The notes beneath the pieces were generated by a model that was not told the origin of the DNA, ran no database searches, and saw only the letters and a list, made by a program, of their open reading frames with translations. A program made the position numbers and the translations under genes. This document shows, one piece after another, positions 1 to 64,000 of a DNA stretch of 64,000 nucleotides. Source of the stretch: Butyrivibrio sp. LC3010 (GTDB taxonomy: Bacteria; Bacillota; Clostridia; Lachnospirales; Lachnospiraceae); NCBI RefSeq assembly GCF_000424385.1, contig NZ_AUJU01000005.1, forward strand, positions 62,001 to 126,000. Reading direction: 5' to 3'. Positions within the stretch are counted from its first letter, which is position 1. Every line of letters starts with the position of its first letter.

Positions 1-19
1 TAATAATTGGCAATTATGG

Positions 20-682
20 ATGATAAAAATGAACGATAAAAAAAGAAGGCAGGGAATCTATGCCCTGTGCATAAAAAGAATAATAGATATAATCCTTTCA
101 CTTATGGTACTGATATGCTTTAGCTGGCTTTATCTTATACTTGCGATACTGGTCAGGGTTAAGCTGGGGAGTCCTGTGATATTCAGGCAGCCCCGTCCGG
201 GAAAGGATGAGAAGGTGTTTAACCTGTACAAATTCAGATCTATGACAGATAAAAAGGACGAGAACGGCAATCTCTTACCTGATGAAGACAGGCTTCCTGA
301 GTTCGGGAAAAAACTTCGCGCCACAAGTCTTGATGAGCTTCCTGAGTTTATAAACATACTTAAGGGTGATATGAGCTTTGTGGGACCAAGACCGCTTCTT
401 GTAAAATATCTTCCTTTATATAATTCAGAGCAGAAGAGACGCCACGAGGTTCGTCCGGGACTTACCGGATGGGCTCAGGTGAACGGAAGGAATCTTCTTA
501 GCTGGGAGGACAGGTTTGAGAAGGATGTATACTATGTTGATCACATGTCCTTTCTGATGGATTTAAAAATAGTATTTATGACTGTTGCTGTTGTCTTTAA
601 GCATGATGATGTAAACAGCAAAACAGATGCTACTATGGAGGCCTTTACAGGCACTCCTGAAAAGAACGAGGTGAACCAATAA
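20..682 (+). CDS. Small phosphoglycosyl transferase (bacterial sugar transferase, PglC/EpsL type)
   Basis: This 220-residue protein should start a lipid-linked polysaccharide by moving a sugar phosphate from a UDP-sugar to undecaprenyl phosphate at the inner membrane face. One hydrophobic segment lies at about residues 20-45, as expected of the monotopic re-entrant helix. The family motifs follow: KFRSMTD near 71, SLDELPEF near 103 with the catalytic Asp-Glu pair at 105-106, GPRP at 122-125 and RPGLTGWAQ. It has no N-terminal multi-helix part, unlike the large WbaP-type enzyme at 20040. The start at 20 is the first ATG; a second ATG at 29 is also possible. It overlaps the next gene by one base (TAATG). 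Family assignment is firm; the sugar is not known. Confidence 0.93.
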   Translation: MIKMNDKKRRQGIYALCIKRIIDIILSLMVLICFSWLYLILAILVRVKLGSPVIFRQPRPGKDEKVFNLYKFRSMTDKKDENGNLLPDEDRLPEFGKKLRATSLDELPEFINILKGDMSFVGPRPLLVKYLPLYNSEQKRRHEVRPGLTGWAQVNGRNLLSWEDRFEKDVYYVDHMSFLMDLKIVFMTVAVVFKHDDVNSKTDATMEAFTGTPEKNEVNQ

Positions 683-1680
683 TGAATATTTTATTTACCA
701 GCGTGGGAAGACGCTGCGAATTACTTAAGGATTTCAGACAGACACTGGGTGATAAGATTAAGATAGTAGTTACGGATAACAGTCCCTATGCGCCTGCGCC
801 TGCCTTTGCAGATGTGGTATACAGAGTTCCGCTTATAAATGATATAAGATATGTTCCTACCATACTTGAGATATGTAAAAAGGAAGAGATAGATGCCATA
901 ACCACACTTATCGATCCTGAAATATCCATACTTGCTGAGCACAGAGCTGAATTTGATGCCATAGGAGTAGAGGTTCTTGCACCTTATAAGGAGACAGCTG
1001 ATCTGTGCTTTGATAAATATGAGATGTTTAAATATCTGACAGAGAAAGGAATTCCTACGGTTCTGACCTTTGGATCATTCTCTGATTTTAAGAAAAGCTA
1101 CGACAGAAAAGAGATAGATTTCCCTGTATTTGTAAAGCCCAGAACAGGCAGTGGAAGTGTTGGAGCTAGAAAGGTTGAGAGCCTTGAACTTTTAGAGGAG
1201 CTCACTGCCAGAAATCCTGAACTTATAATCCAGCAGTTCATGGATGGTAAGGATATGGATGCAGATGTTTATGTTGATACCTTCACACATGAACCTGTGG
1301 CGATTTTTTCCAAGAAGAAGATCTCAACCACCATCGGAGGAGCTAATAAGACGATATCCTTCAAGGATGAGGCTCTTTTTGACTTTGTTAAAAATGCCAT
1401 GAAAGTATTTAAGTTCAATGGCCCTCTTGATATGGATCTGTTCTATAAGGACGGGCAGTATTATCTTTCCGAGATTAATCCCCGCTTTGGCGGAGCATAT
1501 CTTCATGCCTATGGAGCGGGAGTTGATTTCCCTGCACTGATATATAAGAACGTAGTAGAGAAGAAGGCAAACGAGCCTGTTATTGGAGAGTATGAAGAAG
1601 ATATCTGCATGCTCATGTACGACAGTGTGGTGATTGAGAAGCTTTCTGAGCTTGAAGGCAGAATGAAGGAAATGCAATGA
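682..1680 (+). CDS. ATP-grasp ligase, carbamoyl-phosphate-synthase-like
   Basis: A 332-residue ATP-grasp enzyme. The N-terminal Rossmann-like part (about 1-100) starts with MNILFTSVGRR. The ATP-binding core has VKPRTGSGSVGARK near 151-164 and the metal-binding EINPRFGG at 264-271. Such enzymes join a carboxylate to an amine or similar group through an acyl phosphate. The tight coupling on both sides (TAATG overlap with the sugar transferase, ATGA overlap with the GT4 gene) suggests it modifies the first sugar or its precursor, for example by attaching an amino acid. That role is inference; the family has many substrates, and this one could also act on a small carboxylate in precursor synthesis. 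Confidence 0.88.
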   Translation: MNILFTSVGRRCELLKDFRQTLGDKIKIVVTDNSPYAPAPAFADVVYRVPLINDIRYVPTILEICKKEEIDAITTLIDPEISILAEHRAEFDAIGVEVLAPYKETADLCFDKYEMFKYLTEKGIPTVLTFGSFSDFKKSYDRKEIDFPVFVKPRTGSGSVGARKVESLELLEELTARNPELIIQQFMDGKDMDADVYVDTFTHEPVAIFSKKKISTTIGGANKTISFKDEALFDFVKNAMKVFKFNGPLDMDLFYKDGQYYLSEINPRFGGAYLHAYGAGVDFPALIYKNVVEKKANEPVIGEYEEDICMLMYDSVVIEKLSELEGRMKEMQ

Positions 1681-2780
1681 AAATACTGATACTGTCAAAT
1701 TATGCCAATGGGCTGTGGCTTTTTCGAAAGGAACTTTTAAAATCCTTATTAGATGCAGGACATGAGGTCCTTATCTCAGTGCCGCCCGATGAAAACTGTT
1801 ATAAGCTGAAGGAATACTGTACAAGGCTTATAGAGACTCCGCTTGAGAGGCATGGTAGTAATCCTTTAAAGGACCTTGCACTCTTGATCGGATACAGGGA
1901 TATGATAAGGAGAGAAAAACCCGGGGCAGTTCTTACTTATACAATAAAGCCTAATATATATGGCGGTATGGCATGTAAGCTTACCGGTACTCCATATATA
2001 ACCAACATTACCGGTCTTGGAACAGCCATTGAGAATGGCGGAGTCATGAGCAAGGTTCTGATAGGGCTTTACAGAGGAGCCACAAGGGGAGCAAGAAAAG
2101 TCTTTTTTCAAAATGAGAGAAACAGACACTTCATGCAGGAAAGAGGAGTTGCTCTTAAAAACAGCGGACTTCTTCCCGGTTCCGGAGTTAATCTGACAGA
2201 CCATCCTTTTCACGAATATCCCGATGAGTCGGAAGGAATCCACTTCCTTGCGGTTATTAGGATGATGAAGGATAAGGGTATAGAGGAATACCTGGAAGCT
2301 GCTGAAAAAATCAGCTCCGAGTATGAGAATGTATGCTTTGATCTGGTGGGAGAGTTCGAGGAGGATGAGAGAGACATCTATGAACCCCGCATAAAAGCCC
2401 TTGAGGATAAAGGAATCCTTCATTACTTTGGACATCTTGATTCTGTCGAGCCGGTGATGGCAAAGAGCCACATAATAGTTCATCCTTCCTACCATGAGGG
2501 AATGTCAAATGTGCTTCTTGAAGCTGCAGCCTGCGGACGACCGATTTTATGCACCAACATTCATGGCTGTATAGAAGCTCTTGACGGAGAAAAAAGCGGC
2601 TTTACCTTTGATGTAAAAAGTGCTGACTCTCTGGTAAATGCCATGAGAAGAATCCTTTCTCTGGGAGAAGAGGACCGCAAGAGGATGGGAATCGCCGGCA
2701 GATCATATATAGAGAAGAACTTCGACAGGCAGCTTGTTATTGATGCCTATAAGAAGGAACTTAACGGTATATGCTCCTAA
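1677..2780 (+). CDS. Glycosyltransferase family 4 (GT-B fold)
   Basis: A 367-residue GT4 retaining glycosyltransferase. The N-terminal half binds the acceptor; the C-terminal half has the donor-binding region HPSYHEGMSNVLLEAAACG with the EX7E glutamates at about 274 and 282. It probably adds the second sugar to the lipid carrier made by the gene at 20, since the three genes overlap by 1 to 4 bases and must be co-translated. The opening MKILILSNYANGLWLFRKEL resembles the CapM/PglA-like group that acts right after an initiating PglC-like enzyme. The exact linkage cannot be read from sequence. Confidence 0.92.
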   Translation: MKILILSNYANGLWLFRKELLKSLLDAGHEVLISVPPDENCYKLKEYCTRLIETPLERHGSNPLKDLALLIGYRDMIRREKPGAVLTYTIKPNIYGGMACKLTGTPYITNITGLGTAIENGGVMSKVLIGLYRGATRGARKVFFQNERNRHFMQERGVALKNSGLLPGSGVNLTDHPFHEYPDESEGIHFLAVIRMMKDKGIEEYLEAAEKISSEYENVCFDLVGEFEEDERDIYEPRIKALEDKGILHYFGHLDSVEPVMAKSHIIVHPSYHEGMSNVLLEAAACGRPILCTNIHGCIEALDGEKSGFTFDVKSADSLVNAMRRILSLGEEDRKRMGIAGRSYIEKNFDRQLVIDAYKKELNGICS

Positions 2781-2991
2781 GTTGACATACATAGTATAAT
2801 AGGTTGTGAAGGCTAAAAATCTAGACAGGCTTGATTACTGCCTGTAGAGTAAGTCTTTATAAAGTTTTAAAGAAATGAAGTGTTGCTGTGAGCACTTTAA
2901 GGTGCGAAAAGTAACGACGAAGAAATTCGTATCATCAGTGAGTGGAGATTTTTTCTCCCTTAAATCACTATATAATAGTAGAGGTATAAAA
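2781..2991 (+). promoter_or_regulatory. Structured non-coding leader before the nucleotide-sugar dehydrogenase
   Basis: This 211-base gap is open in the dehydrogenase frame back to 2875, but it reads as leader. It holds four small hairpins: acaggc/gcctgt at 2825-2845, aagtg/cactt near 2878-2897, acgaa/ttcgt at 2917-2930 and ggaga/tctcc at 2944-2958. A TATAAT stands at 2971-2976, only 15 bases before the start codon, and a GAGGT ribosome site at 2981. No well-spaced -35 is visible for it. The upstream frame gives a Cys/Lys-rich stretch unlike the family. Confidence 0.5.
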
Positions 2992-4308
2992 ATGAGTTTG
3001 TATGAGAAGCTCCTTGCAGGAGAAGAAAAGCTTTCATTAGTAGGTCTTGGATATGTGGGTATGCCTATCGCAGTAGCCTTTGCAAAAAAGATAAAGGTTG
3101 TAGGTTATGACTTTAATGCAGAGAAGGTTGCACTTTATAAGAGTGGTGTTGATCCTACAAGAGAGGTTGGAGATGCAGCAATCAGCGAAACTACTGTAGA
3201 TTTTACTGCTGATCCCGAGAAACTTAAGGAGTGCAGATTCCACATTGTTGCAGTTCCCACACCTGTTAATGATGACCACACACCGGATCTTACTCCTGTT
3301 GAAAGTGCCAGCAGAACACTTGGTAAAAATCTGACTAAAGGCTCAATAGTTGTTTATGAATCAACAGTATATCCCGGAGTAACTGAGGATATCTGTGTTC
3401 CGATCCTTGAGAAGGAATCAGGCTTAAAGTGTGGTGTTGATTTCAAGGTTGGTTATTCACCTGAGCGTATCAACCCCGGTGATAAGGTTCACCGACTTGA
3501 GACCATCGTTAAGATTGTTTCCGGAATGGATAAGGAGACACTTGAGGAGGTTGCAAACGTTTATAAGCTCGTTGCTCTTGCAGGTGTTCATGAGGCTGAC
3601 AGCATCAAGGTTGCCGAGGCTGCCAAGGTTATCGAGAACAGCCAGAGAGACATCAACATAGCATTTATGAATGAGCTTTCTATGATCTTCCATAAGATGG
3701 GAATAGATACAAAGAGTGTCCTTGAGGCAGCAGGAACCAAGTGGAATTTCCTTGGATTCAGACCCGGACTTGTAGGAGGACATTGTATAGGTGTTGATCC
3801 CTATTATCTTACATACAAGGCTGAGGAGCTTGGCTATCACAGCCAGATAATTCTCTCAGGACGTCGTATCAATGATGATATGGGTAAGTATATTGCAGAA
3901 TCCTGCGTTAAGAATCTGATAGCACAGGATCTTAATGTTAAGAATGCAAGGGTGGCAATTCTTGGTTTCACATTTAAAGAGAACTGCCCTGATACAAGAA
4001 ATACCAAGGTAATTGATATTTATAATGAGCTCAGGGAATATGGCATCGATCCTGTAGTGGTTGATCCAGAGGCTGACAGCGCAGAAGCAAAAAGACTTTA
4101 TGGCATCACTTTTGATAACATGGATGCTGTTAAGGATATGGATGCAGTTATCATGGCTGTTGCTCATGAGGAATTCAAGGGTATTACCATTGATGAGATT
4201 AAAAAGTGGTACAACCCGGAGCATAATAAGAGAGTATTCCTTGACGTGAAGGGAATATATAATAAGGATGATTTCGATGGCGCTGAGTTCAGCTATTGGA
4301 GACTTTAA
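2992..4308 (+). CDS. Nucleotide-sugar 6-dehydrogenase (TviB/WbpO type)
   Basis: A 438-residue NAD-dependent enzyme that oxidises C6 of a UDP-sugar to a uronic acid in two steps. The N-terminal Rossmann motif GLGYVGMPIAVAFA is near residues 17-30. ESTVYPGVTED follows, and the helix KVIENSQRDINIAFMNEL is typical of the WbpO/TviB group that makes UDP-N-acetyl-hexosaminuronic acids rather than UDP-glucuronate. The catalytic cysteine is C265 in GGHCIG. The UDP-binding C-terminal domain ends at 438. I chose the ATG at 2992 because GAGGT lies just before it and the family starts here; an upstream in-frame start at 2875 would add 39 unusual residues. It supplies an acidic sugar, which fits the amidotransferase at 9094. 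Confidence 0.93.
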   Translation: MSLYEKLLAGEEKLSLVGLGYVGMPIAVAFAKKIKVVGYDFNAEKVALYKSGVDPTREVGDAAISETTVDFTADPEKLKECRFHIVAVPTPVNDDHTPDLTPVESASRTLGKNLTKGSIVVYESTVYPGVTEDICVPILEKESGLKCGVDFKVGYSPERINPGDKVHRLETIVKIVSGMDKETLEEVANVYKLVALAGVHEADSIKVAEAAKVIENSQRDINIAFMNELSMIFHKMGIDTKSVLEAAGTKWNFLGFRPGLVGGHCIGVDPYYLTYKAEELGYHSQIILSGRRINDDMGKYIAESCVKNLIAQDLNVKNARVAILGFTFKENCPDTRNTKVIDIYNELREYGIDPVVVDPEADSAEAKRLYGITFDNMDAVKDMDAVIMAVAHEEFKGITIDEIKKWYNPEHNKRVFLDVKGIYNKDDFDGAEFSYWRL

Positions 4309-4387
4309 TAAGAAAATATATAAATGCTGTTTAGTGGTTATCGGATGATAACAGTATTTAGTCAAATAGCAAAGACTAGGGGGATAT

Positions 4388-4410
4388 GCCGCCACCGAAA
4401 AAGTGGCGGC
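4388..4410 (+). promoter_or_regulatory. GC-rich hairpin just upstream of the DUF2334 start codon
   Basis: GCCGCCAC (4388-4395) pairs perfectly with GTGGCGGC (4403-4410) around a CGAAAAA loop, eight bases before the likely start codon at 4419. There is no T tract, so it is not a normal terminator. A weaker dyad, GTTATC/GATAAC, lies at 4337-4352. It could slow or gate translation of the next gene. Confidence 0.55.
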
Positions 4411-4418
4411 GTTGTTGT

Positions 4419-5222
4419 ATGAAGATAGTTATAAGACTTGATGACATTTCTCCGGGAATGGATATGGGAAAATTCAGAAGGTTTAAGAGGCTGTTGGATG
4501 AGAATCACATAAAGCCTCTTATTGGTGTTGTCCCGGAAAATAAGGATCCTAAACTGGATGCCTTCAGAGATGAAGAGGAGGACAACTCTTCAAATGGATC
4601 AGATGATGACTTTAGCGGTGATGATAAGATAAAGGAGAAGGATTATCATTTCTGGCATCTGATAAGGAATCTGCAGACAGAGGGCTGGATAATTGCCATG
4701 CATGGTCTTAACCATGTATATACGACTAAAAAGGGCGGAATGTTCCCACTTAATAAAAAGTCGGAGTTTGCAGGTATCAGTCTTGAGAAGCAGATAAGCA
4801 TGATCTCTGAAGGAAAAAGCATTCTTGGCAGTCATGGCATAGCCACTGATTTTTTCATGGCTCCAAGTCACAGCTATGACAGAAATACCATAAAAGCACT
4901 TGCGGAAAGCGGCTTCAGAAGAATTACTGACGGCTTTGGAAAACAGGCCTACAGACGATTTGATTTGACTTTCTTTCCTATATCTTTCAGGAAGGATTCA
5001 GTGCTTAAGGATGAGAGCGAGGGATATACTACCTTCGTAATTCATACTAATACATTAAACGGGGATGATTTTGCATATTACGAGAAGGTATTCGAATCAG
5101 GCAAAGTGGTGAGTTGGGATGAATGGCTCATGCAGGAACCTGTGGAAGCCCCGGTTTTTCAGGGGATTAAAGAATATCTGATGGCACGCTTAAAATATAT
5201 CGCCGTAAATAAAAGGTGGTAA
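4419..5222 (+). CDS. DUF2334 / NodB-like polysaccharide deacetylase family protein
   Basis: A 267-residue protein with a NodB-like barrel. It starts MKIVIRLDDISPGMD, with the conserved Asp pair at residues 8-9, and has the metal-ligand motif HGLNH at 95-99 and FMAPSHSYD later. Members of this group are thought to remove acetyl groups from amino sugars or act as related hydrolases. There is no signal peptide, so it would act in the cytoplasm, perhaps on a nucleotide sugar or lipid-linked intermediate. The ATG at 4419 is preferred to the one at 4386, because the longer version would translate the GC-rich hairpin into an odd Pro/Lys/Arg/Cys stretch. The gene overlaps the open frame of the next gene, but not its true start at 5225. 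Confidence 0.8.
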   Translation: MKIVIRLDDISPGMDMGKFRRFKRLLDENHIKPLIGVVPENKDPKLDAFRDEEEDNSSNGSDDDFSGDDKIKEKDYHFWHLIRNLQTEGWIIAMHGLNHVYTTKKGGMFPLNKKSEFAGISLEKQISMISEGKSILGSHGIATDFFMAPSHSYDRNTIKALAESGFRRITDGFGKQAYRRFDLTFFPISFRKDSVLKDESEGYTTFVIHTNTLNGDDFAYYEKVFESGKVVSWDEWLMQEPVEAPVFQGIKEYLMARLKYIAVNKRW

Positions 5223-5224
5223 CG

Positions 5225-6502
5225 ATGGCAGAACCGATAAGAATTTTGCATGTTTTTGGAACATTGGGACTTGGAGGGGCTGAGAGCAGGATTATGGATC
5301 TGTACAGGCATATAGACAGAGAGCGTGTACAGTTTGATTTCCTGGTTCACTCGGATCCCGAAGCTACAGGCAAAAAATGTCCCACCTCGGATGAGCTTAT
5401 GGCGGTCAGGGAGCCTGACTATTTTGATGCCACGGTTAAGAAGCTCGGTGGAAATATATATGCGATTCCAAAATTTCATGGAACAAACGCAAGGGATTAC
5501 AAGAATGCTATACGTATGTTTTTTATGCAGCATCGCGGTGAGTGGAGGATGGTGCAGGGGCATATGACAAGTACTGCTGCGATATATCTTCCTCTTGCGA
5601 AGAGCTGTGGTATCAATACTACAATTGCTCATGCAAGAAGCGCAGGTGTGGACCCGGGAATCAAGGGCGTTGTCACCAGAATAATCAGAAGCCCTCTGGC
5701 TAAGGCAGGGACATGTGATCTCAGGTTTGCCTGCACGGAAAATGCCGCAAGATCAGTATTTGGCGATGCCATGACAGACGATGGACAGGTAAGGATAATT
5801 CCCAATGCAATCGATTTGAGGCGTTTTGTCTATAATCAGGAGATCAGAAACAAGATAAGGAATGAACTTGGACTTTCAAATGCAATTGTCATAGGACATG
5901 TGGGAAGATTTCATTATGCCAAAAATCATGAGTATCTTCTGAAGGTGTTTGCAGAGTTTTTGAGAATCTTAAGCCATGATGATTCGAATTCCTTTAACAT
6001 TCTTCATGGAATGCGAATACGTCTTCTGATGCTTGGCGAGGGTTCGCTTATGGACACCATGAAGCAGCTTGCATCTGACCTTCACATAGATAAGCATGTT
6101 ATATTCTGCGGGAACAAGACCAATGCCAATGAGTATTATCAGGCTATGGATTATTTTCTTTTCCCTTCAAGATATGAGGGACTTCCGGGAACAGTTGTTG
6201 AAGCGCAGTCTGCAGGACTTCAGTGCCTTATATCTGATTCAATCACTCCGGAGGTTGATATTACTCCTCTTGTCAGCAGGATGAGCATAGAGGAGCCGCC
6301 GGCGGTCTGGGCCAGAAAGATTTTAAATGATCTTATGCTCCGTGACTACAGGGAAAGTGACAGTGAGAATGAGGAAGAGATACCTATAGGCGACAGAGAG
6401 GCTTCCAGAGAGCCTGTAAATGCAATGATAAAAAAAGCCGGTTTTGATGTCAGGACCCAGGCTGAGATAATGCAACAATTCTATCTTACAGGGAAATTTT
6501 AA
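5225..6502 (+). CDS. Glycosyltransferase family 4
   Basis: A 425-residue GT4 enzyme. The acceptor domain opens with PIRILHVFGTLGLGGAESR, with the glycine-rich GGAE typical of this group. The donor domain has GRFHYAKNHEYLLKVF and the EX7E pair at E318 and E326 in SRYEGLPGTVVEAQSAG. The start is set by AAAAGGTGG at 5211-5219, five bases before ATG 5225; a GTG at 5216 lies inside this ribosome site and is rejected. The stop TAA shares its last base with the next ATG. The donor and acceptor are unknown. Confidence 0.92.
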   Translation: MAEPIRILHVFGTLGLGGAESRIMDLYRHIDRERVQFDFLVHSDPEATGKKCPTSDELMAVREPDYFDATVKKLGGNIYAIPKFHGTNARDYKNAIRMFFMQHRGEWRMVQGHMTSTAAIYLPLAKSCGINTTIAHARSAGVDPGIKGVVTRIIRSPLAKAGTCDLRFACTENAARSVFGDAMTDDGQVRIIPNAIDLRRFVYNQEIRNKIRNELGLSNAIVIGHVGRFHYAKNHEYLLKVFAEFLRILSHDDSNSFNILHGMRIRLLMLGEGSLMDTMKQLASDLHIDKHVIFCGNKTNANEYYQAMDYFLFPSRYEGLPGTVVEAQSAGLQCLISDSITPEVDITPLVSRMSIEEPPAVWARKILNDLMLRDYRESDSENEEEIPIGDREASREPVNAMIKKAGFDVRTQAEIMQQFYLTGKF

Positions 6503-7734
6503 TGAAACGACTTTTACTTATGGTGCCGATGCTTCACCAGGGCGGATTTGAGAGAGTCTGCGTGGCGACTGCCAGGCTTATGCAAAAATATTATAAGGTG
6601 ACTATTCTGATTTTTTCTGACAAAGATATCAATTATGATGTATCCGGAATAGACGTGGTAAACATTAATGTGCCTGCCACCAGGAAATTTGGGAAGCTTG
6701 GCAAGGTTGTAAATGTACTTCGCAGAGTGCGAAAGGTCAGAAGTTATAAGAAGAGCCATAATATTGATATTTCATACAGCTTCGGCTCAAGTGCCAACTA
6801 TGTTAATGTTCTTTCAAAGGCTGGTAACAGGGCTAAGGTACTTACGGGCCTTAGATGTTCTACTGATATGGAGAATAAAAGGGAAGTTACTCTTTTTTGT
6901 AAAAGGGCAGACCAGGTTCTTTCCTGTTCCAAGGAAATAATGAGAGAACTTGAGCGTGATTACAACTATGAGAAGAGCAGCTATATCTATAATCCGCTGG
7001 ATATATCCATGATTACTGAAAAAGCCGGGGACAAGGAAGGGCTCTTTAGAGCAAAGGATATGTTTGGAAATGGACTGCTTGTTGACAACACACTGGATAG
7101 TCCTTTCACCATCGTATCTGTTGGAAGACAGGATTATATCAAGGGATTCTGGCACTTAATCAAGGCATTTTCAATCGTGGCCAGGGATTATCCTGATTCA
7201 AGGCTTGTGATTGTAGGAACAGGTGATTTTAGCGGACTTAGGAAACTGGCTGATGATCTTGGAATTGGAAAGAAGGTCTTTTTCCCTGGACTTCAGAAAA
7301 ATCCCTTCCCGTTTGTGGATGCGGCTGATCTGTACGTTTTAAGTTCAAACCATGAGGGATTCCCTAATGCGCTTCTTGAAGCCATGGCACTGGGAAAGCC
7401 CTGCGTGGCTGCTGATTGCAAAACCGGACCAAGAGAGATTCTTCTGAATGAGAAGGAATATCAGAAGCTTATTTCCGATGCGCCTGACGGATCATCAACA
7501 GATAAGATAATTGAGGGTGAATTCGGAATAATCGTTCCTGATATGGATCAGAACATTGATCTTGATGCATCCAATATTACAGAGGAGGATATGCTCCTTG
7601 CCTATGGAATCCTCAAAATGATCACAGATGAGGAAAAGATGAAAAAATATGGCAGGAAGGCCTACGAGAGAGCACTTTCCTATAATCCTGAGGGATATGC
7701 AAAGAATCTTTATACAATACTTGAGAAGATTTGA
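6502..7734 (+). CDS. Glycosyltransferase family 4
   Basis: A 410-residue GT4 enzyme. The N-terminus MKRLLLMVPMLHQGGFERVC is an acceptor-domain loop, and the donor domain has FTIVSVGRQDYIKG and SNHEGFPNALLEAMALG with E285 and E293. It overlaps the preceding GT4 by one base, and its stop abuts the first copy of the four-hairpin repeat, so this transcript may end or be attenuated there. It resembles the GT4 proteins at 7921 and 11065 in the CKTGPREI/CPPGGPRTVI segment, suggesting local duplication and divergence. Confidence 0.92.
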   Translation: MKRLLLMVPMLHQGGFERVCVATARLMQKYYKVTILIFSDKDINYDVSGIDVVNINVPATRKFGKLGKVVNVLRRVRKVRSYKKSHNIDISYSFGSSANYVNVLSKAGNRAKVLTGLRCSTDMENKREVTLFCKRADQVLSCSKEIMRELERDYNYEKSSYIYNPLDISMITEKAGDKEGLFRAKDMFGNGLLVDNTLDSPFTIVSVGRQDYIKGFWHLIKAFSIVARDYPDSRLVIVGTGDFSGLRKLADDLGIGKKVFFPGLQKNPFPFVDAADLYVLSSNHEGFPNALLEAMALGKPCVAADCKTGPREILLNEKEYQKLISDAPDGSSTDKIIEGEFGIIVPDMDQNIDLDASNITEEDMLLAYGILKMITDEEKMKKYGRKAYERALSYNPEGYAKNLYTILEKI

Positions 7735-7860
7735 TGACTTTTTGTGGGCAAAAGCGGAAATCGCCCGCAAAAATCCTGCCTTCGGCAGGACACGCCCCTC
7801 GCTTTGCGAGGACCTGGTCCAATACGATTCCCGTTTTTCTGAGGAAAAACAGGAATCTAT
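7734..7860 (+). repeat. Four-hairpin intergenic repeat A, copy 1
   Basis: This 127-base element is about 97% identical to 51308-51435. It has four successive dyads: a long outer arm, TGGGC with GCCCG, around an AAAAGCGGAAATC loop; TCCTGCC-TTC-GGCAGGA with a UUCG-type loop; CCTCGC-TTT-GCGAGG; and GATTCC..GTTTTT paired with AAAAAC..GGAATC. It starts on the last base of the preceding stop codon. A T-to-C loop change and a G/A change in a stem position relative to copy 2 both keep the pairing. The function is unknown; the first hairpin with its T and A tracts could end transcription in either direction. Confidence 0.85.
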
Positions 7861-7920
7861 AACATCCTGCTTGTGCGGGTAGTGTAAAATCAATTATGAA
7901 AACAGTGGAATGAGATAATT

Positions 7921-9015
7921 ATGAAAAGAATTGCGTTTCATTTAAATAGCCTTGGTCAGGGCGGAGCTGAGAGAGTTGTAAGTAATCTGGCCAATCAGTT
8001 CGCCAGATCCGGGTATGAGGTTTTCATTGCTACAGAGTGGTATGATGAGAATGAATTCACCCTTGATCCCAGGATAAACAGAATCCATGTGGGACTTCTT
8101 GAGAGTGATGAGAAGAAGGACAGAATTACCAAATTCTTTTTGAGAGTGAAGTATCTTAAGGCGTTTCTAAAGGAGTACAAGCCGGATGTTCTTGTGGCAT
8201 TTGCTCACAGAGCAAATTACAGAGCACTTATGGCAAGCAGGAGTACAAAAACACCTACGGTGATTTCAGTCAGAATAAATCCTGTCGGTAACTATGATGC
8301 ATTTTCAGATAAGATACAGATAAAATGGCTTTTTCCAAGGGCAGCAGGCTGTGTGTTTCAGACTGAGGAACAAAAAGAATTCTTTAAGCCCTACCTGCAG
8401 GATAATTCAAGGATTATATTAAATCCTATAAATGCAAAGTATCATGGAGTTGCACATCCGCAACAACCGGATAAGGCAGTTGTGCATCACGCAAGACTTG
8501 TGGATTTTAAGAATCAGCTCATGCTCTGTGATGCATTTTTGAAGGTCCATGACCGCCATCCAGATTATGTCCTTAGAATATACGGAGGCGGATCTGAGGA
8601 TGGAACCAGGGAAAAGCTGGAAAAGAAGATAGCAGATAATAATGCAGAGGATTTTATCTTTTTGATGGGGCCCTGCAAACACATAGATGCAGAGATACCT
8701 AAGGGAGAGGTATATGCCTACAGCTCGGATTACGAGGGCTTTCCAAACTCTCTGCTGGAAGCAATGGCTATGGGAATGCCAGTGGTGTCTACTGACTGTC
8801 CTCCCGGAGGACCAAGAACAGTTATACGGGACGGAGAAAACGGATTTCTGGTTCCGGTGGGAGATGCTGATGCTCTGGCTGACAGAATATGCCGTCTTAT
8901 TGAGGATAAAGACATGGCAAAACGTTTTGGCATAGAAGCAGCCAAGGTATATGATATAGCAAACTCTGAAACAATATTTGAGCAGTGGAAAGAGTTTTTG
9001 GAAGAGGTTATATAA
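7921..9015 (+). CDS. Glycosyltransferase family 4
   Basis: A 364-residue GT4 enzyme that opens MKRIAFHLNSLGQGGAERVV, with the conserved GGAERV loop. The donor domain holds VVHHARLVDFKNQ and SDYEGFPNSLLEAMAMG with E272 and E280, then STDCPPGGPRTVI. This GalNAc/GlcNAc-like GT4 subgroup is common in capsule loci. A 40-base AT-rich gap separates it from repeat A. Its closest relative in the window by motif is the GT4 at 11065. Confidence 0.92.
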   Translation: MKRIAFHLNSLGQGGAERVVSNLANQFARSGYEVFIATEWYDENEFTLDPRINRIHVGLLESDEKKDRITKFFLRVKYLKAFLKEYKPDVLVAFAHRANYRALMASRSTKTPTVISVRINPVGNYDAFSDKIQIKWLFPRAAGCVFQTEEQKEFFKPYLQDNSRIILNPINAKYHGVAHPQQPDKAVVHHARLVDFKNQLMLCDAFLKVHDRHPDYVLRIYGGGSEDGTREKLEKKIADNNAEDFIFLMGPCKHIDAEIPKGEVYAYSSDYEGFPNSLLEAMAMGMPVVSTDCPPGGPRTVIRDGENGFLVPVGDADALADRICRLIEDKDMAKRFGIEAAKVYDIANSETIFEQWKEFLEEVI

Positions 9016-9093
9016 GTCTATATTACGCTGACCACTAAATATCACGATCATTACTTATTTCAATAAAAATATAAAAAGGAAAAGGAGCAGCCC

Positions 9094-11031
9094 ATGTGCG
9101 GAATCTGCGGATATATATCCAGAAACAGAATAACCAAGGAAGAGCTCACAGTCATGAATGACACAATGATCCACAGAGGTCCTGATGACAGTGGAGTAGA
9201 GCTTTACCCGGGCAGAGACGGCTACGTTATAGGCTTTGCACAGAGAAGACTTTCAATCCTGGATCTTTCGCCCCTTGGGCATCAGCCCATGTCTACGGAG
9301 GATGGCAGGATTTCTGTCGTTTTTAACGGAGAGATATATAACTTTCTCGAATTAAAGGAGGAGCTTAGAGATTATCCTTTTAAATCCACCTGTGACACAG
9401 AAGTTATCCTGGCAGGATACCTTAAATGGGGAGCTAAATTTACGGAGCATATCCATGGTATGTTTTCAATTGCGCTATATGACAGGGAAACACAGGATGT
9501 TTATCTTGTGCGCGACAGAATAGGTAAAAAGCCTCTTTATTACTGGCTTGAGGATAACAATCTTGTTTTTGCCTCTGAGCTTAAACCTATAATGAAATGC
9601 CCCGGATTTACAGGTAATATCAGAAAATCCATAATACCCAGATACCTTTACCAGCAGTACATCAATGCTCCGGAGAGTATTTTTGAGAATGTGTGGCAGG
9701 TAGAGCCCGGGCAGATGCTTATTTTTAATAACGGAAATACTACAAAATACAAGTACTGGGATGTTAAAAAAGCCTATAAGGATAATTCAGCCAATATGGT
9801 TTCTTCCTATGAAGAGGCGAAGGCCGGACTCAAAAAGCGACTTCAAAAGTCGGTTGCAAACAGAATGATAGCCGATGTTCCGCTGGGGGCCTTTTTGTCT
9901 GGAGGCTATGATTCCTCACTTATAACGGCACTTGCCCAGGAAAACAGTAAGGAGCCGGTAAAGACCTTCAGTATAGGATTTAACGTTCCTGAGTATAATG
10001 AAGCAGAATTTGCAAAGCAGGTTGCAAAGCATCTTGGAACAGATCACACAGAGCTGTACATCGACGAGTCTGAAATGCTTGATCTTGTGGAAAGCATTCC
10101 TGCATACTATGACGAACCCTTTGCGGATGAGTCGGAAATACCGACCATGCTTGTATGCAAGCTTGCAAGGGAGTCTGTTACTGTTGCATTATCAGGTGAT
10201 GGCGGTGATGAATTTTTCTGTGGCTACAATATCTATGAAAATGTAGCGCAGGCACAAAAGCTGGATATTCCGGGGGCAATCGTAAACGGCATTGGACAGA
10301 TTCCTGTAGGAAATGAGAAGCTTCTTAAGAAAATGCCCTTCAGGGTACAGGTTGTCGCAGATAACAGGAATCCGGAGACAAAGACACAGTTTTCATCTCC
10401 CAGCTATATTCTTTCAGCACATGCTTTTGTAACAGGTAAAGAGAGCATGGATCAGACTCTTACATATGATCAGTATATGAGAGGTGACTTTGGAGATGAT
10501 GGCCTTTTCCCCTGCAAATATCCTATAGAATCTTCTTACGGGATATCAGACTGGCAGATAAGGCGTATGATTCTGGATATGGATACATATCTTCCTGGAG
10601 ATATTCTTGTTAAAATGGACAGGGCATCAATGAAGTATTCTCTTGAGTGCAGATGTCCGATCATGGATACGGATGTAATGGAATACAGCTTTTCCATACC
10701 ACATAAATATAAGTTTATGGATGGGGATAAGAAGCATATTCTTAAGGATATTGCGTATGATTACATACCAAGACAGTTACTGGACAGACCCAAAAAGGGA
10801 TTTGGAGTTCCCATGGATGCATGGCTTAGAGGGCCTCTTAGAGATAAGCTGATAGATTACAGTGATGAAAGCTTCCTTAAGAGACAGGGAGTGTTTGATG
10901 CTAAATACACTTCACACTTTATCAGAAATTATCTTGAAAAAGGTGATGGAGGTCCTGCAACCGGCGCTAATTATTCGAAGCTTTCCTGGAGCTTTTTCAA
11001 TTTCCAGCAGTGGTACGAGAGATATATGTAG
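9094..11031 (+). CDS. asnB: Glutamine-dependent asparagine-synthetase-like amidotransferase
   Basis: A 645-residue two-domain protein. The N-terminal class II glutaminase domain has the free catalytic Cys2 (MCGICGY). The C-terminal synthetase domain has the PP-loop SGGYDS at residues 269-274 and SGDGGDEFFCGY. The sequence fits asparagine synthase (EC 6.3.5.4). Inside a glycosyltransferase cluster, AsnB homologues such as WbpS-type proteins amidate uronic acids of the polymer, and the dehydrogenase at 2992 would supply such an acid. It could still be housekeeping AsnB. The gap before it (78 bases) has no clear promoter; GGAGCAG lies before the ATG. Confidence 0.9.
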   Translation: MCGICGYISRNRITKEELTVMNDTMIHRGPDDSGVELYPGRDGYVIGFAQRRLSILDLSPLGHQPMSTEDGRISVVFNGEIYNFLELKEELRDYPFKSTCDTEVILAGYLKWGAKFTEHIHGMFSIALYDRETQDVYLVRDRIGKKPLYYWLEDNNLVFASELKPIMKCPGFTGNIRKSIIPRYLYQQYINAPESIFENVWQVEPGQMLIFNNGNTTKYKYWDVKKAYKDNSANMVSSYEEAKAGLKKRLQKSVANRMIADVPLGAFLSGGYDSSLITALAQENSKEPVKTFSIGFNVPEYNEAEFAKQVAKHLGTDHTELYIDESEMLDLVESIPAYYDEPFADESEIPTMLVCKLARESVTVALSGDGGDEFFCGYNIYENVAQAQKLDIPGAIVNGIGQIPVGNEKLLKKMPFRVQVVADNRNPETKTQFSSPSYILSAHAFVTGKESMDQTLTYDQYMRGDFGDDGLFPCKYPIESSYGISDWQIRRMILDMDTYLPGDILVKMDRASMKYSLECRCPIMDTDVMEYSFSIPHKYKFMDGDKKHILKDIAYDYIPRQLLDRPKKGFGVPMDAWLRGPLRDKLIDYSDESFLKRQGVFDAKYTSHFIRNYLEKGDGGPATGANYSKLSWSFFNFQQWYERYM

Positions 11032-11064
11032 TCAGATTTTTGTAACTGACAGATGAGGTTTTAT

Positions 11065-12318
11065 ATGGACGAAAGAGCGAGTCTGAAGAAAAAGCACATA
11101 GCAATGTACATAGGCTCACTTAATAAAGGTGGAGCAGAGAGGGTGATGTGTAACCTGGCTGAATATTTTTTCAGTATAGGTTATAGAGTCACGCTGGTAA
11201 CAACCTACCTTTCTGATGATGAATATGATATTCCTGATGCTGCCTGGAAGGTCCTGAAAGCAAATAATGGCAAAAATGCGGTCAAGGTGCTTAATCCCGA
11301 TGAAGATGAACGTTATGTTGACTTAAAGGGTGGAGCACCGGTGGGGATAAACAGAGTCTTTTCTGCGCTTATGCCTTATGAAAAGGGCAGCAGAATTCAG
11401 AACTTTACCAAGAGAATCGATAAACTTACAAATATCTGGGAGACATTAAAGCCTGATCTTATTTTGTCATTTCTTGGGAAAAATAATGTGATGGCAATAC
11501 AGTCTGCATCAGGACTGGGAATTCCCGTAGTGGTATCTGTAAGAGCAACGCCTTCAGAGGAGTATCCGTCATTTGGTCTTAATACCTCTATGAAATTCCT
11601 GTTTCCAAAGGCAGCAGGGGTTGTGGTTCAGACTAACGGAGCCATGGACTATTTTGGGGCATTTATAAAGCCTAAGTGCAAGGTTTTGCCAAATGCAATA
11701 AACGAAGAGTTTATAAATCATGAGGTAGTTCCCTTCGACGATAGAAAAAAGGTAATAGTATCGGTGGGAAGACTTGATGAGAACAAGAATCAGAAAATCC
11801 TTATCCATGCTTTTTCACATGTGGTTAAAAAGTATCCTGATTACAGGCTGATGATATATGGAGATGGACCAACCAGGAATGTTCTTGAGAAGCTATGCGG
11901 AAGTCTTGATATTCTCGATGAGTCCGGAAGAGGCCTACCCGGAAAGGTGACTTTTAAGGGAAGCGTTGACAGAATCGCCGACAGGATAAGCGAAGCAGAG
12001 TTCTTTGTGCTGACATCAAGAACAGAGGGTATGCCCAATGCGCTGATAGAAGCAATGTCATTGGGACTTTGCTGTATTTCTACGGATTGTCCCTGCGGAG
12101 GACCGGCAGATCTTATTGAAAATGGTAAAAACGGTCTTCTTATACCTATGGATACGGATGTGACAATGGCAGCAAATATTTGTCATGCCCTTGACAGGTT
12201 GATGGCTGATTTGCCACAAGCCAGACAAATGGCAGGAGCGGCACTTGAAGTCAGGGAAAAATACAATCCTGATCGCGTCAATAATATGTGGCGCGAGTAT
12301 TTTGAAGAATTGATTTAG
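11065..12318 (+). CDS. Glycosyltransferase family 4
   Basis: A 417-residue GT4 enzyme with IGSLNKGGAERVMCNLAEYF in the acceptor domain, VSVGRLDENKNQK at the domain junction, and SRTEGMPNALIEAMSLG with E321 and E329. ATG 11065 is preferred because GATGAGG (11052-11058) sits six bases before it; the in-frame ATG at 11053 lies within that ribosome site. It ends 10 bases before the MBOAT gene, so the two are probably co-transcribed. Confidence 0.91.
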   Translation: MDERASLKKKHIAMYIGSLNKGGAERVMCNLAEYFFSIGYRVTLVTTYLSDDEYDIPDAAWKVLKANNGKNAVKVLNPDEDERYVDLKGGAPVGINRVFSALMPYEKGSRIQNFTKRIDKLTNIWETLKPDLILSFLGKNNVMAIQSASGLGIPVVVSVRATPSEEYPSFGLNTSMKFLFPKAAGVVVQTNGAMDYFGAFIKPKCKVLPNAINEEFINHEVVPFDDRKKVIVSVGRLDENKNQKILIHAFSHVVKKYPDYRLMIYGDGPTRNVLEKLCGSLDILDESGRGLPGKVTFKGSVDRIADRISEAEFFVLTSRTEGMPNALIEAMSLGLCCISTDCPCGGPADLIENGKNGLLIPMDTDVTMAANICHALDRLMADLPQARQMAGAALEVREKYNPDRVNNMWREYFEELI

Positions 12319-12328
12319 GAGCAAATGA

Positions 12329-13858
12329 ATGCAATTTAATTCATACATTTTCATACTGTGCTTTCTGCCGCTGTCGCTCATAATGTATTTTTTATTTCAT
12401 AAAACGGGCAGACATAAGACGGCAATGCTTTCCCTGCTTTTAATGTCATTGTGGTTTTATGGATATTTTAATCCGAGCTATCTTCTTATCATCTGCAGCA
12501 GTATTGCAATAAATTATCTGTTGTCAAAAGCCATGATATTGCACGGAGGGGAAGAGAAAAAGAAGCGGAAGCCCTTTTTGATATTGGGGATAATTTTTAA
12601 TGTAGGCCTGATATTTTACTTTAAATACTATGATTTTTTCATACAGAACATAAATACAGTTTTTAAGGCGGATTTTAATCTTAGACATATAGTACTCCCA
12701 CTGGGAATAAGCTTTTTTACATTCCAGCAGATTTCATTTGTGGTAGATGCGTACAGAGGAGAGACAGACGATTATTCTTTTCTTGAGTATGCGCTGTTTG
12801 TTTCATATTTTCCACAGCTTGTGGCAGGGCCGATTGTACTGCATTCGGAGCTTATTCCACAATTTCGTGACAGTAAAAAACAAAAACCGTATTTTGAGAA
12901 TTTGAGCCGTGGCATCATGATGTTTACCAGAGGACTTGGTAAGAAGATGTTGATAGCTGATATGTTTGGCAAAGCAGTGGATTTTGGATATTTACAGGCA
13001 TCTCTTATTCCCGCAGGGGAGGGGGCTCTCACAATACCTGAGATAATAATTGTAATGACTGCTTATGCATTCCAGCTTTATTTTGATTTTAGCGGTTACA
13101 GTGATATGGCAACAGGTCTTGGAGCGATGTTTAATTTTGACATTCCCATGAATTTCAATTCTCCTTTCAAGGCTATATCAATCGCTGAATTCTGGAAAAG
13201 ATGGCATTTGACACTGACCAGATTCCTTACCACATATGTTTATATTCCTCTTGGAGGAAACAGAAAAGGAAAACTCAGAACCTATATAAATACGATGATA
13301 GTTTTCCTGGTAAGTGGAATATGGCACGGTGCTAACTGGACCTTTATCCTGTGGGGAATATCCCATGGCATAGTTCAGTGTATCAATAAGCTTACTCACG
13401 GCACATATGTAAAGGTCTGTGATGCTGCAGGAAGGCTTCCTTTTGGAGTTATCCTGAAGGGCATAATAAGAGCAGTGAGCTGGTTTGTTACCTTTGAATT
13501 TCTGTGCGTATCATGGATCATGTTCAGGGGAGCGAGTGTAACACAGTTTATTCAGATCATCAAACGTTTTGGCGTAGTTAATCTGGATGTAAGATCAGAG
13601 CTGATAGAGGGATTCAGAATACCTAAATTCAAGTATGTGTTAGAATTCCTGCATCTTCCAAGCTCAGATCACACGGTACTTATGACAGGATGCATTTTAT
13701 CGCTATTGGCCGCTTTTGTTATCTGCCTTTGCTGTGAGAACAATTATGAAAGAAAGTATAGGACCAATGCATTATCCCTTGTGTTTACATGGGTTATACT
13801 TGTTGCCTGCATTGTGTCCATGAGCTCAATATCGACTTTTCTTTATTTTAATTTTTAA
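12329..13858 (+). CDS. MBOAT family membrane O-acyltransferase (AlgI/DltB-like)
   Basis: A 509-residue protein with about ten hydrophobic segments. It has the MBOAT signatures LVAGPIV near 165 and SGIWHGANWTF with the catalytic His at 333. In alginate and similar pathways such proteins pass acyl (usually acetyl) groups across the membrane for O-acylation of sugars. An SGNH-fold partner follows directly at 13926, as with AlgI/AlgJ and PatA/PatB pairs. The AGGAG at 12317-12321 fixes the start at 12329. Confidence 0.93.
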   Translation: MQFNSYIFILCFLPLSLIMYFLFHKTGRHKTAMLSLLLMSLWFYGYFNPSYLLIICSSIAINYLLSKAMILHGGEEKKKRKPFLILGIIFNVGLIFYFKYYDFFIQNINTVFKADFNLRHIVLPLGISFFTFQQISFVVDAYRGETDDYSFLEYALFVSYFPQLVAGPIVLHSELIPQFRDSKKQKPYFENLSRGIMMFTRGLGKKMLIADMFGKAVDFGYLQASLIPAGEGALTIPEIIIVMTAYAFQLYFDFSGYSDMATGLGAMFNFDIPMNFNSPFKAISIAEFWKRWHLTLTRFLTTYVYIPLGGNRKGKLRTYINTMIVFLVSGIWHGANWTFILWGISHGIVQCINKLTHGTYVKVCDAAGRLPFGVILKGIIRAVSWFVTFEFLCVSWIMFRGASVTQFIQIIKRFGVVNLDVRSELIEGFRIPKFKYVLEFLHLPSSDHTVLMTGCILSLLAAFVICLCCENNYERKYRTNALSLVFTWVILVACIVSMSSISTFLYFNF

Positions 13859-13925
13859 GATATTGAATTTTCTCAGTAGTGCAATCTCTGCTTTTGAGGA
13901 AAAAATAATATTATGGAGTTAACCG

Positions 13926-15035
13926 ATGTCTGCAAAAAAATGGTTTAATGCAATTTTGATCATGACTATTCTTACCCTGTTCCTTATTGGAGGGGTGGTG
14001 TTTTTTGTGGACCCGTTTTTTCATTACAGAGCACCAAATCCTTTGTTTTTCTATAAACTGTATGATCAGAGATCCCAAAATGACGGGATTACAAAGCATT
14101 TTGATTATGATGCTATAATTACGGGAACTTCAATGTCTGAGAATTTTAAAGCAAGTCAGTTTGAGGAAGGACTTGGATTTAGCACGATAAAGGTCACTTA
14201 CTCAGGTGCTACATATAAAGAAATCAATGACAATCTGGCGGTGGCTTACAGAAGCGGACATAATCCCAGATATGTTTTGAGACCGCTTGATTATTCACTG
14301 CTTGTTAAGGATAAGGATGAACTCAGAGAGGATATGGGCGAATATCCTGAATGGATCACAAACGATAATCCTATAGATGATGTAAAATATCTGTTGAATA
14401 AAGATGTGCTTTTGAGATATGCACTCCCTGCCCTTGCTTCATATTTTCAGGGAGAGGAACCGGGACATACAAGCTTTGATGATTACAGCTATACTGATCA
14501 GGACAATAAGTATGGTAAAGACTATGTCCTAATGGGAAAGAAGAGGTTTAAAGAGCCTGAGAGCCAGCTTCTTATCACCGGACAGGAAGAAGAGTTTAAA
14601 ATACTTGATGCCAATATTGAGCAGAATGTAGTATCTCTTGCAAGGAAGCATCCGGAGACGAAATTTTTATATTTCTTTCCTCCATATTCAATGGTATATT
14701 GGGGGAATCTGTATGAAGCGGGAGAGCTTGATGAGATTCTTGCTTATAAGGAAGCTGCCATAAGGCAGATGCTTGAGTGTGATAATATTCATATTTACAG
14801 CTTTACGACTCATACGGATATTACAACTGATCTGTCAAAATACAGAGATCAGGCTCACTATGATGCAGAGGTAAACAGTTTTATTATGGATACCATAATA
14901 AAATATGAAAACGGCTATGAGGAGACAGATATGTTTACTTCCTCTGACAGGATTACCGGTGAAAATGTAGACGACTACTTAATGACGGAAAAAGTTTTAT
15001 TAAATAGCTTTGATTATAATAGTCTGATAAAATAA
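13926..15035 (+). CDS. Membrane-anchored SGNH-like acyltransferase partner of the MBOAT protein
   Basis: A 369-residue protein with one N-terminal membrane helix (about 8-29) and an extracytoplasmic domain. It shows two SGNH-hydrolase landmarks: the nucleophile block ITGTSMSENF with Ser69, and the last-block pair Asp308 and His311 in DQAHYD. Placement right after the MBOAT gene suggests the pair O-acetylates the polysaccharide outside the membrane. The overall sequence is divergent, so the fold call rests on these motifs and the neighbourhood. The GGAG at 13915-13918 supports the start. Confidence 0.75.
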   Translation: MSAKKWFNAILIMTILTLFLIGGVVFFVDPFFHYRAPNPLFFYKLYDQRSQNDGITKHFDYDAIITGTSMSENFKASQFEEGLGFSTIKVTYSGATYKEINDNLAVAYRSGHNPRYVLRPLDYSLLVKDKDELREDMGEYPEWITNDNPIDDVKYLLNKDVLLRYALPALASYFQGEEPGHTSFDDYSYTDQDNKYGKDYVLMGKKRFKEPESQLLITGQEEEFKILDANIEQNVVSLARKHPETKFLYFFPPYSMVYWGNLYEAGELDEILAYKEAAIRQMLECDNIHIYSFTTHTDITTDLSKYRDQAHYDAEVNSFIMDTIIKYENGYEETDMFTSSDRITGENVDDYLMTEKVLLNSFDYNSLIK

Positions 15036-15076
15036 AAACCGTTTTAACACATTGCATATATGAAAATGGTGGATAT

Positions 15077-16120
15077 ATGAAAGATTTAAGTCATTTTTAT
15101 TTTGATGGCATACCTAAAGCAGAGCAGCCCCTGATTACGGTGGCAATTACCTGCTACAACGTTGAAAAATATATGGCCAGATGTATTGAGTCGGTGATGG
15201 CACAGACTTATTCGAATCTGGACATACTTATAATAGATGATGGTTCAAGAGATAATACCGCGCGAATTTGCGATTATTATATGACTCAGGAAAAGAGATT
15301 AAGAGTAGTCCACCAGTCGAACCAGGGACCGGGGACTGCCAGGAATCAGGCAATCGCTCTGGCTAAAGGAGAGTACATTGCTTTTCTTGATGGCGATGAT
15401 TATGTGGAAAGCTATATCTATGAGTACATGATGAGTGCTATATTGGCTGCAGAATGTAAACTGGCTATCTGTGATTATTATGAGGATAAAGAAGACAGGG
15501 CTATTGATATTCATCCACTTACAGAGGATATGAGAGCAGGAAAAGTATTTCTGCTTGGGCTTGATGATATGATCGCCAGCTGCATAGAGGAATCAGATGT
15601 TCTGCCAGTGAGAAGCATGGTGTGGAACAAGCTTTATCACAGGAGCCTTCTTGTGAATAAAAGCTTTCCCAATAAGCTGTTCTATGAGGACAGGCGATTC
15701 ACGCTGGAAATCCTTGGAAGCGCAAAAAAGGCCGTGTTCGTTGACACTCCGCTTTATCATTATATAATAGACAGGAAGGACAGCGTGAAGGATCAGGAAG
15801 GCTTTTTTGCCATCTTTTCCGAGTGGATACCGTCCTGTAAATCAGTCAGGGATTACCTTGTTGGAATCGGCAGAGATGATCTTGCATATACCCAGGACTA
15901 TCTTATGTATAAGAGGCTTTTGGATTTTTATACCGAGGCAAAGCTTGACAAGATTGGTGACAAAAAGAAGTATCTTAAGGATATAACTTCCTACACCGAG
16001 AGATGCAGAGATGATTTTGATAAAATCTATAGCTGCCGGATTGCAGATCCCAGAGAAAAAAAGAGGATGCAGAAGTTTTTAGAGCATCGGTTTATATTTG
16101 ATCATTTTTACATAAAGTAA
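15077..16120 (+). CDS. Glycosyltransferase family 2
   Basis: A 347-residue GT-A inverting enzyme. The N-terminal domain has PLITVAITCYNVEKYMARC, the nucleotide-binding IIDDGSRDNT and the metal-binding FLDGDDYV. A C-terminal helical part of about 130 residues, with MVWNKLYHR in the acceptor region, is common in capsule GT2 enzymes. It starts after GGTGGA and lies 15 bases before the GT11 gene. No membrane segment. Confidence 0.92.
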   Translation: MKDLSHFYFDGIPKAEQPLITVAITCYNVEKYMARCIESVMAQTYSNLDILIIDDGSRDNTARICDYYMTQEKRLRVVHQSNQGPGTARNQAIALAKGEYIAFLDGDDYVESYIYEYMMSAILAAECKLAICDYYEDKEDRAIDIHPLTEDMRAGKVFLLGLDDMIASCIEESDVLPVRSMVWNKLYHRSLLVNKSFPNKLFYEDRRFTLEILGSAKKAVFVDTPLYHYIIDRKDSVKDQEGFFAIFSEWIPSCKSVRDYLVGIGRDDLAYTQDYLMYKRLLDFYTEAKLDKIGDKKKYLKDITSYTERCRDDFDKIYSCRIADPREKKRMQKFLEHRFIFDHFYIK

Positions 16121-16135
16121 GGATCAGGGGGACGT

Positions 16136-17005
16136 ATGATAATTATAAGAATGATGGGCGGTCTGGGTAATCAGATGTTTCAATATGCCCTGTATCTTCA
16201 ACTGAAAGCGTTGGGGAGAGAAGTTAAGATTGATAATTTTTACGGATTTCGCGATGACCCTCAAAGAGATCCGGTTTTGGAGGATATGTTTGGCATCACC
16301 TATGATAAGGCAACTGATGCCGAGGTGGTCGATATCACGGATTCATATATGGATCTGTTCAGCAGGATCCGCAGAAAGATTTTTGGGAGAAAAACCAAAG
16401 AATATGAGGAACTGACAGGAATCTTTGATCCTAAGATCTTTGAAATGGAGGAAGCTTATTTAAACGGCTATTTCCAAAGTGATAAGTATTTCAGTGATAA
16501 GAATGTTATAGCACAGCTTCGGAAAGAATTTACTTTTAATCCGGCCGAAGTATTTACCTCGGAAGAGAGCTGGGAGCTGTACAGACAGATAAGGGAAACA
16601 GAATCCATCAGTATTCATGTGAGAAGAGGAGATTATCTGCTGCCGGGTGCCATTGAGACCTACGGCGGAATCTGTGATACTGATTATTATAAAAGAGCAA
16701 TCGATCTAATGCTTTCCGAACATCCGGGAGCTATTTTCTATGTATTCACTGCAGATAAGGAATGGTGTGAGGAGAACGTCAAAGGAAAGAAATTCCGCAT
16801 TGTAGATACAGGCGAAGAAAATGAGGATGCAGCTGATATGCTGCTCATGAGTCTGTGCAAACACCATATTCTTGCAAATTCAAGTTATAGCTGGTGGAGT
16901 GCATGGATCAATGATTCACCGGATAAGACTGTTATTGTGCCTAAAAAATGGCTCAATAACAAGCCTATGGATGATATTTATACTGAGCGTATGACGCGCA
17001 TTTGA
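16136..17005 (+). CDS. GT11 alpha-1,2-fucosyltransferase-like protein
   Basis: A 289-residue GT11 family protein. It has the N-terminal MGGLGNQMFQYALYLQL and the peptide HVRRGDY at 161-167, which binds GDP-fucose in this family, then NSSYSWWSAWIN near 246. It would add fucose, or a related GDP-deoxyhexose, in alpha-1,2 linkage to a side branch. No GDP-fucose synthesis genes are in the window, so the donor must come from elsewhere. A related GT11 gene lies at 26131. Confidence 0.92.
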   Translation: MIIIRMMGGLGNQMFQYALYLQLKALGREVKIDNFYGFRDDPQRDPVLEDMFGITYDKATDAEVVDITDSYMDLFSRIRRKIFGRKTKEYEELTGIFDPKIFEMEEAYLNGYFQSDKYFSDKNVIAQLRKEFTFNPAEVFTSEESWELYRQIRETESISIHVRRGDYLLPGAIETYGGICDTDYYKRAIDLMLSEHPGAIFYVFTADKEWCEENVKGKKFRIVDTGEENEDAADMLLMSLCKHHILANSSYSWWSAWINDSPDKTVIVPKKWLNNKPMDDIYTERMTRI

Positions 17006-17030
17006 TTCATACGAAGGCACGAGTCAGGAT

Positions 17031-17069
17031 AACATGCCTGCATGTTCATCTTGCGATACCCGCGGGTAT
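17031..17069 (+). promoter_or_regulatory. Two dyads upstream of the ABC exporter gene
   Basis: AACATG-CCTG-CATGTT (17031-17046) is followed by the perfect 14-base palindrome ATACCCGCGGGTAT (17056-17069), 34 bases before the ABC gene. They may be an operator or a leader hairpin. No clear promoter is visible beside them and there is no T tract that would make a terminator. Confidence 0.5.
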
Positions 17070-17103
17070 TTAACTTTAAATAAATCGATTACAAAGGATA
17101 TTT

Positions 17104-18927
17104 ATGAGTTTAACTGATCCAAAGGAGAAGAAGGCTGAGAAACTCAGTCTTTTTTCCAAAATAAATTATATTTTTGATAAAAAACAAAAGAGAATGCTGG
17201 TAATTTTAGGATTTATGATAATTATCGGCGGTTTATTTGAGACACTGGGTGTCGGAATCCTTGCTCCCGTGGCAGGGGTTATTCTTGATCCCGGTAAGGT
17301 GCGCGAAAAGATAGACAGCATAAAGATATTGAGGAGCCTGACGGATTCGATGGGGCTTGATACCGATGCAAAGCTGATCTGTGCTATGTTATCGCTGCTA
17401 ATTGTAATATATATAGTAAAAAATATTTATCTTATATTTTTGGTATATGTCCAGAACAGCTTTATCTCAAGAACCCGCAATGACATGATTTCCAGAGTTA
17501 TGAGAGAGTTTTTGAACAGACCCTATGAGGATTATCTTGGGGCGGATATACCTACGGTATTCCGTATTACAGATGGTGATATACCAAAAACATTTTCTTT
17601 GATGCTGGCTCTTTTGAATTTGTGTACAGAGCTGGTTGTCTCATCATTTTTAGGTATTTTCCTTATTTATACCAACTGGAAGATGGCGCTGCTTATGATA
17701 GTGGTGCTTGGAGGCATGACTGTTCTTATTACCAAGATTTTAAAGCCACTTATGAATGAAATCGGAAGAAAGAACCAGTCCATTGCTTCAAGGATTGCAA
17801 AGTGGAGAATTCAGGCTATCTATGGTCTTAAAGAAGTTAAAGTATTAAACCGTGAGGACTTTTTCATAAGAAATTATTATGAGTCAGGTAAAATCGGTGC
17901 AGAAACGGACATCAGATACACGGTTCTTAATAATTCGCCAAGGTCTTTGATAGAGACGGTTTTCATGGCTGCTGTGTTTGGATTTATGATTGCCTATGTG
18001 GCACGGGGCGGAGATACCAAGCTTCTGGTTACACACCTTACAGCCTTTGGTGTTGCAGCTGTAAGACTTATACCCAGTGCAAACCGTATAAATACTTATA
18101 TTACGGAGATTGCATATGAAGAGCCTTCGCTTAATTTCGTCTATGACAATCTCTCTGAGTCCATGAAGACAGACAAGAAGATGGCGGCTGAGAGGATGGC
18201 TATAGCTGGTCCTGCCTTAGAGCTACGTGACAAGATTGAACTCAAGGGAATTACATTTGCTTATCCTGATTCCGATAAGAATATTTTTACAGATGCCAAT
18301 ATGACAGTACCTAAGGGTAAATCAGTTGGTATCATGGGATCATCGGGAGCAGGAAAGTCAACCGTTGTAGATATTCTGCTTGGATTATTACACACTCAGA
18401 GTGGAGAAATTCTCTGTGATGGGGTAAATATTTTCAGCAATTATGAATCATGGCTTGCACAGATAGGATATATTCCGCAGAGCATCTATCTCATAGATGA
18501 GTCAATCAGAGACAATATTGCGTTCGGTATAGATGCAAATGAAATTGATGAAGACAGAATATGGCAGGTATGTGAGGAAGCTCAGCTCGCTGATTTCATA
18601 AGAACTCTGCCTGAAGGTCTTGATACTAAAATCGGTGACCGCGGTGTAAGACTCTCCGGCGGACAAAGACAGAGAATCGGAATTGCCAGAGCTCTTTACC
18701 ACAACCCTGAGATTCTTGTTTTTGATGAGGCAACAAGTGCTCTTGATAATGAGACAGAGGCAGCGGTTATGGAGGCGATAAACAGCTTTCATGGTAAGAA
18801 GACGATGGTGATCATCGCGCATAGGCTTAATACAATCGAGAAATGTGATCTTATATATGAAGTCAGTGACGAAAAGATCGTGGAGACTACACTTGATGGA
18901 AAAATCGTTTATCACAAGACTACGTAA
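17104..18927 (+). CDS. ABC exporter, fused permease-ATPase (PglK/MsbA-like flippase)
   Basis: A 607-residue half-transporter. The N-terminal part has about six membrane helices (roughly 35-330). The ATPase domain has the Walker A GSSGAGKST from residue 412, the signature LSGGQRQR at 517 and the Walker B LVFDEATSALD with Asp-Glu at 541-542. As I see no Wzx-type flippase in the window, this protein is the best candidate for flipping a lipid-linked oligosaccharide, as PglK does. The end of the gene overlaps the start of the Wzy-like gene by 32 bases, linking the two functionally. Confidence 0.9.
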   Translation: MSLTDPKEKKAEKLSLFSKINYIFDKKQKRMLVILGFMIIIGGLFETLGVGILAPVAGVILDPGKVREKIDSIKILRSLTDSMGLDTDAKLICAMLSLLIVIYIVKNIYLIFLVYVQNSFISRTRNDMISRVMREFLNRPYEDYLGADIPTVFRITDGDIPKTFSLMLALLNLCTELVVSSFLGIFLIYTNWKMALLMIVVLGGMTVLITKILKPLMNEIGRKNQSIASRIAKWRIQAIYGLKEVKVLNREDFFIRNYYESGKIGAETDIRYTVLNNSPRSLIETVFMAAVFGFMIAYVARGGDTKLLVTHLTAFGVAAVRLIPSANRINTYITEIAYEEPSLNFVYDNLSESMKTDKKMAAERMAIAGPALELRDKIELKGITFAYPDSDKNIFTDANMTVPKGKSVGIMGSSGAGKSTVVDILLGLLHTQSGEILCDGVNIFSNYESWLAQIGYIPQSIYLIDESIRDNIAFGIDANEIDEDRIWQVCEEAQLADFIRTLPEGLDTKIGDRGVRLSGGQRQRIGIARALYHNPEILVFDEATSALDNETEAAVMEAINSFHGKKTMVIIAHRLNTIEKCDLIYEVSDEKIVETTLDGKIVYHKTT

Positions 18928-20068
18928 TATATTTTTATATATTGCTCTTACCATAGAACTTTTGCTGATGATATATGAAAGAAGTGTATTTCCGCTTTCG
19001 AGTCCAAAGCCTGTTTTCAGGGTAAGCTTTATATTTACGGTACTGGCACTATTGCTGACGCACTATTCAGTTAAACAATGGATAGTGATAGTGATCACAG
19101 GGGTAATAAGTGTGATAGGCTACAGGGTTACCGGGAATAATGATCTTCTCAGATTTTCATTGTTTGTGATAGCCTGTAAGGATGCTGATCTAAAGAAAAT
19201 GTTAAAGTATATCTTTGCAGTAACTGTTGCCGGGGCTCTCATTATAGTGGCAGGATCAGTTTTTGGTATTGCAGGAGATGTAAAGCTTATTGGTGATTTT
19301 GGAAGAGGAGCGGATGAAGTCAGATATGCCTTTGGCTTCGGACATCCCAACACCCTTCAGAGCGTGATATTTTCTATCACTGTTTTGTTCATTTATCTGA
19401 TAAAAGATTTTGAGAAATTCAAAAGAAATGTTATAATGTTAGCCGCGCTTGTATTTAATGTGATCATATATTTTCTGACATATTCACGGACAGGTACAGC
19501 GCTTACGGTTTTTACTATCATGATCGCATTTTTGGTTTATGGGATAGAACCGCTGAAGAGGTCAAAGCTTCTGTATATCTCCGGGGTAGTGGTGATAGCA
19601 GGATGTGTCGGCTTTTCAGTTTGGGCAGCAGCCATAAGCAGATATGCAAGGAAGAAAAAGTATCCGTTTTACTATAAGCTGGACAGACTGCTTACAGGTA
19701 GGATACAGTCGTTGTATTATGATACAAAGCCGCATAAAGGCTCACTTCAGACCTGGAGCTTGTGGGGAGACGAGTTCAGTGGTAATGCCTTTTTTGATAT
19801 GGGGTGGGTCAGGCTTTTTTACTGGTATGGGATTATACCCGCGATATTGATTCTGATAGTGATCGTTTATCTGATATTCAAGTTGTATCAGAGGAGAGAT
19901 TATGGTGTTATGATCATGATAATCTCTGTAAGTTTATTTACTCTGGTTGAAGCAAGTTTTGTTTCTTCTTTTATAGGTAGGAATTATTTGCTTCCCATCG
20001 CCGGGGTTTATCTGTTGTCAGACAGATGGGAGGAGAACAGTGCAAGGAAAAGCAAAGTATCTAATTAA
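18896..20068 (+). CDS. Polysaccharide polymerase-like membrane protein (Wzy/O-antigen ligase type)
   Basis: A 390-residue protein of about ten hydrophobic segments. It has a large loop with GFGHPNTLQSVIF and LTYSRTGTALTVF, patterns seen in Wzy and O-antigen ligase-like proteins. It should join repeat units on the outer membrane face after flipping. I chose ATG 18896 (GGAG at 18882) over the earlier in-frame start at 18845, which would run further into the ABC gene. It overlaps the next gene by 29 bases. Confidence 0.78.
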   Translation: MEKSFITRLRNIFLYIALTIELLLMIYERSVFPLSSPKPVFRVSFIFTVLALLLTHYSVKQWIVIVITGVISVIGYRVTGNNDLLRFSLFVIACKDADLKKMLKYIFAVTVAGALIIVAGSVFGIAGDVKLIGDFGRGADEVRYAFGFGHPNTLQSVIFSITVLFIYLIKDFEKFKRNVIMLAALVFNVIIYFLTYSRTGTALTVFTIMIAFLVYGIEPLKRSKLLYISGVVVIAGCVGFSVWAAAISRYARKKKYPFYYKLDRLLTGRIQSLYYDTKPHKGSLQTWSLWGDEFSGNAFFDMGWVRLFYWYGIIPAILILIVIVYLIFKLYQRRDYGVMIMIISVSLFTLVEASFVSSFIGRNYLLPIAGVYLLSDRWEENSARKSKVSN

Positions 20069-21449
20069 CTACACATTATGGATAGTAGATATAATATCCA
20101 TAATCATTTCATTCGTGCTCGGTACATATTTCCGTTTCTGGAATTTCAGGGACATGCAGGATAAGTCAATGCACTTCTATATCTGCGTTATTATGATACT
20201 TATCTGTACGATCTACACTTTCGCAATTGATTCAAACAGAGGATTTCTAAAGCGAACCATATGGCAGGAGGGCGCAGCCATTGCAAAATTTGAGTTTGTG
20301 CTTATTCTGGGAACTATAGCTGTTGCTTATGTGCTTAAGCTGGCGGAGCAGTTCTCCCGTCTGGTTATGCTTTATTTTATAGTGATAAATGTCATTCTGA
20401 CATTTGTTTTTCATCAGTTGGTAAAACTGTTCCTGAAAAACTACTGGCAGAATGGAGATTCTGCGATAAAGCTTCTTGTGGTTTCCGAGAAAGAAATCAT
20501 GATGCCTACTATCAGACATCTTCAGCACAGACTTGAGTTCAATTATTCCATTGAAGGAGCTGTCTGCCTTGATGAGGATATGTCCGGTGAGGAGATCAGA
20601 GGCGTAAAGATAATCGCTAACAGAGATAATCTTATCGATACAGTGACATCATATCCTGTTGATGAGATATTTATATACACTCCCAACATCAGCCAGAAAG
20701 CATTGAATGATACAATTGCTGCTTTTGGAGATATGGGTGTAACTGTTCATTATTGCGTAGAACTTCCCAATATTGCAGGAAGTACTTCAGTTGGTAACCT
20801 TGCAACCTATTCTGTTATTTCATACATCCATGGAACCGAGAGATACAGAGCACTTATCTTAAAGAGAGTCATGGACATAGTTGGATCTTTGGTAGGACTT
20901 GCCATAACAGGAATTGTTACTCCTTTTGTGGCACTTGCCATTAAGCTTGATTCTCCGGGACCGGTATTCTTTTCACAGGTTCGTATCGGCAGAAACGGAA
21001 GACGTTTTAAGATTTATAAATTCCGAAGCATGAGGACCGATGCTGAGGAGGTTAAACAGAAGCTTGAGGATCAGAACGAGATGAACGGTCTGATGTTTAA
21101 GATGAAGGATGATCCGAGAATTACAAAGGTGGGAGCATTTATCAGAAAGACAAGTATCGATGAGCTTCCACAGTTCCTCAATATCTTTAAGGGTGATATG
21201 AGTCTTGTGGGTACAAGACCACCCACCGAGGATGAATTTGAAAAGTACAATCAGTACTACAGAAGAAGAATCAGCATGACTCCCGGTCTTACAGGGATGT
21301 GGCAGATCAGCGGCAGAAGTGATATAGAAGATTTCGATGATGTTGTAAAACTGGATCTTCAGTATATTGATAACTGGTCTTTAGGACTTGATATCAGTAT
21401 TCTTTTAAAGACTGTAGGCGTGGTACTTTTTGGAAGAGGTGCACGTTAA
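20040..21449 (+). CDS. Undecaprenyl-phosphate sugar phosphotransferase, large form (WbaP/WcaJ type)
   Basis: A 469-residue polyprenol-phosphate sugar transferase. It has four membrane helices (about 10-125), a CoA-binding-like middle domain (about 145-255) and the catalytic C-terminus with KFRSMRTDAEE, TSIDELPQFLNIFKGDMS (Asp374-Glu375), GTRPPT and TPGLTGMWQISGRSD. It transfers hexose-1-phosphate, often glucose or galactose, to undecaprenyl phosphate. This is the second initiating enzyme in the window. The GTG start at 20040 follows AGGAG (20031-20035). Confidence 0.93.
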   Translation: MQGKAKYLINYTLWIVDIISIIISFVLGTYFRFWNFRDMQDKSMHFYICVIMILICTIYTFAIDSNRGFLKRTIWQEGAAIAKFEFVLILGTIAVAYVLKLAEQFSRLVMLYFIVINVILTFVFHQLVKLFLKNYWQNGDSAIKLLVVSEKEIMMPTIRHLQHRLEFNYSIEGAVCLDEDMSGEEIRGVKIIANRDNLIDTVTSYPVDEIFIYTPNISQKALNDTIAAFGDMGVTVHYCVELPNIAGSTSVGNLATYSVISYIHGTERYRALILKRVMDIVGSLVGLAITGIVTPFVALAIKLDSPGPVFFSQVRIGRNGRRFKIYKFRSMRTDAEEVKQKLEDQNEMNGLMFKMKDDPRITKVGAFIRKTSIDELPQFLNIFKGDMSLVGTRPPTEDEFEKYNQYYRRRISMTPGLTGMWQISGRSDIEDFDDVVKLDLQYIDNWSLGLDISILLKTVGVVLFGRGAR

Positions 21450-21460
21450 GAGAGGAATAC

Positions 21461-22495
21461 ATGGCAAATAAAGAGGTTAGCGTTATTATTCCTGTTTATA
21501 ATATTCGGGAATATATTGGCGGTTGTATAGAGAGCGTTATAAACCAAACCTATAGAGATATGGAAATTATCCTGGTGGATGACGGAGCCAGCGACGGAAG
21601 CGGAGAAATCTGCGATGAGTACGCCGCAAAGGATGAGCGCATCAGGGTAATCCATAAGGAAAACGGTGGCCTGATATCTGCATGGAGTGAGGGCGTAAAG
21701 GCTGCCAATGGCAGATACGCCCTCTTTATTGATGGTGATGACTGGGTAGAAACCAATATGATAGAGGAGCTTTTGAAGTATGTGTCAAAAGAGCCCGGAA
21801 TCAGGGAAATCATCAGCAGTAATTATATAATTGAAAAGAAGAACGAAAAAAGAAAAGCTACTCAGGGTTTAGCGCCGGGAGTTTATGAAAACGAAGCACT
21901 TGACAGTGTACGTAAGAGACTTCTGGGTGAAGAGAACAGACCTGTAACAATGTCCAGGTGTATGAAGCTTATAAGTCGTGAGCTTATCCTTGATAATCTG
22001 CATTATCTGAATTTTAATCTTCGTATGGCGGAGGATGTGAATATTACCCTTCCGTGCCTGCTTGATGCAGACAGACTCACTGTAGTGGAGGACGGATATT
22101 TTTATCATTACAGGACGGTGGGAGAGTCCATGTCCCATGGCCACGACAAGAGACTTCTTGCTGACATTAAAATGATATACAAGACTTTTCTGGACATCAT
22201 GAAGGATAAGGGAGTTTCTAATGCAGTGGAGCAGATGGACAGAGAGTATGTAAGACTCCTGTTTCTGGTTATGAAGAGTGAGCTAAGGATCAATGCTCCG
22301 GATGTTACGGGTAGAGTAAAGGAAGTATTTGGAAAAGGAGAGGTGGCAGACATTATTAAGAACACGCCTGTTACCGTATCTGAAAAAGGAAATAAACTGA
22401 TATACTTATGTATGAGGCATCCGATCACGCCGGTAATACTTGGAGTTCGGATGATAATAAAGGGGTTCGACAGAGTGACGATGGGGGCACACTAA
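21461..22495 (+). CDS. Glycosyltransferase family 2
   Basis: A 344-residue GT-A enzyme with VSVIIPVYNIREYIGGC, the nucleotide-binding LVDDGASDGSGEICDE and the metal-binding FIDGDDWV. The C-terminal half contains MAEDVNITLP, the usual place for a catalytic acidic residue in capsule GT2 enzymes. It lies 11 bases after the WbaP-type gene, so it may add the second sugar. Its stop and the next start overlap (TAATG). Confidence 0.92.
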   Translation: MANKEVSVIIPVYNIREYIGGCIESVINQTYRDMEIILVDDGASDGSGEICDEYAAKDERIRVIHKENGGLISAWSEGVKAANGRYALFIDGDDWVETNMIEELLKYVSKEPGIREIISSNYIIEKKNEKRKATQGLAPGVYENEALDSVRKRLLGEENRPVTMSRCMKLISRELILDNLHYLNFNLRMAEDVNITLPCLLDADRLTVVEDGYFYHYRTVGESMSHGHDKRLLADIKMIYKTFLDIMKDKGVSNAVEQMDREYVRLLFLVMKSELRINAPDVTGRVKEVFGKGEVADIIKNTPVTVSEKGNKLIYLCMRHPITPVILGVRMIIKGFDRVTMGAH

Positions 22496-23535
22496 TGAAT
22501 AAAGCCATGGCAGAGCCGTTGGTCAGCGTTATAATTCCGGCTTATCAGGCACAGGACTATATTGAAAACTGTGTCAGATCAGTATGCTCTCAGAAAATAT
22601 CAGAAGATGTAATTAATGGCTTTACCAAAAGCGATAATATAATTGAAGTCATCATTGTTGATGATGGTTCTAAAGATTCTACAGGGAGAATCTGTGATGA
22701 GCTCTCTGCACAATTTTCGAATGTAAAGGTACTTCATGTAAAAAACGGCGGTGTATCAAAAGCCAGGAATCTTGGTATTGAGAATTCCTGCGGCAGATAT
22801 ATCGCTTTTGTTGACGCTGATGATCTGGTTGAAGAAAGCTATATTTCTGATCTTCTAAGGAGTGCTGCGCAAAATAATGCAGACATCGTCATCATGGACG
22901 GAAAGATTAAAACGGATGAACTGATTTCCGGATACAGATATATTGAAGATGGGATCCTTAGTGAGGATACACACGTATGGGGGAAGCTTTTCATAAGAAG
23001 TCTTCTGGAAGAAGATGGAAAAATCAGATTCCCTGACGGAATTACCATTGGTGAGGATATGCTTTTCCTGCTGGATATACTTATAAAAGCAGGTAGTAAA
23101 AAGTGCATCAGCATGATAACCGGAAGCGGATATAGGTATAACTTTAATGACAGCGGTGCTATGCTGACAGAGTTTAAGCCATCCTATTTTGACCAGATAA
23201 AATGCTGGGATATAGCTGATGAAAGATTAAATAAAATTGAGTATAAGCTCTCTGATAAAGCTCGTTTGAAATTTGCAGTCATTAGAATAATGGCAGCGCT
23301 GTTAGTGGTTTCTAAATTTGCTAAATCAAATAATATGAGAGAAAATATAGATAAAATATCCGCAGAAGTCATGAAGGATAAGGTTATAGGTAGTGCTTCT
23401 CAGGTTATTAGCAAAGCTCTGCGGATAAAAGGCTCCTATAACCGGCTTTCAGCCGGTTATAAGATAAAAGTTGCGATTTTTAGATTCAGTCCTGATTTAT
23501 ATATAAAATTATACGGACAATGGAAAAAGAGATGA
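22495..23535 (+). CDS. Glycosyltransferase family 2
   Basis: A 346-residue GT-A enzyme with PLVSVIIPAYQAQDYIENCV, VIIVDDGSKDSTGRICDE, a FVDADDLV metal site and TIGEDMLFLLD. The open frame runs back to 22408, but the ATG at 22495 overlaps the previous stop by one base and gives the normal family N-terminus. The 3' end is AT-rich and basic, and overlaps the DUF6056 gene by 16 bases. Confidence 0.91.
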   Translation: MNKAMAEPLVSVIIPAYQAQDYIENCVRSVCSQKISEDVINGFTKSDNIIEVIIVDDGSKDSTGRICDELSAQFSNVKVLHVKNGGVSKARNLGIENSCGRYIAFVDADDLVEESYISDLLRSAAQNNADIVIMDGKIKTDELISGYRYIEDGILSEDTHVWGKLFIRSLLEEDGKIRFPDGITIGEDMLFLLDILIKAGSKKCISMITGSGYRYNFNDSGAMLTEFKPSYFDQIKCWDIADERLNKIEYKLSDKARLKFAVIRIMAALLVVSKFAKSNNMRENIDKISAEVMKDKVIGSASQVISKALRIKGSYNRLSAGYKIKVAIFRFSPDLYIKLYGQWKKR

Positions 23536-24917
23536 TAAAGGAAGAAAACACAAGAAAAAAACTGTTCATCTTATCAGTAATAATGTGCTTTATTACCATT
23601 TTGATATATGAGATGCTGACTCCCAGACTTATGGATGACATGTCCTATGGTAGAGAAGTGGAGGAGGCAGGTAATTTTCTTAAACTTTTTGGGCAGGAAC
23701 ACAATCAGTATCTGACCTGGACCGGGAGATCTGTGGCCCATATAATGCTGAGAATCTGCATGTTCATAGACCTGCACACCTTTGGGGGAAGAGTCTTTTT
23801 TAATTTCCTTTCGGCAGCGGTCTTTACAGCACTTACTTTACTTATATATCTTAATGTGGACAGTAATGTACGATATAACATAAATAATTATCTTTTATCA
23901 GTATTGCTTATATGGATGACAGGCATATCCTTTGGAGAAACCGTGCTCTGGGAGACCGGTGCCTGCAACTACCTTTTTACCACAACGATCATAATGACAA
24001 TGATCACTCTCTACAGGAGAGCCTACAGAGACAGTATTTCCGGAAGGAAAAGTACCGGAAGTGACCTTTTGATCAGAAGTGTCGGCTTTTTCATCCTGGG
24101 TATCATAGCAGGCTGGTGTAATGAGAACACAAGTGGTGGACTGCTCCTGCTTATGCTGATAATTGTTTTGTACTATAAAAAGATTTTTCCCTGGACAATT
24201 ACCGCCATATCCGGAACCTTTGTCGGGCTGTTATTTATGGTGCTTGCCCCCGGGAATAAGATAAGAGTTCAGTATATGGAGGAGTCAAACACAGGTCTTT
24301 TGGCAATTGCGGCGAGATTCCTGAAAATAACTCTTACATTGAAGGAAGAATTCATGGTTCTTCTGATCGTACTTGCAGTTCTTTTTATATTGCTGATGGT
24401 GCAGGGAAGGAATTTTGAAGCATTAAAAGAGATGTGGCTTTTTGCTTTTATATTCTTTGCCACATCATACAGCCTGATTCTTACGGTTACGCCTCAGGTG
24501 AGAGCGTACTTTGGTGCCGGGATTTTTCTTATAGTAGCCATAGTCCAGGGATTTTCAAATGTAAATACCATGGATGAAAAGGGTGATGTTTCTGAGCTCA
24601 TGAAGACTCTTAAGCTTGGAAGTGTAGCAGCTTTGCTGATCTTTATGACCTTTACTTATATTGAGAATGCTGCAAATCTTGCGAGAATATATCGCGATGA
24701 GAATAAGCGCTTTGCATATCTTGAGGAGAAGGCCCAAGAAGGCGCGGTTGACGCAGAGATACCAATGCTTCACAGTCAGTTTGACAATAAGTATTCAGCA
24801 GCTTTTGAATCCGATGTGACAGAGGACTGGCAGAACTGGAATAATCAGATGATTGCAAGATATTATGGCTTCCAGACAGTATTGGGATTAGATCCTGATG
24901 CCTGGGAGGAGGAGTGA
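23520..24917 (+). CDS. DUF6056-type multi-pass membrane protein (GT-C-like)
   Basis: A 465-residue protein with about ten membrane helices. An early loop has MDDMSYGREVEE and LTWTGRSVAH, and a later one has GWCNENTSGG. This pattern, acidic residues in the first outer loop followed by W-x-GR, matches what I know of DUF6056 and resembles GT-C membrane glycosyltransferases that use lipid-phosphate sugars. The function is not proven for the family. It may decorate the polymer outside the membrane. A second in-frame ATG at 23532 is possible. Confidence 0.7.
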   Translation: MEKEMIKEENTRKKLFILSVIMCFITILIYEMLTPRLMDDMSYGREVEEAGNFLKLFGQEHNQYLTWTGRSVAHIMLRICMFIDLHTFGGRVFFNFLSAAVFTALTLLIYLNVDSNVRYNINNYLLSVLLIWMTGISFGETVLWETGACNYLFTTTIIMTMITLYRRAYRDSISGRKSTGSDLLIRSVGFFILGIIAGWCNENTSGGLLLLMLIIVLYYKKIFPWTITAISGTFVGLLFMVLAPGNKIRVQYMEESNTGLLAIAARFLKITLTLKEEFMVLLIVLAVLFILLMVQGRNFEALKEMWLFAFIFFATSYSLILTVTPQVRAYFGAGIFLIVAIVQGFSNVNTMDEKGDVSELMKTLKLGSVAALLIFMTFTYIENAANLARIYRDENKRFAYLEEKAQEGAVDAEIPMLHSQFDNKYSAAFESDVTEDWQNWNNQMIARYYGFQTVLGLDPDAWEEE

Positions 24918-24918
24918 T

Positions 24919-26130
24919 ATGGATAGGCAGCTTTTATTTTATATGCATGCAGGCAGCGGGAATCATGGCTGCGAAGCCATAGCAGATGCTACGCTGGAAG
25001 CTTTTGACAAGGTATGTGGGGGTGAAGAAAGCATACCTCCGATCATAATCTCAAACAGCAAAGAGCAGGACTTGAAATACGGTCTGGGTGACAGGGTTTC
25101 AAAGAACCAGTGCTCAATTGTGCAGGAGAGACTAATTTCAGAGGACCTTATACCTCATATTTATTATTATGTATATAGAAAACTCACAGGAGATGCGGTT
25201 TCATTTCTCAGGTACCAGTTTAAGGACGTTCTGAAAAAGGCAGGTTCCTATAAGCGACCCATTGCAGTTTCAATAGGCGGTGATAATTATTGTTATCCTG
25301 AGATGGTGAATGATTTAAAGCTTGCTCATGAAGCCTTTTTGGAAAAAGGCATGTCCTCGGTTCTTATGGGCTGCTCTGTTGAACCTGATACGGTTCCTGC
25401 GCTAAAGGATGATCTTATGAAATTTGATCTCATAACCGTAAGAGAGTCCATATCCTATGATGGAATGATTGCAGGAGGAATCCCAAAGGATAAGGTGAAA
25501 TTATGCCCGGATCCGGCATTTATGCTTCCTGTGAAAAATAAAAAGCTTCCTGAAGGCTTTGTCGAAGGTAAGACTATAGGATTAAATGTAAGTCCCATGG
25601 TTCAGGGAAAAGAGTCAAAGCCCGGAATTACCATGGAAAACTACAGGAATCTTATAAGACATATTCTGGAAGATAAGAGAGATTTATGCGTTGCTCTTAT
25701 TCCTCATGTAGTGTGGAAGAGTAATGATGACAGAGGGCCGCTTACTGAGCTCTATAATGAGTTTAAGGACACCGGAAGGGTTATACTTGTGGAGGATGCC
25801 TCAGCTGAGGAGCTTAAGGGAATAATCAGCGCCTGCAGGATTTTCATAGGTGCAAGAACGCACTCCACGATTGCAGCCTATTCAACCTGTGTGCCTACGC
25901 TTGTTCTTGGATATTCCGTAAAGTCGAGAGGAATTGCAAGAGACCTTTTCGGAACTGATGAAAACTATGTGGTGCCGGTACAAAAGCTTGCTACCGAGGA
26001 GGATCTGGTGAAGGCTTTTGACTATATACTTGAAAATGAAGATTCCATCAGGGACAGGTTAAATACGATAATGCCGGATTACATATCCCGTGCGGATTTA
26101 AACGTGAGATACATAAAGGAGCTTTTCTAA
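24919..26130 (+). CDS. Polysaccharide pyruvyl transferase family protein (CsaB-like)
   Basis: A 403-residue GT-B-like protein. It opens LLFYMHAGSGNHGCEAIAD, has SIGGDNYCYPEM near 124-136 and a C-terminal GARTHSTIAAYST, which together mark the polysaccharide pyruvyl transferase family (CsaB, WcaK, EpsO). Members add a ketal-linked pyruvate from phosphoenolpyruvate to a sugar, giving negative charge. The start is fixed by GGAGGAGG (24905-24912); an upstream ATG at 24898 is inside the previous gene. It abuts the GT11 gene, whose ATG follows its stop directly. Confidence 0.88.
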   Translation: MDRQLLFYMHAGSGNHGCEAIADATLEAFDKVCGGEESIPPIIISNSKEQDLKYGLGDRVSKNQCSIVQERLISEDLIPHIYYYVYRKLTGDAVSFLRYQFKDVLKKAGSYKRPIAVSIGGDNYCYPEMVNDLKLAHEAFLEKGMSSVLMGCSVEPDTVPALKDDLMKFDLITVRESISYDGMIAGGIPKDKVKLCPDPAFMLPVKNKKLPEGFVEGKTIGLNVSPMVQGKESKPGITMENYRNLIRHILEDKRDLCVALIPHVVWKSNDDRGPLTELYNEFKDTGRVILVEDASAEELKGIISACRIFIGARTHSTIAAYSTCVPTLVLGYSVKSRGIARDLFGTDENYVVPVQKLATEEDLVKAFDYILENEDSIRDRLNTIMPDYISRADLNVRYIKELF

Positions 26131-27045
26131 ATGCTTATAATACAGATTGCCGGCGGGCTCGGAAATCAGATGCAGCAGTACGCTATGTACAGAAAGCTGA
26201 AAAGAGCCGGAGCTGACAAAGATATAAAACTTGATACATCCTGGTTTGATTCAAAAAATCAAAGCGGAGTACTGGCTAAGAGACAGCTTGAGCTTTCCTA
26301 TTTTCAGAATCTTCCTCTGCCTGTCTGCACAGATGAGGAACGGGCATATTTTCAGGACAGAAGTGTATTCAGGAAGGCTGTTGAGAAGCTGATCCCTGCT
26401 GCAAGTAAAAGATTTACGGAAAGCTGTATGTATCATCCGGAGATATTTGAGCTCAAGGACAAATATATAGAAGGTTATTTTGCGTGTCAGAAATACTATG
26501 ACGACATCATGGATGAACTTAGGGAACTGTTTATTTTCCCTACACATCCGGATCAGGAGATCAATATAAAAAATATGGATCTTATGAATGAGATGGAAAA
26601 CGTTACCAGTGTAAGTGTCCATATAAGAAGGGGCGATTATCTCGATCCTGAAAATGCAGCGCTCTTTGGAAATATCGCTACTGAGAGATACTATGAGAGT
26701 GCCATGGATTACTTCAGAGCTCTTAACCCTGATACGCATTTTTATATTTTTACCAATGACCCTGAATATGCAAGGCAGAAGTATTCTGATCCCAAAAGGT
26801 ACACCATCGTGGATCATAACACAGGAAAGTACTCACTGCTTGATATTCAGTTAATGAGTCATTGCATGGGGAATATATGTGCCAATTCCACGTTCTCATT
26901 TTGGGGTGCAAGGTTAAATAAAAGGCCTGACAGGAAACTTGTCAGGACGCTTACAATGCGAAATAACCAGCCTGTCACACCGCAGCTTATGCATGAATAC
27001 TGGCCCTCATGGGTGCTCGTGGACAAAGATGGCAATGTAATGTAA
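26131..27045 (+). CDS. GT11 alpha-1,2-fucosyltransferase-like protein
   Basis: A 304-residue GT11 protein opening MLIIQIAGGLGNQMQQYAMY, with HIRRGDY at 164-170 and NSTFSFWGARLNK near the C-terminus. It should transfer a GDP-activated deoxyhexose. The two GT11 genes share only the family motifs, so they likely act on different acceptors. The ATG directly follows the previous stop, with AAGGAG about nine bases before it. Confidence 0.91.
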   Translation: MLIIQIAGGLGNQMQQYAMYRKLKRAGADKDIKLDTSWFDSKNQSGVLAKRQLELSYFQNLPLPVCTDEERAYFQDRSVFRKAVEKLIPAASKRFTESCMYHPEIFELKDKYIEGYFACQKYYDDIMDELRELFIFPTHPDQEINIKNMDLMNEMENVTSVSVHIRRGDYLDPENAALFGNIATERYYESAMDYFRALNPDTHFYIFTNDPEYARQKYSDPKRYTIVDHNTGKYSLLDIQLMSHCMGNICANSTFSFWGARLNKRPDRKLVRTLTMRNNQPVTPQLMHEYWPSWVLVDKDGNVM

Positions 27046-27139
27046 AATAGAACTTTAGTACAGATTTCAGTGAGACATGGAAGCCGACGTGACTTGCTCA
27101 TATGAAATTGGCGATTATGTATGAAGAAGGAAACGGCAG

Positions 27140-27949
27140 ATGCCCGATATAAAGATCATTATAGCAACAACAAAAAAATATAGAATGCCAAGTGATCCGG
27201 TGTATATGCCTTTACAGGTGGGAGCAGGTCAGAAGAAGGCAGCTTCTACACCTTATGAAAAGGACAATACTGGGGATAATATTTCGCTTAAAAACAGCAG
27301 TTACTGTGAGCTTACAGGTTTGTACTGGGCTTGGAAAAATCTTAAAGCAGATTATATTGGACTTGTTCATTACAGAAGATATTTTGCTTCACCCGAGACC
27401 AGGGGAGAGGATGATCCCTTTAACAGGATCATGGGCGGTGAAGAGATTAAGCGTCTTTTGGCTAAAAATTGTATTATAGTACCTAAAAAGAGAAAGTATT
27501 ATATAGAGACTCTTCAATCGCATTATGCGCACACTCATTATGTGGAACAGCTTGATGAGACCGGTAAGGTCATAAAGGACCTTTATCCTGATTACATGGA
27601 ATCATTTGAGAGAGTGATGACTCAGACTTCAGGACATATGTTTAACATGTTTATAATGCGCAGGGATGTACTTGATAAGTATTGTGAGTGGCTGTTCAGT
27701 ATTCTCGCGGAGGTTGAGAACAGATATCCCGAGAAGAATTTGAGCGCTTATCAGGGGCGTTACATTGGAAGAATAGCAGAGCTCATATTTAATGTGTGGC
27801 TTGATTATCAGGTTACAACAGGAGCGATTCCCAGATACCAGATTCAGGAGCTGCCATGTGTACATATAGAGACGATTAATTGGTTAAAAAAGGGAGGAGC
27901 ATTCCTTGCAGCCAAGCTCTTCCATAAAAAATATGATCATAGTTTTTGA
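27140..27949 (+). CDS. DUF4422 capsular glycosyltransferase
   Basis: A 269-residue protein with DIKIIIATTKKYRMPSD, GLYWAWKNLKADYIGLVHYR and YQGRYIGRIAELIFNVWL, the pattern of DUF4422, found as a glycosyltransferase in capsule loci, sometimes as the C-terminal part of larger GTs. LVHYRR is the usual substrate-site segment. It has no membrane segment. AGAAGGAAA lies before the ATG. It precedes the first LtaS-like gene by 27 bases and so links the hexose-polymer and phosphopolyol parts of the locus. Confidence 0.85.
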   Translation: MPDIKIIIATTKKYRMPSDPVYMPLQVGAGQKKAASTPYEKDNTGDNISLKNSSYCELTGLYWAWKNLKADYIGLVHYRRYFASPETRGEDDPFNRIMGGEEIKRLLAKNCIIVPKKRKYYIETLQSHYAHTHYVEQLDETGKVIKDLYPDYMESFERVMTQTSGHMFNMFIMRRDVLDKYCEWLFSILAEVENRYPEKNLSAYQGRYIGRIAELIFNVWLDYQVTTGAIPRYQIQELPCVHIETINWLKKGGAFLAAKLFHKKYDHSF

Positions 27950-27976
27950 TCATAAGGAATTAGTGGGAATTGTAAA

Positions 27977-30748
27977 GTGGAAAGAAAATCAGGAAAAAGT
28001 GCTGTTGTCGGCATTGTTTATTTATTATTTATATTATTTGTTTCAGCTATTAGTTTTAAGCACATAACTGATTTTACAGGAAAAAGATATATTATCATAA
28101 GTGCTTTTCTGTTTGTGTTTGCGGCTTCTTCACCCTTTTTGCCGGGTAAAGTGAAGCGGGAGGCACCGAAAGCACTTTATATAGCAGGACTCATTCTTTA
28201 TCCGCTCCTGTGCTTCTATTTTACTGAAGCTGCACTGGAGACAGGATTTGATTTCCCAGGGAATGGATTAAAAATTATTCTGGGCAATTATGGACTGTAT
28301 GCACTTATCGTATGGTTCATTTTCGCGTTAACCCTATCTTACGGCATTTCGTTTTTTATTAGCGGACTGCTCTTTATTTCTTTTGGACTCGCAAATTATT
28401 TCACGGTTTTATACAGACAGGTTCCTATTCTAGCCGGTGATGTGGCAACAGCAGGAACGGCGATGAATGTGGCAGGACATTACAGCTATGAAATGGGAAT
28501 GCGTCAGTTCATGGCAATACAGTTCCTTTTGGCAACGTTGGCTTTTGCTCTGTTTTTCAGAGTGAAAATGGAAAAGAAGCCTGGCCTGTTAAAAAGGGTT
28601 TCAGTTGCAGCCATAGCGGTAGTAGTATTTTTATTTGCTGCAAGAACAATAGCTTTTAGTGATTTTTTGGAAAATCAGGGTATATCAGTTCATGTATGGA
28701 TACCTATTAAAACCTACAGACAAAAGGGCGGACTTCTGACTTTTGCCAGAAGCATCAGGAATATGGTAGTTGATAAGCCTGAAGGATATGATCCGAAAGA
28801 GATAGAAGAGCTTATGGAGACATATAACTCTGATTCCATATCTGATGATAAAGTAAGACCCAATGTGATCGCTATTATGAACGAGGCATTTTCTGATCTT
28901 CAGGATGTGGGGGATTTAAATACCAACATACCGGTTATGCCTTTTTATGACAGTCTTACGGAAAATACCATAAAGGGATGGAGCTATGTGTCGGTATTTG
29001 GTGGCCAGACAGCCAGCAGCGAGTACGAGTTTTTATCCAATGATTCCATGGCGTTTTTACCTGCGGGAACAACACCGTATCAGCTTTATATCAAGGATTT
29101 TATGCCAACCCTTACAGGGAATCTTCTCCTTGATAATTATTGCAGGGCGATAGCATTGCATCCTTACAAACCGAATGGATACAATCGTAATAACGTATAT
29201 CCCGCTCTGGGCTTCGATCAGTTTATTTCGGCTTCGGATTTCCCTGAGGATGTGGAGACTATGTCTGAGCACATCACTGATAATGCGGATTATGACAGAA
29301 TCATAGAGGAATATGAAAAGTCAAGGAAAGACAGTGATGAACCATTTTATATATTTAACGTGACCATGCAGAACCACGGACCTTTTTCAAATGATATGGA
29401 AAATGTGCCTGATGAAGTGAAAGTAACAGATGAAGAGCTGAACATGGAGGGTGTTCAGGATTATCTTAATCTTATACACGAGAGTGATAAGGCTTTGGAG
29501 AAGCTTGTTAAGTACTTTGAAAAAGTTGATGAGCCGACGGTTATAGTTTTCTTTGGGGATCATGAACCCGGAGTGGGAAACAGTTTTTATAATAAGCTGG
29601 TTGGCGGAAATAAGAATAACCTTGAGGGAGAGGAGCTTTTGAATCTGTATCACACGAAGTTCCTTATATGGGCAAATTATGACATACCCGAGGCGGATTA
29701 TTCCGGAGAAAACGGAATAAGCGTCAATTACCTTCAATCACTTATGCTGGATGCGGCAGGAATGAAGATGAGTGGATACAATAAATATCTTCTTGATGTG
29801 ATGAAGGAGGTTCCTATAGTTACTTCCAATGGGTATATTGGGGCTGACGGGAATTTCTATAACACAGATGACAGTACTTCGCCATATTATGAACGTATGG
29901 AGCAATACAGAAGACTTGTATACAACCATCTGTTTGATAAAAAGACAAGGGTGGATGATTTTTATGAGTTTTCATTGAGTAATCCGCAGGAAACAGCCCA
30001 AATAAGAAATGACCTTGTGGCGGAAAAGCATATAGTTCATGCAGGAGGATATATCGAATCGGTAGGCGGTGAGCAGATAAATTACACCAGCAGCGTGGAA
30101 GCGCTGAATAACTGCAATTCCAAGGGGAACAAATTCTGCGAGCTGGATTTTTTGATGACAACGGATAAAAAGCTCGTATGCGCCCATGCATGGAAGCAGC
30201 TCTATAAAGATGGTGAGCCCCTGGAAGAGGCGGTATCACTGGAGGATGCACTTTCCTGCAGGATGGAGAACGAATTTACACCCCTCTGGCTTGGAAGTCT
30301 TGTGGATTTCTTGAGAAGCCACGATGACTTGTATATCGTAACAGATATAAAACAGGACTATAACGCAGAGGGCGCGAAGATGATCGCGGAGTATTGCCCT
30401 GACCTTAAGGACAGATTTATAATTCAGGTTTACCATGAGGAAGAAGCAACGGTCATGGAGGAGCTTGGATTTAACAATATTATTTTTACGCTTTATAGAA
30501 CCGAAGAAGAGGAGCGGACAGCGGCTGCCCTTCTGGACGCTGCATCAAAGCATGACTTTGTTGCCTTTACTGCAAAAAAAGCCTTCATAAATGAGGAGTT
30601 TGTAGCTGATATCAAGGCTACTGGAATTCCGCTGTTTACACATACTGTAAATAGTGCCGATGAGATGAAGGAATTCATCAAGCTCGGAGTAGACGGCTTT
30701 TACAGTGATGTGGTGGATTTTGATAAAATAAAAGAGGAACTTGAATAA
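27977..30748 (+). CDS. LtaS-like phosphoglycerol transferase fused to a C-terminal GDPD-like phosphodiesterase domain
   Basis: A 923-residue fusion. Residues 1-235 hold about five or more membrane helices. Residues 290-665 form a sulfatase-fold catalytic domain outside the membrane, with IMNEAFSDL, the probable nucleophile Thr345 in GGQTASSEYEFL, NVTMQNHGPF and FFGDHEPG. This is the LtaS/MdoB type that moves phosphoglycerol from phosphatidylglycerol to a glycan or chain. Residues 680-923 add a GDPD/PI-PLC-like barrel with HAGG (His688), ELD (Glu722, Asp724) and the third-site His737 in CAHAW. The paralogue at 41677 ends just where this extra domain begins. Start is GTG 27977 with a weak AGTGGGA. 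Synthesis and cleavage of glycerophosphodiesters in one exported chain is unusual. Confidence 0.88.
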   Translation: MERKSGKSAVVGIVYLLFILFVSAISFKHITDFTGKRYIIISAFLFVFAASSPFLPGKVKREAPKALYIAGLILYPLLCFYFTEAALETGFDFPGNGLKIILGNYGLYALIVWFIFALTLSYGISFFISGLLFISFGLANYFTVLYRQVPILAGDVATAGTAMNVAGHYSYEMGMRQFMAIQFLLATLAFALFFRVKMEKKPGLLKRVSVAAIAVVVFLFAARTIAFSDFLENQGISVHVWIPIKTYRQKGGLLTFARSIRNMVVDKPEGYDPKEIEELMETYNSDSISDDKVRPNVIAIMNEAFSDLQDVGDLNTNIPVMPFYDSLTENTIKGWSYVSVFGGQTASSEYEFLSNDSMAFLPAGTTPYQLYIKDFMPTLTGNLLLDNYCRAIALHPYKPNGYNRNNVYPALGFDQFISASDFPEDVETMSEHITDNADYDRIIEEYEKSRKDSDEPFYIFNVTMQNHGPFSNDMENVPDEVKVTDEELNMEGVQDYLNLIHESDKALEKLVKYFEKVDEPTVIVFFGDHEPGVGNSFYNKLVGGNKNNLEGEELLNLYHTKFLIWANYDIPEADYSGENGISVNYLQSLMLDAAGMKMSGYNKYLLDVMKEVPIVTSNGYIGADGNFYNTDDSTSPYYERMEQYRRLVYNHLFDKKTRVDDFYEFSLSNPQETAQIRNDLVAEKHIVHAGGYIESVGGEQINYTSSVEALNNCNSKGNKFCELDFLMTTDKKLVCAHAWKQLYKDGEPLEEAVSLEDALSCRMENEFTPLWLGSLVDFLRSHDDLYIVTDIKQDYNAEGAKMIAEYCPDLKDRFIIQVYHEEEATVMEELGFNNIIFTLYRTEEEERTAAALLDAASKHDFVAFTAKKAFINEEFVADIKATGIPLFTHTVNSADEMKEFIKLGVDGFYSDVVDFDKIKEELE

Positions 30749-31678
30749 ATGGGTAATAAAAAAGCTATAGGAGCCGGTGACAGGAGACACTTTTTTAAGA
30801 CCGGCTTCAGGGGAGCACCGGGGACCTTTGAACTAAGTGATGAGCAGCTTAAGGAGTTGCAGAAGACTCTTCTGGAGATGCTTAAGGATTTCATAAAGGT
30901 CTTTGAAGAGGAAAAAATATTCTATACCCTGAGCGGTGGTTCCGTGCTGGGAGCCATAAGACATAAGGGCTTTATACCCTGGGATGATGACATTGATTTA
31001 AACATGCCCAGGAAGGATTTTGAACATTTAAAAGAAGTTTTCCACAAAAGGCTTGGGGATAAGTATGTCCTTTGCGGACCAGAATGTGGACGAGGCTATG
31101 GAATGTCCCATGTTCAGATCAAGAAAAAGAGAACTACCTATAAGGCTTTTAATGAACTTACAATGAAGGACACAGGTATTTTCATAGATATATTTATCCT
31201 GGAAAACACCTATGACAATCCGGTAAAAAGAAAGATACACGGTATGCTCTGTCTTGCTCTTGGATATATTCTGACCTGCAGGAAAACAGCGGAGGACTGG
31301 GAGGCATTAAAGCCATATCTCTCGGTCAATGAGGTATTAAGAGAGGCCTTTGAAAAGAAGATGAAATTTGGAAAACTCTTTAAATGGCTGAGCCTCGATA
31401 AAGTTGCCAAATGTGTTATTTATTGGTATTCTTACTGTGGTTTGGAGGATTCCAGGCTGGTCTGCATACCCAGCGGACGAAAGCATTATTTTGGTGAAAT
31501 GTACAAAAGAGAAGATATGTGCCAATCAAAGAATGCAGTTTTTGAAGGGTTAGATGTAAGGATTCCCAAGGGGACAAAGACCTATATGGAGATTCTTTAC
31601 GGACCGGACTATATGCAGATTCCCAAGGAAGAAGACCGAGAGATTCACTCGGCGGTAGCTTTGGATTTTGATAAATAA
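30749..31678 (+). CDS. LicD family phosphotransferase
   Basis: A 309-residue LicD/fukutin-type nucleotidyltransferase-fold protein. It has LSGGSVLGAIRHKGFIPW followed by the metal-binding DDDID at residues 79-83. LicD enzymes transfer phosphocholine, phosphoethanolamine-like groups or polyol phosphates from CDP-donors to glycans. An adjacent cytidylyltransferase (31809) suggests that the donor here is a CDP-polyol made next door. The protein has an unusual basic N-terminus and no membrane helix. The start ATG follows the previous stop by one codon step, with GAGGAA before it. Confidence 0.9.
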   Translation: MGNKKAIGAGDRRHFFKTGFRGAPGTFELSDEQLKELQKTLLEMLKDFIKVFEEEKIFYTLSGGSVLGAIRHKGFIPWDDDIDLNMPRKDFEHLKEVFHKRLGDKYVLCGPECGRGYGMSHVQIKKKRTTYKAFNELTMKDTGIFIDIFILENTYDNPVKRKIHGMLCLALGYILTCRKTAEDWEALKPYLSVNEVLREAFEKKMKFGKLFKWLSLDKVAKCVIYWYSYCGLEDSRLVCIPSGRKHYFGEMYKREDMCQSKNAVFEGLDVRIPKGTKTYMEILYGPDYMQIPKEEDREIHSAVALDFDK

Positions 31679-31712
31679 CCGTAAGTTTTGAGAAAAATTA
31701 TGTTTACGAGGA

Positions 31713-31784
31713 GGAACCATTATGACGAAGTCATGATTCGGAATGGTTCCGACCGATAGGGCAGGATTACGAAGTAATCGTGCC
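31713..31784 (+). promoter_or_regulatory. Twin hairpin leader before the cytidylyltransferase gene
   Basis: Two dyads with the same ACGAAGT core follow each other. The first pairs GGAACCATT (31713-31721) with AATGGTTCC (31742-31750) around an inner ATGAC-GAA-GTCAT stem. The second pairs GGCA-g-GATTAC with GTAATC-g-TGCC around a GAA loop (31760-31784). The start codon at 31809 follows GAGGAGGAGACC. An open frame from 31743 runs through the second hairpin, but encodes an unlike N-terminus. Confidence 0.65.
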
Positions 31785-31808
31785 AATACACAAAGAGGAG
31801 GAGACCTA

Positions 31809-32534
31809 ATGGCTAACATAGCAATCATAATTGCAGGTGGATCAGGACATCGTATGCAGCAGGATATTCCTAAACAGTTTATCAATGTGTATGATAAGCC
31901 TGTACTGATGTACACTCTGGAGGGATTTCAAAAGCATCCTCAGATTGATGCGATAGAGCTTGTATGTATCGACGGCTGGCAGGATATGGTTTGGGCTTAT
32001 GCCAAGCAGTTCAATATTACGAAATTAAAATGGATAGTTCCCGGCGGAGAGAGCGGACAGGAATCCATTAGAAATGGTGTGTTCAATCTTGAAGGTAAGG
32101 CTGAGGATGATGATATTATAATCATTCACGATGGAATAAGACCTCTTGTGGATGAGATGGTTCTTTCCGATGTAATTGTAGTATGTAAAAAGCATGGAAA
32201 TGCTGTGACATCCCTTCCTTATAATGAGCAGATCTTTGTTGTAAATGATGAGGAAGAGGGCACGACAAAAAAATATATTCCAAGAGAGACCTTAAGAAGA
32301 GTTTCAACACCGCAGGCTTATAAATTCGGTAAGCTCGACTGGGCATATCATGAGGCTTTTGAAAAAGGCATCGGAATTAAGGGCAGTGCTTATACCAATA
32401 CCATGATGGTTGATCTGGGAGAGAAACTATACTTTGCAGCAGGTTCTGATAAGAATATCAAGCTTACTACAAAGGACGACCTTGAGATGTTCAAGGCATA
32501 TCTTAAATCTGATAAGGATAACTGGTTAAAGTGA
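31809..32534 (+). CDS. IspD/TarI-type cytidylyltransferase (probable CDP-polyol synthesis)
   Basis: A 241-residue cytidylyltransferase. The CTP-binding N-terminus reads IIAGGSGHRMQQDIPKQF (about residues 7-24), then IIHDGIRPLVDE near 108 and TPQAYKFGKLDWAY. IspD (methylerythritol phosphate) and TarI (ribitol-5-phosphate) enzymes share this fold. Flanking LicD genes favour a CDP-polyol role, as with ribitol phosphate, glycerol phosphate or a related alcohol. No TarJ reductase is beside it. Start 31809 is set by GAGGAGGAG. Its stop overlaps the next GTG start by four bases. Confidence 0.88.
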   Translation: MANIAIIIAGGSGHRMQQDIPKQFINVYDKPVLMYTLEGFQKHPQIDAIELVCIDGWQDMVWAYAKQFNITKLKWIVPGGESGQESIRNGVFNLEGKAEDDDIIIIHDGIRPLVDEMVLSDVIVVCKKHGNAVTSLPYNEQIFVVNDEEEGTTKKYIPRETLRRVSTPQAYKFGKLDWAYHEAFEKGIGIKGSAYTNTMMVDLGEKLYFAAGSDKNIKLTTKDDLEMFKAYLKSDKDNWLK

Positions 32535-33370
32535 GAGAATCGGATGTTAAGGGGAAACGACTTTCCCTGCAGGAAATAAAAGATACTCAGCTGAATATTC
32601 TTCTTGAATTTGAGAAGATTTGTGATGAGAACGGACTTACTTTTTACCTCTGCGGAGGAAGCCTTCTGGGGGCAGTAAGACACAAGGGCTTTATACCCTG
32701 GGATGATGACATAGACATCTGCATGGCAAGACCGGAATATGACAGGCTCTGCAGGCTTGTAAAAAATGATGAACTCAAGTCTCCCGACTGGCTAAAGATA
32801 GTCTGCTATGACAACGGCACGTCCAGATTCCCTTTTATAAAGGTTCTTGATAAGCGAACAGTGGTGTTTAATGACTACTTCAGAGAAGAGGAATACGACA
32901 ATCTGTGGATAGATCTTCTTCCGGTGGATGGACTTCCGGATAAAGAGGAAGAAGTTGCAGATCTGTACAGGAGGGTTACTACCTATAGAAAATATGTACA
33001 GATGAAGCACATAAGACCTTTTGAAGGTAAGAGCTTATCCAAAAAGCTGGTAAAGCCTCTTCTTTTTCTTATAGCAAATATCGTAAATACTGACAGGTAT
33101 AATGATAAGCTAATAAGCGAGAGCTGCGCCTATCCATATGAAAAAGCGAAAAATGTTGGAATTGTAACTGAAGGCCTGTACGGCGTAAGGGAAGCTATTC
33201 CGAGAGAAGCTTATGAGAAGTGGATAGAAGTGGAATTTGAAGGGCATATGTTTAAAGCATGCTCATACTGGAACGAATATCTCCACAACCTGTTTGGAGA
33301 TTACATGCAGCTTCCTCCTGAGGACAAGAGGAAGACACATGATATGAAAGCCTACAGGCTTTATGATTAA
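32531..33370 (+). CDS. LicD family phosphotransferase
   Basis: A 279-residue LicD protein with LCGGSLLGAVRHKGFIPW and DDDID at residues 58-62. The middle has FREEEYDNLWIDLLPVDG, typical of full-length LicD enzymes. It starts at a GTG that overlaps the cytidylyltransferase stop by four bases, so the two are translationally coupled: the donor maker and the transferase. It shares the core motifs with the LicD at 30749 but is shorter at the N-terminus. Its stop overlaps that of the convergent GT2 gene. Confidence 0.92.
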   Translation: MRESDVKGKRLSLQEIKDTQLNILLEFEKICDENGLTFYLCGGSLLGAVRHKGFIPWDDDIDICMARPEYDRLCRLVKNDELKSPDWLKIVCYDNGTSRFPFIKVLDKRTVVFNDYFREEEYDNLWIDLLPVDGLPDKEEEVADLYRRVTTYRKYVQMKHIRPFEGKSLSKKLVKPLLFLIANIVNTDRYNDKLISESCAYPYEKAKNVGIVTEGLYGVREAIPREAYEKWIEVEFEGHMFKACSYWNEYLHNLFGDYMQLPPEDKRKTHDMKAYRLYD

Positions 33371-34311
33371 ATAAGTTTTTTAAAGACTGACCATTTGCTC
33401 TTTTCCCCATAGGAATCGAAGTAGCTTCTTCGACTATCGGAAAAGAGCTCATTTATTGCCTGTTTGTGGGCGGGGCTAACGGTTTTCTTGTCATTAAAAA
33501 TCTTGTACCATCCAAAGACATTGCGAAGCTCGTGTTCAAGAATTTCAAAGCGAACCTTGTCGTTGACATTATTGTCATTGCACATATTTTCACAGATTTT
33601 GAAGGACTCAAGATCACAATCGAAGTGTGTGGCACGTTTTCCCACGAGAGAGTCACCGATGTTTTTTCTGTGGAAGACAAAGGTGCGTCTGGTGATCATA
33701 ACCCTTTTGGCGATGATGCAGACATTTACATAAAAGGAGCGGTCGTTTGCACAGAAAAGATCGTTGAATCGGATATTGTTCTCCAAGAGAAATTCACGTC
33801 TGTAAATGCCATTCCATGGAACAACATTGATACAGTACAGATCTTCAGGTCTGTTATGAAAATCAAGTACAGTATTGTAAAGTTCCTTCTTAAATCTGGG
33901 GAATCGATACTGCTTTTTTATGGGAAAACCTGTTTTTTCATTAATGGCAACGCAACGGGTTTTCAGCATATCCAGATAATTCTTTTTGGCTTTTTTATAC
34001 ATGTAGGCGTAAGAACCCGGAGCTACAAAGTCATCGGAATCCATAAAGTGGACATACTCGCCCTTTGCGATTTCAAGACCTCTGTTTCTTGAAGGGCCTG
34101 CATACATGTTTTTTTCATTCCTAAGGACAGTGACGTTGGAATATTTTTCTGCGTATTCCTTAAGAATCTCCGGAGTGGAATCTGTAGAACAGTCATCCAC
34201 GCAAATAACCTCAAGAGGAAAATGCTGTTTGAGAATACTGCCCAGACATTTTCTGATATATTTCTGGGCGTTATAAACCGGAATAATAACTGAGATTTTT
34301 GGTTCGTTCAT
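33367..34311 (-). CDS. Glycosyltransferase family 2, the only minus-strand gene
   Basis: A 314-residue GT-A enzyme read from 34311 to 33367. It has PKISVIIPVYNAQKYIRKCL, VICVDDCSTDSTPEILKEYA and the metal site FMDSDDFV, then a C-terminal half with VPWNGIYRREFLLE and a His/Arg-rich part. The ATG at 34311 follows GAGG by six bases on the minus strand; the open frame extends to 34425, but its start is not supported. The gene converges on the LicD gene with overlapping stops (33367-33370) and diverges from the gene at 34479. A lone inverted gene in a long one-way locus suggests insertion or inversion. Confidence 0.91.
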   Translation of the reverse strand: MNEPKISVIIPVYNAQKYIRKCLGSILKQHFPLEVICVDDCSTDSTPEILKEYAEKYSNVTVLRNEKNMYAGPSRNRGLEIAKGEYVHFMDSDDFVAPGSYAYMYKKAKKNYLDMLKTRCVAINEKTGFPIKKQYRFPRFKKELYNTVLDFHNRPEDLYCINVVPWNGIYRREFLLENNIRFNDLFCANDRSFYVNVCIIAKRVMITRRTFVFHRKNIGDSLVGKRATHFDCDLESFKICENMCNDNNVNDKVRFEILEHELRNVFGWYKIFNDKKTVSPAHKQAINELFSDSRRSYFDSYGEKSKWSVFKKLI

Positions 34312-34452
34312 TTTTGCCTCGTTAAAATAGTAATTCTGATTTTTTCTGCAAAGGCAGGTAAAATCAATGATTCCCACACAATTTATCCTTGTTATTTTTT
34401 GGGAAATCATAGTATATTGTACCAAATGGGCAAAGTATTATCTATGCCTGTA

Positions 34453-34466
34453 TTGATAATTATCAA
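34453..34466. promoter_or_regulatory. Perfect 14-base palindrome in the divergent intergenic region
   Basis: TTGATAATTATCAA is a perfect palindrome whose right arm merges with the AAAGGA ribosome site of the gene at 34479. The 167-base gap (34312-34478) between two divergent genes must hold promoters for both directions, though I see no clean pair of -35 and -10 boxes. The palindrome is a candidate operator, or a hairpin that masks the ribosome site. Confidence 0.5.
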
Positions 34467-34478
34467 AGGATTATTTTA

Positions 34479-36194
34479 ATGTTCAATAAGATAAAAAAAG
34501 GATTTTTGTTTATAGGAACCTCTGCGGCAAGAGGTGCTGACAGGTTCAGAATCAGGGAGCATTTCAAGGGCATACAGGATTTTTCCGGTATGTCTGTTTC
34601 TGTTGTCTATCTTCCTAATGATAATCCGGGGGTAAGGAAGAGATTCGAAGAATCAATAAAAAAATCCAGAACAAATATAAAATACGAAATAGTTGAAAAT
34701 GCAGCTGATGCCAGGGGTGAGTACCTTGTTTTTGTGAACAATGTGGATGAAGTACATGATGGCTGGCTTGATTTTCTTGCAGAAGCCTTTGTAAGAAATG
34801 ACAATGTCGGAATCGTCGGTGGTACAACCTATTACTCAATGAAGATGAGAAAAGGAAAAGCATTGAAGATCAGATTTAAGGGAGTAAAGTACCTTCCCTA
34901 TTCCACTGCAAACCGCGGGACTTTGTGTAAGCTTCTCGATGCCGATGTGAAGACAGAGGAGGACAATTTTGGTATAGCCGGGACGGATATTCCATCCATC
35001 AATATCATTATGATCAAGGCTGATTATTATAAAAAGATAGGCGGTCTTTGCAGTTTATATGTGAATAATTCCTGGGACTTTGCACTGGCGGATCTGTGTC
35101 TTATGTCCAAGGCATATGGTAAAGATAATTATCTGGCGGATTACTGCCTGGTTTCTGTTTTCAGAGATAAAGAAATAAGGAAAGCAAATAATTACGGAAG
35201 GCCAATACTGCCTGGCAGATGGCGGAGCGGTGGAAATCAGGGAACAAGGCCAAAGCCTGACAACAACGAGATTGACATCTGTGCATCCATGCCCGGAAAT
35301 GACGATGGGAAATTCTGGGGAGACTATCATTTTGCATATGCCTTAAAGGGTGCGTTGGAAAAACTGGGATATAAGGTAAATGTGCTTCCAATCGACGACT
35401 GGTACAAGGAGAGTACTGCAAGGACAGTTATTGTACTTCGCGGTAAGCACGGATATTACAGGAAAGCTTTAAGCGACGGACAAAGACTTGTTTACTGGAC
35501 AATCTCACATCCTGCAGATATCAGGGAGACAGAACTGATGCAGGCTGATTACATATTCTATGCATCGGATATTATGAAACAGAAGTTTGGCGAAAAAGTT
35601 GCGGTTCCTTCTGAAATTCTGATGCAGTGCACTGACCCTTCCGTAATGTCATACAGCAAGGATAAGGTTATACCTGAAAACAATTATGCACCTGAGCTCC
35701 TTTTTGTGGGTAACAGCAGAGGAGTCTTCAGGAAAATACTTAGGGATGTACTTCCGACGGATCATGACCTGCATGTTTATGGAAGACATTGGGACAAATT
35801 TCCTGAGGTTCAGAGCCATGTGATAGCAAATTATATATCTAATGACAAGGTTTCTGCAGTTTATCACGATGCCAGAATTCTCTTAAATGATCACTGGGAT
35901 GATATGAGAGAATACGGAATCATTTCCAACAGAATCTTTGATGCCATGTGTGCAGGCGCTTTCGTGATAAGTGATGATGTTCCGGGACTTAATGAGACAT
36001 TCGGTTCAAGCCTTGTGACCTATAAGGACAGGAAAGATTTAAGTGACAAAATAGATTACTACCTTACCCATGAATATGAGAGAGATAGAATTGCCAGAGC
36101 AGGGAAAAAGATGGTTATGGAAAATCATACTTTTGATAGCAGGGCAAAGAGAATATCTGAGGTGATAGAGGCTGATAAACAGGCCAGGTTGTAA
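34479..36194 (+). CDS. Two-domain glycosyltransferase: GT2-like N-terminus plus CgeB-like GT-B C-terminus
   Basis: A 571-residue protein. The first 235 residues resemble a degenerate GT2 domain: LVFVNNVDEVHDGWLDFLAE replaces the usual DGS and DxD pair, and NIIMIKADYYKKIGG follows. From about 265 it becomes a CgeB/DUF3880-like GT-B enzyme with YFAYAL-type helices, LLFVGNSRGVFRKILRD, VYGRHWDKFPE and FDAMCAGAFVISDDVPGL. Such proteins act in spore-coat or capsule glycosylation. The start follows AAAGGA within a palindrome. It is transcribed away from the inverted GT2 gene. Confidence 0.8.
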   Translation: MFNKIKKGFLFIGTSAARGADRFRIREHFKGIQDFSGMSVSVVYLPNDNPGVRKRFEESIKKSRTNIKYEIVENAADARGEYLVFVNNVDEVHDGWLDFLAEAFVRNDNVGIVGGTTYYSMKMRKGKALKIRFKGVKYLPYSTANRGTLCKLLDADVKTEEDNFGIAGTDIPSINIIMIKADYYKKIGGLCSLYVNNSWDFALADLCLMSKAYGKDNYLADYCLVSVFRDKEIRKANNYGRPILPGRWRSGGNQGTRPKPDNNEIDICASMPGNDDGKFWGDYHFAYALKGALEKLGYKVNVLPIDDWYKESTARTVIVLRGKHGYYRKALSDGQRLVYWTISHPADIRETELMQADYIFYASDIMKQKFGEKVAVPSEILMQCTDPSVMSYSKDKVIPENNYAPELLFVGNSRGVFRKILRDVLPTDHDLHVYGRHWDKFPEVQSHVIANYISNDKVSAVYHDARILLNDHWDDMREYGIISNRIFDAMCAGAFVISDDVPGLNETFGSSLVTYKDRKDLSDKIDYYLTHEYERDRIARAGKKMVMENHTFDSRAKRISEVIEADKQARL

Positions 36195-36260
36195 AACGGG
36201 TAAATAATTGCTATTATAGATGTTTGGTGTAGTAATTAAATTTTGAAGAGTAAGAGAGAT

Positions 36261-37064
36261 ATGAGAATCAGTAATAAGATAAAAAAAGGAATAAGAAAGG
36301 CAAAATCTTACAAATTCCTGTTTGAGGAACTTGTACAGAGAGACTTTAATCAGAAATATAAGCGAACCATACTTGGTATGGGATGGAGTATTTTATCCCC
36401 GCTTCTTCATCTTCTTGTAATGAAGATAGTGTTCACACAGTTTTTTGGAAGAGGTAAGAATTCACTTTATTATACGACCTACCTTTTTTCGGGAAATATA
36501 ATGATGTCCTTCTATAAGGAAGCTACGAAGAACGGAATGAGCTCACTGTTTAAGGAACGAAGGATTCTTCAGAAGATAAATGTTCCGAAATATCTGTTCC
36601 TGTTGTCAAAGAACGTGTCGGCTTTTGTTAATTTTATGCTGACGCTGGTGGTATTTTTCATATTCTGTTTCTTTGACAAGATAAAGTTCGGACCGCATAT
36701 GCTTATGATCCTGTATCCGATATCTACATTGCTTATCATGAATATCGGAATAGGAATGATTTTATCAGCGCTTTATGTCTTTTTCAGAGACATTCAGTAT
36801 CTGTATGACGTATTTTTGACACTTTTGGGATATTTGTCAGCTATATTCTATCATGTAGAGGATTTCAATAATGTTATGATCCAGAGGGCATTTCTGCTGA
36901 ATCCCGTTTATGTCATGATAAAGTATGTCAGAGTTGTTGTAATGGAGTGCACCATACCTTCAATAGAGTATCATGTGCTTTGCGCTTTTTATGCACTGTT
37001 TTATCTGGCAATAGGCTTGTGGATTTATAAGAGATACAACCACGAGTTTGTTTACTACCTGTAA
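36261..37064 (+). CDS. ABC-2 type polysaccharide/teichoic acid export permease (TagG/Wzm)
   Basis: A 267-residue permease with six membrane helices and the signature N-terminal cytoplasmic stretch LVQRDFNQKYKRTILGMGWS, found in Wzm/TagG proteins. It forms the channel half of an exporter for polymer built in full on a lipid carrier inside the cell. The ATPase gene follows at 37181. The ATG at 36261 has AGAGAG before it; a TTG at 36243 is also in frame, but less likely. Confidence 0.9.
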   Translation: MRISNKIKKGIRKAKSYKFLFEELVQRDFNQKYKRTILGMGWSILSPLLHLLVMKIVFTQFFGRGKNSLYYTTYLFSGNIMMSFYKEATKNGMSSLFKERRILQKINVPKYLFLLSKNVSAFVNFMLTLVVFFIFCFFDKIKFGPHMLMILYPISTLLIMNIGIGMILSALYVFFRDIQYLYDVFLTLLGYLSAIFYHVEDFNNVMIQRAFLLNPVYVMIKYVRVVVMECTIPSIEYHVLCAFYALFYLAIGLWIYKRYNHEFVYYL

Positions 37065-37180
37065 TATGATGGCGTCAGTGTTGGATTTATATAAAGAGAG
37101 CACTTGGTGGGGCTTACGGGCTTTATGGAGAATGTTAAGACCGTAATAGTTATAATACAGGCAAAGATTTAGGAGTACAC

Positions 37181-38122
37181 ATGTCAGTAATAGAATGTAA
37201 TGATGTTAGTATCCGTTATATCACCGGAGACTTAAAGGCAATTGGATTAAAGGAATTCGTGGTAAGAAAGCTCAGTGGTAACTATCATGTGGAGGAATTC
37301 TGGGCAGACAGACACATAAATTTCAAGCTTGAAAAGGGAGAAATGCTTGGTATCATCGGTTCTAACGGAGCGGGTAAGAGTACAATACTTAAAGCTATTT
37401 CCCAGATACTTCTTCCCGTTGAGGGAACTATCAAGGTTAATGGAACAATAGCAGCGCTGCTTGAGCTTACCAGTGGCTTTGATGAAGATATGACAGTTAA
37501 GGAAAATGCGTACCTGCGTGGTGCCATGCTTGGTTATACAAGGCAGTTTATGGATGAGAGATACCGTGAGATAATCCAGTTTGCCGAGCTTGAGAAGTTT
37601 GAGGATTATCAGTTTAAACAGTTATCAAGCGGAATGCGAAGCAGACTGGCCTTTTCCATCGCATGTCTTGTGGATCCGGATGTACTGATTCTGGATGAGG
37701 TTTTATCTGTTGGTGACGGAGCTTTCAGAGAAAAGAGCGGAAATAAGATGAGAGAGATACTTAAAAAAGGTATCACTGCAATTCTTGTATCACACTCCAT
37801 ATCTCAGGTCAGAGAGCTATGCGATAAGATACTGTGGCTTGATCATGGTAAACAGATTGCGTTTGGCAGCGATGTAGAGAAGCTTTGTGACGCTTATGAG
37901 GAATTCCTTCAGACGATGAAGATTCCGCAGTCACAGGCCGACATAGATAAGCTTGCAGCAGACTTTAAGATCCGCAAGGAGAAAGAAGTCAAGGAACAGA
38001 CCTCAGAGCTTAGAAAGATGATGGGGACAGTTCCGGAGGATGAAGCATATAGAGCAGCTATTGGTTTTCTTAAAGAGAAATTCCCCGAAACACTCAGGGA
38101 TATTGATAAGTTGAGAGATTAG
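37181..38122 (+). CDS. ABC export ATPase (TagH/Wzt-like)
   Basis: A 313-residue ATPase. Walker A GSNGAGKST starts at residue 60, the signature is LSSGMRSRL at 148 and Walker B VLILDEVLSVGD has Asp172-Glu173. It belongs to the Wzt/TagH/RfbE type, with a helical, charged C-terminal tail of about 75 residues (from 240) rather than a full carbohydrate-binding module. With the permease at 36261 it exports a finished polymer. The 116-base gap before it has a TTACGG/CCGTAA dyad and a TATAAT at 37151-37156 with no good -35. Confidence 0.92.
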   Translation: MSVIECNDVSIRYITGDLKAIGLKEFVVRKLSGNYHVEEFWADRHINFKLEKGEMLGIIGSNGAGKSTILKAISQILLPVEGTIKVNGTIAALLELTSGFDEDMTVKENAYLRGAMLGYTRQFMDERYREIIQFAELEKFEDYQFKQLSSGMRSRLAFSIACLVDPDVLILDEVLSVGDGAFREKSGNKMREILKKGITAILVSHSISQVRELCDKILWLDHGKQIAFGSDVEKLCDAYEEFLQTMKIPQSQADIDKLAADFKIRKEKEVKEQTSELRKMMGTVPEDEAYRAAIGFLKEKFPETLRDIDKLRD

Positions 38123-38123
38123 T

Positions 38124-39209
38124 ATGGAAAAGAAAGTTACGGTTGTAGTTCCTTCGTACAATACAGAGAATCAGATAGAAAAATGTCTTGATACCATTTG
38201 CTCACAGACGCTTAAGGATATCGAGATAATAGTTGTTGATGATGGCTCGTCGGACAGAACTGCTGATATAGCTGATGAATATGCCAAAAAGGATGACAGG
38301 ATTCAGGTTGTAAGAAATGAGCACCAGAATGCGGGCGTAGCGAGAAACACCGGCCTTGATAAAGCAACCGGTGAGTATATCGTATTCTGGGACTCAGATG
38401 ACTTTTTTGCTGTAAATGCTCTTGATAAGCTTTATACGAAGTGCAAAGCAGAGAATGCGGATATCTGTATTTGCGATGCTTATCATGTGGATGATAAGAG
38501 CGGAAAAAGGATTCCCGGGAATAAGAATAATTATCAGTATCTTATAAACGGTGATACCTATAACAGGAAAACCAACCCTGACTACATCCTCAATATAACT
38601 ACGAATGTACCGTGGAATAAAATGTTCCGCACAGGGTTTATTAAAAGTACGGGGATTCGCTTTCAAAGCATCGAGAGAGCAAACGATGCTTTTTTTACTA
38701 TGTCAGCAATGGTTCTGGCAGATAAAGTTACGATAATAAGAGATTCCCTTATCTATTGGAGATTCAATCAGAAGATAAGCACCACCAGCGACAAATCAAG
38801 ATCTCCCATGTGTGTGTTCAGGGCATTTGAGGAGACAAAGAGATTTCTTGAGGAAAAGGGCGTATACGAAGAGGTTAAGAGGAGCTTTTTGAACAGAGCG
38901 GTAGACAGTTATCTGTACAGCCTAAAATGCCAGAAGAGTCTTAGTACTATAGACAGCTTCAGAGAATCCTTTGATTATATTAAAAATGAAGCTTTTGGAA
39001 AGCTTGGCTGGGATGAAATAAGAACTGATGATATTTATAAGCACAATAAATATCTGACTCTTAAGCATGTTACTGAAGGAAGCTATGAAGAATATATGTT
39101 ATTCATGGAGAGCGAGCTTCAGAGCAAGTACAATAAGACAGTCAATTCAAAGGCATATAAGATTGGTAAAAAGATGCTCTGGCTTCCCAAAAAGCTTTTT
39201 AGACGCTGA
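38124..39209 (+). CDS. Glycosyltransferase family 2
   Basis: A 361-residue GT-A enzyme with VTVVVPSYNTENQIEKCL, VVDDGSSDRTADIADEY, FWDSDDFF as metal site and VPWNKMFRTGF in the acceptor part. The C-terminus is basic (MLWLPKKLFRR) and may bind the membrane surface. It lies one base after the ATPase stop, in the same transcript as the exporter. It probably builds the carrier-linked oligosaccharide of the phosphopolymer. Confidence 0.92.
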   Translation: MEKKVTVVVPSYNTENQIEKCLDTICSQTLKDIEIIVVDDGSSDRTADIADEYAKKDDRIQVVRNEHQNAGVARNTGLDKATGEYIVFWDSDDFFAVNALDKLYTKCKAENADICICDAYHVDDKSGKRIPGNKNNYQYLINGDTYNRKTNPDYILNITTNVPWNKMFRTGFIKSTGIRFQSIERANDAFFTMSAMVLADKVTIIRDSLIYWRFNQKISTTSDKSRSPMCVFRAFEETKRFLEEKGVYEEVKRSFLNRAVDSYLYSLKCQKSLSTIDSFRESFDYIKNEAFGKLGWDEIRTDDIYKHNKYLTLKHVTEGSYEEYMLFMESELQSKYNKTVNSKAYKIGKKMLWLPKKLFRR

Positions 39210-39213
39210 TTAC

Positions 39214-39300
39214 TGTTAGTGCATGTCTTTTGGCGCGTAAGATACCAATATCTGACAGGGCTATGTCAGATATAAACTGGCGTTTATAGAGGAGGAGGGA
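39214..39300 (+). repeat. Leader repeat B, copy 1
   Basis: An 87-base leader element before the SDR gene that is about 75% identical to 50227-50312 before the GtrB gene. It contains ATATCTGACA paired with TGTCAGATAT (39248-39273, perfect 10-base stem, GGGCTA loop) and ends in a shared TATAGAGGAG ribosome-site segment. Both copies stand just upstream of a start codon. Function unknown; it may be an RNA-based control element. Confidence 0.72.
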
Positions 39301-39309
39301 TAAAACGGT

Positions 39310-40353
39310 ATGAATTTACTTGAAAATTCATTATATAAAGAGGACATAGAGTACATTCTCGGAAAGGAACTCCCTTGGGAAAAGATTAAGGGGAAAAGCT
39401 TCCTTATATCAGGAGCTACCGGCCTTATTGGGAGCTGCCTTATTGATGCCCTTACATGTTTTGAGGAAAGAGAAAAATCAGGAATAAAAATATATGCTAT
39501 CGGAAGAAGCAAAGAGAAAATAGCTAACAGATTTAATCCTGATATTGTAACTGCGATTGAGCAGGATGTTAATAAACCTTTCATGGATGAGATTAAAAGT
39601 GTTAAAGCAGATTATGTGCTGCATCTTGCAAGTAATACTCATCCTATGCAGTATTCGACAGATCCGATAGGAACTATAATGACCAATCTTATCGGACTAA
39701 ACAATATGCTTGAGATAAGCACCGATGCAGAGAGATTCATGTTTGCGTCCTCTGTTGAGATATATGGTGAGAACAGAGGAGATGTGGATCGTTTCGACGA
39801 ATCTTACCTTGGATACATAGATTGTAATACCGCAAGGGCCGGATACCCGGAGGGAAAAAGAGCAGGAGAGTCGCTTTGCCAGTCCTACATCAAGCAGAAG
39901 GGGATGGATATCGTTATTCCGAGACTTTCAAGAACCTACGGACCGACCATGCTTTGGTCTGATACCAAGGCTATATCGCAGTTTATTAAGAAGGGCGTTG
40001 ATGGTGAGGATATAGTTCTTAAGTCAGAGGGAACTCAGTTATTCTCATACAGCTATGTGGCTGATGCGGTTACAGGTCTTCTTTACGTACTTCTTCTTGG
40101 TGAAAATGGTGGAGCCTATAACATCGCAGATGAAGCCTCTGATATAGCATTAAAGGACCTTGCGGCAATCATAGCTGATTATGCAGGTAAAAAGGTTATC
40201 TTTGAGCTTCCTGATGCTACTGAGGCAGCAGGATATTCCAAAGCAACCAAGGCAATACTTGATTCTGCAAAGCTAAAAGCTCTCGGATGGAGCGCAGGCT
40301 ATGACATGAAGAAGGGACTTGAGCGCACAATAGACATTTTGAAGGCTAACTAA
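39310..40353 (+). CDS. NAD-dependent epimerase/dehydratase (extended SDR)
   Basis: A 347-residue extended short-chain dehydrogenase/reductase. The cofactor motif SGATGLIGS spans residues 34-42, LHLASNTHPMQYSTDP holds the substrate-region segment, and the catalytic YPEGK is at 179-183. It acts on a nucleotide-activated sugar or polyol. Given the IspD/LicD genes nearby it could serve a CDP-activated substrate, but epimerase or decarboxylase activity on a UDP-sugar is equally likely. The ribosome site GAGGAGGAGGG lies before ATG 39310. Confidence 0.87.
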   Translation: MNLLENSLYKEDIEYILGKELPWEKIKGKSFLISGATGLIGSCLIDALTCFEEREKSGIKIYAIGRSKEKIANRFNPDIVTAIEQDVNKPFMDEIKSVKADYVLHLASNTHPMQYSTDPIGTIMTNLIGLNNMLEISTDAERFMFASSVEIYGENRGDVDRFDESYLGYIDCNTARAGYPEGKRAGESLCQSYIKQKGMDIVIPRLSRTYGPTMLWSDTKAISQFIKKGVDGEDIVLKSEGTQLFSYSYVADAVTGLLYVLLLGENGGAYNIADEASDIALKDLAAIIADYAGKKVIFELPDATEAAGYSKATKAILDSAKLKALGWSAGYDMKKGLERTIDILKAN

Positions 40354-40359
40354 CTAAAA

Positions 40360-40420
40360 GCGAGGGGCGTATCCTGTAAAGCAGGATTCTTGAATGAATT
40401 TTCCTTTTTGCATTCAAGAA
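40360..40420 (+). repeat. Degenerate inverted fragment of repeat A with hairpins
   Basis: GCGAGGGGCGTATCCTG (40360-40376) matches, in reverse complement, 16 of 17 bases of the CAGGACACGCCCCTCGC part of repeat A. It joins an ATCCTG-TAAAG-CAGGAT hairpin (40371-40387), then a nine-base stem TCTTGAATG/CATTCAAGA (40388-40420). It lies between the SDR and TagF-like genes and may be a worn copy. Confidence 0.6.
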
Positions 40421-40462
40421 GTCTTAGACTTTTGGATACTTTTAGATGAGAAAGGTAATTAA

Positions 40463-41677
40463 ATGGCATTTAAGGAGTGGAGACAATCCACTGAGGATTT
40501 TATTATAAGATGGGTTTCCAGAAAGATAGTTTTTCCTGTGATGTTTTTCATCGGGAGCCGTAGACCCATTAAAGAAAATAAGGTGGTTTTTCTGGAGCTG
40601 AGACTCCTTTCACTTTCTAATAATCACAAGGAGCTGTATAAGAGGCTTACTGAAGATTATGATATGGATGTGAAATGCGTGTTTTTCAGGATTGGAACTG
40701 ACAGACGCCGGGAGATATACAAGCATTATTCAGAGTATATCTGGGAGGCCTCTGATGCAAAATACCTTATATTCAGCGAAGGAAATGATGTTCATGCCTG
40801 TGTGCCCAAGAGAAAAGGACAGCATCAGTTAAATACCTGGCATGCTGCAGGGGCTTTTAAGAGATTCGGACTTTCCACGGCTACGAAGCTTTTTGGGGAT
40901 ACCGCTGATAACATGAAAAGATTTCCCTCCCACGGGAATTATGATCTTGTAACGGTAAGCTCTCCAGAGATTGAGTGGGCTTATATAGAAGCCATGGGAA
41001 AAGAGAAAGACCCTGAATGCATTAAGGCAGTGGGACTTTCAAGAACGGACGTTTTCTATAAGGATGGCGAAAAGAAGGAAGCCTTCGAGAGATTCTATAA
41101 GCAGTTTCCTGAGGCTAAAGGCAAAAAAGTAATACTTTACGCACCGACCTTCAGAGGGAAGACTGTTGGTGCCGAAACTCCGGATAAACTTTCTGTAGAG
41201 AAGTTTTTTGAGAGATTGAGTGATGAGTATGTCCTTGTGTTCAAGCATCATCCTATTGTACATAAAAGACCTGCGATTCCTGAAAAATACAGTTCTTTTG
41301 CTAAGGACCTTTCAGACAGCATGACTATAGAAGATCTGCTTTTTGTAAGTGACATCTGTATTAGCGATTATTCATCTCTGATTTATGAATATTCACTTTT
41401 TGAAAAGCCTATGATCTTTTTTGCCTATGATCTGGATGACTATTTTGACTGGAGAGGTTTTTATTATAACTATGATGAACTGACTCCGGGACCTGTCTAT
41501 AAGACTAACGAAGAAATCCTTGATTATATCGAAAACATCGATGAGAGATTCGACAAAGAAGAAGTAAGAAAATTCAAGGAGCGGTTTATGAGTGCGTGCG
41601 ATGGCCATGCAACTGACAGAATCATGAAAATGTTCTTTGAGCCATCACTTGAGAAGTATAAGAAGAAAGAAAAATAA
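40463..41677 (+). CDS. CDP-glycerol (polyol) phosphotransferase, TagF/TarB type
   Basis: A 404-residue GT-B-type enzyme that moves glycerol (or other polyol) phosphate from a CDP-donor to a growing chain at the membrane. The key residues are visible: WHAAGAFKRFG with His127 and KHHP with His262-His263, matching the two catalytic-histidine regions of TagF. SDICISDYSSLIYEYSLFEKP is the typical donor-binding strand. The N-terminus is basic and amphipathic for membrane contact. Its stop overlaps the LtaS-like gene start by one base. Confidence 0.93.
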   Translation: MAFKEWRQSTEDFIIRWVSRKIVFPVMFFIGSRRPIKENKVVFLELRLLSLSNNHKELYKRLTEDYDMDVKCVFFRIGTDRRREIYKHYSEYIWEASDAKYLIFSEGNDVHACVPKRKGQHQLNTWHAAGAFKRFGLSTATKLFGDTADNMKRFPSHGNYDLVTVSSPEIEWAYIEAMGKEKDPECIKAVGLSRTDVFYKDGEKKEAFERFYKQFPEAKGKKVILYAPTFRGKTVGAETPDKLSVEKFFERLSDEYVLVFKHHPIVHKRPAIPEKYSSFAKDLSDSMTIEDLLFVSDICISDYSSLIYEYSLFEKPMIFFAYDLDDYFDWRGFYYNYDELTPGPVYKTNEEILDYIENIDERFDKEEVRKFKERFMSACDGHATDRIMKMFFEPSLEKYKKKEK

Positions 41678-43677
41678 TGACTAAGAACAACAGAGTTTTA
41701 AAAATAATTTACCTGGTAATTGCGGCAGTGGTAACGGTTTTCGGGCTTAGTCTGGTAACGGATTACACAGGAAAAAGATATATTGTTCTGACTGCCTGCT
41801 TTTTATTATTTGCATTTGCATTTCCGTTTATCTGTGACAAAATGCGAGGAATCCTGGATAAGTGGCCAAGATATGTGGTGCTTTTGATATATCCTTTTAT
41901 ATGCTACTACCTTACAGAGTGCGCTTTGGATACTACATATTCGATAATAGGAAGTAAGCTTAAGGTTATAGTTGGTAATTACGGGCTGTACGCTTTGCTT
42001 CTCTGGTCGATTTATGCTTTTACCTTATCCCTTAGATGGTCATTATTTATTTCGGGAGTGCTCTCAGGGATGTTCGGTGTTGTGAACTATTATGTAATCA
42101 AGTTCAGGCAGATACCGATTCTGGCAGGGGATATAGCTACAACAGGAACAGCACTAAACGTTGCAAGCGATTATGAGTATTCATATACCATAAAACAGTT
42201 TATGATGATCGCATTTATTCTTGCCTGCTTTTCATTTTTCCTTTTTTACAGATCCGGAAATGAGAAGAGAAGAGATCCCCGATTCAGACTTATAATTGCA
42301 GGACTTGGAGCGGTTGTTGTTATCTCATCCGCATATACACTGGCAGGAACGGACTTCCTTAAAAACCATGGCATTACGATCAATACTTTCATGCCGATAA
42401 AGTCTTATCGAAATAACGGAGGACTTTTAACTTTTACCAGAAGCATACGTACAATGGTGATTGATAAGCCCAAGGGCTACAGCATAAATACCATAACGGA
42501 GCTTCAGGAAAAATACCCTTCGGATAAAGTATCCGCTGATACAGATGCCAAGAGACCGAATGTAATAGTAATTATGGATGAGGCATTTGCTGATCTTCAG
42601 GATGTGGGCGTGCTTCATACTGATAAAGAGGTAATGCCTTTTTATGACAGTCTGACAGAGAACACGATAAAGGGCAGAAGCTATGTTTCAGTCTTTGGTG
42701 GTCAGACGGCTAATACAGAGTATGAGTTTTTAAGTAATGATTCCAAGGCGTTTCTTCCTGCGGGAACTACGCCATATCAGCTCTATATTAAGAGTTTTAT
42801 TCCGACACTTACTCAGAATATGATTCTTGATAACTACAGCGGAATACTTGCACTTCACCCTTATAAGGCAAGCGGGTATAACAGACAGAATGTTTATCCG
42901 TACATGGGATTTTCTGATTTCATTACTGTGGCTGATTTTGCTGAGGATACACATACTATCGGCGGACACGTTGATGATAAAGAGGACTTTGCAAGAATTA
43001 TTGAGGAATATGAGAAGGCAAAGAGTGAAAATTCAGAGCCATTTTATATTTTCAATGTTACCATGCAAAATCACAGTCCTTACGTTGGAGAGTGGGAAAA
43101 TCTTCCTGATGAAATAGATATTCTTGATGATAACCTGAAGCAGGATGGCGTTGAGAATTATCTTAATCTCATTCATGAGAGTGATGATGCACTTAAAGGA
43201 TTGGTTGAGTATTTTGAAAAAACGGATGATCCCACGGTAATAGTTTACTTTGGAGATCACGAGCCGGGACTTTCTGATGAGTTCTACAATGAGCTTCTTG
43301 GAGCTGAGAAGAACAGCCTTAAGGGACTTGAGCAGATGAATCTGTATCACACCAGATTCCTTATCTGGGCGAACTATGATATACCTGAAGAAAACTATGT
43401 TTTTGAAGATGGTATAAGCATAAATTACCTTCAGTCTGTTATGCTTGAAGCCTGCGGAATGAAGATGAGCGGATATAATAAGTATCTGCTGGATCTTATG
43501 AAGGATGTTCCTATCATAAATGCCAATGGCTACGTTGGAGCAGATGGTAAGTTTTATGAAGTGGACGATAAGACTTCACCCTACTACAATGAGATCAATG
43601 TATACAACACACTTTGCTACAACCATCTTTTTGATAAAAAGAACAGGGTGGATTCGTTCTTTGAATATGGGGAGTGA
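41677..43677 (+). CDS. LtaS-like phosphoglycerol transferase, single-domain paralogue
   Basis: A 666-residue paralogue of the protein at 27977. It has about five or more N-terminal membrane helices, then a sulfatase-fold domain with VIMDEAFADLQDVG, GGQTANTEYEFLSNDS carrying the probable nucleophile Thr344, NVTMQNHSPY and VYFGDHEPG. It ends at FFEYGE, the point where the other paralogue continues into a GDPD-like domain. It should transfer phosphoglycerol from phosphatidylglycerol to an extracytoplasmic acceptor. Start overlaps the TagF-like stop (TAATG). Confidence 0.9.
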   Translation: MTKNNRVLKIIYLVIAAVVTVFGLSLVTDYTGKRYIVLTACFLLFAFAFPFICDKMRGILDKWPRYVVLLIYPFICYYLTECALDTTYSIIGSKLKVIVGNYGLYALLLWSIYAFTLSLRWSLFISGVLSGMFGVVNYYVIKFRQIPILAGDIATTGTALNVASDYEYSYTIKQFMMIAFILACFSFFLFYRSGNEKRRDPRFRLIIAGLGAVVVISSAYTLAGTDFLKNHGITINTFMPIKSYRNNGGLLTFTRSIRTMVIDKPKGYSINTITELQEKYPSDKVSADTDAKRPNVIVIMDEAFADLQDVGVLHTDKEVMPFYDSLTENTIKGRSYVSVFGGQTANTEYEFLSNDSKAFLPAGTTPYQLYIKSFIPTLTQNMILDNYSGILALHPYKASGYNRQNVYPYMGFSDFITVADFAEDTHTIGGHVDDKEDFARIIEEYEKAKSENSEPFYIFNVTMQNHSPYVGEWENLPDEIDILDDNLKQDGVENYLNLIHESDDALKGLVEYFEKTDDPTVIVYFGDHEPGLSDEFYNELLGAEKNSLKGLEQMNLYHTRFLIWANYDIPEENYVFEDGISINYLQSVMLEACGMKMSGYNKYLLDLMKDVPIINANGYVGADGKFYEVDDKTSPYYNEINVYNTLCYNHLFDKKNRVDSFFEYGE

Positions 43678-43683
43678 CACTGC

Positions 43684-45399
43684 TTGAAAAGGTATTTTAA
43701 TATTTTAAAGGAAAAGGGCTTTGTTATAGCTGATGTGATAGCATCACTGTTTTTTGCCTTTTTCCTCACAGTTGGATATTCCGTTAAAACTACAGGCGGG
43801 ATAGAACTTATAAAGAATAATCTGATAAAGAGCATTGCAGAGTATCTTGGATATTCTGTTATGCTCTTTGTCGCGTTTTCTGTGGCAGCAATGCTTGTGG
43901 ATATTGCTGTAGAGAAGGACAGTATAAGGATTGTAGGAAAAGGCATGTTTGGGGCTTATTTGAAATACTTGAGGGAAAAGCCGTTTGTCACCACTTTCAT
44001 TACTCTTTTTATATGCTTTCTGCCTTTCTTTGTGGCGGCATTCCCCGGCCTTGTTATGTCTGATAATAAGGCGCAGCTTGCCGGAGCCTTTAATACTGCA
44101 TCCTTTAACCATTATGCTGTGGACTATACAGGTTCAAAGCTTGATAACCATCATCCGATTTTGCATACGCTTTTACTATATGGATGTATCAGATTGGGAG
44201 TAGTGATCTTTGGTTCCTTTAATGCAGGACTATTTCTTTACACCCTGATACAGTTTTTGTTCATGCTGTGCTGCTTTTCATATGTTGTAAAAATCTTCAC
44301 GGAATATGGTTTTTCTGATTTCTGGAATATCGTTTTTATGTTATATGTGCTTTTTGCGGGAGGACATCTTACAAGGTACATGTTTCTTGCTACTAAGGAC
44401 ATCATATACACAGGATTCATGCTGCTTTTTCTGTCAGGAGCATTTAAGATTTTCAAGGATAAGAAAATGAATTTCATGCTCATTTTTTCAGGGCTTGGCA
44501 TGATGGCTTTCAGGAAAGATGCCTACTATATTCTTTTGCTTTCTTTAATATTTGCAATTATTCTTGTTTCATGGAAAAGAAGAACCGGGTGGACCTTGAT
44601 CATAGCTTTAGTGCTGATAGGTATCGTGGTGGTTCATTCTCTTTGGAATAATGCGCTTCTTCCGGCAGCAGGAATCATGCAGGGGAGTAAGCGAGAAATG
44701 CTGTCTCTGCCATTTCAGATGACGGCCAGATATGTCAGAGACTGCGGAAATGATGTTACTGAAGAAGAAAAAAACGCAATTGATGCGGTTCTTTCGTATG
44801 ACACCCTTGCAGAGGAATATAATCCAAGGCATTCATCTCCGGTAAAAAACGGTTTTAAAGAGGACTCCACATCTGATGATATGAAGAACTATTTTAAAGC
44901 GTTTTTCTCAATGATGAAGAAGCATCCCAATGTTTATTTCTATGCGCTATTGGAATTTAAGTATGAGCTGTTTTATCCGGTGCCTTTTAATAAGGCATAT
45001 TACAACTATGATTCTGCTCAGAAAACTATGGGAGAATTGAACGAGATACTTAAGGATGAGGGAGCAGACTTTTCGTTTCCAAAATCAGAAGCTTTAACGG
45101 GATATAGAGGAGTTATTTACAGCATACAGACCGCATTATCAACTTATCCTGTAATCGGCATTTTCAGCTCTTCATCGACATATACCTGGACGCTGATTCT
45201 TCTTGCTTTATATGCGATTGTAAGAAAAAATAAATATGTATTTTTAATGTGTGTGCCGTTCCTTGCGATAATAGCACTTTGTATTGTTGGACCGCAGAGC
45301 GGAGCTCACATCAGATACTTATATCCTATACAGATGGCGATGGTTCCACTTATTGCCATGTCCATGAATATTTTCAGAAACTGCCAAAGGAGCAATTAA
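43684..45399 (+). CDS. DUF6020-type multi-pass membrane protein
   Basis: A 571-residue protein with about twelve membrane helices. An outer loop has SDNKAQLAGAFNT and KLDNHHPILHTLLLYG, the Asp and His-His-Pro pattern that marks DUF6020, a GT-C-like group. A large extracytoplasmic region lies near 330-445. I infer a lipid-linked sugar transferase or polymer-modifying role, as with other GT-C proteins in such loci. The start is a TTG at 43684 with GGGGAG before it, six bases after the previous stop. Confidence 0.7.
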   Translation: MKRYFNILKEKGFVIADVIASLFFAFFLTVGYSVKTTGGIELIKNNLIKSIAEYLGYSVMLFVAFSVAAMLVDIAVEKDSIRIVGKGMFGAYLKYLREKPFVTTFITLFICFLPFFVAAFPGLVMSDNKAQLAGAFNTASFNHYAVDYTGSKLDNHHPILHTLLLYGCIRLGVVIFGSFNAGLFLYTLIQFLFMLCCFSYVVKIFTEYGFSDFWNIVFMLYVLFAGGHLTRYMFLATKDIIYTGFMLLFLSGAFKIFKDKKMNFMLIFSGLGMMAFRKDAYYILLLSLIFAIILVSWKRRTGWTLIIALVLIGIVVVHSLWNNALLPAAGIMQGSKREMLSLPFQMTARYVRDCGNDVTEEEKNAIDAVLSYDTLAEEYNPRHSSPVKNGFKEDSTSDDMKNYFKAFFSMMKKHPNVYFYALLEFKYELFYPVPFNKAYYNYDSAQKTMGELNEILKDEGADFSFPKSEALTGYRGVIYSIQTALSTYPVIGIFSSSSTYTWTLILLALYAIVRKNKYVFLMCVPFLAIIALCIVGPQSGAHIRYLYPIQMAMVPLIAMSMNIFRNCQRSN

Positions 45400-45402
45400 C
45401 AG

Positions 45403-47835
45403 ATGAGTTTTTTTGATAACAGACATGTTAAAGGCAGGAGCTTTAAGAGTTCTGCATCAGCCAACACCAGTCTGTCAGCAAATTTCAACAGAATACTTAC
45501 AAGAAAGATAATGTTTCCCTTAATCTATCATTTTTATGCGCTAAAACCGGTTAAGGATGATAAGGTCATTTTTCTGGAGATAAGATTCGGTGAACTTACG
45601 GATAGCTACAGAGAGCTTTTTAACTATCTTGTAAGAAATTATGAGATGGATATACACTGTCATTTTTTGAGACAGGGCTTTGTGAATAACAGGCAGGAGC
45701 TGAAAAGGCAGATAGACTTTATAAAGGATGCCGCCACTGCAAGATACCTTATTTACAATGACAGCAGTGATACGCAAGGGTCCTTTAAAGTCAGACGCGG
45801 AACCCATGTGATGAACGTGTGGCATGCTGCCGGAGCCTTTAAGAAGTTCGGCAACAGCACCGCAGACAAGCTCTATAATGACGGAAAAAAGGGAGTGGTC
45901 TACAGACTCCATCCAAAGTATGACCTTGTTACGGTATCAAGTCCTGAAGTCGAGTGGGCCTATGCTGAAGCTATGGGCATGGATAGCTCCTGTGTAAAGG
46001 GAATTGGAATATCAAGATCTGATGTATTTTACAGAGATGATTTCAAAAGGAAAGCCTATGAGCATCTCCTTGATGAAATGCCTGCTGCAAAAGGCAAAAA
46101 GGTACTTCTCTATGCACCTACTTTCAGGGGGATTCCCAGAAATGCCATGACACCGGACATGTTTGATATAGGTAAGTTCTACAGCCATTTCAAGGATGAC
46201 TATGTTTTGCTGGTAAAGCATCATCCTCTTGTTAAGAACAAACCACAGATATCTTCTGAGTACTCGGATTTTGCCAGGGATATGACTGATGCCATGAGTA
46301 TAGATGAACTTTTATGTGTAACGGATATCTGTATTACGGATTATTCCTCACTTATTTTCGAATACTCCATATTTGAAAAACCAATGCTGTTTTTTGCATA
46401 TGATCTGGCTAATTATTTTGACTGGAGAGGATTCTATTACAACTTTGATGAGCTTACCCCCGGACCAGTATGCTATACAAATGCAGAAATGATAGATTAT
46501 ATCGAGCATGTTGACGAGCGTTTTGACAAAGCCAGGGTCCATGCCTTCAGAGAGAGGTTCATGAGTGCCTGTGACGGGCATGCTACAGAGCGTATTGCCA
46601 GGGAGTTTTTTGGCAGCAGGCTTGATAAATATAAGAGAACAGAACCTGTAAAAGGCGACTTTACTGATCTTCCGGAGGTTAAAAGCCTTTTTGGCACAGA
46701 ACAGAAGCGGATAGCTGAAATGGAAAAACTCAGGAAAAAGGCAAGGCGCGCTTACGATAATGGAAAAACAAAACCGATAGTTCCCGGAAGAGTAGTGTTG
46801 CTCGGAGATGAGAATTCTGACTGGGATGTTTTTCTCGGTGCAAAGAGAATTCTTGAAAAGGAAGCTGAGAGTAGCGGAAAAAAGTGGGAGATTCTTGAGG
46901 ATATAAAGTATAACAGCGACAACATTGAAACTTTTTGTGAAAAGCTATCCTGTGCAGAACGTATTTACTGTGCAGGCGAACCTTATATCTTAAGGATGTT
47001 TGATGTAAGACCTGAAACTCTTATGATCCAGATAAGCCCTGAGCTTAGACCACTGTATCCTCTGTGGGGAGCTTCGAAGGCATCAAGAAGCGGATATAAT
47101 GTTAAGGAAACCAGGCTTTTCCCTGTTAAATCCGCTTATGATGTTGTCTATGGCAGCACAAAGGAAGAGGAAGAGTTCTGGAGGAAAAATTATAGACTGA
47201 GAAGTGGCGGCGTGATAAAAACAGACAAGAATCCGACACTTCTAATGCTTGGTGATGAGACTTACAAAGAAGAGGCAAGAACGAGGCTTCAGCAAATAAT
47301 CCCATATGCGAAGGATAAGAAAGTCATCGGCTTTATCTGCAGGGACAGAGAGCAGCTTGATGGAAAGCTTGCTAAGCTGTTTACAAAAATGCATGAGGAT
47401 TTTGCGAGAACCACTATTTGTGTCTGCATGGCAGTGGATGGTAAGCCGGGAAGTGTTGTTACAGTTCCTGATTATCTTGAGGGATTTGTGTTTGATCCAA
47501 GGAGAAGCCTTGCTGAAATGGTGGCAATGCAGGGAGCACAGGGAGGCGACCGGGAGAAGTTCCAGATGACAGGCGCAGCGGATGCAGATTACAAAAATAT
47601 GCCTCCACTTTCAGTAAATGAGCTTATATCAGCATCAGATGCGGTCGTAGCTGATTACAGTCCCAGAGCATTTGCTGCAATAGAAGCTGAAAAGCCGCTG
47701 TTTTTATGGATGCCTGACAAGATTGGATACAGTAAGGTTCAGGAAGAATATTTAAGTATTGCTGAATTGTATCCAGATTTATGTGTGACTTCAGATGCTG
47801 AACTGATAGACAAACTTAAAAAACTGATTAAATAA
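45403..47835 (+). CDS. TagF-like CDP-polyol phosphotransferase with a second, degenerate TagF-like half
   Basis: An 810-residue protein. Residues 1-415 are a full TagF-like enzyme: WHAAGAFKKFG with His141, KHHPLV with His273-His274 and TDICITDYSSLIFEYSIFEKP. Residues 465-810 look like another copy of the same fold: LRPLYPLWGASKASRSGYN matches the first-histidine region but lacks the histidine, YDVVYGSTKEEEEFW matches YDLVTVSSPEVEWAY, and SDAVVADYSPRAFAAIEAEK (745-764) matches SDICITDYSS. The KHHP equivalent reads RDREQL. So the second half likely binds substrate or membrane but is not catalytic. Charged helical residues 430-465 link them. Confidence 0.86.
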   Translation: MSFFDNRHVKGRSFKSSASANTSLSANFNRILTRKIMFPLIYHFYALKPVKDDKVIFLEIRFGELTDSYRELFNYLVRNYEMDIHCHFLRQGFVNNRQELKRQIDFIKDAATARYLIYNDSSDTQGSFKVRRGTHVMNVWHAAGAFKKFGNSTADKLYNDGKKGVVYRLHPKYDLVTVSSPEVEWAYAEAMGMDSSCVKGIGISRSDVFYRDDFKRKAYEHLLDEMPAAKGKKVLLYAPTFRGIPRNAMTPDMFDIGKFYSHFKDDYVLLVKHHPLVKNKPQISSEYSDFARDMTDAMSIDELLCVTDICITDYSSLIFEYSIFEKPMLFFAYDLANYFDWRGFYYNFDELTPGPVCYTNAEMIDYIEHVDERFDKARVHAFRERFMSACDGHATERIAREFFGSRLDKYKRTEPVKGDFTDLPEVKSLFGTEQKRIAEMEKLRKKARRAYDNGKTKPIVPGRVVLLGDENSDWDVFLGAKRILEKEAESSGKKWEILEDIKYNSDNIETFCEKLSCAERIYCAGEPYILRMFDVRPETLMIQISPELRPLYPLWGASKASRSGYNVKETRLFPVKSAYDVVYGSTKEEEEFWRKNYRLRSGGVIKTDKNPTLLMLGDETYKEEARTRLQQIIPYAKDKKVIGFICRDREQLDGKLAKLFTKMHEDFARTTICVCMAVDGKPGSVVTVPDYLEGFVFDPRRSLAEMVAMQGAQGGDREKFQMTGAADADYKNMPPLSVNELISASDAVVADYSPRAFAAIEAEKPLFLWMPDKIGYSKVQEEYLSIAELYPDLCVTSDAELIDKLKKLIK

Positions 47836-47894
47836 AACCATAATGTAGAGGCTTACAAAACTGTAATAAAAGTTTAATAGTTGATTTAGAATTC

Positions 47895-47917
47895 TTGCTG
47901 TATTGAGATGCTATAAT
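47895..47917 (+). promoter_or_regulatory. Probable extended -10 promoter of the beta-helix gene
   Basis: TGCTATAAT (47909-47917) fits an extended -10 box. A consensus -35 is missing (the best 17-base-spaced site, gaattc, is weak), which extended -10 promoters tolerate. Transcripts would start about 58 bases before the ATG at 47982. The gene upstream ends 146 bases before the ATG, so a new unit here is reasonable. Confidence 0.5.
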
Positions 47918-47981
47918 AAATCCACTAGATATGCAAAATGACTCTTAATTTATGATTTATGTATTTTTAGGAGGATAATTT

Positions 47982-49103
47982 ATGAAGGATAGGAAGAGTA
48001 TAATCAAGTATGGACTGACCGCAGCTATTATGGCATTTTCCATAATGCTGATTGGACCTTCGCAGGTAAGTGCGAAAGAAGTAGTGCACGATGATGCTGA
48101 TCAGTATAGAGATCAAAAGGCTATTCAGGAAGCAATAGATAACGGAGAAGATGTCGTATTAAAGGGTGAGATATACTTAAATGGGTATCTTAGAATTAAG
48201 AGTGGCACACATATTGAAGCTACAGGAGCTACTATAAAGTGCAGAGGAAATATGTTTGCAAATGCTGATGGAGTTGATAGTTTCAATGACTTTTCCCTCA
48301 ATGGTGGAACATGGATCAGAGCTGATGGTGCTGATGGAAATCCTGCTTTTGAGCCTAAGCATGATACACAGTCTGCTATTAAACTTTGGGGCGGCAATGG
48401 CATAAAGATTACAAACGCTACATTAAAGGTATCCGGAATGGGCGGACACAACATTGAGCTTGTAGCATGTAAGAACGTAACAATCGATAATTGCATTATT
48501 GAAGGTCAGGGCTCCAGCAGTGATAAGACCTGTGAGCAGATTCAGCTTGATATGGCAGCGCCGACAACAGCAGCATTTGTACCTTCCAGCATGTACGGAG
48601 AGTGCTGTGAGAATGTGGTTATAAATAAGTGCACTGTTACCGGAAACAGAGGTGTTGCAGCTAATATTCCTATTAAGGGTGGCAATGCAGTGAAGACTTA
48701 TTCAAGCAATTATCATAAGAAAATTTCAGTAACCAACTGCAATATTACATCACTAAAAACAGAAGCATTACTTCTCTTCAATACAAACGGCATAACCGTT
48801 ACTGATAATGAGATCATCAGCAATGCCAAGAAGTCACAGAAGTATAAATCCTTTGGTCTCCATGTTCAGACTTATGGCAGCGGCAAGGGTGGCTTTAGTA
48901 AAGGCAAAGTAGTAGTTAAGAACAACACCATTAAGGGTGGAATGTTCGGCGCAAGTATTTCAGGAACTACAGGCCATGCTAAATTCGGTAAAGTTACATT
49001 TACAGGAAATACAGTATTCAGTAAGGGCGGAATAGATAATGCATACCACATTGATTCCTATAAGAGTCTTAAGGACAAAGGAAATAAGTGCAAGAAGTGG
49101 TAA
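47982..49103 (+). CDS. Secreted right-handed parallel beta-helix protein
   Basis: A 373-residue protein with a signal peptide ending near VSA (about residue 31). The rest repeats short strands typical of a parallel beta-helix (NITNATLKV, NVTIDNCIIEG, NVVINKCTVTG, KISVTNCNITS). Such folds occur in polysaccharide lyases, epimerases and tailspike-like hydrolases. EQIQLDMAAP at about residue 185 matches the EAFQIDAAN segment of the protein at 51951, so the two are related. A role in trimming or remodelling the exported polymer is inferred. GGAGG is before the ATG, and a strong terminator follows. Confidence 0.83.
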   Translation: MKDRKSIIKYGLTAAIMAFSIMLIGPSQVSAKEVVHDDADQYRDQKAIQEAIDNGEDVVLKGEIYLNGYLRIKSGTHIEATGATIKCRGNMFANADGVDSFNDFSLNGGTWIRADGADGNPAFEPKHDTQSAIKLWGGNGIKITNATLKVSGMGGHNIELVACKNVTIDNCIIEGQGSSSDKTCEQIQLDMAAPTTAAFVPSSMYGECCENVVINKCTVTGNRGVAANIPIKGGNAVKTYSSNYHKKISVTNCNITSLKTEALLLFNTNGITVTDNEIISNAKKSQKYKSFGLHVQTYGSGKGGFSKGKVVVKNNTIKGGMFGASISGTTGHAKFGKVTFTGNTVFSKGGIDNAYHIDSYKSLKDKGNKCKKW

Positions 49104-49140
49104 ATGTTTCATAATTAAAGTATTATATATATGATAACAA

Positions 49141-49172
49141 AAGAGGCAGTCAAAATGATTTGACTGCCTCTT
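49141..49172 (+). terminator. Strong intrinsic terminator after the beta-helix gene
   Basis: AAGAGGCAGTCAAA (49141-49154) pairs perfectly over 14 bases with TTTGACTGCCTCTT (49159-49172) around an ATGA loop, 38 bases after the stop. The following bases are AT-rich rather than a long T tract. It separates the beta-helix gene from the GDPD-like gene. Confidence 0.85.
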
Positions 49173-49222
49173 CATATAATAAACGCGCGGCAATCTATTT
49201 CTTGAGCCGCATAGGAGGTTAT

Positions 49223-50035
49223 GTGAAAAGAGTAATACAAGCTGCAATAGCGATAATGCTTGCAATTATTTTATTACCGGGCAGAGCCATGGCTGAGAGT
49301 CCTGTTGTTAATCAGACACTTTTCCCGGAAGATATAAAGGATAGAAAAATAGTTCATGCCTGTGGTGAGTATAACGGAGTAAGACATGCTAATTGCGAAG
49401 AGGCACTTTTGGAAGCTATAGATAAAAACAGAAGAGTTATTGAGATTGACTTTATGTTCACATCAGACAATGTGCTTGTTTGCGATCATGCTTTTATTAC
49501 ATTCGGAAGGAAGACTGTTTCCTATGATGAGTTTCTTAGCTCAAAACCAGATGAAGAAGGAACGGCCATGACTGCCAGACGGGCAATTAAGCTCTTGAAA
49601 AATACTGATATTAAACTGATCGTGGATACCCAGGAACCAAAACTTGTTACGGTGTATAAAGAGCTTAAAAAGATATGCAGGAAGGAAAAGGCTGAAAAGT
49701 ATTTCGAGAATATAGTTCCTCAGATTTATTATGAGAAACAGTACAGAGAGCTTGAAAGCTTCAATAATTTTCCGGAATACATTTTTGAAGCCTACAGACT
49801 AACCGGAGCTCCTAAAAAAGGCGGGCATGCGGATTTTAAATACTTCAGAAAAATCTGCAGAAGACGTAAGAAAATAAGATATATCGCATTTTATACAGAT
49901 TATGTAAACAAAAATGCGGTGAGCATATTCCAAAAAATAGGAGTTGGAGTTATTGCTCATCCCGTAAATACTATTTCGAAGTACAGGCAGCTAAGGAAAA
50001 TGGGTGTTACAGCTGTCATGACAGATGTTTTGTAG
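49223..50035 (+). CDS. Secreted GDPD/PI-PLC-like phosphodiesterase
   Basis: A 270-residue protein with a signal peptide (KRVIQAAIAIMLAIILLPG, cut after AMA). It has the family catalytic set: His45 in VHACG, Glu74-x-Asp76 in IEIDF and His89 in CDHAF. It would hydrolyse glycerophosphodiesters outside the cell. It is related to the C-terminal domain of the fusion at 27977. I prefer GTG 49223, since AGGAGG (49213-49218) lies before it and the frame's earlier start at 49160 is inside the terminator hairpin. The ATG at 49221 is out of frame. Confidence 0.84.
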   Translation: MKRVIQAAIAIMLAIILLPGRAMAESPVVNQTLFPEDIKDRKIVHACGEYNGVRHANCEEALLEAIDKNRRVIEIDFMFTSDNVLVCDHAFITFGRKTVSYDEFLSSKPDEEGTAMTARRAIKLLKNTDIKLIVDTQEPKLVTVYKELKKICRKEKAEKYFENIVPQIYYEKQYRELESFNNFPEYIFEAYRLTGAPKKGGHADFKYFRKICRRRKKIRYIAFYTDYVNKNAVSIFQKIGVGVIAHPVNTISKYRQLRKMGVTAVMTDVL

Positions 50036-50067
50036 AATATTGAAGTTCCTTGTTATCGTTCGGAAGG

Positions 50068-50111
50068 CAGGATATGCCACTTGATTCGTAAGGACCTGCT
50101 CCAATACGATT
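50068..50111 (+). repeat. Degenerate fragment of repeat A
   Basis: This 44-base stretch matches 36 bases of the middle of repeat A, with AGGACCTGCTCCAATACGATT differing at one base. It has lost the stems of the second and third hairpins. It lies just before an intrinsic terminator. Confidence 0.7.
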
Positions 50112-50121
50112 ATGGAATATG

Positions 50122-50162
50122 AAATAACCTGATATCAGTGAGACTGGTATCAGGTTATTTTT
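50122..50162 (+). terminator. Intrinsic terminator after the GDPD-like gene
   Basis: AAATAACCTGATA (50122-50134) pairs with TATCAGGTTATTT (50148-50160), with an inner CAG-TGAGA-CTG stem, and a TTTTT run ends it. It closes the GDPD-like gene, 86 bases after its stop. Confidence 0.88.
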
Positions 50163-50226
50163 GCTTGCAGATAAGTGTGATTACCATTAATATAGTAATG
50201 ATATTGTTTTGAAGAAGTGGGAGCTG

Positions 50227-50312
50227 GTTATCGTTAGCGCACGCCTTTAGGCGCTCACGTTATCCGTATCCGACCGGACTGAGTCAGATATAAGCCAGCG
50301 TCTATAGAGGAG
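50227..50312 (+). repeat. Leader repeat B, copy 2
   Basis: About 75% identical to 39214-39300. It keeps GTCAGATATAAGCC and CGTCTATAGAGGAG just before the start of the GtrB gene. Its own dyads are GCC-TTTA-GGC near 50243 and TATCCGAC/GTCAGATA (one mismatch). Both copies end at a start codon's ribosome site, so it looks like a shared leader. Confidence 0.7.
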
Positions 50313-50318
50313 AAGTGT

Positions 50319-51293
50319 ATGAAGCTCATTATTCAGATTCCATGCTATAACGAGGCAGAGACCTTAGAGGTTGCACTTAATGATCTGCCGAAGCACATCG
50401 ATGGAATTGATAAGATAGAGTATCTTATTATAAATGACGGAAGTAAAGATAACACAGTTGAAGTGGCCAGAAACTGGGGAGTTCATTATGTTGTGAACTT
50501 TAAGAAAAATAAGGGACTGGCTAAAGGCTTCATGGCAGGACTTGATGCCTGCCTGAGAAATGGCGCGGATATTATCGCTAATACGGATGCAGATAATCAG
50601 TATAACGGAGATGATATTGAGAAGCTTGTTCGCCCTATTATTGATGGGAAGGCTGACATAGTGATAGGTGCAAGACCTATAGATCAGACTGAGCATTTTT
50701 CACCATTAAAGAAAAAACTTCAGCATTTCGGAAGCTGGGTTGTAAGGAAGGCATCAAAATCAGATATACCGGACGCTCCAAGTGGATTCAGGGCATACAG
50801 CAGAGATGCAGCCATGAGACTAAATGTTGTAAATGAATACACCTATACACTTGAGACGATTGTACAGGCAGGCCGCGAGAGGATTCCTATGGAGTCGGTT
50901 GATATCAGGACTAACGCTGAGCTTAGACCATCAAGACTCTTTTCAAGTATGCTTGGATATGTAAAAAAATCTATGCTTACTATAATAAGAGCCTATATCA
51001 TGTATAAGCCATTGCAGTTTTTCTCAATCTGCGGTGCTATACCATTTCTGATTGGCTTTATTTTAGGAGTGCGCTATCTGGTATTTATAGCAATGGGAAT
51101 TGATGGCGGTCATGTTCAGTCGCTTATTCTTGCAAGCACACTGATGATGCTGGGATTTATGACTTTTATTGTAGGGCTCCAGGCAGATGTTATCGCAGCA
51201 AACCGCAAGATACTTGAAGATGTACAGTATCATGTGAGGAAGCTTGATTATGATAATGCCGCTGCAAAGGATGAGGACAAGATTGAAGCGTAA
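50319..51293 (+). CDS. Polyprenyl-phosphate glycosyltransferase (GtrB/CsbB-like GT2)
   Basis: A 324-residue GT2 enzyme with MKLIIQIPCYNEAETLEVAL, INDGSKDNT and NTDADNQYNGDD, plus two C-terminal membrane helices (about 225-290). This is the GtrB/DPM1-like group that makes sugar-phosphate-undecaprenol inside the cell. With the GtrA-like gene (51461) and the YfhO-like gene (56285) it can form a three-component glycosylation system, as described for GtcA-CsbB-YfhO in Firmicutes. It starts just after repeat B and AGAGGAG. Confidence 0.91.
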   Translation: MKLIIQIPCYNEAETLEVALNDLPKHIDGIDKIEYLIINDGSKDNTVEVARNWGVHYVVNFKKNKGLAKGFMAGLDACLRNGADIIANTDADNQYNGDDIEKLVRPIIDGKADIVIGARPIDQTEHFSPLKKKLQHFGSWVVRKASKSDIPDAPSGFRAYSRDAAMRLNVVNEYTYTLETIVQAGRERIPMESVDIRTNAELRPSRLFSSMLGYVKKSMLTIIRAYIMYKPLQFFSICGAIPFLIGFILGVRYLVFIAMGIDGGHVQSLILASTLMMLGFMTFIVGLQADVIAANRKILEDVQYHVRKLDYDNAAAKDEDKIEA

Positions 51294-51307
51294 GATTTCA
51301 TGAATGT

Positions 51308-51435
51308 ATGACTTTTTGTGGGCAAAAGCGGAAATCGCCCACAAAAAATCCTGCCTTCGGCAGGACACGCCCCTCGCTTCGCGAGGACCTGGTCCAATAC
51401 GATTCCCGTTTTTCTGAGGAAAAACAGGAATCTAT
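51308..51435 (+). repeat. Four-hairpin intergenic repeat A, copy 2
   Basis: A 128-base element that matches 7734-7860 at about 97%, with only a few substitutions and one extra A. Its first hairpin is a perfect TGTGGGC/GCCCACA with T and A tracts on the two sides; the third has a CGCTTCGCG loop. It begins 15 bases after the GtrB stop and ends 26 bases before GtrA, so it lies inside a functional pair. Confidence 0.86.
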
Positions 51436-51460
51436 ATATTGAATTAACGGAAAGAAATGT

Positions 51461-51889
51461 ATGTTAGAAAAGATATTTAAAAAGCTGGTTAACAAAGAGA
51501 CTATTCTATATACGATTTTTGGCGTGGCTACAAGTATTTTGAATGTAGCCATGTTTCATGTTCTGGATATACTTGGCATGGAATACAGAATTGCCAATCT
51601 GATAACTCTTATAACTGTTAAGCTGGCTGCATATTTATGTAATAAGAATTTTGTTTTTAAGAGTAAATGCAATAATTTCATGGAACTTGTCATGGAGTTT
51701 GCAAGGTTTGTTTTCTGGCGCGGTGCCACAATGATTCTGGACTATGTAGGACTGATTTTCCTCGTGGAAATAGTTCATATGAAGAAGCTTTATGGAAAAA
51801 TCATTGTGACTGTGCTTGTTATTGCGATTAATTATGTGACAGGTAAAAAGCACGTGTTTAAGAATCAGGTTGGGACTGAGAAAAATTAA
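51461..51889 (+). CDS. GtrA family membrane protein (lipid-linked sugar flippase)
   Basis: A 142-residue protein with four membrane helices. It opens LVNKETILYTIFGVATSILN and ends with MKKLYGKIIVTVLVIAINYVTGKKHVFK, the usual GtrA ending. GtrA proteins flip undecaprenyl-phosphate sugars made by GtrB. It follows the GtrB gene with only repeat A between them, so expression may be uncoupled by the hairpins. The ribosome site is GGAAAGAAA. Confidence 0.9.
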   Translation: MLEKIFKKLVNKETILYTIFGVATSILNVAMFHVLDILGMEYRIANLITLITVKLAAYLCNKNFVFKSKCNNFMELVMEFARFVFWRGATMILDYVGLIFLVEIVHMKKLYGKIIVTVLVIAINYVTGKKHVFKNQVGTEKN

Positions 51890-51950
51890 CACCTATTAAA
51901 AACTTAAGTAATCTGAGGAATAATTTGGGGAGAGGGGAAAGGAAATAAGA

Positions 51951-54662
51951 ATGAAAAAAGTTTTATCAAAAGTATTAGTCGGCACAATTGCAGTTTCATG
52001 TGCATTTCAGGGGCAGAGCGTAAGCGCTGTGGAAAACCTTGAAACAGTACAGGAACTTGCTGAATCCGAGGTGTCTGATGGAAACGCAGAAACATCGCAG
52101 GAACTTGCTGAATACGAGGTTTCCGATGGAAATGCAGAAATATCTGAAAATCAGGAAGAGTCTATTGGGGATGACCCTGCTATATCAGATGGAAATGCGA
52201 CAGAGCAGGAAGAAGGCCCTTTAAACAGCGCAGAATTTACCTATGAAGCTGATGTTGAAGGCTATAAGTTTTCATTGTCTGCTTCGGAAAATATCATTCC
52301 GGAAGGCACCACTGTAGAGATACTTAAGTTATCTGAGGAAGAGGAGAGATTTGCCAGGGAAGAGATTCAGGAGATGTCTGAGACCAGCGTAATGGAGACA
52401 TCATCCTTTGATATTAAGCTTTTGGGTGAAGACGGACAGGAGATTCAGCCTCAGGATGGAGAGGTACATATAAAGGTTAAGCTTCCTGAGGAAAAATCCT
52501 ACGCCATGGAGGATTACGGCGGAAGTGCTGAGTTTAAGATGTTCCACCTTCACGAAGCTGACAATGAGGAATTAAGCACAAGGGTGAATGAAGAGGAATC
52601 AGATATTGCCATTACATCATCAGAATCAACTGAGGTTTACGTGGAGGAGTCAAACATTGATCCCCTGACTCATGAGCTTATAAATAAGTCTGATGTAAAG
52701 GTGCTAAATGCCGGCACATTTGAGGAGCCTGAATATCTTAAGGAATATGAGCTTGAATGTGATACAGACAGTTTTTCAGTTTTCTCTATAGCAACATTGT
52801 TAAAATACAGCTACCAGGAATCTGCATCAGGCCAAGAGACAGTATATACCTTAAATGATACAGAAATGCTGAACTCTCAGTTTACACAGTATGTAAACGG
52901 CGCATTTAAAAAGGCCTGGGATGGATACAGGGAGGATAAGTCAAAGCATTATAAAGTAGTTCTTCCCACAGGAACATATTATAAGAATAATGATATCAGC
53001 GATGTTTCCATGAGAATTGGAAGTAACACCACTTTTGATATGAACGGCTCAACCATTGTAAGTCTTGATGGAAGACTTATGCTTACAACAAGAAAAATAA
53101 AGAGTGGCGATTATCCTGTTGGTGAAGGCAAATATGATGATTATGAGAATATAAAAATACAGAATGGCTGCTTTAGCTGCAATTCATCTGAGACAGTACC
53201 AGTCAGATTTGCTCATCTTACAGGTCTGACTATCGATAATGTGACAATTGAGGATTGTGCAGCAAGCCATATGCTTGAGATAGCGGCATGTAAGAATGTG
53301 TCCGTAACGAACTGTATTTTCCAGAATTCAAAGAAGGTTAGTGTTGAACCTCTTGAGGCTTTTCAGATTGATGCAGCCAATGAAGATGCAATGAAATATG
53401 ATCAGGACAATGCCTATGATGACTATTGCTGCGAAAATGTAGACGTTTCCGGATGTATTTTCAGAAATGTTTATCGTGGATTTGGAAGTCACACTGCAAT
53501 TCAGGGCAAGTTCTATCAGACTAATGTTAAGGTTCATGATTGTACCTTTGAAAATATCTCCAATACAGCTATCATGTGCACCATGTGGAAAGACTCCTCA
53601 ATTTACAACAATGTATTTACAAATGTTGGAAGAGGAATTGATACCACTTCATATTCCTGGTATACACATATGGCAACATTAGAAGAGGACAAGCCATCAG
53701 CATTTTCATATGATGCAAATCTTTCTATTACTGGCAATACTTTCGCTTTAGGTGGAGCTGATAGAGACAGTAATACGCTTTCTGCAATCATGATAAGCGG
53801 TTATCACAGCAGCAGCTCAAGTGATGAATATCCTGCAGGAACCTATGCACCCTCCGGGTTCACTATTACAGATAATGTAATAACAGGTTACAGTGACTGG
53901 GGCAATTATAATGATGGATTTGTTTACGCAGATATATATGTACTGTATGCTAATGGTGTGACCGTAGCAAGAAACACCATGAGAAACGGAAGATTTGGTG
54001 TTCTTGTTCAGAGCAGCAGTGAGGCTTCTTCAGTTGGAAATAACAGTTTTGCAGACATACAGGCCGCTGCAGTTGCTGCAAGAAGTGGTGGAACAATATC
54101 TGATGTGAGAGATAATGCACTTGCTGATTCGATTCCTTATGCACTTTATATCGATAATGATTCAACCTGTAACGGTAGCTTTTCACTAAGTTACACCATG
54201 GGCGCAGGGGAAAATGTTCAGATTAGGAAATTAAGTCTGCCCAAAGTGACATCCGACCTTGCAAATGCTGAGTCTCTTAGATTCAGCTCATCCAAGAAAA
54301 CAATCGTGAAAGGCGGAAATGTAAAGCTTTCTGCCAAGAAAAGGGGTAGAGCTACTGTTTCAGCATTATGGCAGCGCGGGAACGGAGCAGTTAATATAGC
54401 GATAGACGTTACGGTTAAGAAAGCTCCAAGTAAAGTTAAGCTTGGAAAAAAGAAACTCACACTGAAAAAAGGCACAACTTATCAGCTAAATCCAAGGGTT
54501 AACACGGCGTGCAGCACTTACACATATAAATCTTCTAACAATAAGATAGCTAAAGTGTCAAAGAACGGACTCATCACTGCTAAGAAAAAAGGAACTGTAA
54601 CTATTACAGTTACCACATATAACAAAGTTTCCAAGACGATTACAGTCAAAGTTAAGAAATGA
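51951..54662 (+). CDS. Large secreted beta-helix protein with SDGNA repeats and a Big_2 C-terminus
   Basis: A 903-residue surface protein. Parts in order: signal peptide ending near VSA (about 25); an acidic stretch (26-95) with three SDGNA repeats, two of them 48-base direct repeats; a domain of about 200 residues rich in Glu; a parallel beta-helix (about 290-750) containing HMLEIAACKNVSVTNC and EAFQIDAAN; and Big_2-like modules ending in NKIAKVSKNGLITAKKKGT and VKVKK. It has no LPXTG motif. The beta-helix resembles the smaller protein at 47982. It may bind or cut the polymer at the cell surface. The bases after it hold a second, truncated tail. Confidence 0.82.
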   Translation: MKKVLSKVLVGTIAVSCAFQGQSVSAVENLETVQELAESEVSDGNAETSQELAEYEVSDGNAEISENQEESIGDDPAISDGNATEQEEGPLNSAEFTYEADVEGYKFSLSASENIIPEGTTVEILKLSEEEERFAREEIQEMSETSVMETSSFDIKLLGEDGQEIQPQDGEVHIKVKLPEEKSYAMEDYGGSAEFKMFHLHEADNEELSTRVNEEESDIAITSSESTEVYVEESNIDPLTHELINKSDVKVLNAGTFEEPEYLKEYELECDTDSFSVFSIATLLKYSYQESASGQETVYTLNDTEMLNSQFTQYVNGAFKKAWDGYREDKSKHYKVVLPTGTYYKNNDISDVSMRIGSNTTFDMNGSTIVSLDGRLMLTTRKIKSGDYPVGEGKYDDYENIKIQNGCFSCNSSETVPVRFAHLTGLTIDNVTIEDCAASHMLEIAACKNVSVTNCIFQNSKKVSVEPLEAFQIDAANEDAMKYDQDNAYDDYCCENVDVSGCIFRNVYRGFGSHTAIQGKFYQTNVKVHDCTFENISNTAIMCTMWKDSSIYNNVFTNVGRGIDTTSYSWYTHMATLEEDKPSAFSYDANLSITGNTFALGGADRDSNTLSAIMISGYHSSSSSDEYPAGTYAPSGFTITDNVITGYSDWGNYNDGFVYADIYVLYANGVTVARNTMRNGRFGVLVQSSSEASSVGNNSFADIQAAAVAARSGGTISDVRDNALADSIPYALYIDNDSTCNGSFSLSYTMGAGENVQIRKLSLPKVTSDLANAESLRFSSSKKTIVKGGNVKLSAKKRGRATVSALWQRGNGAVNIAIDVTVKKAPSKVKLGKKKLTLKKGTTYQLNPRVNTACSTYTYKSSNNKIAKVSKNGLITAKKKGTVTITVTTYNKVSKTITVKVKK
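52050..52145 (+). repeat. Two tandem 48-base coding repeats
   Basis: Two copies (52050-52097 and 52098-52145) encode QELAESEVSDGNAETS and QELAEYEVSDGNAEIS. A third SDGNA follows near 52185. They lie in the acidic stalk of the surface protein and could change in number by slippage or recombination. Confidence 0.85.
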
Positions 54663-54702
54663 TGGCTTCCATAATAGTGAAGCTAAGTATAAGTAATAAA
54701 AG

Positions 54703-54738
54703 GTTTCCGGGACAACAAAAGTAAAGGTTAAGAAATAA
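54703..54738 (+). pseudogene. Remnant of a Big_2-type C-terminal tail
   Basis: In frame from 54703 the bases read VSGTTKVKVKK and a TAA stop. This is the usual end of Lachnospiraceae Big_2 surface proteins and parallels the real end of the gene before (KVSKTITVKVKK). The 40 bases between the two ends are AT-rich. It looks like a leftover from a recombination that replaced the 3' end. Confidence 0.7.
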
Positions 54739-54739
54739 T

Positions 54740-56110
54740 ATGGCAAATGAAAAGAGCATAGAAAAAAAGTCAATACCTGTGAACATTGCAGAGTTCATCC
54801 TGAAGTACTATTTTTTATGGGGAATGTTCTTTGCGGTGACTTTAAGATTTTTTAAAGTCTATAGAAGTTACTATACGCTTATTGGTGCGACTGCATTTTT
54901 TGTGCTTTTATATCTGATTACGAACAGGACTCTATATCTGAAAGAATTTCTCTGGGGGCATAAGCTTCTAAGCTTTACAGCCTGCATGTGCCTGCTGTAT
55001 CAAATGTTTGTATTAAGACTGGCTTTTCATACGATAGCCAGAGGATTGCTGTTATATATACTTATATTCACGGGCTTTTTATATGGAAAAAAATATAAGG
55101 ACAGCTTTGGGAAAGTTCTACATGTGGCTACAGTTCCGCTGGCGGTAACTTCCATTTTCGGAACTATCTGGTGGGCGCTTTGGATTTTTCCTCTTGAGAG
55201 TATCTCAGTGGATGCTGCCAAATTTTTCTATGAACTTCCGGGAAGAATGGTGTCAGTTTATGTTCATCCTATATTAGCTGGATTTTTTATGCTGTTCCTT
55301 GTATGTATAGCACTGTTTTCAGGGCCCTTTATAAAGGAGACAGGGGATGCTGCTCTGGATGGAAAGAGAAGGAAAATAGATACCGGTATCAGATTGGTTA
55401 TGGCATTTATTGGTATCGCCGGAGTTTATTCATCACTTACAAGATCAGCATATCTGGTGCTTGCTGTAATGCTTATCATATGGGCTACGGGAAATAAAAA
55501 TCCGTTGAAACGGATAAGAAAGCAGAGAAAGAAAGCCGTAAAAAAATCTACCTCAATAGCTGTTACAATCGCAACTGTTATTGGAGTACTGGCGGTTTTG
55601 TTTGTAATATTATATGTGACCGGTGTGGTAGAAGTTATCTACAACAGATTCTTTGGAATCAACTGGCGTGATGATCCTTCATATACATTCCGCATGGATA
55701 CGATAGGTATTGCGGTAAGATATATTTTTAAGAGAGGAATAGGCGGGTTCCTGTTTGGAATTGGTGCCGGAAAAGCATATCATATTCTGGAGATTGAGAC
55801 CTGGCTTATTGAGAAATATAAATCACTTCCTGCTATAGATAACTCATATTCAACAATGATCCTTGAGCAGGGAATATTTGCATTTATCATGTATTTTGGG
55901 GAATCATTGTATTCATTTAAAAAGGTTTTGCAGATGAATTATGGGGAGAAGACACCTCAGAATAATAAGCCGGAATGGATTTATTATTTACTTCTTCCGC
56001 TCCTTACTATGACATTTATTTTTGACTTTCAGGGGTGGCCGGGAGCATACTTTGTAATAATGGTACTTATAGGGATTGATATGAGTGCCGTCAGAGGCGA
56101 AGATAAGTAA
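54740..56110 (+). CDS. O-antigen ligase/polymerase-like membrane protein
   Basis: A 456-residue protein with about ten to twelve membrane helices and a soluble loop near 235-290. It has VYSSLTRSAYLVLAVMLIIW and DNSYSTMILEQG, typical of the O-antigen ligase/Wzy family. A second Wzy-like protein in the locus (the other is at 18896) fits two separate repeat-unit polymers, or a ligase that joins polymer to the cell surface. ATG 54740 lies just after the tail remnant, with AAAGG about ten bases upstream. Confidence 0.8.
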   Translation: MANEKSIEKKSIPVNIAEFILKYYFLWGMFFAVTLRFFKVYRSYYTLIGATAFFVLLYLITNRTLYLKEFLWGHKLLSFTACMCLLYQMFVLRLAFHTIARGLLLYILIFTGFLYGKKYKDSFGKVLHVATVPLAVTSIFGTIWWALWIFPLESISVDAAKFFYELPGRMVSVYVHPILAGFFMLFLVCIALFSGPFIKETGDAALDGKRRKIDTGIRLVMAFIGIAGVYSSLTRSAYLVLAVMLIIWATGNKNPLKRIRKQRKKAVKKSTSIAVTIATVIGVLAVLFVILYVTGVVEVIYNRFFGINWRDDPSYTFRMDTIGIAVRYIFKRGIGGFLFGIGAGKAYHILEIETWLIEKYKSLPAIDNSYSTMILEQGIFAFIMYFGESLYSFKKVLQMNYGEKTPQNNKPEWIYYLLLPLLTMTFIFDFQGWPGAYFVIMVLIGIDMSAVRGEDK

Positions 56111-56284
56111 AGCATTTTAGTTTTGTTTTTCAGGGAGAATTTAGGCTTGTATAGCATTAAGAGATACTTGAACAGAGCATTTAGTGTAGTTTTACGAGCT
56201 TAATTCAATCTATGTAAGTCGACCTGATAAGGTTCTTTCGAGCCTGATAGAGTTTGATTGAAGTATAGAGAGGCTTCGGGGGAT

Positions 56285-58819
56285 ATGGTAAGTTTAATTG
56301 GGGAAAAAATAAAAAATAACAGGAAACTATGGGCAGCATTTTCAGCATTTTTTGCTGCAGGGCTTTTTGCTGCTCTGTGCTTTGTTCTGCATATTACACC
56401 TTTTGGTGATAAGACTTTTTTATATGAAGATATGAAGCAGCAGTATGTGGATTTCTTTTCATACTATCATAATGTCTGGCATGGAGAGGATGGCTTCTTC
56501 TATTCTGAAAACTGTGGACTTGGATCAGATATGTTCGGTATATGGGCATATTATCTGACAAGTCCATTTTTGCTAATGTTCATATTTATTAAGGACCAAT
56601 ATTATGCGATAGCGGTAACCTTCCTGATCATGTTTAAGGTGGCTGCAATGGCAGCTACTACATCCTTGTTTTTTTCATATATTGACGGGGATGAAATGAA
56701 GATAAACAAGGATAGAAAACCTGAGTATTCGGCTGAGAGCAAACATAAGTATTTTGGTAGGAAGAATATTATAGATGCTCAAGATAATACTAGGCGTAAT
56801 AACTCTGCCATCCTGGCAGGAGATTATTTCCTGAATTCCGGAAGTGGCAAATTATGGATTAACGTTTTATTGTCGGTTGTTTTCTCTTTTAGTGCCTGGA
56901 CAGTTGCAAACATGACAAACATCATGTGGCTTGATGCTGTAATTCTAATGCCGATAGTTCTGATTGGATTTTTTAAGATGATGCGTGGCGAGTCAAAGGG
57001 AAGAGCAATATACATCATTTCAGTAATGGTGATGATAGTACTTAACTACTATATTTCAGCTATGGTTCTGATGTTTCTGGGAGCTTTCGCGGTTCTGCAA
57101 TGCCTGGAAGGGTATAGTGGAAACTCTGAAAAGTTAAGTATCAGAGAAGTTGCTGACAGGAAAAATATATCAGGATCTTATCGTAACATTGGTATAAGTG
57201 GCTTTGCTGAATTCATTACCACGACAGTAGTTGCACTGATTTTGGATGCGTGGTTTTTGGTGCCGACTGTTTTATCGCTTATGGGAAGTAATAAGGATCA
57301 TTCCGCAGACATGGTAAGGGCTTTTTCAGAGTATCTACCATCATCTGAGGCGGTGGGGAGAAATCTGTCTCCTTTTTCAGTAATATCAAAGCTTTTCACA
57401 ATGAGTTATGATTCGCTTGAAATAATGAATGGTCTGCCAAATATATATTTTGGTGCGGTGTTGATCATTCCGTGTATCTTATTTTTCTTTAACCGAAGCA
57501 TTCACAAGAGGGCAAAGCTACTTTGTGGAAGTTATTTGATCATGCTTATGATGTTTTTCTGCATTAAGCCGTTAAATACACTTGCCCACGGGGGAACTGA
57601 GGCATATGGATATTTGTACAGATATTCTTTTATCTTTTCATTTGTATGTCTGATTTTGGTTTATTATACGCTGACCCGTATGGAGGGAATAGTTTTTAAG
57701 GACGTGCTCATAGCTTGTGGGATTGCACTTGGCCTTTTTATTGTTTCAATCATAAATAAGCCTGGTTTTATGGGAACAAAGGCGTGGATAATAAATGCGG
57801 GACTTGTTGCTGTTTCAGCTGCCTTTATGGGATGGTTATCACGGATAAATACAACAGATTCTTTGAAAGGAAAGTCATTAAATAAAGCCCTGAAAGTAAC
57901 AGCAAGAGCAATATTTGTCGGATTTGTGGCTGTTCTTGTGCTTGATATATCGATGAATTTTGTACGTGTTTATAAGAGCTCTTCCATGAATGCTGAGACA
58001 GCATCAGGATATATGGAAAAATGTATCCTGACAAGGCAGGCACTTTCAAAAGTTATGGACATAGCGGAAAGCGAAGACAGCAGCCTTGAAAGAATTACCG
58101 TATCAGATGACGGATTTTTTAAGTCGAAGGAATCATACAGATTAGAGTTCCTATCTCCCCGCACTCCCAACGACAGTCTCCATTATGACTATAACGGAAC
58201 CACAACCTACAACAGTCTTCTTAAGGTTGAGAATCGCCTCTTTATGTATAAGTTGGGATTTAATGATAATGGTCTTTATACAACCTACGATGCGCAAAAC
58301 ACAGCCTGTGCCGATGCTATCCTGGGCATAAAGTACCTCATTGGCGATGATGGCAAGATAACTGAGAATCCTTATGTATTGCCGGCAGAGTATACGTCAG
58401 GTGAGAATGTAACAAAGCTCTTGGAAAAAATAGATGTAACCAGGAATCCTTTTACAGCACAGGAAATGTTGCTGAAAGGATTTACCGGAATGGATTCAAA
58501 AGTATTTTATGAAGCAGAGATTGAAAAAGAGGAGCAGAATCTTTTCAAGTATGTGGTAACACCATCACTTGATGGTGAGTTGTATTTTTATATGAATCGT
58601 GAAGGCATGATTCAGAGAGCGCTGTCCATCTACCTTGACGGAGAGTTTGTCAGCGGATACGGGAATGCTTCATGCCAGAAGGTTATTGATCTTGGATATC
58701 ATCATAAGGGTGAAAAAATTGAGCTTATGATAGAAGATGGCGATCATATGGGAACTCTTCCCGGAGAACCTGAGATAGTTACAGAGGATGTGAAGGTGTT
58801 GGAATCAGTTGAACGTTAA
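56285..58819 (+). CDS. YfhO family membrane glycosyltransferase (GT-C)
   Basis: An 844-residue protein with about twelve or more membrane helices. The first outer loop has FLYEDMKQQYVDFFSYYHNVW and GLGSDMFGIWAYYLTSPF, the classic YfhO pattern. A large C-terminal extracytoplasmic region follows (about 570-844). YfhO proteins take sugars from undecaprenyl phosphate and add them to lipoteichoic acid or similar polymers. GtrB and GtrA homologues lie 5 to 6 kb upstream. The TTG at 56258 is in frame, but ATG 56285 after AGAGAGG is preferred. Confidence 0.92.
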   Translation: MVSLIGEKIKNNRKLWAAFSAFFAAGLFAALCFVLHITPFGDKTFLYEDMKQQYVDFFSYYHNVWHGEDGFFYSENCGLGSDMFGIWAYYLTSPFLLMFIFIKDQYYAIAVTFLIMFKVAAMAATTSLFFSYIDGDEMKINKDRKPEYSAESKHKYFGRKNIIDAQDNTRRNNSAILAGDYFLNSGSGKLWINVLLSVVFSFSAWTVANMTNIMWLDAVILMPIVLIGFFKMMRGESKGRAIYIISVMVMIVLNYYISAMVLMFLGAFAVLQCLEGYSGNSEKLSIREVADRKNISGSYRNIGISGFAEFITTTVVALILDAWFLVPTVLSLMGSNKDHSADMVRAFSEYLPSSEAVGRNLSPFSVISKLFTMSYDSLEIMNGLPNIYFGAVLIIPCILFFFNRSIHKRAKLLCGSYLIMLMMFFCIKPLNTLAHGGTEAYGYLYRYSFIFSFVCLILVYYTLTRMEGIVFKDVLIACGIALGLFIVSIINKPGFMGTKAWIINAGLVAVSAAFMGWLSRINTTDSLKGKSLNKALKVTARAIFVGFVAVLVLDISMNFVRVYKSSSMNAETASGYMEKCILTRQALSKVMDIAESEDSSLERITVSDDGFFKSKESYRLEFLSPRTPNDSLHYDYNGTTTYNSLLKVENRLFMYKLGFNDNGLYTTYDAQNTACADAILGIKYLIGDDGKITENPYVLPAEYTSGENVTKLLEKIDVTRNPFTAQEMLLKGFTGMDSKVFYEAEIEKEEQNLFKYVVTPSLDGELYFYMNREGMIQRALSIYLDGEFVSGYGNASCQKVIDLGYHHKGEKIELMIEDGDHMGTLPGEPEIVTEDVKVLESVER

Positions 58820-58954
58820 TTAGCATCATTGCAATCAGTTAAACAGTATCTATCAACTTTTAGAAAACCATTGATCAATAATCGGCTTTAGATGTCATAA
58901 ATTTAACATGAGAAAATCTTAAAAAAAAATAAATTTTTTTTATGAAATAGGGGT

Positions 58955-58981
58955 TAAGTTTTGCTATATGCTCTCCGATAA
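58955..58981 (+). promoter_or_regulatory. Sigma-28 (FliA/SigD) type promoter, distal
   Basis: TAAG (58955-58958), 15 bases, TCCGATAA (58974-58981). The Bacillus SigD consensus is TAAA-N15-GCCGATAT, so the fit is good and the spacing exact. The -10 lies inside a perfect 16-base palindrome (58975-58990), and a run of A and T sits just upstream, like an UP element. Confidence 0.72.
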
Positions 58982-58990
58982 TATTATCGG
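58975..58990. promoter_or_regulatory. Perfect 16-base palindrome over the -10 box
   Basis: CCGATAATATTATCGG is self-complementary from end to end and covers the -10 box of the distal sigma-28 promoter. It could be an operator, or the start of the leader RNA hairpin. Confidence 0.6.
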
Positions 58991-59137
58991 TGGGGAACAA
59001 ATGACACAATACCTTGGGTTTTCAAAGGTGAAACTACTAAATCGGGTATGTCGTAACTACTATCCACAAGATAGTGTTATATGAGGGAGAGAGCAGAGGA
59101 AGAATAAAAATTATTTGATATTTTTTCAGAAAACCTC
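58991..59137 (+). ncRNA. Possible structured leader between the two sigma-28 promoters
   Basis: The stretch holds ATACC paired with GGTAT (about 59011-59050) and ACTATC-CACAA-GATAGT near 59058-59074. It fits no riboswitch consensus that I recognise. Its place at a flagellar anti-sigma gene suggests regulation. Confidence 0.35.
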
Positions 59138-59164
59138 TAAATTAAATAGAAAATACTCCGATAA
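59138..59164 (+). promoter_or_regulatory. Sigma-28 type promoter of flgM
   Basis: TAAA (59138-59141), exactly 15 bases, TCCGATAA (59157-59164). It is close to the SigD consensus, 45 bases before the flgM ATG. Confidence 0.85.
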
Positions 59165-59208
59165 AAGTAGTAGAACTAAAGAAATTCTCCAAGGAAGGAG
59201 GAAACGAT

Positions 59209-59487
59209 ATGCGTATAGAAGCTTACAGCCAGATTCAACAGGTTTATGGCACCAGTAAAGTGAATAAAGCAGCAAAGACTCAGAATACCACTAGAGTTTC
59301 TGATTCTCTGAATATTTCCAACATCGGTAAGGATATTCAGGTTGCTAAGCAGGCTGTGAAAGAGGCTCCGGATGTCAGGGAGGACGTTACGGCACCTATA
59401 AAGAGTGCGATTAAGAACGGAACGTATGACGTTAGCGGAGAGGCTTTTGCAGATAAGCTCCTCGCTAAGCTCAGTGAATCATTCTGA
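59209..59487 (+). CDS. flgM: Anti-sigma-28 factor FlgM
   Basis: A 92-residue protein. The N-terminal half is unstructured and polar; the C-terminal half has the sigma-binding helices (VSDSLNISNIGKDIQVAKQA and IKSAIKNGTYDVSGEAFADK). FlgM holds sigma-28 inactive until the hook is built, then is exported. GTYDVSGEAFADKLL is the FlgM signature. AAGGAGG is seven bases before the ATG. Two sigma-28 promoters lie upstream, giving the usual feedback loop. The stop region forms a small CTCAG/CTGAG dyad. Confidence 0.9.
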   Translation: MRIEAYSQIQQVYGTSKVNKAAKTQNTTRVSDSLNISNIGKDIQVAKQAVKEAPDVREDVTAPIKSAIKNGTYDVSGEAFADKLLAKLSESF

Positions 59488-59524
59488 GTAGGAAGTTGTC
59501 ATGAAAAACATATATGGAAACTAT

Positions 59525-59595
59525 TAGAGCCGGCTTAATCGAACGGTTTAAGCTCCGATGGAAATTAGGCAGGCTCTATATCTATGCCCTTTTTT
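59525..59595 (+). ncRNA. Structured leader RNA between flgM and flgN
   Basis: TAGAGCC (59525-59531) pairs with GGCTCTA (59572-59578), enclosing GCTTAA/TTAAGC (59533-59538 with 59548-59553). The 3' side of the outer stem overlaps a competing GGCA/TGCC stem that is followed by TTTTTT (59590-59595). This is the layout of an attenuator. A further ATTGCC/GGCAAT hairpin is at 59616-59632. No riboswitch family is recognised. Confidence 0.45.
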
Positions 59596-59705
59596 AGGAT
59601 AAATCGATGTGATGAATTGCCAGATGGGCAATCAGGGAGACTGTGAATTGTACTAAGCAATTTGTTACAGGATATGCCGGTTAGGACAAAAAGGAGGACA
59701 AAACT

Positions 59706-60227
59706 ATGGCAAGTTTATTACAGAATCTGGTTGATGTTCTCGACAGAGAATGTGCGTTATATGAAAGACTTCTGGTTTTGTCCGGAAAGAAGACCCCTGT
59801 AATTGTGGAGAGAAACTTAAAAGAGCTTGCTAAGATAACAGAAGATGAGCAGGCAGTTGTTTCCCTTATAGCTGCAGTTGATAAGGAACGTGAAGCAGTA
59901 ATGGACAGCATTGCAGATGTTATCGGTGAGAAAGGGAATGACCTTAAGCTCACTGATCTTGTAAGAATGCTTGATTCAAGACCCAACGAGCAGCGAAGTC
60001 TTGCTGTTCAGAGAGATAAGCTCAAGTTTATTTCACAGAATGTCCAGAGAAACAATGACCAGAATCAGATTCTTCTTCAGAGCTCACTTGAAATGGTGCA
60101 GTATGAGATGAACATAATTCAATCAGCAAGGCGCGCTCCTGAGACTGCGAATTATACAAGATATGCAGGATCAAGAGGCGACAGACTGGGTGTTGCACCT
60201 ATGGGAAGATTTGATGCGAAGCAGTAA
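59706..60227 (+). CDS. flgN: FlgN family flagellar export chaperone
   Basis: A 173-residue, mostly helical coiled-coil protein with LLQNLVDVLDRECALYERLL and LQSSLEMVQYEMNIIQSA, as in FlgN. It protects the hook-filament junction proteins FlgK and FlgL before export. The strong AAGGAGG lies before ATG 59706, and the flgK genes follow. The C-terminal tail is short and basic. A hairpin from repeat A begins four bases after its stop. Confidence 0.88.
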   Translation: MASLLQNLVDVLDRECALYERLLVLSGKKTPVIVERNLKELAKITEDEQAVVSLIAAVDKEREAVMDSIADVIGEKGNDLKLTDLVRMLDSRPNEQRSLAVQRDKLKFISQNVQRNNDQNQILLQSSLEMVQYEMNIIQSARRAPETANYTRYAGSRGDRLGVAPMGRFDAKQ

Positions 60228-60231
60228 AGGA

Positions 60232-60266
60232 TTTTTGTGGGCGATTTCCGCTTTTGCCCACAAAAA
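60232..60266 (+). terminator. Inverted repeat A hairpin after flgN
   Basis: TTTTTGTGGGC (60232-60242) pairs with GCCCACAAAAA (60256-60266) around a 13-base loop. The sequence is the exact reverse complement of the first hairpin of repeat A. With A and T tracts at both ends it could stop transcription in both directions. Confidence 0.8.
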
Positions 60267-60290
60267 GTCATAGGAATTTAAGTGTGTGAG

Positions 60291-60332
60291 GAGTCAATTT
60301 GTTAAAAACAACAAATATGACTCTTTTCTTTT
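60291..60332 (+). terminator. Intrinsic terminator of the flgM-flgN unit
   Basis: GAGTCA and ATTTGTT pair with AACAAAT and TGACTC around an AAAAAC loop, with one bulged A, followed by TTTTCTTTT. It separates flgMN from flgK. Confidence 0.88.
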
Positions 60333-60429
60333 GCCATTTAGGTCTGAGGATCAGGTAAATGAGGATTAATTTGTGTAAAAGAAGGAGTCACTAATGCAAA
60401 GAAACAGGCAACATTTTTTCTCATAAATA

Positions 60430-60456
60430 TAAGATATAAGCCAAATCTGCCGATAA
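60430..60456 (+). promoter_or_regulatory. Sigma-28 type promoter of the flgK genes
   Basis: TAAG (60430-60433), exactly 15 bases, GCCGATAA (60449-60456). It lies after the terminator and about 165 bases before the flgK ATG. Confidence 0.85.
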
Positions 60457-60622
60457 AGTATATGAATGAAGCAGTGAATAACACTTCCAGCGCACAACTA
60501 TTTAACTTAAGAAGCAAGATTTATAACTGTCAGAAGCAAGAATATCCTACATAACAAAGCAGGCAACAACAGAAATAATAAGTTTAATTAGCAAAGCACT
60601 AATTACTTGACGAGGTAGATAC

Positions 60623-62308
60623 ATGGGATCTTTAATGGGTAGCTTATATATTGGAGCATCAGGACTTCAGACATCACAGAATGCTCTTAATACAACAGCT
60701 CATAATATGTCAAATATAGACACGGAAGGCTATACAAGGCAGCAGGTTTCACAGGGCACTCGCCCATACATCACCACTGAAAAGGATTTCAGAATAATCT
60801 CATGGAAGCAGACCGGACTCGGTGTTGCTTACAACAATTGTAAGCAGGTCAGGAGTCTGTTTCTTGATCAGAGTTATCGACAGGAATCCGGAAGAGAGGC
60901 CTTTTATGATGTGTCTGTATCAACCCTTGAAGAGATTGAGGATCAGCTTCAGGAGATGAACGGAGTTGAATTTGCGGAGTCCATGGAAAACCTTTGGGTG
61001 GCAGTTCAGGAGTTGAGTAAAAATCCAACCTCTGCAGTTAACCAGAGTACACTAGTGACAAGAGCAAATGAGTTCCTTGTAAGAGCCAATAGTGTGTATG
61101 AAGGCTTTACAAATTATCAGGATAACATGAACCGCAAGGTTGCTGATTATGTAGAGCAGATAAACAAAATCGGTGACAGAATAAAAGAACTTAACCTTAA
61201 TATAGTTCAGATAGAATCAGGGCATCAGGAGCATGCCAACGACCTGAGAGATGAGAGAAATCTACTTCTTGATAAGCTTGGTGATCTTGGAAGAATAAGT
61301 TACTACGAAGATGTATTCGGAAATGTACTTGTACAGTTCGAAGGAACACAGTTTGTAACGACAGACCATGTAAATCATATGGCATGTGACAGCATTCTTC
61401 CGGCAGATAAAGGTGGAAGCCCGGTTGGATATAACACACCATATTGGGAATTTGCAGCAAAAAAAGAATACGATGAAGTTCGTAAAGAATGGGTGGTAAC
61501 AGATATACGAGGTGCGAAAGTATTTGATCTTCAGCAGCAGGTATCCTCAGCCATGAACACTGATATCGGAAGACTTCGTTCAGTATTGCTTGCAAGAGGT
61601 GATCATCATGCGAACTATCATGATATAACAGATGACCCGACAAACAATTACTACAACAGAAATATTGCACAGTCAGTCATCATGAATGTAGAAGCAGAAT
61701 TTGACCAGATGATAAAAAACATGTGCACAGCGATCAACAAAGTGTACGAAGAAGCAGCAAGTAATCCGGTTACCAGCGGAGAAGTACAGGGATTTGCAGC
61801 GGATTACGATCTTTTCAAAGTCCTGAACGAAGAGGACTGCCTCAACTATGATATAGATGAAAATCATAAGGCAGGAGAAAATAAAAAAGGATTCATCATT
61901 ACGAATATTGGAATCAATCCGATATACCTTGATGAGCCTACTGCGATGACATTCATGCTAAATGATGGAAGCGAAGATCAGGATGCAGTAGAAAAGCTAA
62001 AGAGCGCATTTACAACTGCAGAGTATCTGATAAATCCCAATGTTGCTACCAAAACAGATTTTGTAGGTTATTACAATATGCTGGTTTCACAGGTTGCAAA
62101 CTCAGGGGAGGTATATAAAGGTATTCAGTCAAATCAGGAACTGACAGTAACAGCAGTATCAAATGCAAGAGAACAGATAATTGGTGTATCCAGTGATGAA
62201 GAGCTGGAATTCATGATCGAGTTCCAAAATGCATTTAACGCTTCCAGCAGATACATCAACGTGGTAAGTGAGATGCTGGAGCATGTGGTAACTGCTCTTG
62301 GTTCTTGA
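60623..62308 (+). CDS. flgK: Flagellar hook-associated protein FlgK
   Basis: A 561-residue hook-filament junction protein. The N-terminus has the D0 helix and the SLYIGASGLQTSQNALNTTA and NMSNIDTEGYTRQQV motifs; the C-terminus has NAREQIIGVSSDEELEFMI and FNASSRYINVVSEMLEHV. It is followed after 47 bases by a second FlgK-like gene. GAGGT lies before ATG 60623; an internal ATG at 60635 is less likely. A sigma-28 promoter lies upstream. Confidence 0.93.
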   Translation: MGSLMGSLYIGASGLQTSQNALNTTAHNMSNIDTEGYTRQQVSQGTRPYITTEKDFRIISWKQTGLGVAYNNCKQVRSLFLDQSYRQESGREAFYDVSVSTLEEIEDQLQEMNGVEFAESMENLWVAVQELSKNPTSAVNQSTLVTRANEFLVRANSVYEGFTNYQDNMNRKVADYVEQINKIGDRIKELNLNIVQIESGHQEHANDLRDERNLLLDKLGDLGRISYYEDVFGNVLVQFEGTQFVTTDHVNHMACDSILPADKGGSPVGYNTPYWEFAAKKEYDEVRKEWVVTDIRGAKVFDLQQQVSSAMNTDIGRLRSVLLARGDHHANYHDITDDPTNNYYNRNIAQSVIMNVEAEFDQMIKNMCTAINKVYEEAASNPVTSGEVQGFAADYDLFKVLNEEDCLNYDIDENHKAGENKKGFIITNIGINPIYLDEPTAMTFMLNDGSEDQDAVEKLKSAFTTAEYLINPNVATKTDFVGYYNMLVSQVANSGEVYKGIQSNQELTVTAVSNAREQIIGVSSDEELEFMIEFQNAFNASSRYINVVSEMLEHVVTALGS

Positions 62309-62355
62309 TCAGCAATTTCATGAACGGATTTACTTTAGAAAGAAAGGAATAACAT

Positions 62356-64000
62356 ATGCCTTCAACATTTTTTGGATTAAACATAGCGGCGTCAGGACTC
62401 AGGGCAGCAAATGCAGCGCTGAACACAACTGCAAATAATATCGCAAATGCCAATACTGAAGATTACAGTCGTCAGAAGGTAAATCAGCAGGCATCGGATG
62501 CGCTGAGACTTTTTACAAGTTATGGATGCGCGGGTGCAGGTGTTGATACCCTTTCAATCGAGAGAGTGCGAGATGAGTTCTATGACGTGAAATACAGAAC
62601 CAATGAAACACTTCTTGGGCGCGTATCCCAGAGAAATTACTTTAACCAGTTGACCCAGGAGTATTTCAAAGATGAGGGAACAACCGGATTCTCAAGCCTG
62701 TTTTCAAAAATGCAGTCAGCTCTTCAGGATGTTATGAAGGCCTCAGGAACAACGGAGTCAAAGGCAACCTTCGTCTCATCAATGTCCCAGATAACGGACT
62801 ATTTTAATTACATGTCAGAATCGCTAAAGCAGCTTCAAAATGACATAAATCAGGAAATCAAAATGGACTGTGACAAGGTCAATTCCTACGCACAGCAGAT
62901 CTGCTCACTTAACGAACAGATAAACATAATAGAGATGCAGGGTTCAAGGGCAAATGAACTTAGAGACCAGAGAGACGGACTTCTTGATAAGCTTTCCAAG
63001 ATTGTAAATATCGATGTTAAAGAAACAAAAGTAGTTGATGCAAGCAATCCGGAAAGGGAGACAGGTGCCACAAGACTTATCGTAAATATTGCAGGAAAGC
63101 AGCAGCTCCTTGACAGCTATTCCTACAGACGACTTATCTGCGTAGCAAGAGATGCAGATGAAAATGTAAATCAAAGTGACATTGTAGGATTATATGATAT
63201 AAAGTGGGCTCCTTCAGATTTTAAAGATGGCGATGACTCTAGCAGACTTGACGTATTTAATCTTGATAACAAGTTGATCGGCGGAGAGCTTCAGGGCCTT
63301 ATCGATATGCGTGACGGAAATAACAGTTTTTACTTTAACGGAGTAGTCCAGAATTCTGAAAAAAATAAATATACCGGCACTACAAAAGTTACCATAAAAG
63401 TAGATGATCCGCTTTTGAAGGACATGAACAAATGCACACTTCCACCCACAGGAAAACTGGAAGTTGCAAATAAAATCTACTCCTATGACGAGTGGCAGTA
63501 TGACGGAGGAGATACCTATACATTTACATTGACAGCAGAGAGTACAGCCTCCACAACGCCGCCATCAGAGAGGACAGCCAAAGCGGGAGCAGACTTTGAA
63601 TACCAGGGAATCCCTTACTACATGCAGCAGATGAATGAATGGGTCAGAAAGTTTTCAAGCAGGGTAAATGAGATAATGTCCAAGGGTTTTACTGCAGATT
63701 CACTTGAAGGACAATACATTTTTTCAGGAACCAATAGTATGGATTCCAGCTCACAGTATTCATATCCGCAGCTGACGACACTTTCCAATAATAAAGGCTA
63801 TTACAATATTACAGCAGGTAATTTCATCGTAACAAGAGAACTCAGGGCAAACGCAGATCTTTTGGCAACCAAGATGGATGTAACGGAAGGTGAGTCAGAA
63901 TATAGAAATATAGAATTACTGAATGAATTTCTTACCAAAGAAGATATATTCAGAGGCGCCACAAGCGGAGAATTCCTGGACAAGGTACTTGGAGATGTGG
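62356..64000 (+). CDS. Second FlgK paralogue, cut by the window end
   Basis: At least 548 residues are visible, still open at 64000. It has FFGLNIAASGLRAANAALNT and NNIANANTEDYSRQKV at the start, a helical coiled-coil region (LRDQRDGLLDKLSKIVNID), then a less conserved middle domain and GQYIFSGTNSMDSSS near residue 455. This is FlgK-like. It differs clearly from the protein at 60623 in the middle domain. AGAAAGGAAT lies before ATG 62356. No stop is reached, so the length is unknown. Confidence 0.9.
   Translation, partial: MPSTFFGLNIAASGLRAANAALNTTANNIANANTEDYSRQKVNQQASDALRLFTSYGCAGAGVDTLSIERVRDEFYDVKYRTNETLLGRVSQRNYFNQLTQEYFKDEGTTGFSSLFSKMQSALQDVMKASGTTESKATFVSSMSQITDYFNYMSESLKQLQNDINQEIKMDCDKVNSYAQQICSLNEQINIIEMQGSRANELRDQRDGLLDKLSKIVNIDVKETKVVDASNPERETGATRLIVNIAGKQQLLDSYSYRRLICVARDADENVNQSDIVGLYDIKWAPSDFKDGDDSSRLDVFNLDNKLIGGELQGLIDMRDGNNSFYFNGVVQNSEKNKYTGTTKVTIKVDDPLLKDMNKCTLPPTGKLEVANKIYSYDEWQYDGGDTYTFTLTAESTASTTPPSERTAKAGADFEYQGIPYYMQQMNEWVRKFSSRVNEIMSKGFTADSLEGQYIFSGTNSMDSSSQYSYPQLTTLSNNKGYYNITAGNFIVTRELRANADLLATKMDVTEGESEYRNIELLNEFLTKEDIFRGATSGEFLDKVLGDV

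Follow-up and report, generated by a model that had tools for sequence, protein, structure and literature searches.

Glycerol-phosphate decorations alter the charge of the cell wall and affect how antimicrobial proteins act. GacH adds them to the side chains of the group A carbohydrate (GAC) in group A Streptococcus, and its loss is reported to lead to higher resistance to lysozyme, histones and a secreted phospholipase (PMC8807736). GlpQ of Bacillus subtilis (PDB 5t91, 5t9b, 5t9c), an enzyme of the GDPD fold, is reported to cut only sn-glycerol-3-phosphoryl groups and to leave untouched the intact lipoteichoic acid that LtaS-type enzymes make with sn-1 linkages (PMC7086022). Transferases of the GacH and LtaS kind should make sn-1 linkages. 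A further GDPD domain, GP-PDE, is carried by the tail of staphylococcal phages (phage K gp155, phi812 central spike; PDB 9f5m/9f49, 9eul); a literature search for its substrate found none, and among the papers listed on phage baseplates and on Butyrivibrio and teichoic acid there was nothing usable. Among the papers listed by full-text searches, none was seen to put forward an enzyme that takes off the decorations added by phosphoglycerol transferases, GlpQ acting on lipoteichoic acid being a partial case (PMC7086022).

The window analysed here is a stretch of 64,000 nucleotides from Butyrivibrio sp. LC3010, a rumen-type bacterium. It includes a gene whose product joins a GacH-like phosphoglycerol transferase to a GDPD domain (Table 1). 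The open reading frame is intact, with zero internal stops, and since full-length copies also occur in G005 (80% identity) and Butyrivibrio sp. AC2005 (78% identity), the fusion is not a sequencing error. Purifying selection acts on both halves (pN/pS against G005: transferase 0.12/0.67, GDPD domain 0.13/0.74). The preliminary description, made from the sequence letters, had read a transferase and a GDPD-like barrel in one exported chain, and this reading holds. Pfam PF00884 and PF03009 both match above their cut-offs, and a simple hydropathy scan finds seven hydrophobic segments in residues 9-222, from which both domains are predicted to lie on the outer, extracytoplasmic face of the membrane. 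The start proposed for the GDPD domain, after residue 680, was about right, the seam lying at about residues 668-676, and the paralogue at 41677 does lack the extra domain.

By sequence, the transferase half is nearer to GacH than to LtaS. The Sulfatase domain covers residues 295-595 (PF00884, E 5.8e-32, 111.6 bits, curated cut-off 25), and the best match among solved structures is GacH (5wcx/5u9z, E about 3e-22; also 6dgm), which has the same catalytic motifs. The LtaS model NF053595 is absent from the NCBIfam matches of the fusion at E <= 0.01, and the label "LtaS-like" used in the preliminary description gives way to "GacH-like". The GGQTA motif containing Thr345, the putative nucleophile already picked out there, aligns to GGGTA of GacH; E303, T345, D528 and H529 align with the GacH motifs and are invariant among the four relatives aligned. 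In enzymes of this kind the Thr is catalytic, and Glu, Asp and His residues bind metal. GacH chains match residues 266-562 of the fusion only, leaving the GDPD half unmatched; acceptor polymer and host also differ, and the transferase activity of the fusion is a prediction.

For the C-terminal half, residues 680-923 gave both the GDPD profile and the GDPD fold. The PF03009 match (E 3.2e-11, 44.3 bits, cut-off 23.6) has a best stretch covering only residues 801-914. Structure prediction was informative for the C-terminal domain (pLDDT 81, at an alignment depth of only 3 sequences), whereas the full-length model, with a mean pLDDT of 40, is unusable for domain arrangement. Foldseek matches the C-terminal model to GDPD structures with E down to 7e-10 and probability 1.00; the best 44 matches are nearly all GDPD-type enzymes, with two labelled glucanase, and the fold is that of a TIM-barrel GDPD. 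The phage GP-PDE domain is the top match both by Foldseek and by sequence (9f49, E 8.5e-7). Like the GDPD half it forms part of a larger protein, but this is a phage protein, and the transferase half is unmatched there. GlpQ has the same fold and catalytic scheme: His43/His85 correspond to His688/His737 and Glu70/Asp72 to Glu722/Asp724 (structure match and own reading), Gln188 to Gln817, and Glu152 to Asp790 (the latter by own reading only). It differs in being a stand-alone, sn-3-specific enzyme, whereas the GDPD of the fusion is joined to a transferase. The four residues named in the preliminary description, His688, Glu722, Asp724 and His737, are conserved in 17/17 aligned GDPDs, the window's two included, and Asp790 is present in all 19 catalytically intact domains among 21 aligned. 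The phosphate-binding Arg44 of GlpQ is replaced by Ala689, so that the His-Arg motif at the first catalytic histidine is absent; Ala or Gly takes this place in 19/19 intact domains, the window's own among them (21 aligned).

Table 1. Features of the fusion gene and its surroundings (window coordinates).
Feature	Coordinates	Strand	Basis or remark
DUF4422 protein, left border of variable slot	27140..27949	+	Pfam, synteny
Fusion gene, GacH-like phosphoglycerol transferase + GDPD	27977..30748	+	923 aa, GTG start; full-length homologues in G005 and AC2005
Transferase module, residues 1-668	27977..29980	+	Hydropathy scan; end coincides with end of 41677 paralogue
Sulfatase-superfamily catalytic domain, residues 295-595	28859..29761	+	E303, T345, H395, R404, H467, D528, H529
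Codon of putative nucleophile Thr345	29009..29011	+	Motif alignment with GacH
GDPD domain, residues 676-923	30002..30745	+	Pfam, residue alignment, model, Foldseek
His688 codon (30038-30040) via Glu722, Asp724 to His737 codon (30185-30187)	30038..30187	+	Alignment
LicD-family phosphotransferase, right border of slot	30749..31678	+	Begins immediately past fusion stop codon
IspD/TarI-like cytidylyltransferase	31809..32534	+	Start taken as ATG 31809
Second LicD-family phosphotransferase	32531..33370	+	Pfam
Gene pair similar to a polysaccharide/teichoic-acid ABC exporter	36243..38122	+	Scores below curated cut-offs
TarL/TarF-like polyol-phosphate transferase (Glyphos_transf)	40463..41677	+	Profile match
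Unfused transferase paralogue, 59% identical	41677..43677	+	Stops where GDPD of fusion starts
Second Glyphos_transf (TarL-like) polyol-phosphate transferase	45403..47835	+	Homology
Second, divergent membrane-anchored GDPD, 24% identical	49160..50035	+	Four catalytic residues present; 20.8 bits, below Pfam cut-off 23.6

The architecture is rare but recurrent. A Sulfatase domain combined with a GDPD domain was found in 3/392 genomes of the order sample, in a count that leaves out the G148, G349 and G197 frames (590-612 aa), and among the rows examined of the matches listed for the phylum sample (398 genomes) only in the genome analysed here; the fusion is thus far from being a common family. Six long GDPD frames fetched from the phylum sample contain no transferase domain (0/6), the 619 aa frame of G586 lying outside this check. 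The earlier suggestion that no well-described enzyme has this order of domains stands to the extent that the literature yielded no paper describing the architecture and no biochemistry on the fusion protein. A unique architecture is nevertheless rejected, the same order being found in other Clostridia. LtaS-GDPD fusions in G049 (836 aa), G067 (837 aa) and G890 (837 aa) share the order of membrane part, Sulfatase and GDPD, as well as the GDPD subfamily, and arose separately. For G049 and G067 independence follows from their transferase halves, which are LtaS-like and not GacH-like (NF053595 scores of 277 and 312 bits against a cut-off of 970), together with GDPDs that form a clade separate from that of the window. 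The GDPD of G890 scores 19.4 against the Pfam cut-off of 23.6, yet matches the subfamily profile at 1e-62, and this protein has Ser at the position expected for the nucleophilic Thr. Among homologous fusions, those of G934 and G966 have lost the GDPD catalytic residues with transferase motifs intact, and that of G1069 has lost the transferase residues; the two activities are therefore not inseparable.

Comparison of the variable slot bears on the direction of the fusion. In G011 and G036 (loci L028 and L031) the equivalent slot is occupied by a stand-alone membrane-anchored GDPD, 62-66% identical to that of the fusion; in G013 it is empty and in G027 it holds three other genes. Each stand-alone slot GDPD has one N-terminal hydrophobic segment and so would be outside too. 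Because two syntenic relatives have a stand-alone GDPD in the slot, the joining of a transferase copy to a GDPD is likelier than the reverse. Most likely the operon already contained a GDPD, whose membrane anchor gave way to a second copy of the cluster's transferase. The preliminary description had seen a clean gain of the GDPD domain by a transferase of the 41677 type; this direction is probably the wrong way round and was set aside in view of the slot in G011 and G036, the nearest outgroup GDPDs, separate from any transferase, also opposing it. An older fusion may instead have been split later into separate genes, but new membrane anchors would then have been needed.

The association of the two activities extends beyond fused genes. 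In the order sample, the fusion protein is matched somewhere in 281/392 genomes and its GDPD half in only 80, of which the 63 at E <= 1e-10 were taken as the GDPD subfamily set and the 17 weaker left out. In 13 of these 63 genomes a Sulfatase-family protein is either fused to the GDPD or encoded no more than 6 kb from it, against 0.76 expected (P 4e-13). Counted by genus the figure is 9/29 (P 1e-8), and after removal of the three fusion genomes 10/60 (P 1e-9); at several loci (e.g. L080, L083, L113) co-location was taken from six-frame coordinates, among the matches listed. It reaches 9/11 in the window's own family and 4/52 elsewhere. In 50/63 genomes, 36 of which belong to a single other family, no Sulfatase-family protein was seen within 6 kb, some of these stretches stopping at a contig end. 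Within the window's genus (n=37), ten genomes have both halves, none the GDPD only, one the transferase only and 26 neither. In the present genome three Sulfatase-family proteins were counted, namely the fusion, the paralogue at 41677 and, as the probable third, a gene on contig C2, and each is fused to, or lies <=6 kb from, a GDPD of the subfamily. The transferase mostly occurs without the GDPD; a relative in SIG303 (49% identical), for example, lies in a 17.8 kb locus without one.

The partners of the GDPD resemble three phosphoglycerol-transferase classes, GacH, LtaS and OpgB/MdoB, the LtaS and OpgB/MdoB matches being below curated cut-offs; with three classes represented, their common feature is the expected glycerol-phosphate product. 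OpgB/MdoB-type phosphoglycerol transferase I belongs to another class than the transferase fused in the window, and its look-alikes (about 155-179 bits, curated cut-offs 572-574) occur near the GDPD in G329, G390, G170, G335 and G036 and on the genome's own contig C2.

From this architecture, conservation, synteny and co-occurrence we infer both activities, their substrate and the action of an eraser on the writer's product. Some relatives likewise have both predicted activities in one chain or in neighbouring genes, which points to an inherent system for adding and removing cell-surface decorations. Our leading, still tentative reading, to which we give somewhat less than an even chance, takes the protein for a bifunctional decorating enzyme on the outer side of the membrane, whose GDPD erases what the transferase writes so that the level of glycerol-phosphate is set or the group recycled. 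Judging from homology, the GacH-like half would take glycerol-phosphate from phosphatidylglycerol via Thr345 and place it on the polymer made and exported by the cluster. The GDPD half would, from homology and conservation, hydrolyse glycerophosphodiesters via His688/His737, with Glu722, Asp724 and Asp790 binding a metal. Coupling of both would determine how much glycerol-phosphate is left on the polymer, or recycle it. The making-and-cutting function put forward in the preliminary description fits the gene-neighbourhood and presence/absence evidence; proofreading or length control, also raised there, may be among the roles of the fusion. Weighing against the leading reading are the 50/63 genomes whose GDPD has no Sulfatase-family protein nearby, the transferases that mostly lack a GDPD, the homologous fusions in which one half has decayed, and the sn-3 preference of GlpQ.

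A bolder proposal, rather unlikely in our estimate, is that the "HAGG" GDPD subfamily consists of dedicated erasers of sn-glycerol-1-phosphate from GacH-, LtaS- and OpgB-type transferases, a stereochemical counterpart of GlpQ. The fusion would then be an editing enzyme complete in itself, which puts glycerol-phosphate on a surface polymer and takes it off again. A GDPD subfamily fused to or beside three transferase classes offers a concrete, testable eraser candidate, and the fused protein would let each of the two activities be assayed on its own within one construct.

A GDPD with the sn-3 preference of GlpQ could not directly erase the writer's product. The GDPD half may cut a phosphodiester other than that of its partner. 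This could be the backbone or the side chains that the TarL-like and LicD enzymes of the cluster would assemble from CDP-polyols, with the sn-3 chemistry that GlpQ attacks in wall teichoic acid, or else a lipid, for instance lysophosphatidylglycerol; the fusion would then only co-locate two outer-face enzymes of a pathway. This explanation is unlikely, though a genuine contender. The GDPD slot directly precedes the LicD and cytidylyltransferase genes here, in G011 and in G036, and two TarL-like enzymes are encoded in the cluster; GlpQ is sn-3 specific (PMC7086022), and a GDPD acting as lysophosphatidylglycerol phospholipase D is known (8ghh; PMC10404611). However, G013 and G027 have LicD and cytidylyltransferase genes at the same locus without a GDPD. 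Moreover, a TarL-like gene is matched in none of the other GDPD-transferase pairs (fetched stretches L030, L032-L037, L041-L043, L047, L052-L054 and L057; BLASTP, E 1e-4, against the window's genes), so that the recurring partner of the GDPD is the Sulfatase-family transferase.

The GDPD-like domain kept in G934 and G966 without its catalytic residues would fit a GDPD half that mainly binds or positions the polymer for the transferase, catalysis being secondary or absent in practice. Such a role seems improbable, since the fusion and the two proteins nearest to it have all catalytic positions intact, purifying selection acts on the domain, and the stand-alone slot relatives keep the same residues although unjoined to a transferase. 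It is equally hard, or slightly harder, to credit a chance join of operon neighbours kept as harmless: separate GDPD and transferase genes do adjoin or lie <=0.5 kb apart in G029, G026, G389 and G101, but this order of domains has arisen with more than one transferase class and been kept with the catalytic residues in place, and the fusion of the window is kept in three genomes despite about 20% divergence at the protein level. Highly improbable is a GDPD half that moves glycerol-phosphate from a first to a second acceptor in a two-step assembly instead of removing it: we know of no GDPD-fold glycerol-phosphate transferase and found no sequence features pointing to transfer over hydrolysis, even if handing the product from one outer-face active site to another would account for the pairing with three transferase classes. 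One of these classes is also represented beside a syntenic relative of the locus, a profile scan placing an OpgB-like gene of 998 aa about 5 kb from the cluster in G036.

The fusion gene encodes 923 residues in one uninterrupted reading frame, 27 bases downstream of the DUF4422 gene, and its stop codon directly abuts the ATG of the following LicD-family gene. Pfam profiles match both domains in the single chain, as the preliminary description had proposed: Sulfatase at residues 295-595 (E 5.8e-32) and GDPD at residues 801-914 (E 3.2e-11). By sequence comparison, the solved structures nearest to the first half are the GacH catalytic domain (E about 3e-22) and then lipoteichoic acid primase (E 9e-11); those nearest to the second half are GP-PDE domains of phage proteins (E 8.5e-7). 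Seven hydrophobic segments are detected within residues 9-222 by a hydropathy scan. The full-length model was too poor for use, and the fold match comes from the GDPD half modelled alone (mean pLDDT 81), which retrieves GDPD structures including Bacillus subtilis GlpQ.

Transferase residues E303, T345 (the inferred nucleophile), H395, R404, H467, D528 and H529 align on or around the GacH motifs, without variation among four aligned close relatives. His688, Glu722, Asp724 and His737 of the GDPD half, previously singled out by eye, are conserved in 17 of 17 aligned domains, the window's own included. Compared with the active site reported for GlpQ (PMC7086022), the domain retains the two histidines and the metal ligands, Glu152 corresponding, in our reading, to Asp790. 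The phosphate-binding Arg44 of GlpQ is replaced by Ala689. Of 21 domains aligned, 19 have the four catalytic residues intact, and each of these 19 has Ala or Gly at this position.

Coordinates of the features discussed (window positions unless a fetched locus, L, is named; G, genome of the comparison samples)
Feature	Position	Strand	Match	Remark
DUF4422 gene	27140-27949			
Transferase-GDPD fusion	27977-30748	+		
LicD-family gene	30749-31678			
GA-cis RNA	31706-31794		Rfam RF02987, 53.8 bits	immediately precedes the cytidylyltransferase gene
IspD/TarI-like cytidylyltransferase	31809-32534	+		
41677 paralogue	41677-43677	+		unfused transferase
DUF6020 membrane protein	43684-45399			between the 41677 paralogue and the second TarL-like gene
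Slot contents, G027	L074:11411-17270			
Three-gene operon	L032:5370-12696			
Tandem transferase-like genes and GDPD, G292	L043:2-10141			
LtaS-like protein with tail, G041	L036:6129-8408			
Fusions, G934 and G966	L124:3184-5634, L125:265-2703			
Fusion, G1069	L123:6363-8339			

The full-length fusion is also found in G005 (80% identity) and in Butyrivibrio sp. AC2005 (78%). Among 61 genomes, the window's included, G005 alone gave a further match over its whole length, and G049, where both halves are matched in one frame, carries a different fusion. Non-synonymous and synonymous differences per site relative to G005 are 0.12 and 0.67 for the transferase half and 0.13 and 0.74 for the GDPD half, with synonymous sites near saturation. 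In three samples that overlap, Sulfatase-GDPD chains are rare: they were found in 3 of 392 genomes of the order sample (the window's, G049 and G067), and the window's genome has the sole fusion among the matches listed for the phylum sample (398 genomes), where the six other long GDPD frames that were checked all lack the transferase domain. Inspection of the five longest frames besides the window's own in the class sample (291 genomes, threshold E 1e-10) revealed a further fusion in G890, with both halves intact but Ser replacing the nucleophilic Thr; in G934 and G966 the transferase is intact and the GDPD lacks catalytic residues, and in G1069 the reverse is observed. No description of the fusion or of the pairing was found in full-text literature, mostly outside subscription journals, which is weak evidence of absence.

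The GDPD half of the fusion is matched in 80 of the 392 order-sample genomes, of which 63 (E 1e-10 or better) were used and 17 left out. Thirteen of these 63 genomes have it joined to a Sulfatase-family protein or encoded no more than 6 kb away from one, against 0.76 expected from the Sulfatase matches per genome (P 4e-13), as do 10 of 60 when the three fusion genomes are removed (P 1e-9); these P values are optimistic because the genomes are related, and the count by genus (9 of 29, P 1e-8) is safer. Co-location is concentrated in the window's own family (9 of 11 genomes; 4 of 52 elsewhere), and of the 50 genomes that lack it, 36 come from a single other family. The partner is GacH-like in the window cluster and, from NCBIfam matches that all fall below curated cut-offs, LtaS-like in G049, G067 and G041 and OpgB/MdoB-like in G329, G390, G170, G335, G036 and on contig C2 of the window's genome, where it neighbours the C2 GDPD. 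In this genome, a GDPD of this kind accompanies, by fusion or at a distance of up to 6 kb, the transferase half of the fusion, the 41677 paralogue and the C2 gene; three Sulfatase matches were counted and two places listed, the C2 gene being taken as the third. Within the genus (37 genomes; OpgB-like proteins left out), both halves occur in 10, GDPD alone in 0, transferase alone in 1 and neither in 26; for the 20 genomes at least 90% complete the counts are 9, 0, 0 and 11. Two observations count against a functional link. The fusion protein is matched somewhere in 281 of 392 genomes, mostly via the transferase half among the matches listed, so that the transferase is commonly present in the absence of this GDPD. 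The locus of the relative SIG303 has no GDPD.

The preliminary description took the gene for a clean gain of GDPD by a 41677-type transferase. This polarity is probably the wrong way round: the slot between the DUF4422 and LicD genes holds a stand-alone GDPD in G011 (309 aa, 62% identical to the fused GDPD) and G036 (338 aa, 66%), each with one N-terminal hydrophobic segment. It is empty in G013 and contains three other genes, one with a Sulfatase domain, in G027. The fused and the G011/G036 GDPDs form one clade (100/100), nested in a larger group (98/98) of GDPDs without a joined transferase. Fission of an older fusion into stand-alone GDPDs is a less simple account. Among the transferases, the fused halves make up one clade (100/100) and the 41677 paralogues in G000 and G005 lie outside it (100/99). 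The most economical account is that a duplicated transferase took the place of the membrane anchor on a GDPD already resident. Since in G049 and G067 the transferase half is LtaS-like (NCBIfam, below curated cut-offs) and the GDPD falls in another clade, the architecture arose more than once.

GacH transfers sn-glycerol-1-phosphate from phosphatidylglycerol, and the transferase half would place this group on an exported polymer. The cluster also encodes TarL-like and LicD enzymes, a cytidylyltransferase and an exporter, a gene content that makes a phosphate-rich surface polymer its likely product. That the GDPD is paired with transferases of three classes suggests that it acts on what they all make, or on a derivative of it. 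We favour, with slightly less than even confidence, a writer-plus-eraser of glycerol-phosphate. The main difficulty is stereochemical: in PMC7086022, the LtaS-type product is sn-glycerol-1-phosphate and GlpQ cuts sn-3 groups only. Either the subfamily differs from GlpQ in stereopreference, for which Ala at the Arg44 position is a candidate reason, or it hydrolyses another diester.

Related loci show further arrangements. In the G027 slot, a 921-aa protein joins YidC/60KD_IMP to Sulfatase, and the two other genes encode a TarF/TarL-like transferase and a 610-aa nucleotidyltransferase-aminotransferase fusion; the slot resembles an exchangeable cassette for decoration, perhaps with an aminated phospho-group. 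A three-gene operon recurs in the genus (L032, L033, L034, L037), comprising an LtaS-like protein, a product of about 1106-1194 aa, which in L032 looks, by our reading, like a glycosyltransferase that ends in an EAL-like part, and a GDPD with an extra N-terminal domain of about 450 aa. G292 has four tandem phosphoglycerol-transferase-like genes (822-858 aa; the locus end truncates the first) and then a GDPD, with five Sulfatase matches on the contig. In G041, an LtaS-like protein whose additional C-terminal tail, by our reading of the sequence, resembles S-layer homology repeats adjoins a divergently oriented GDPD gene. The GA-cis element is repeated in the window's genome, where a 94-base query gives 39 matches with its own included, some copies being in tandem. 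The cytidylyltransferase ORF call at 31743 passes through this RNA, and the gene likely starts at the ATG at 31809.
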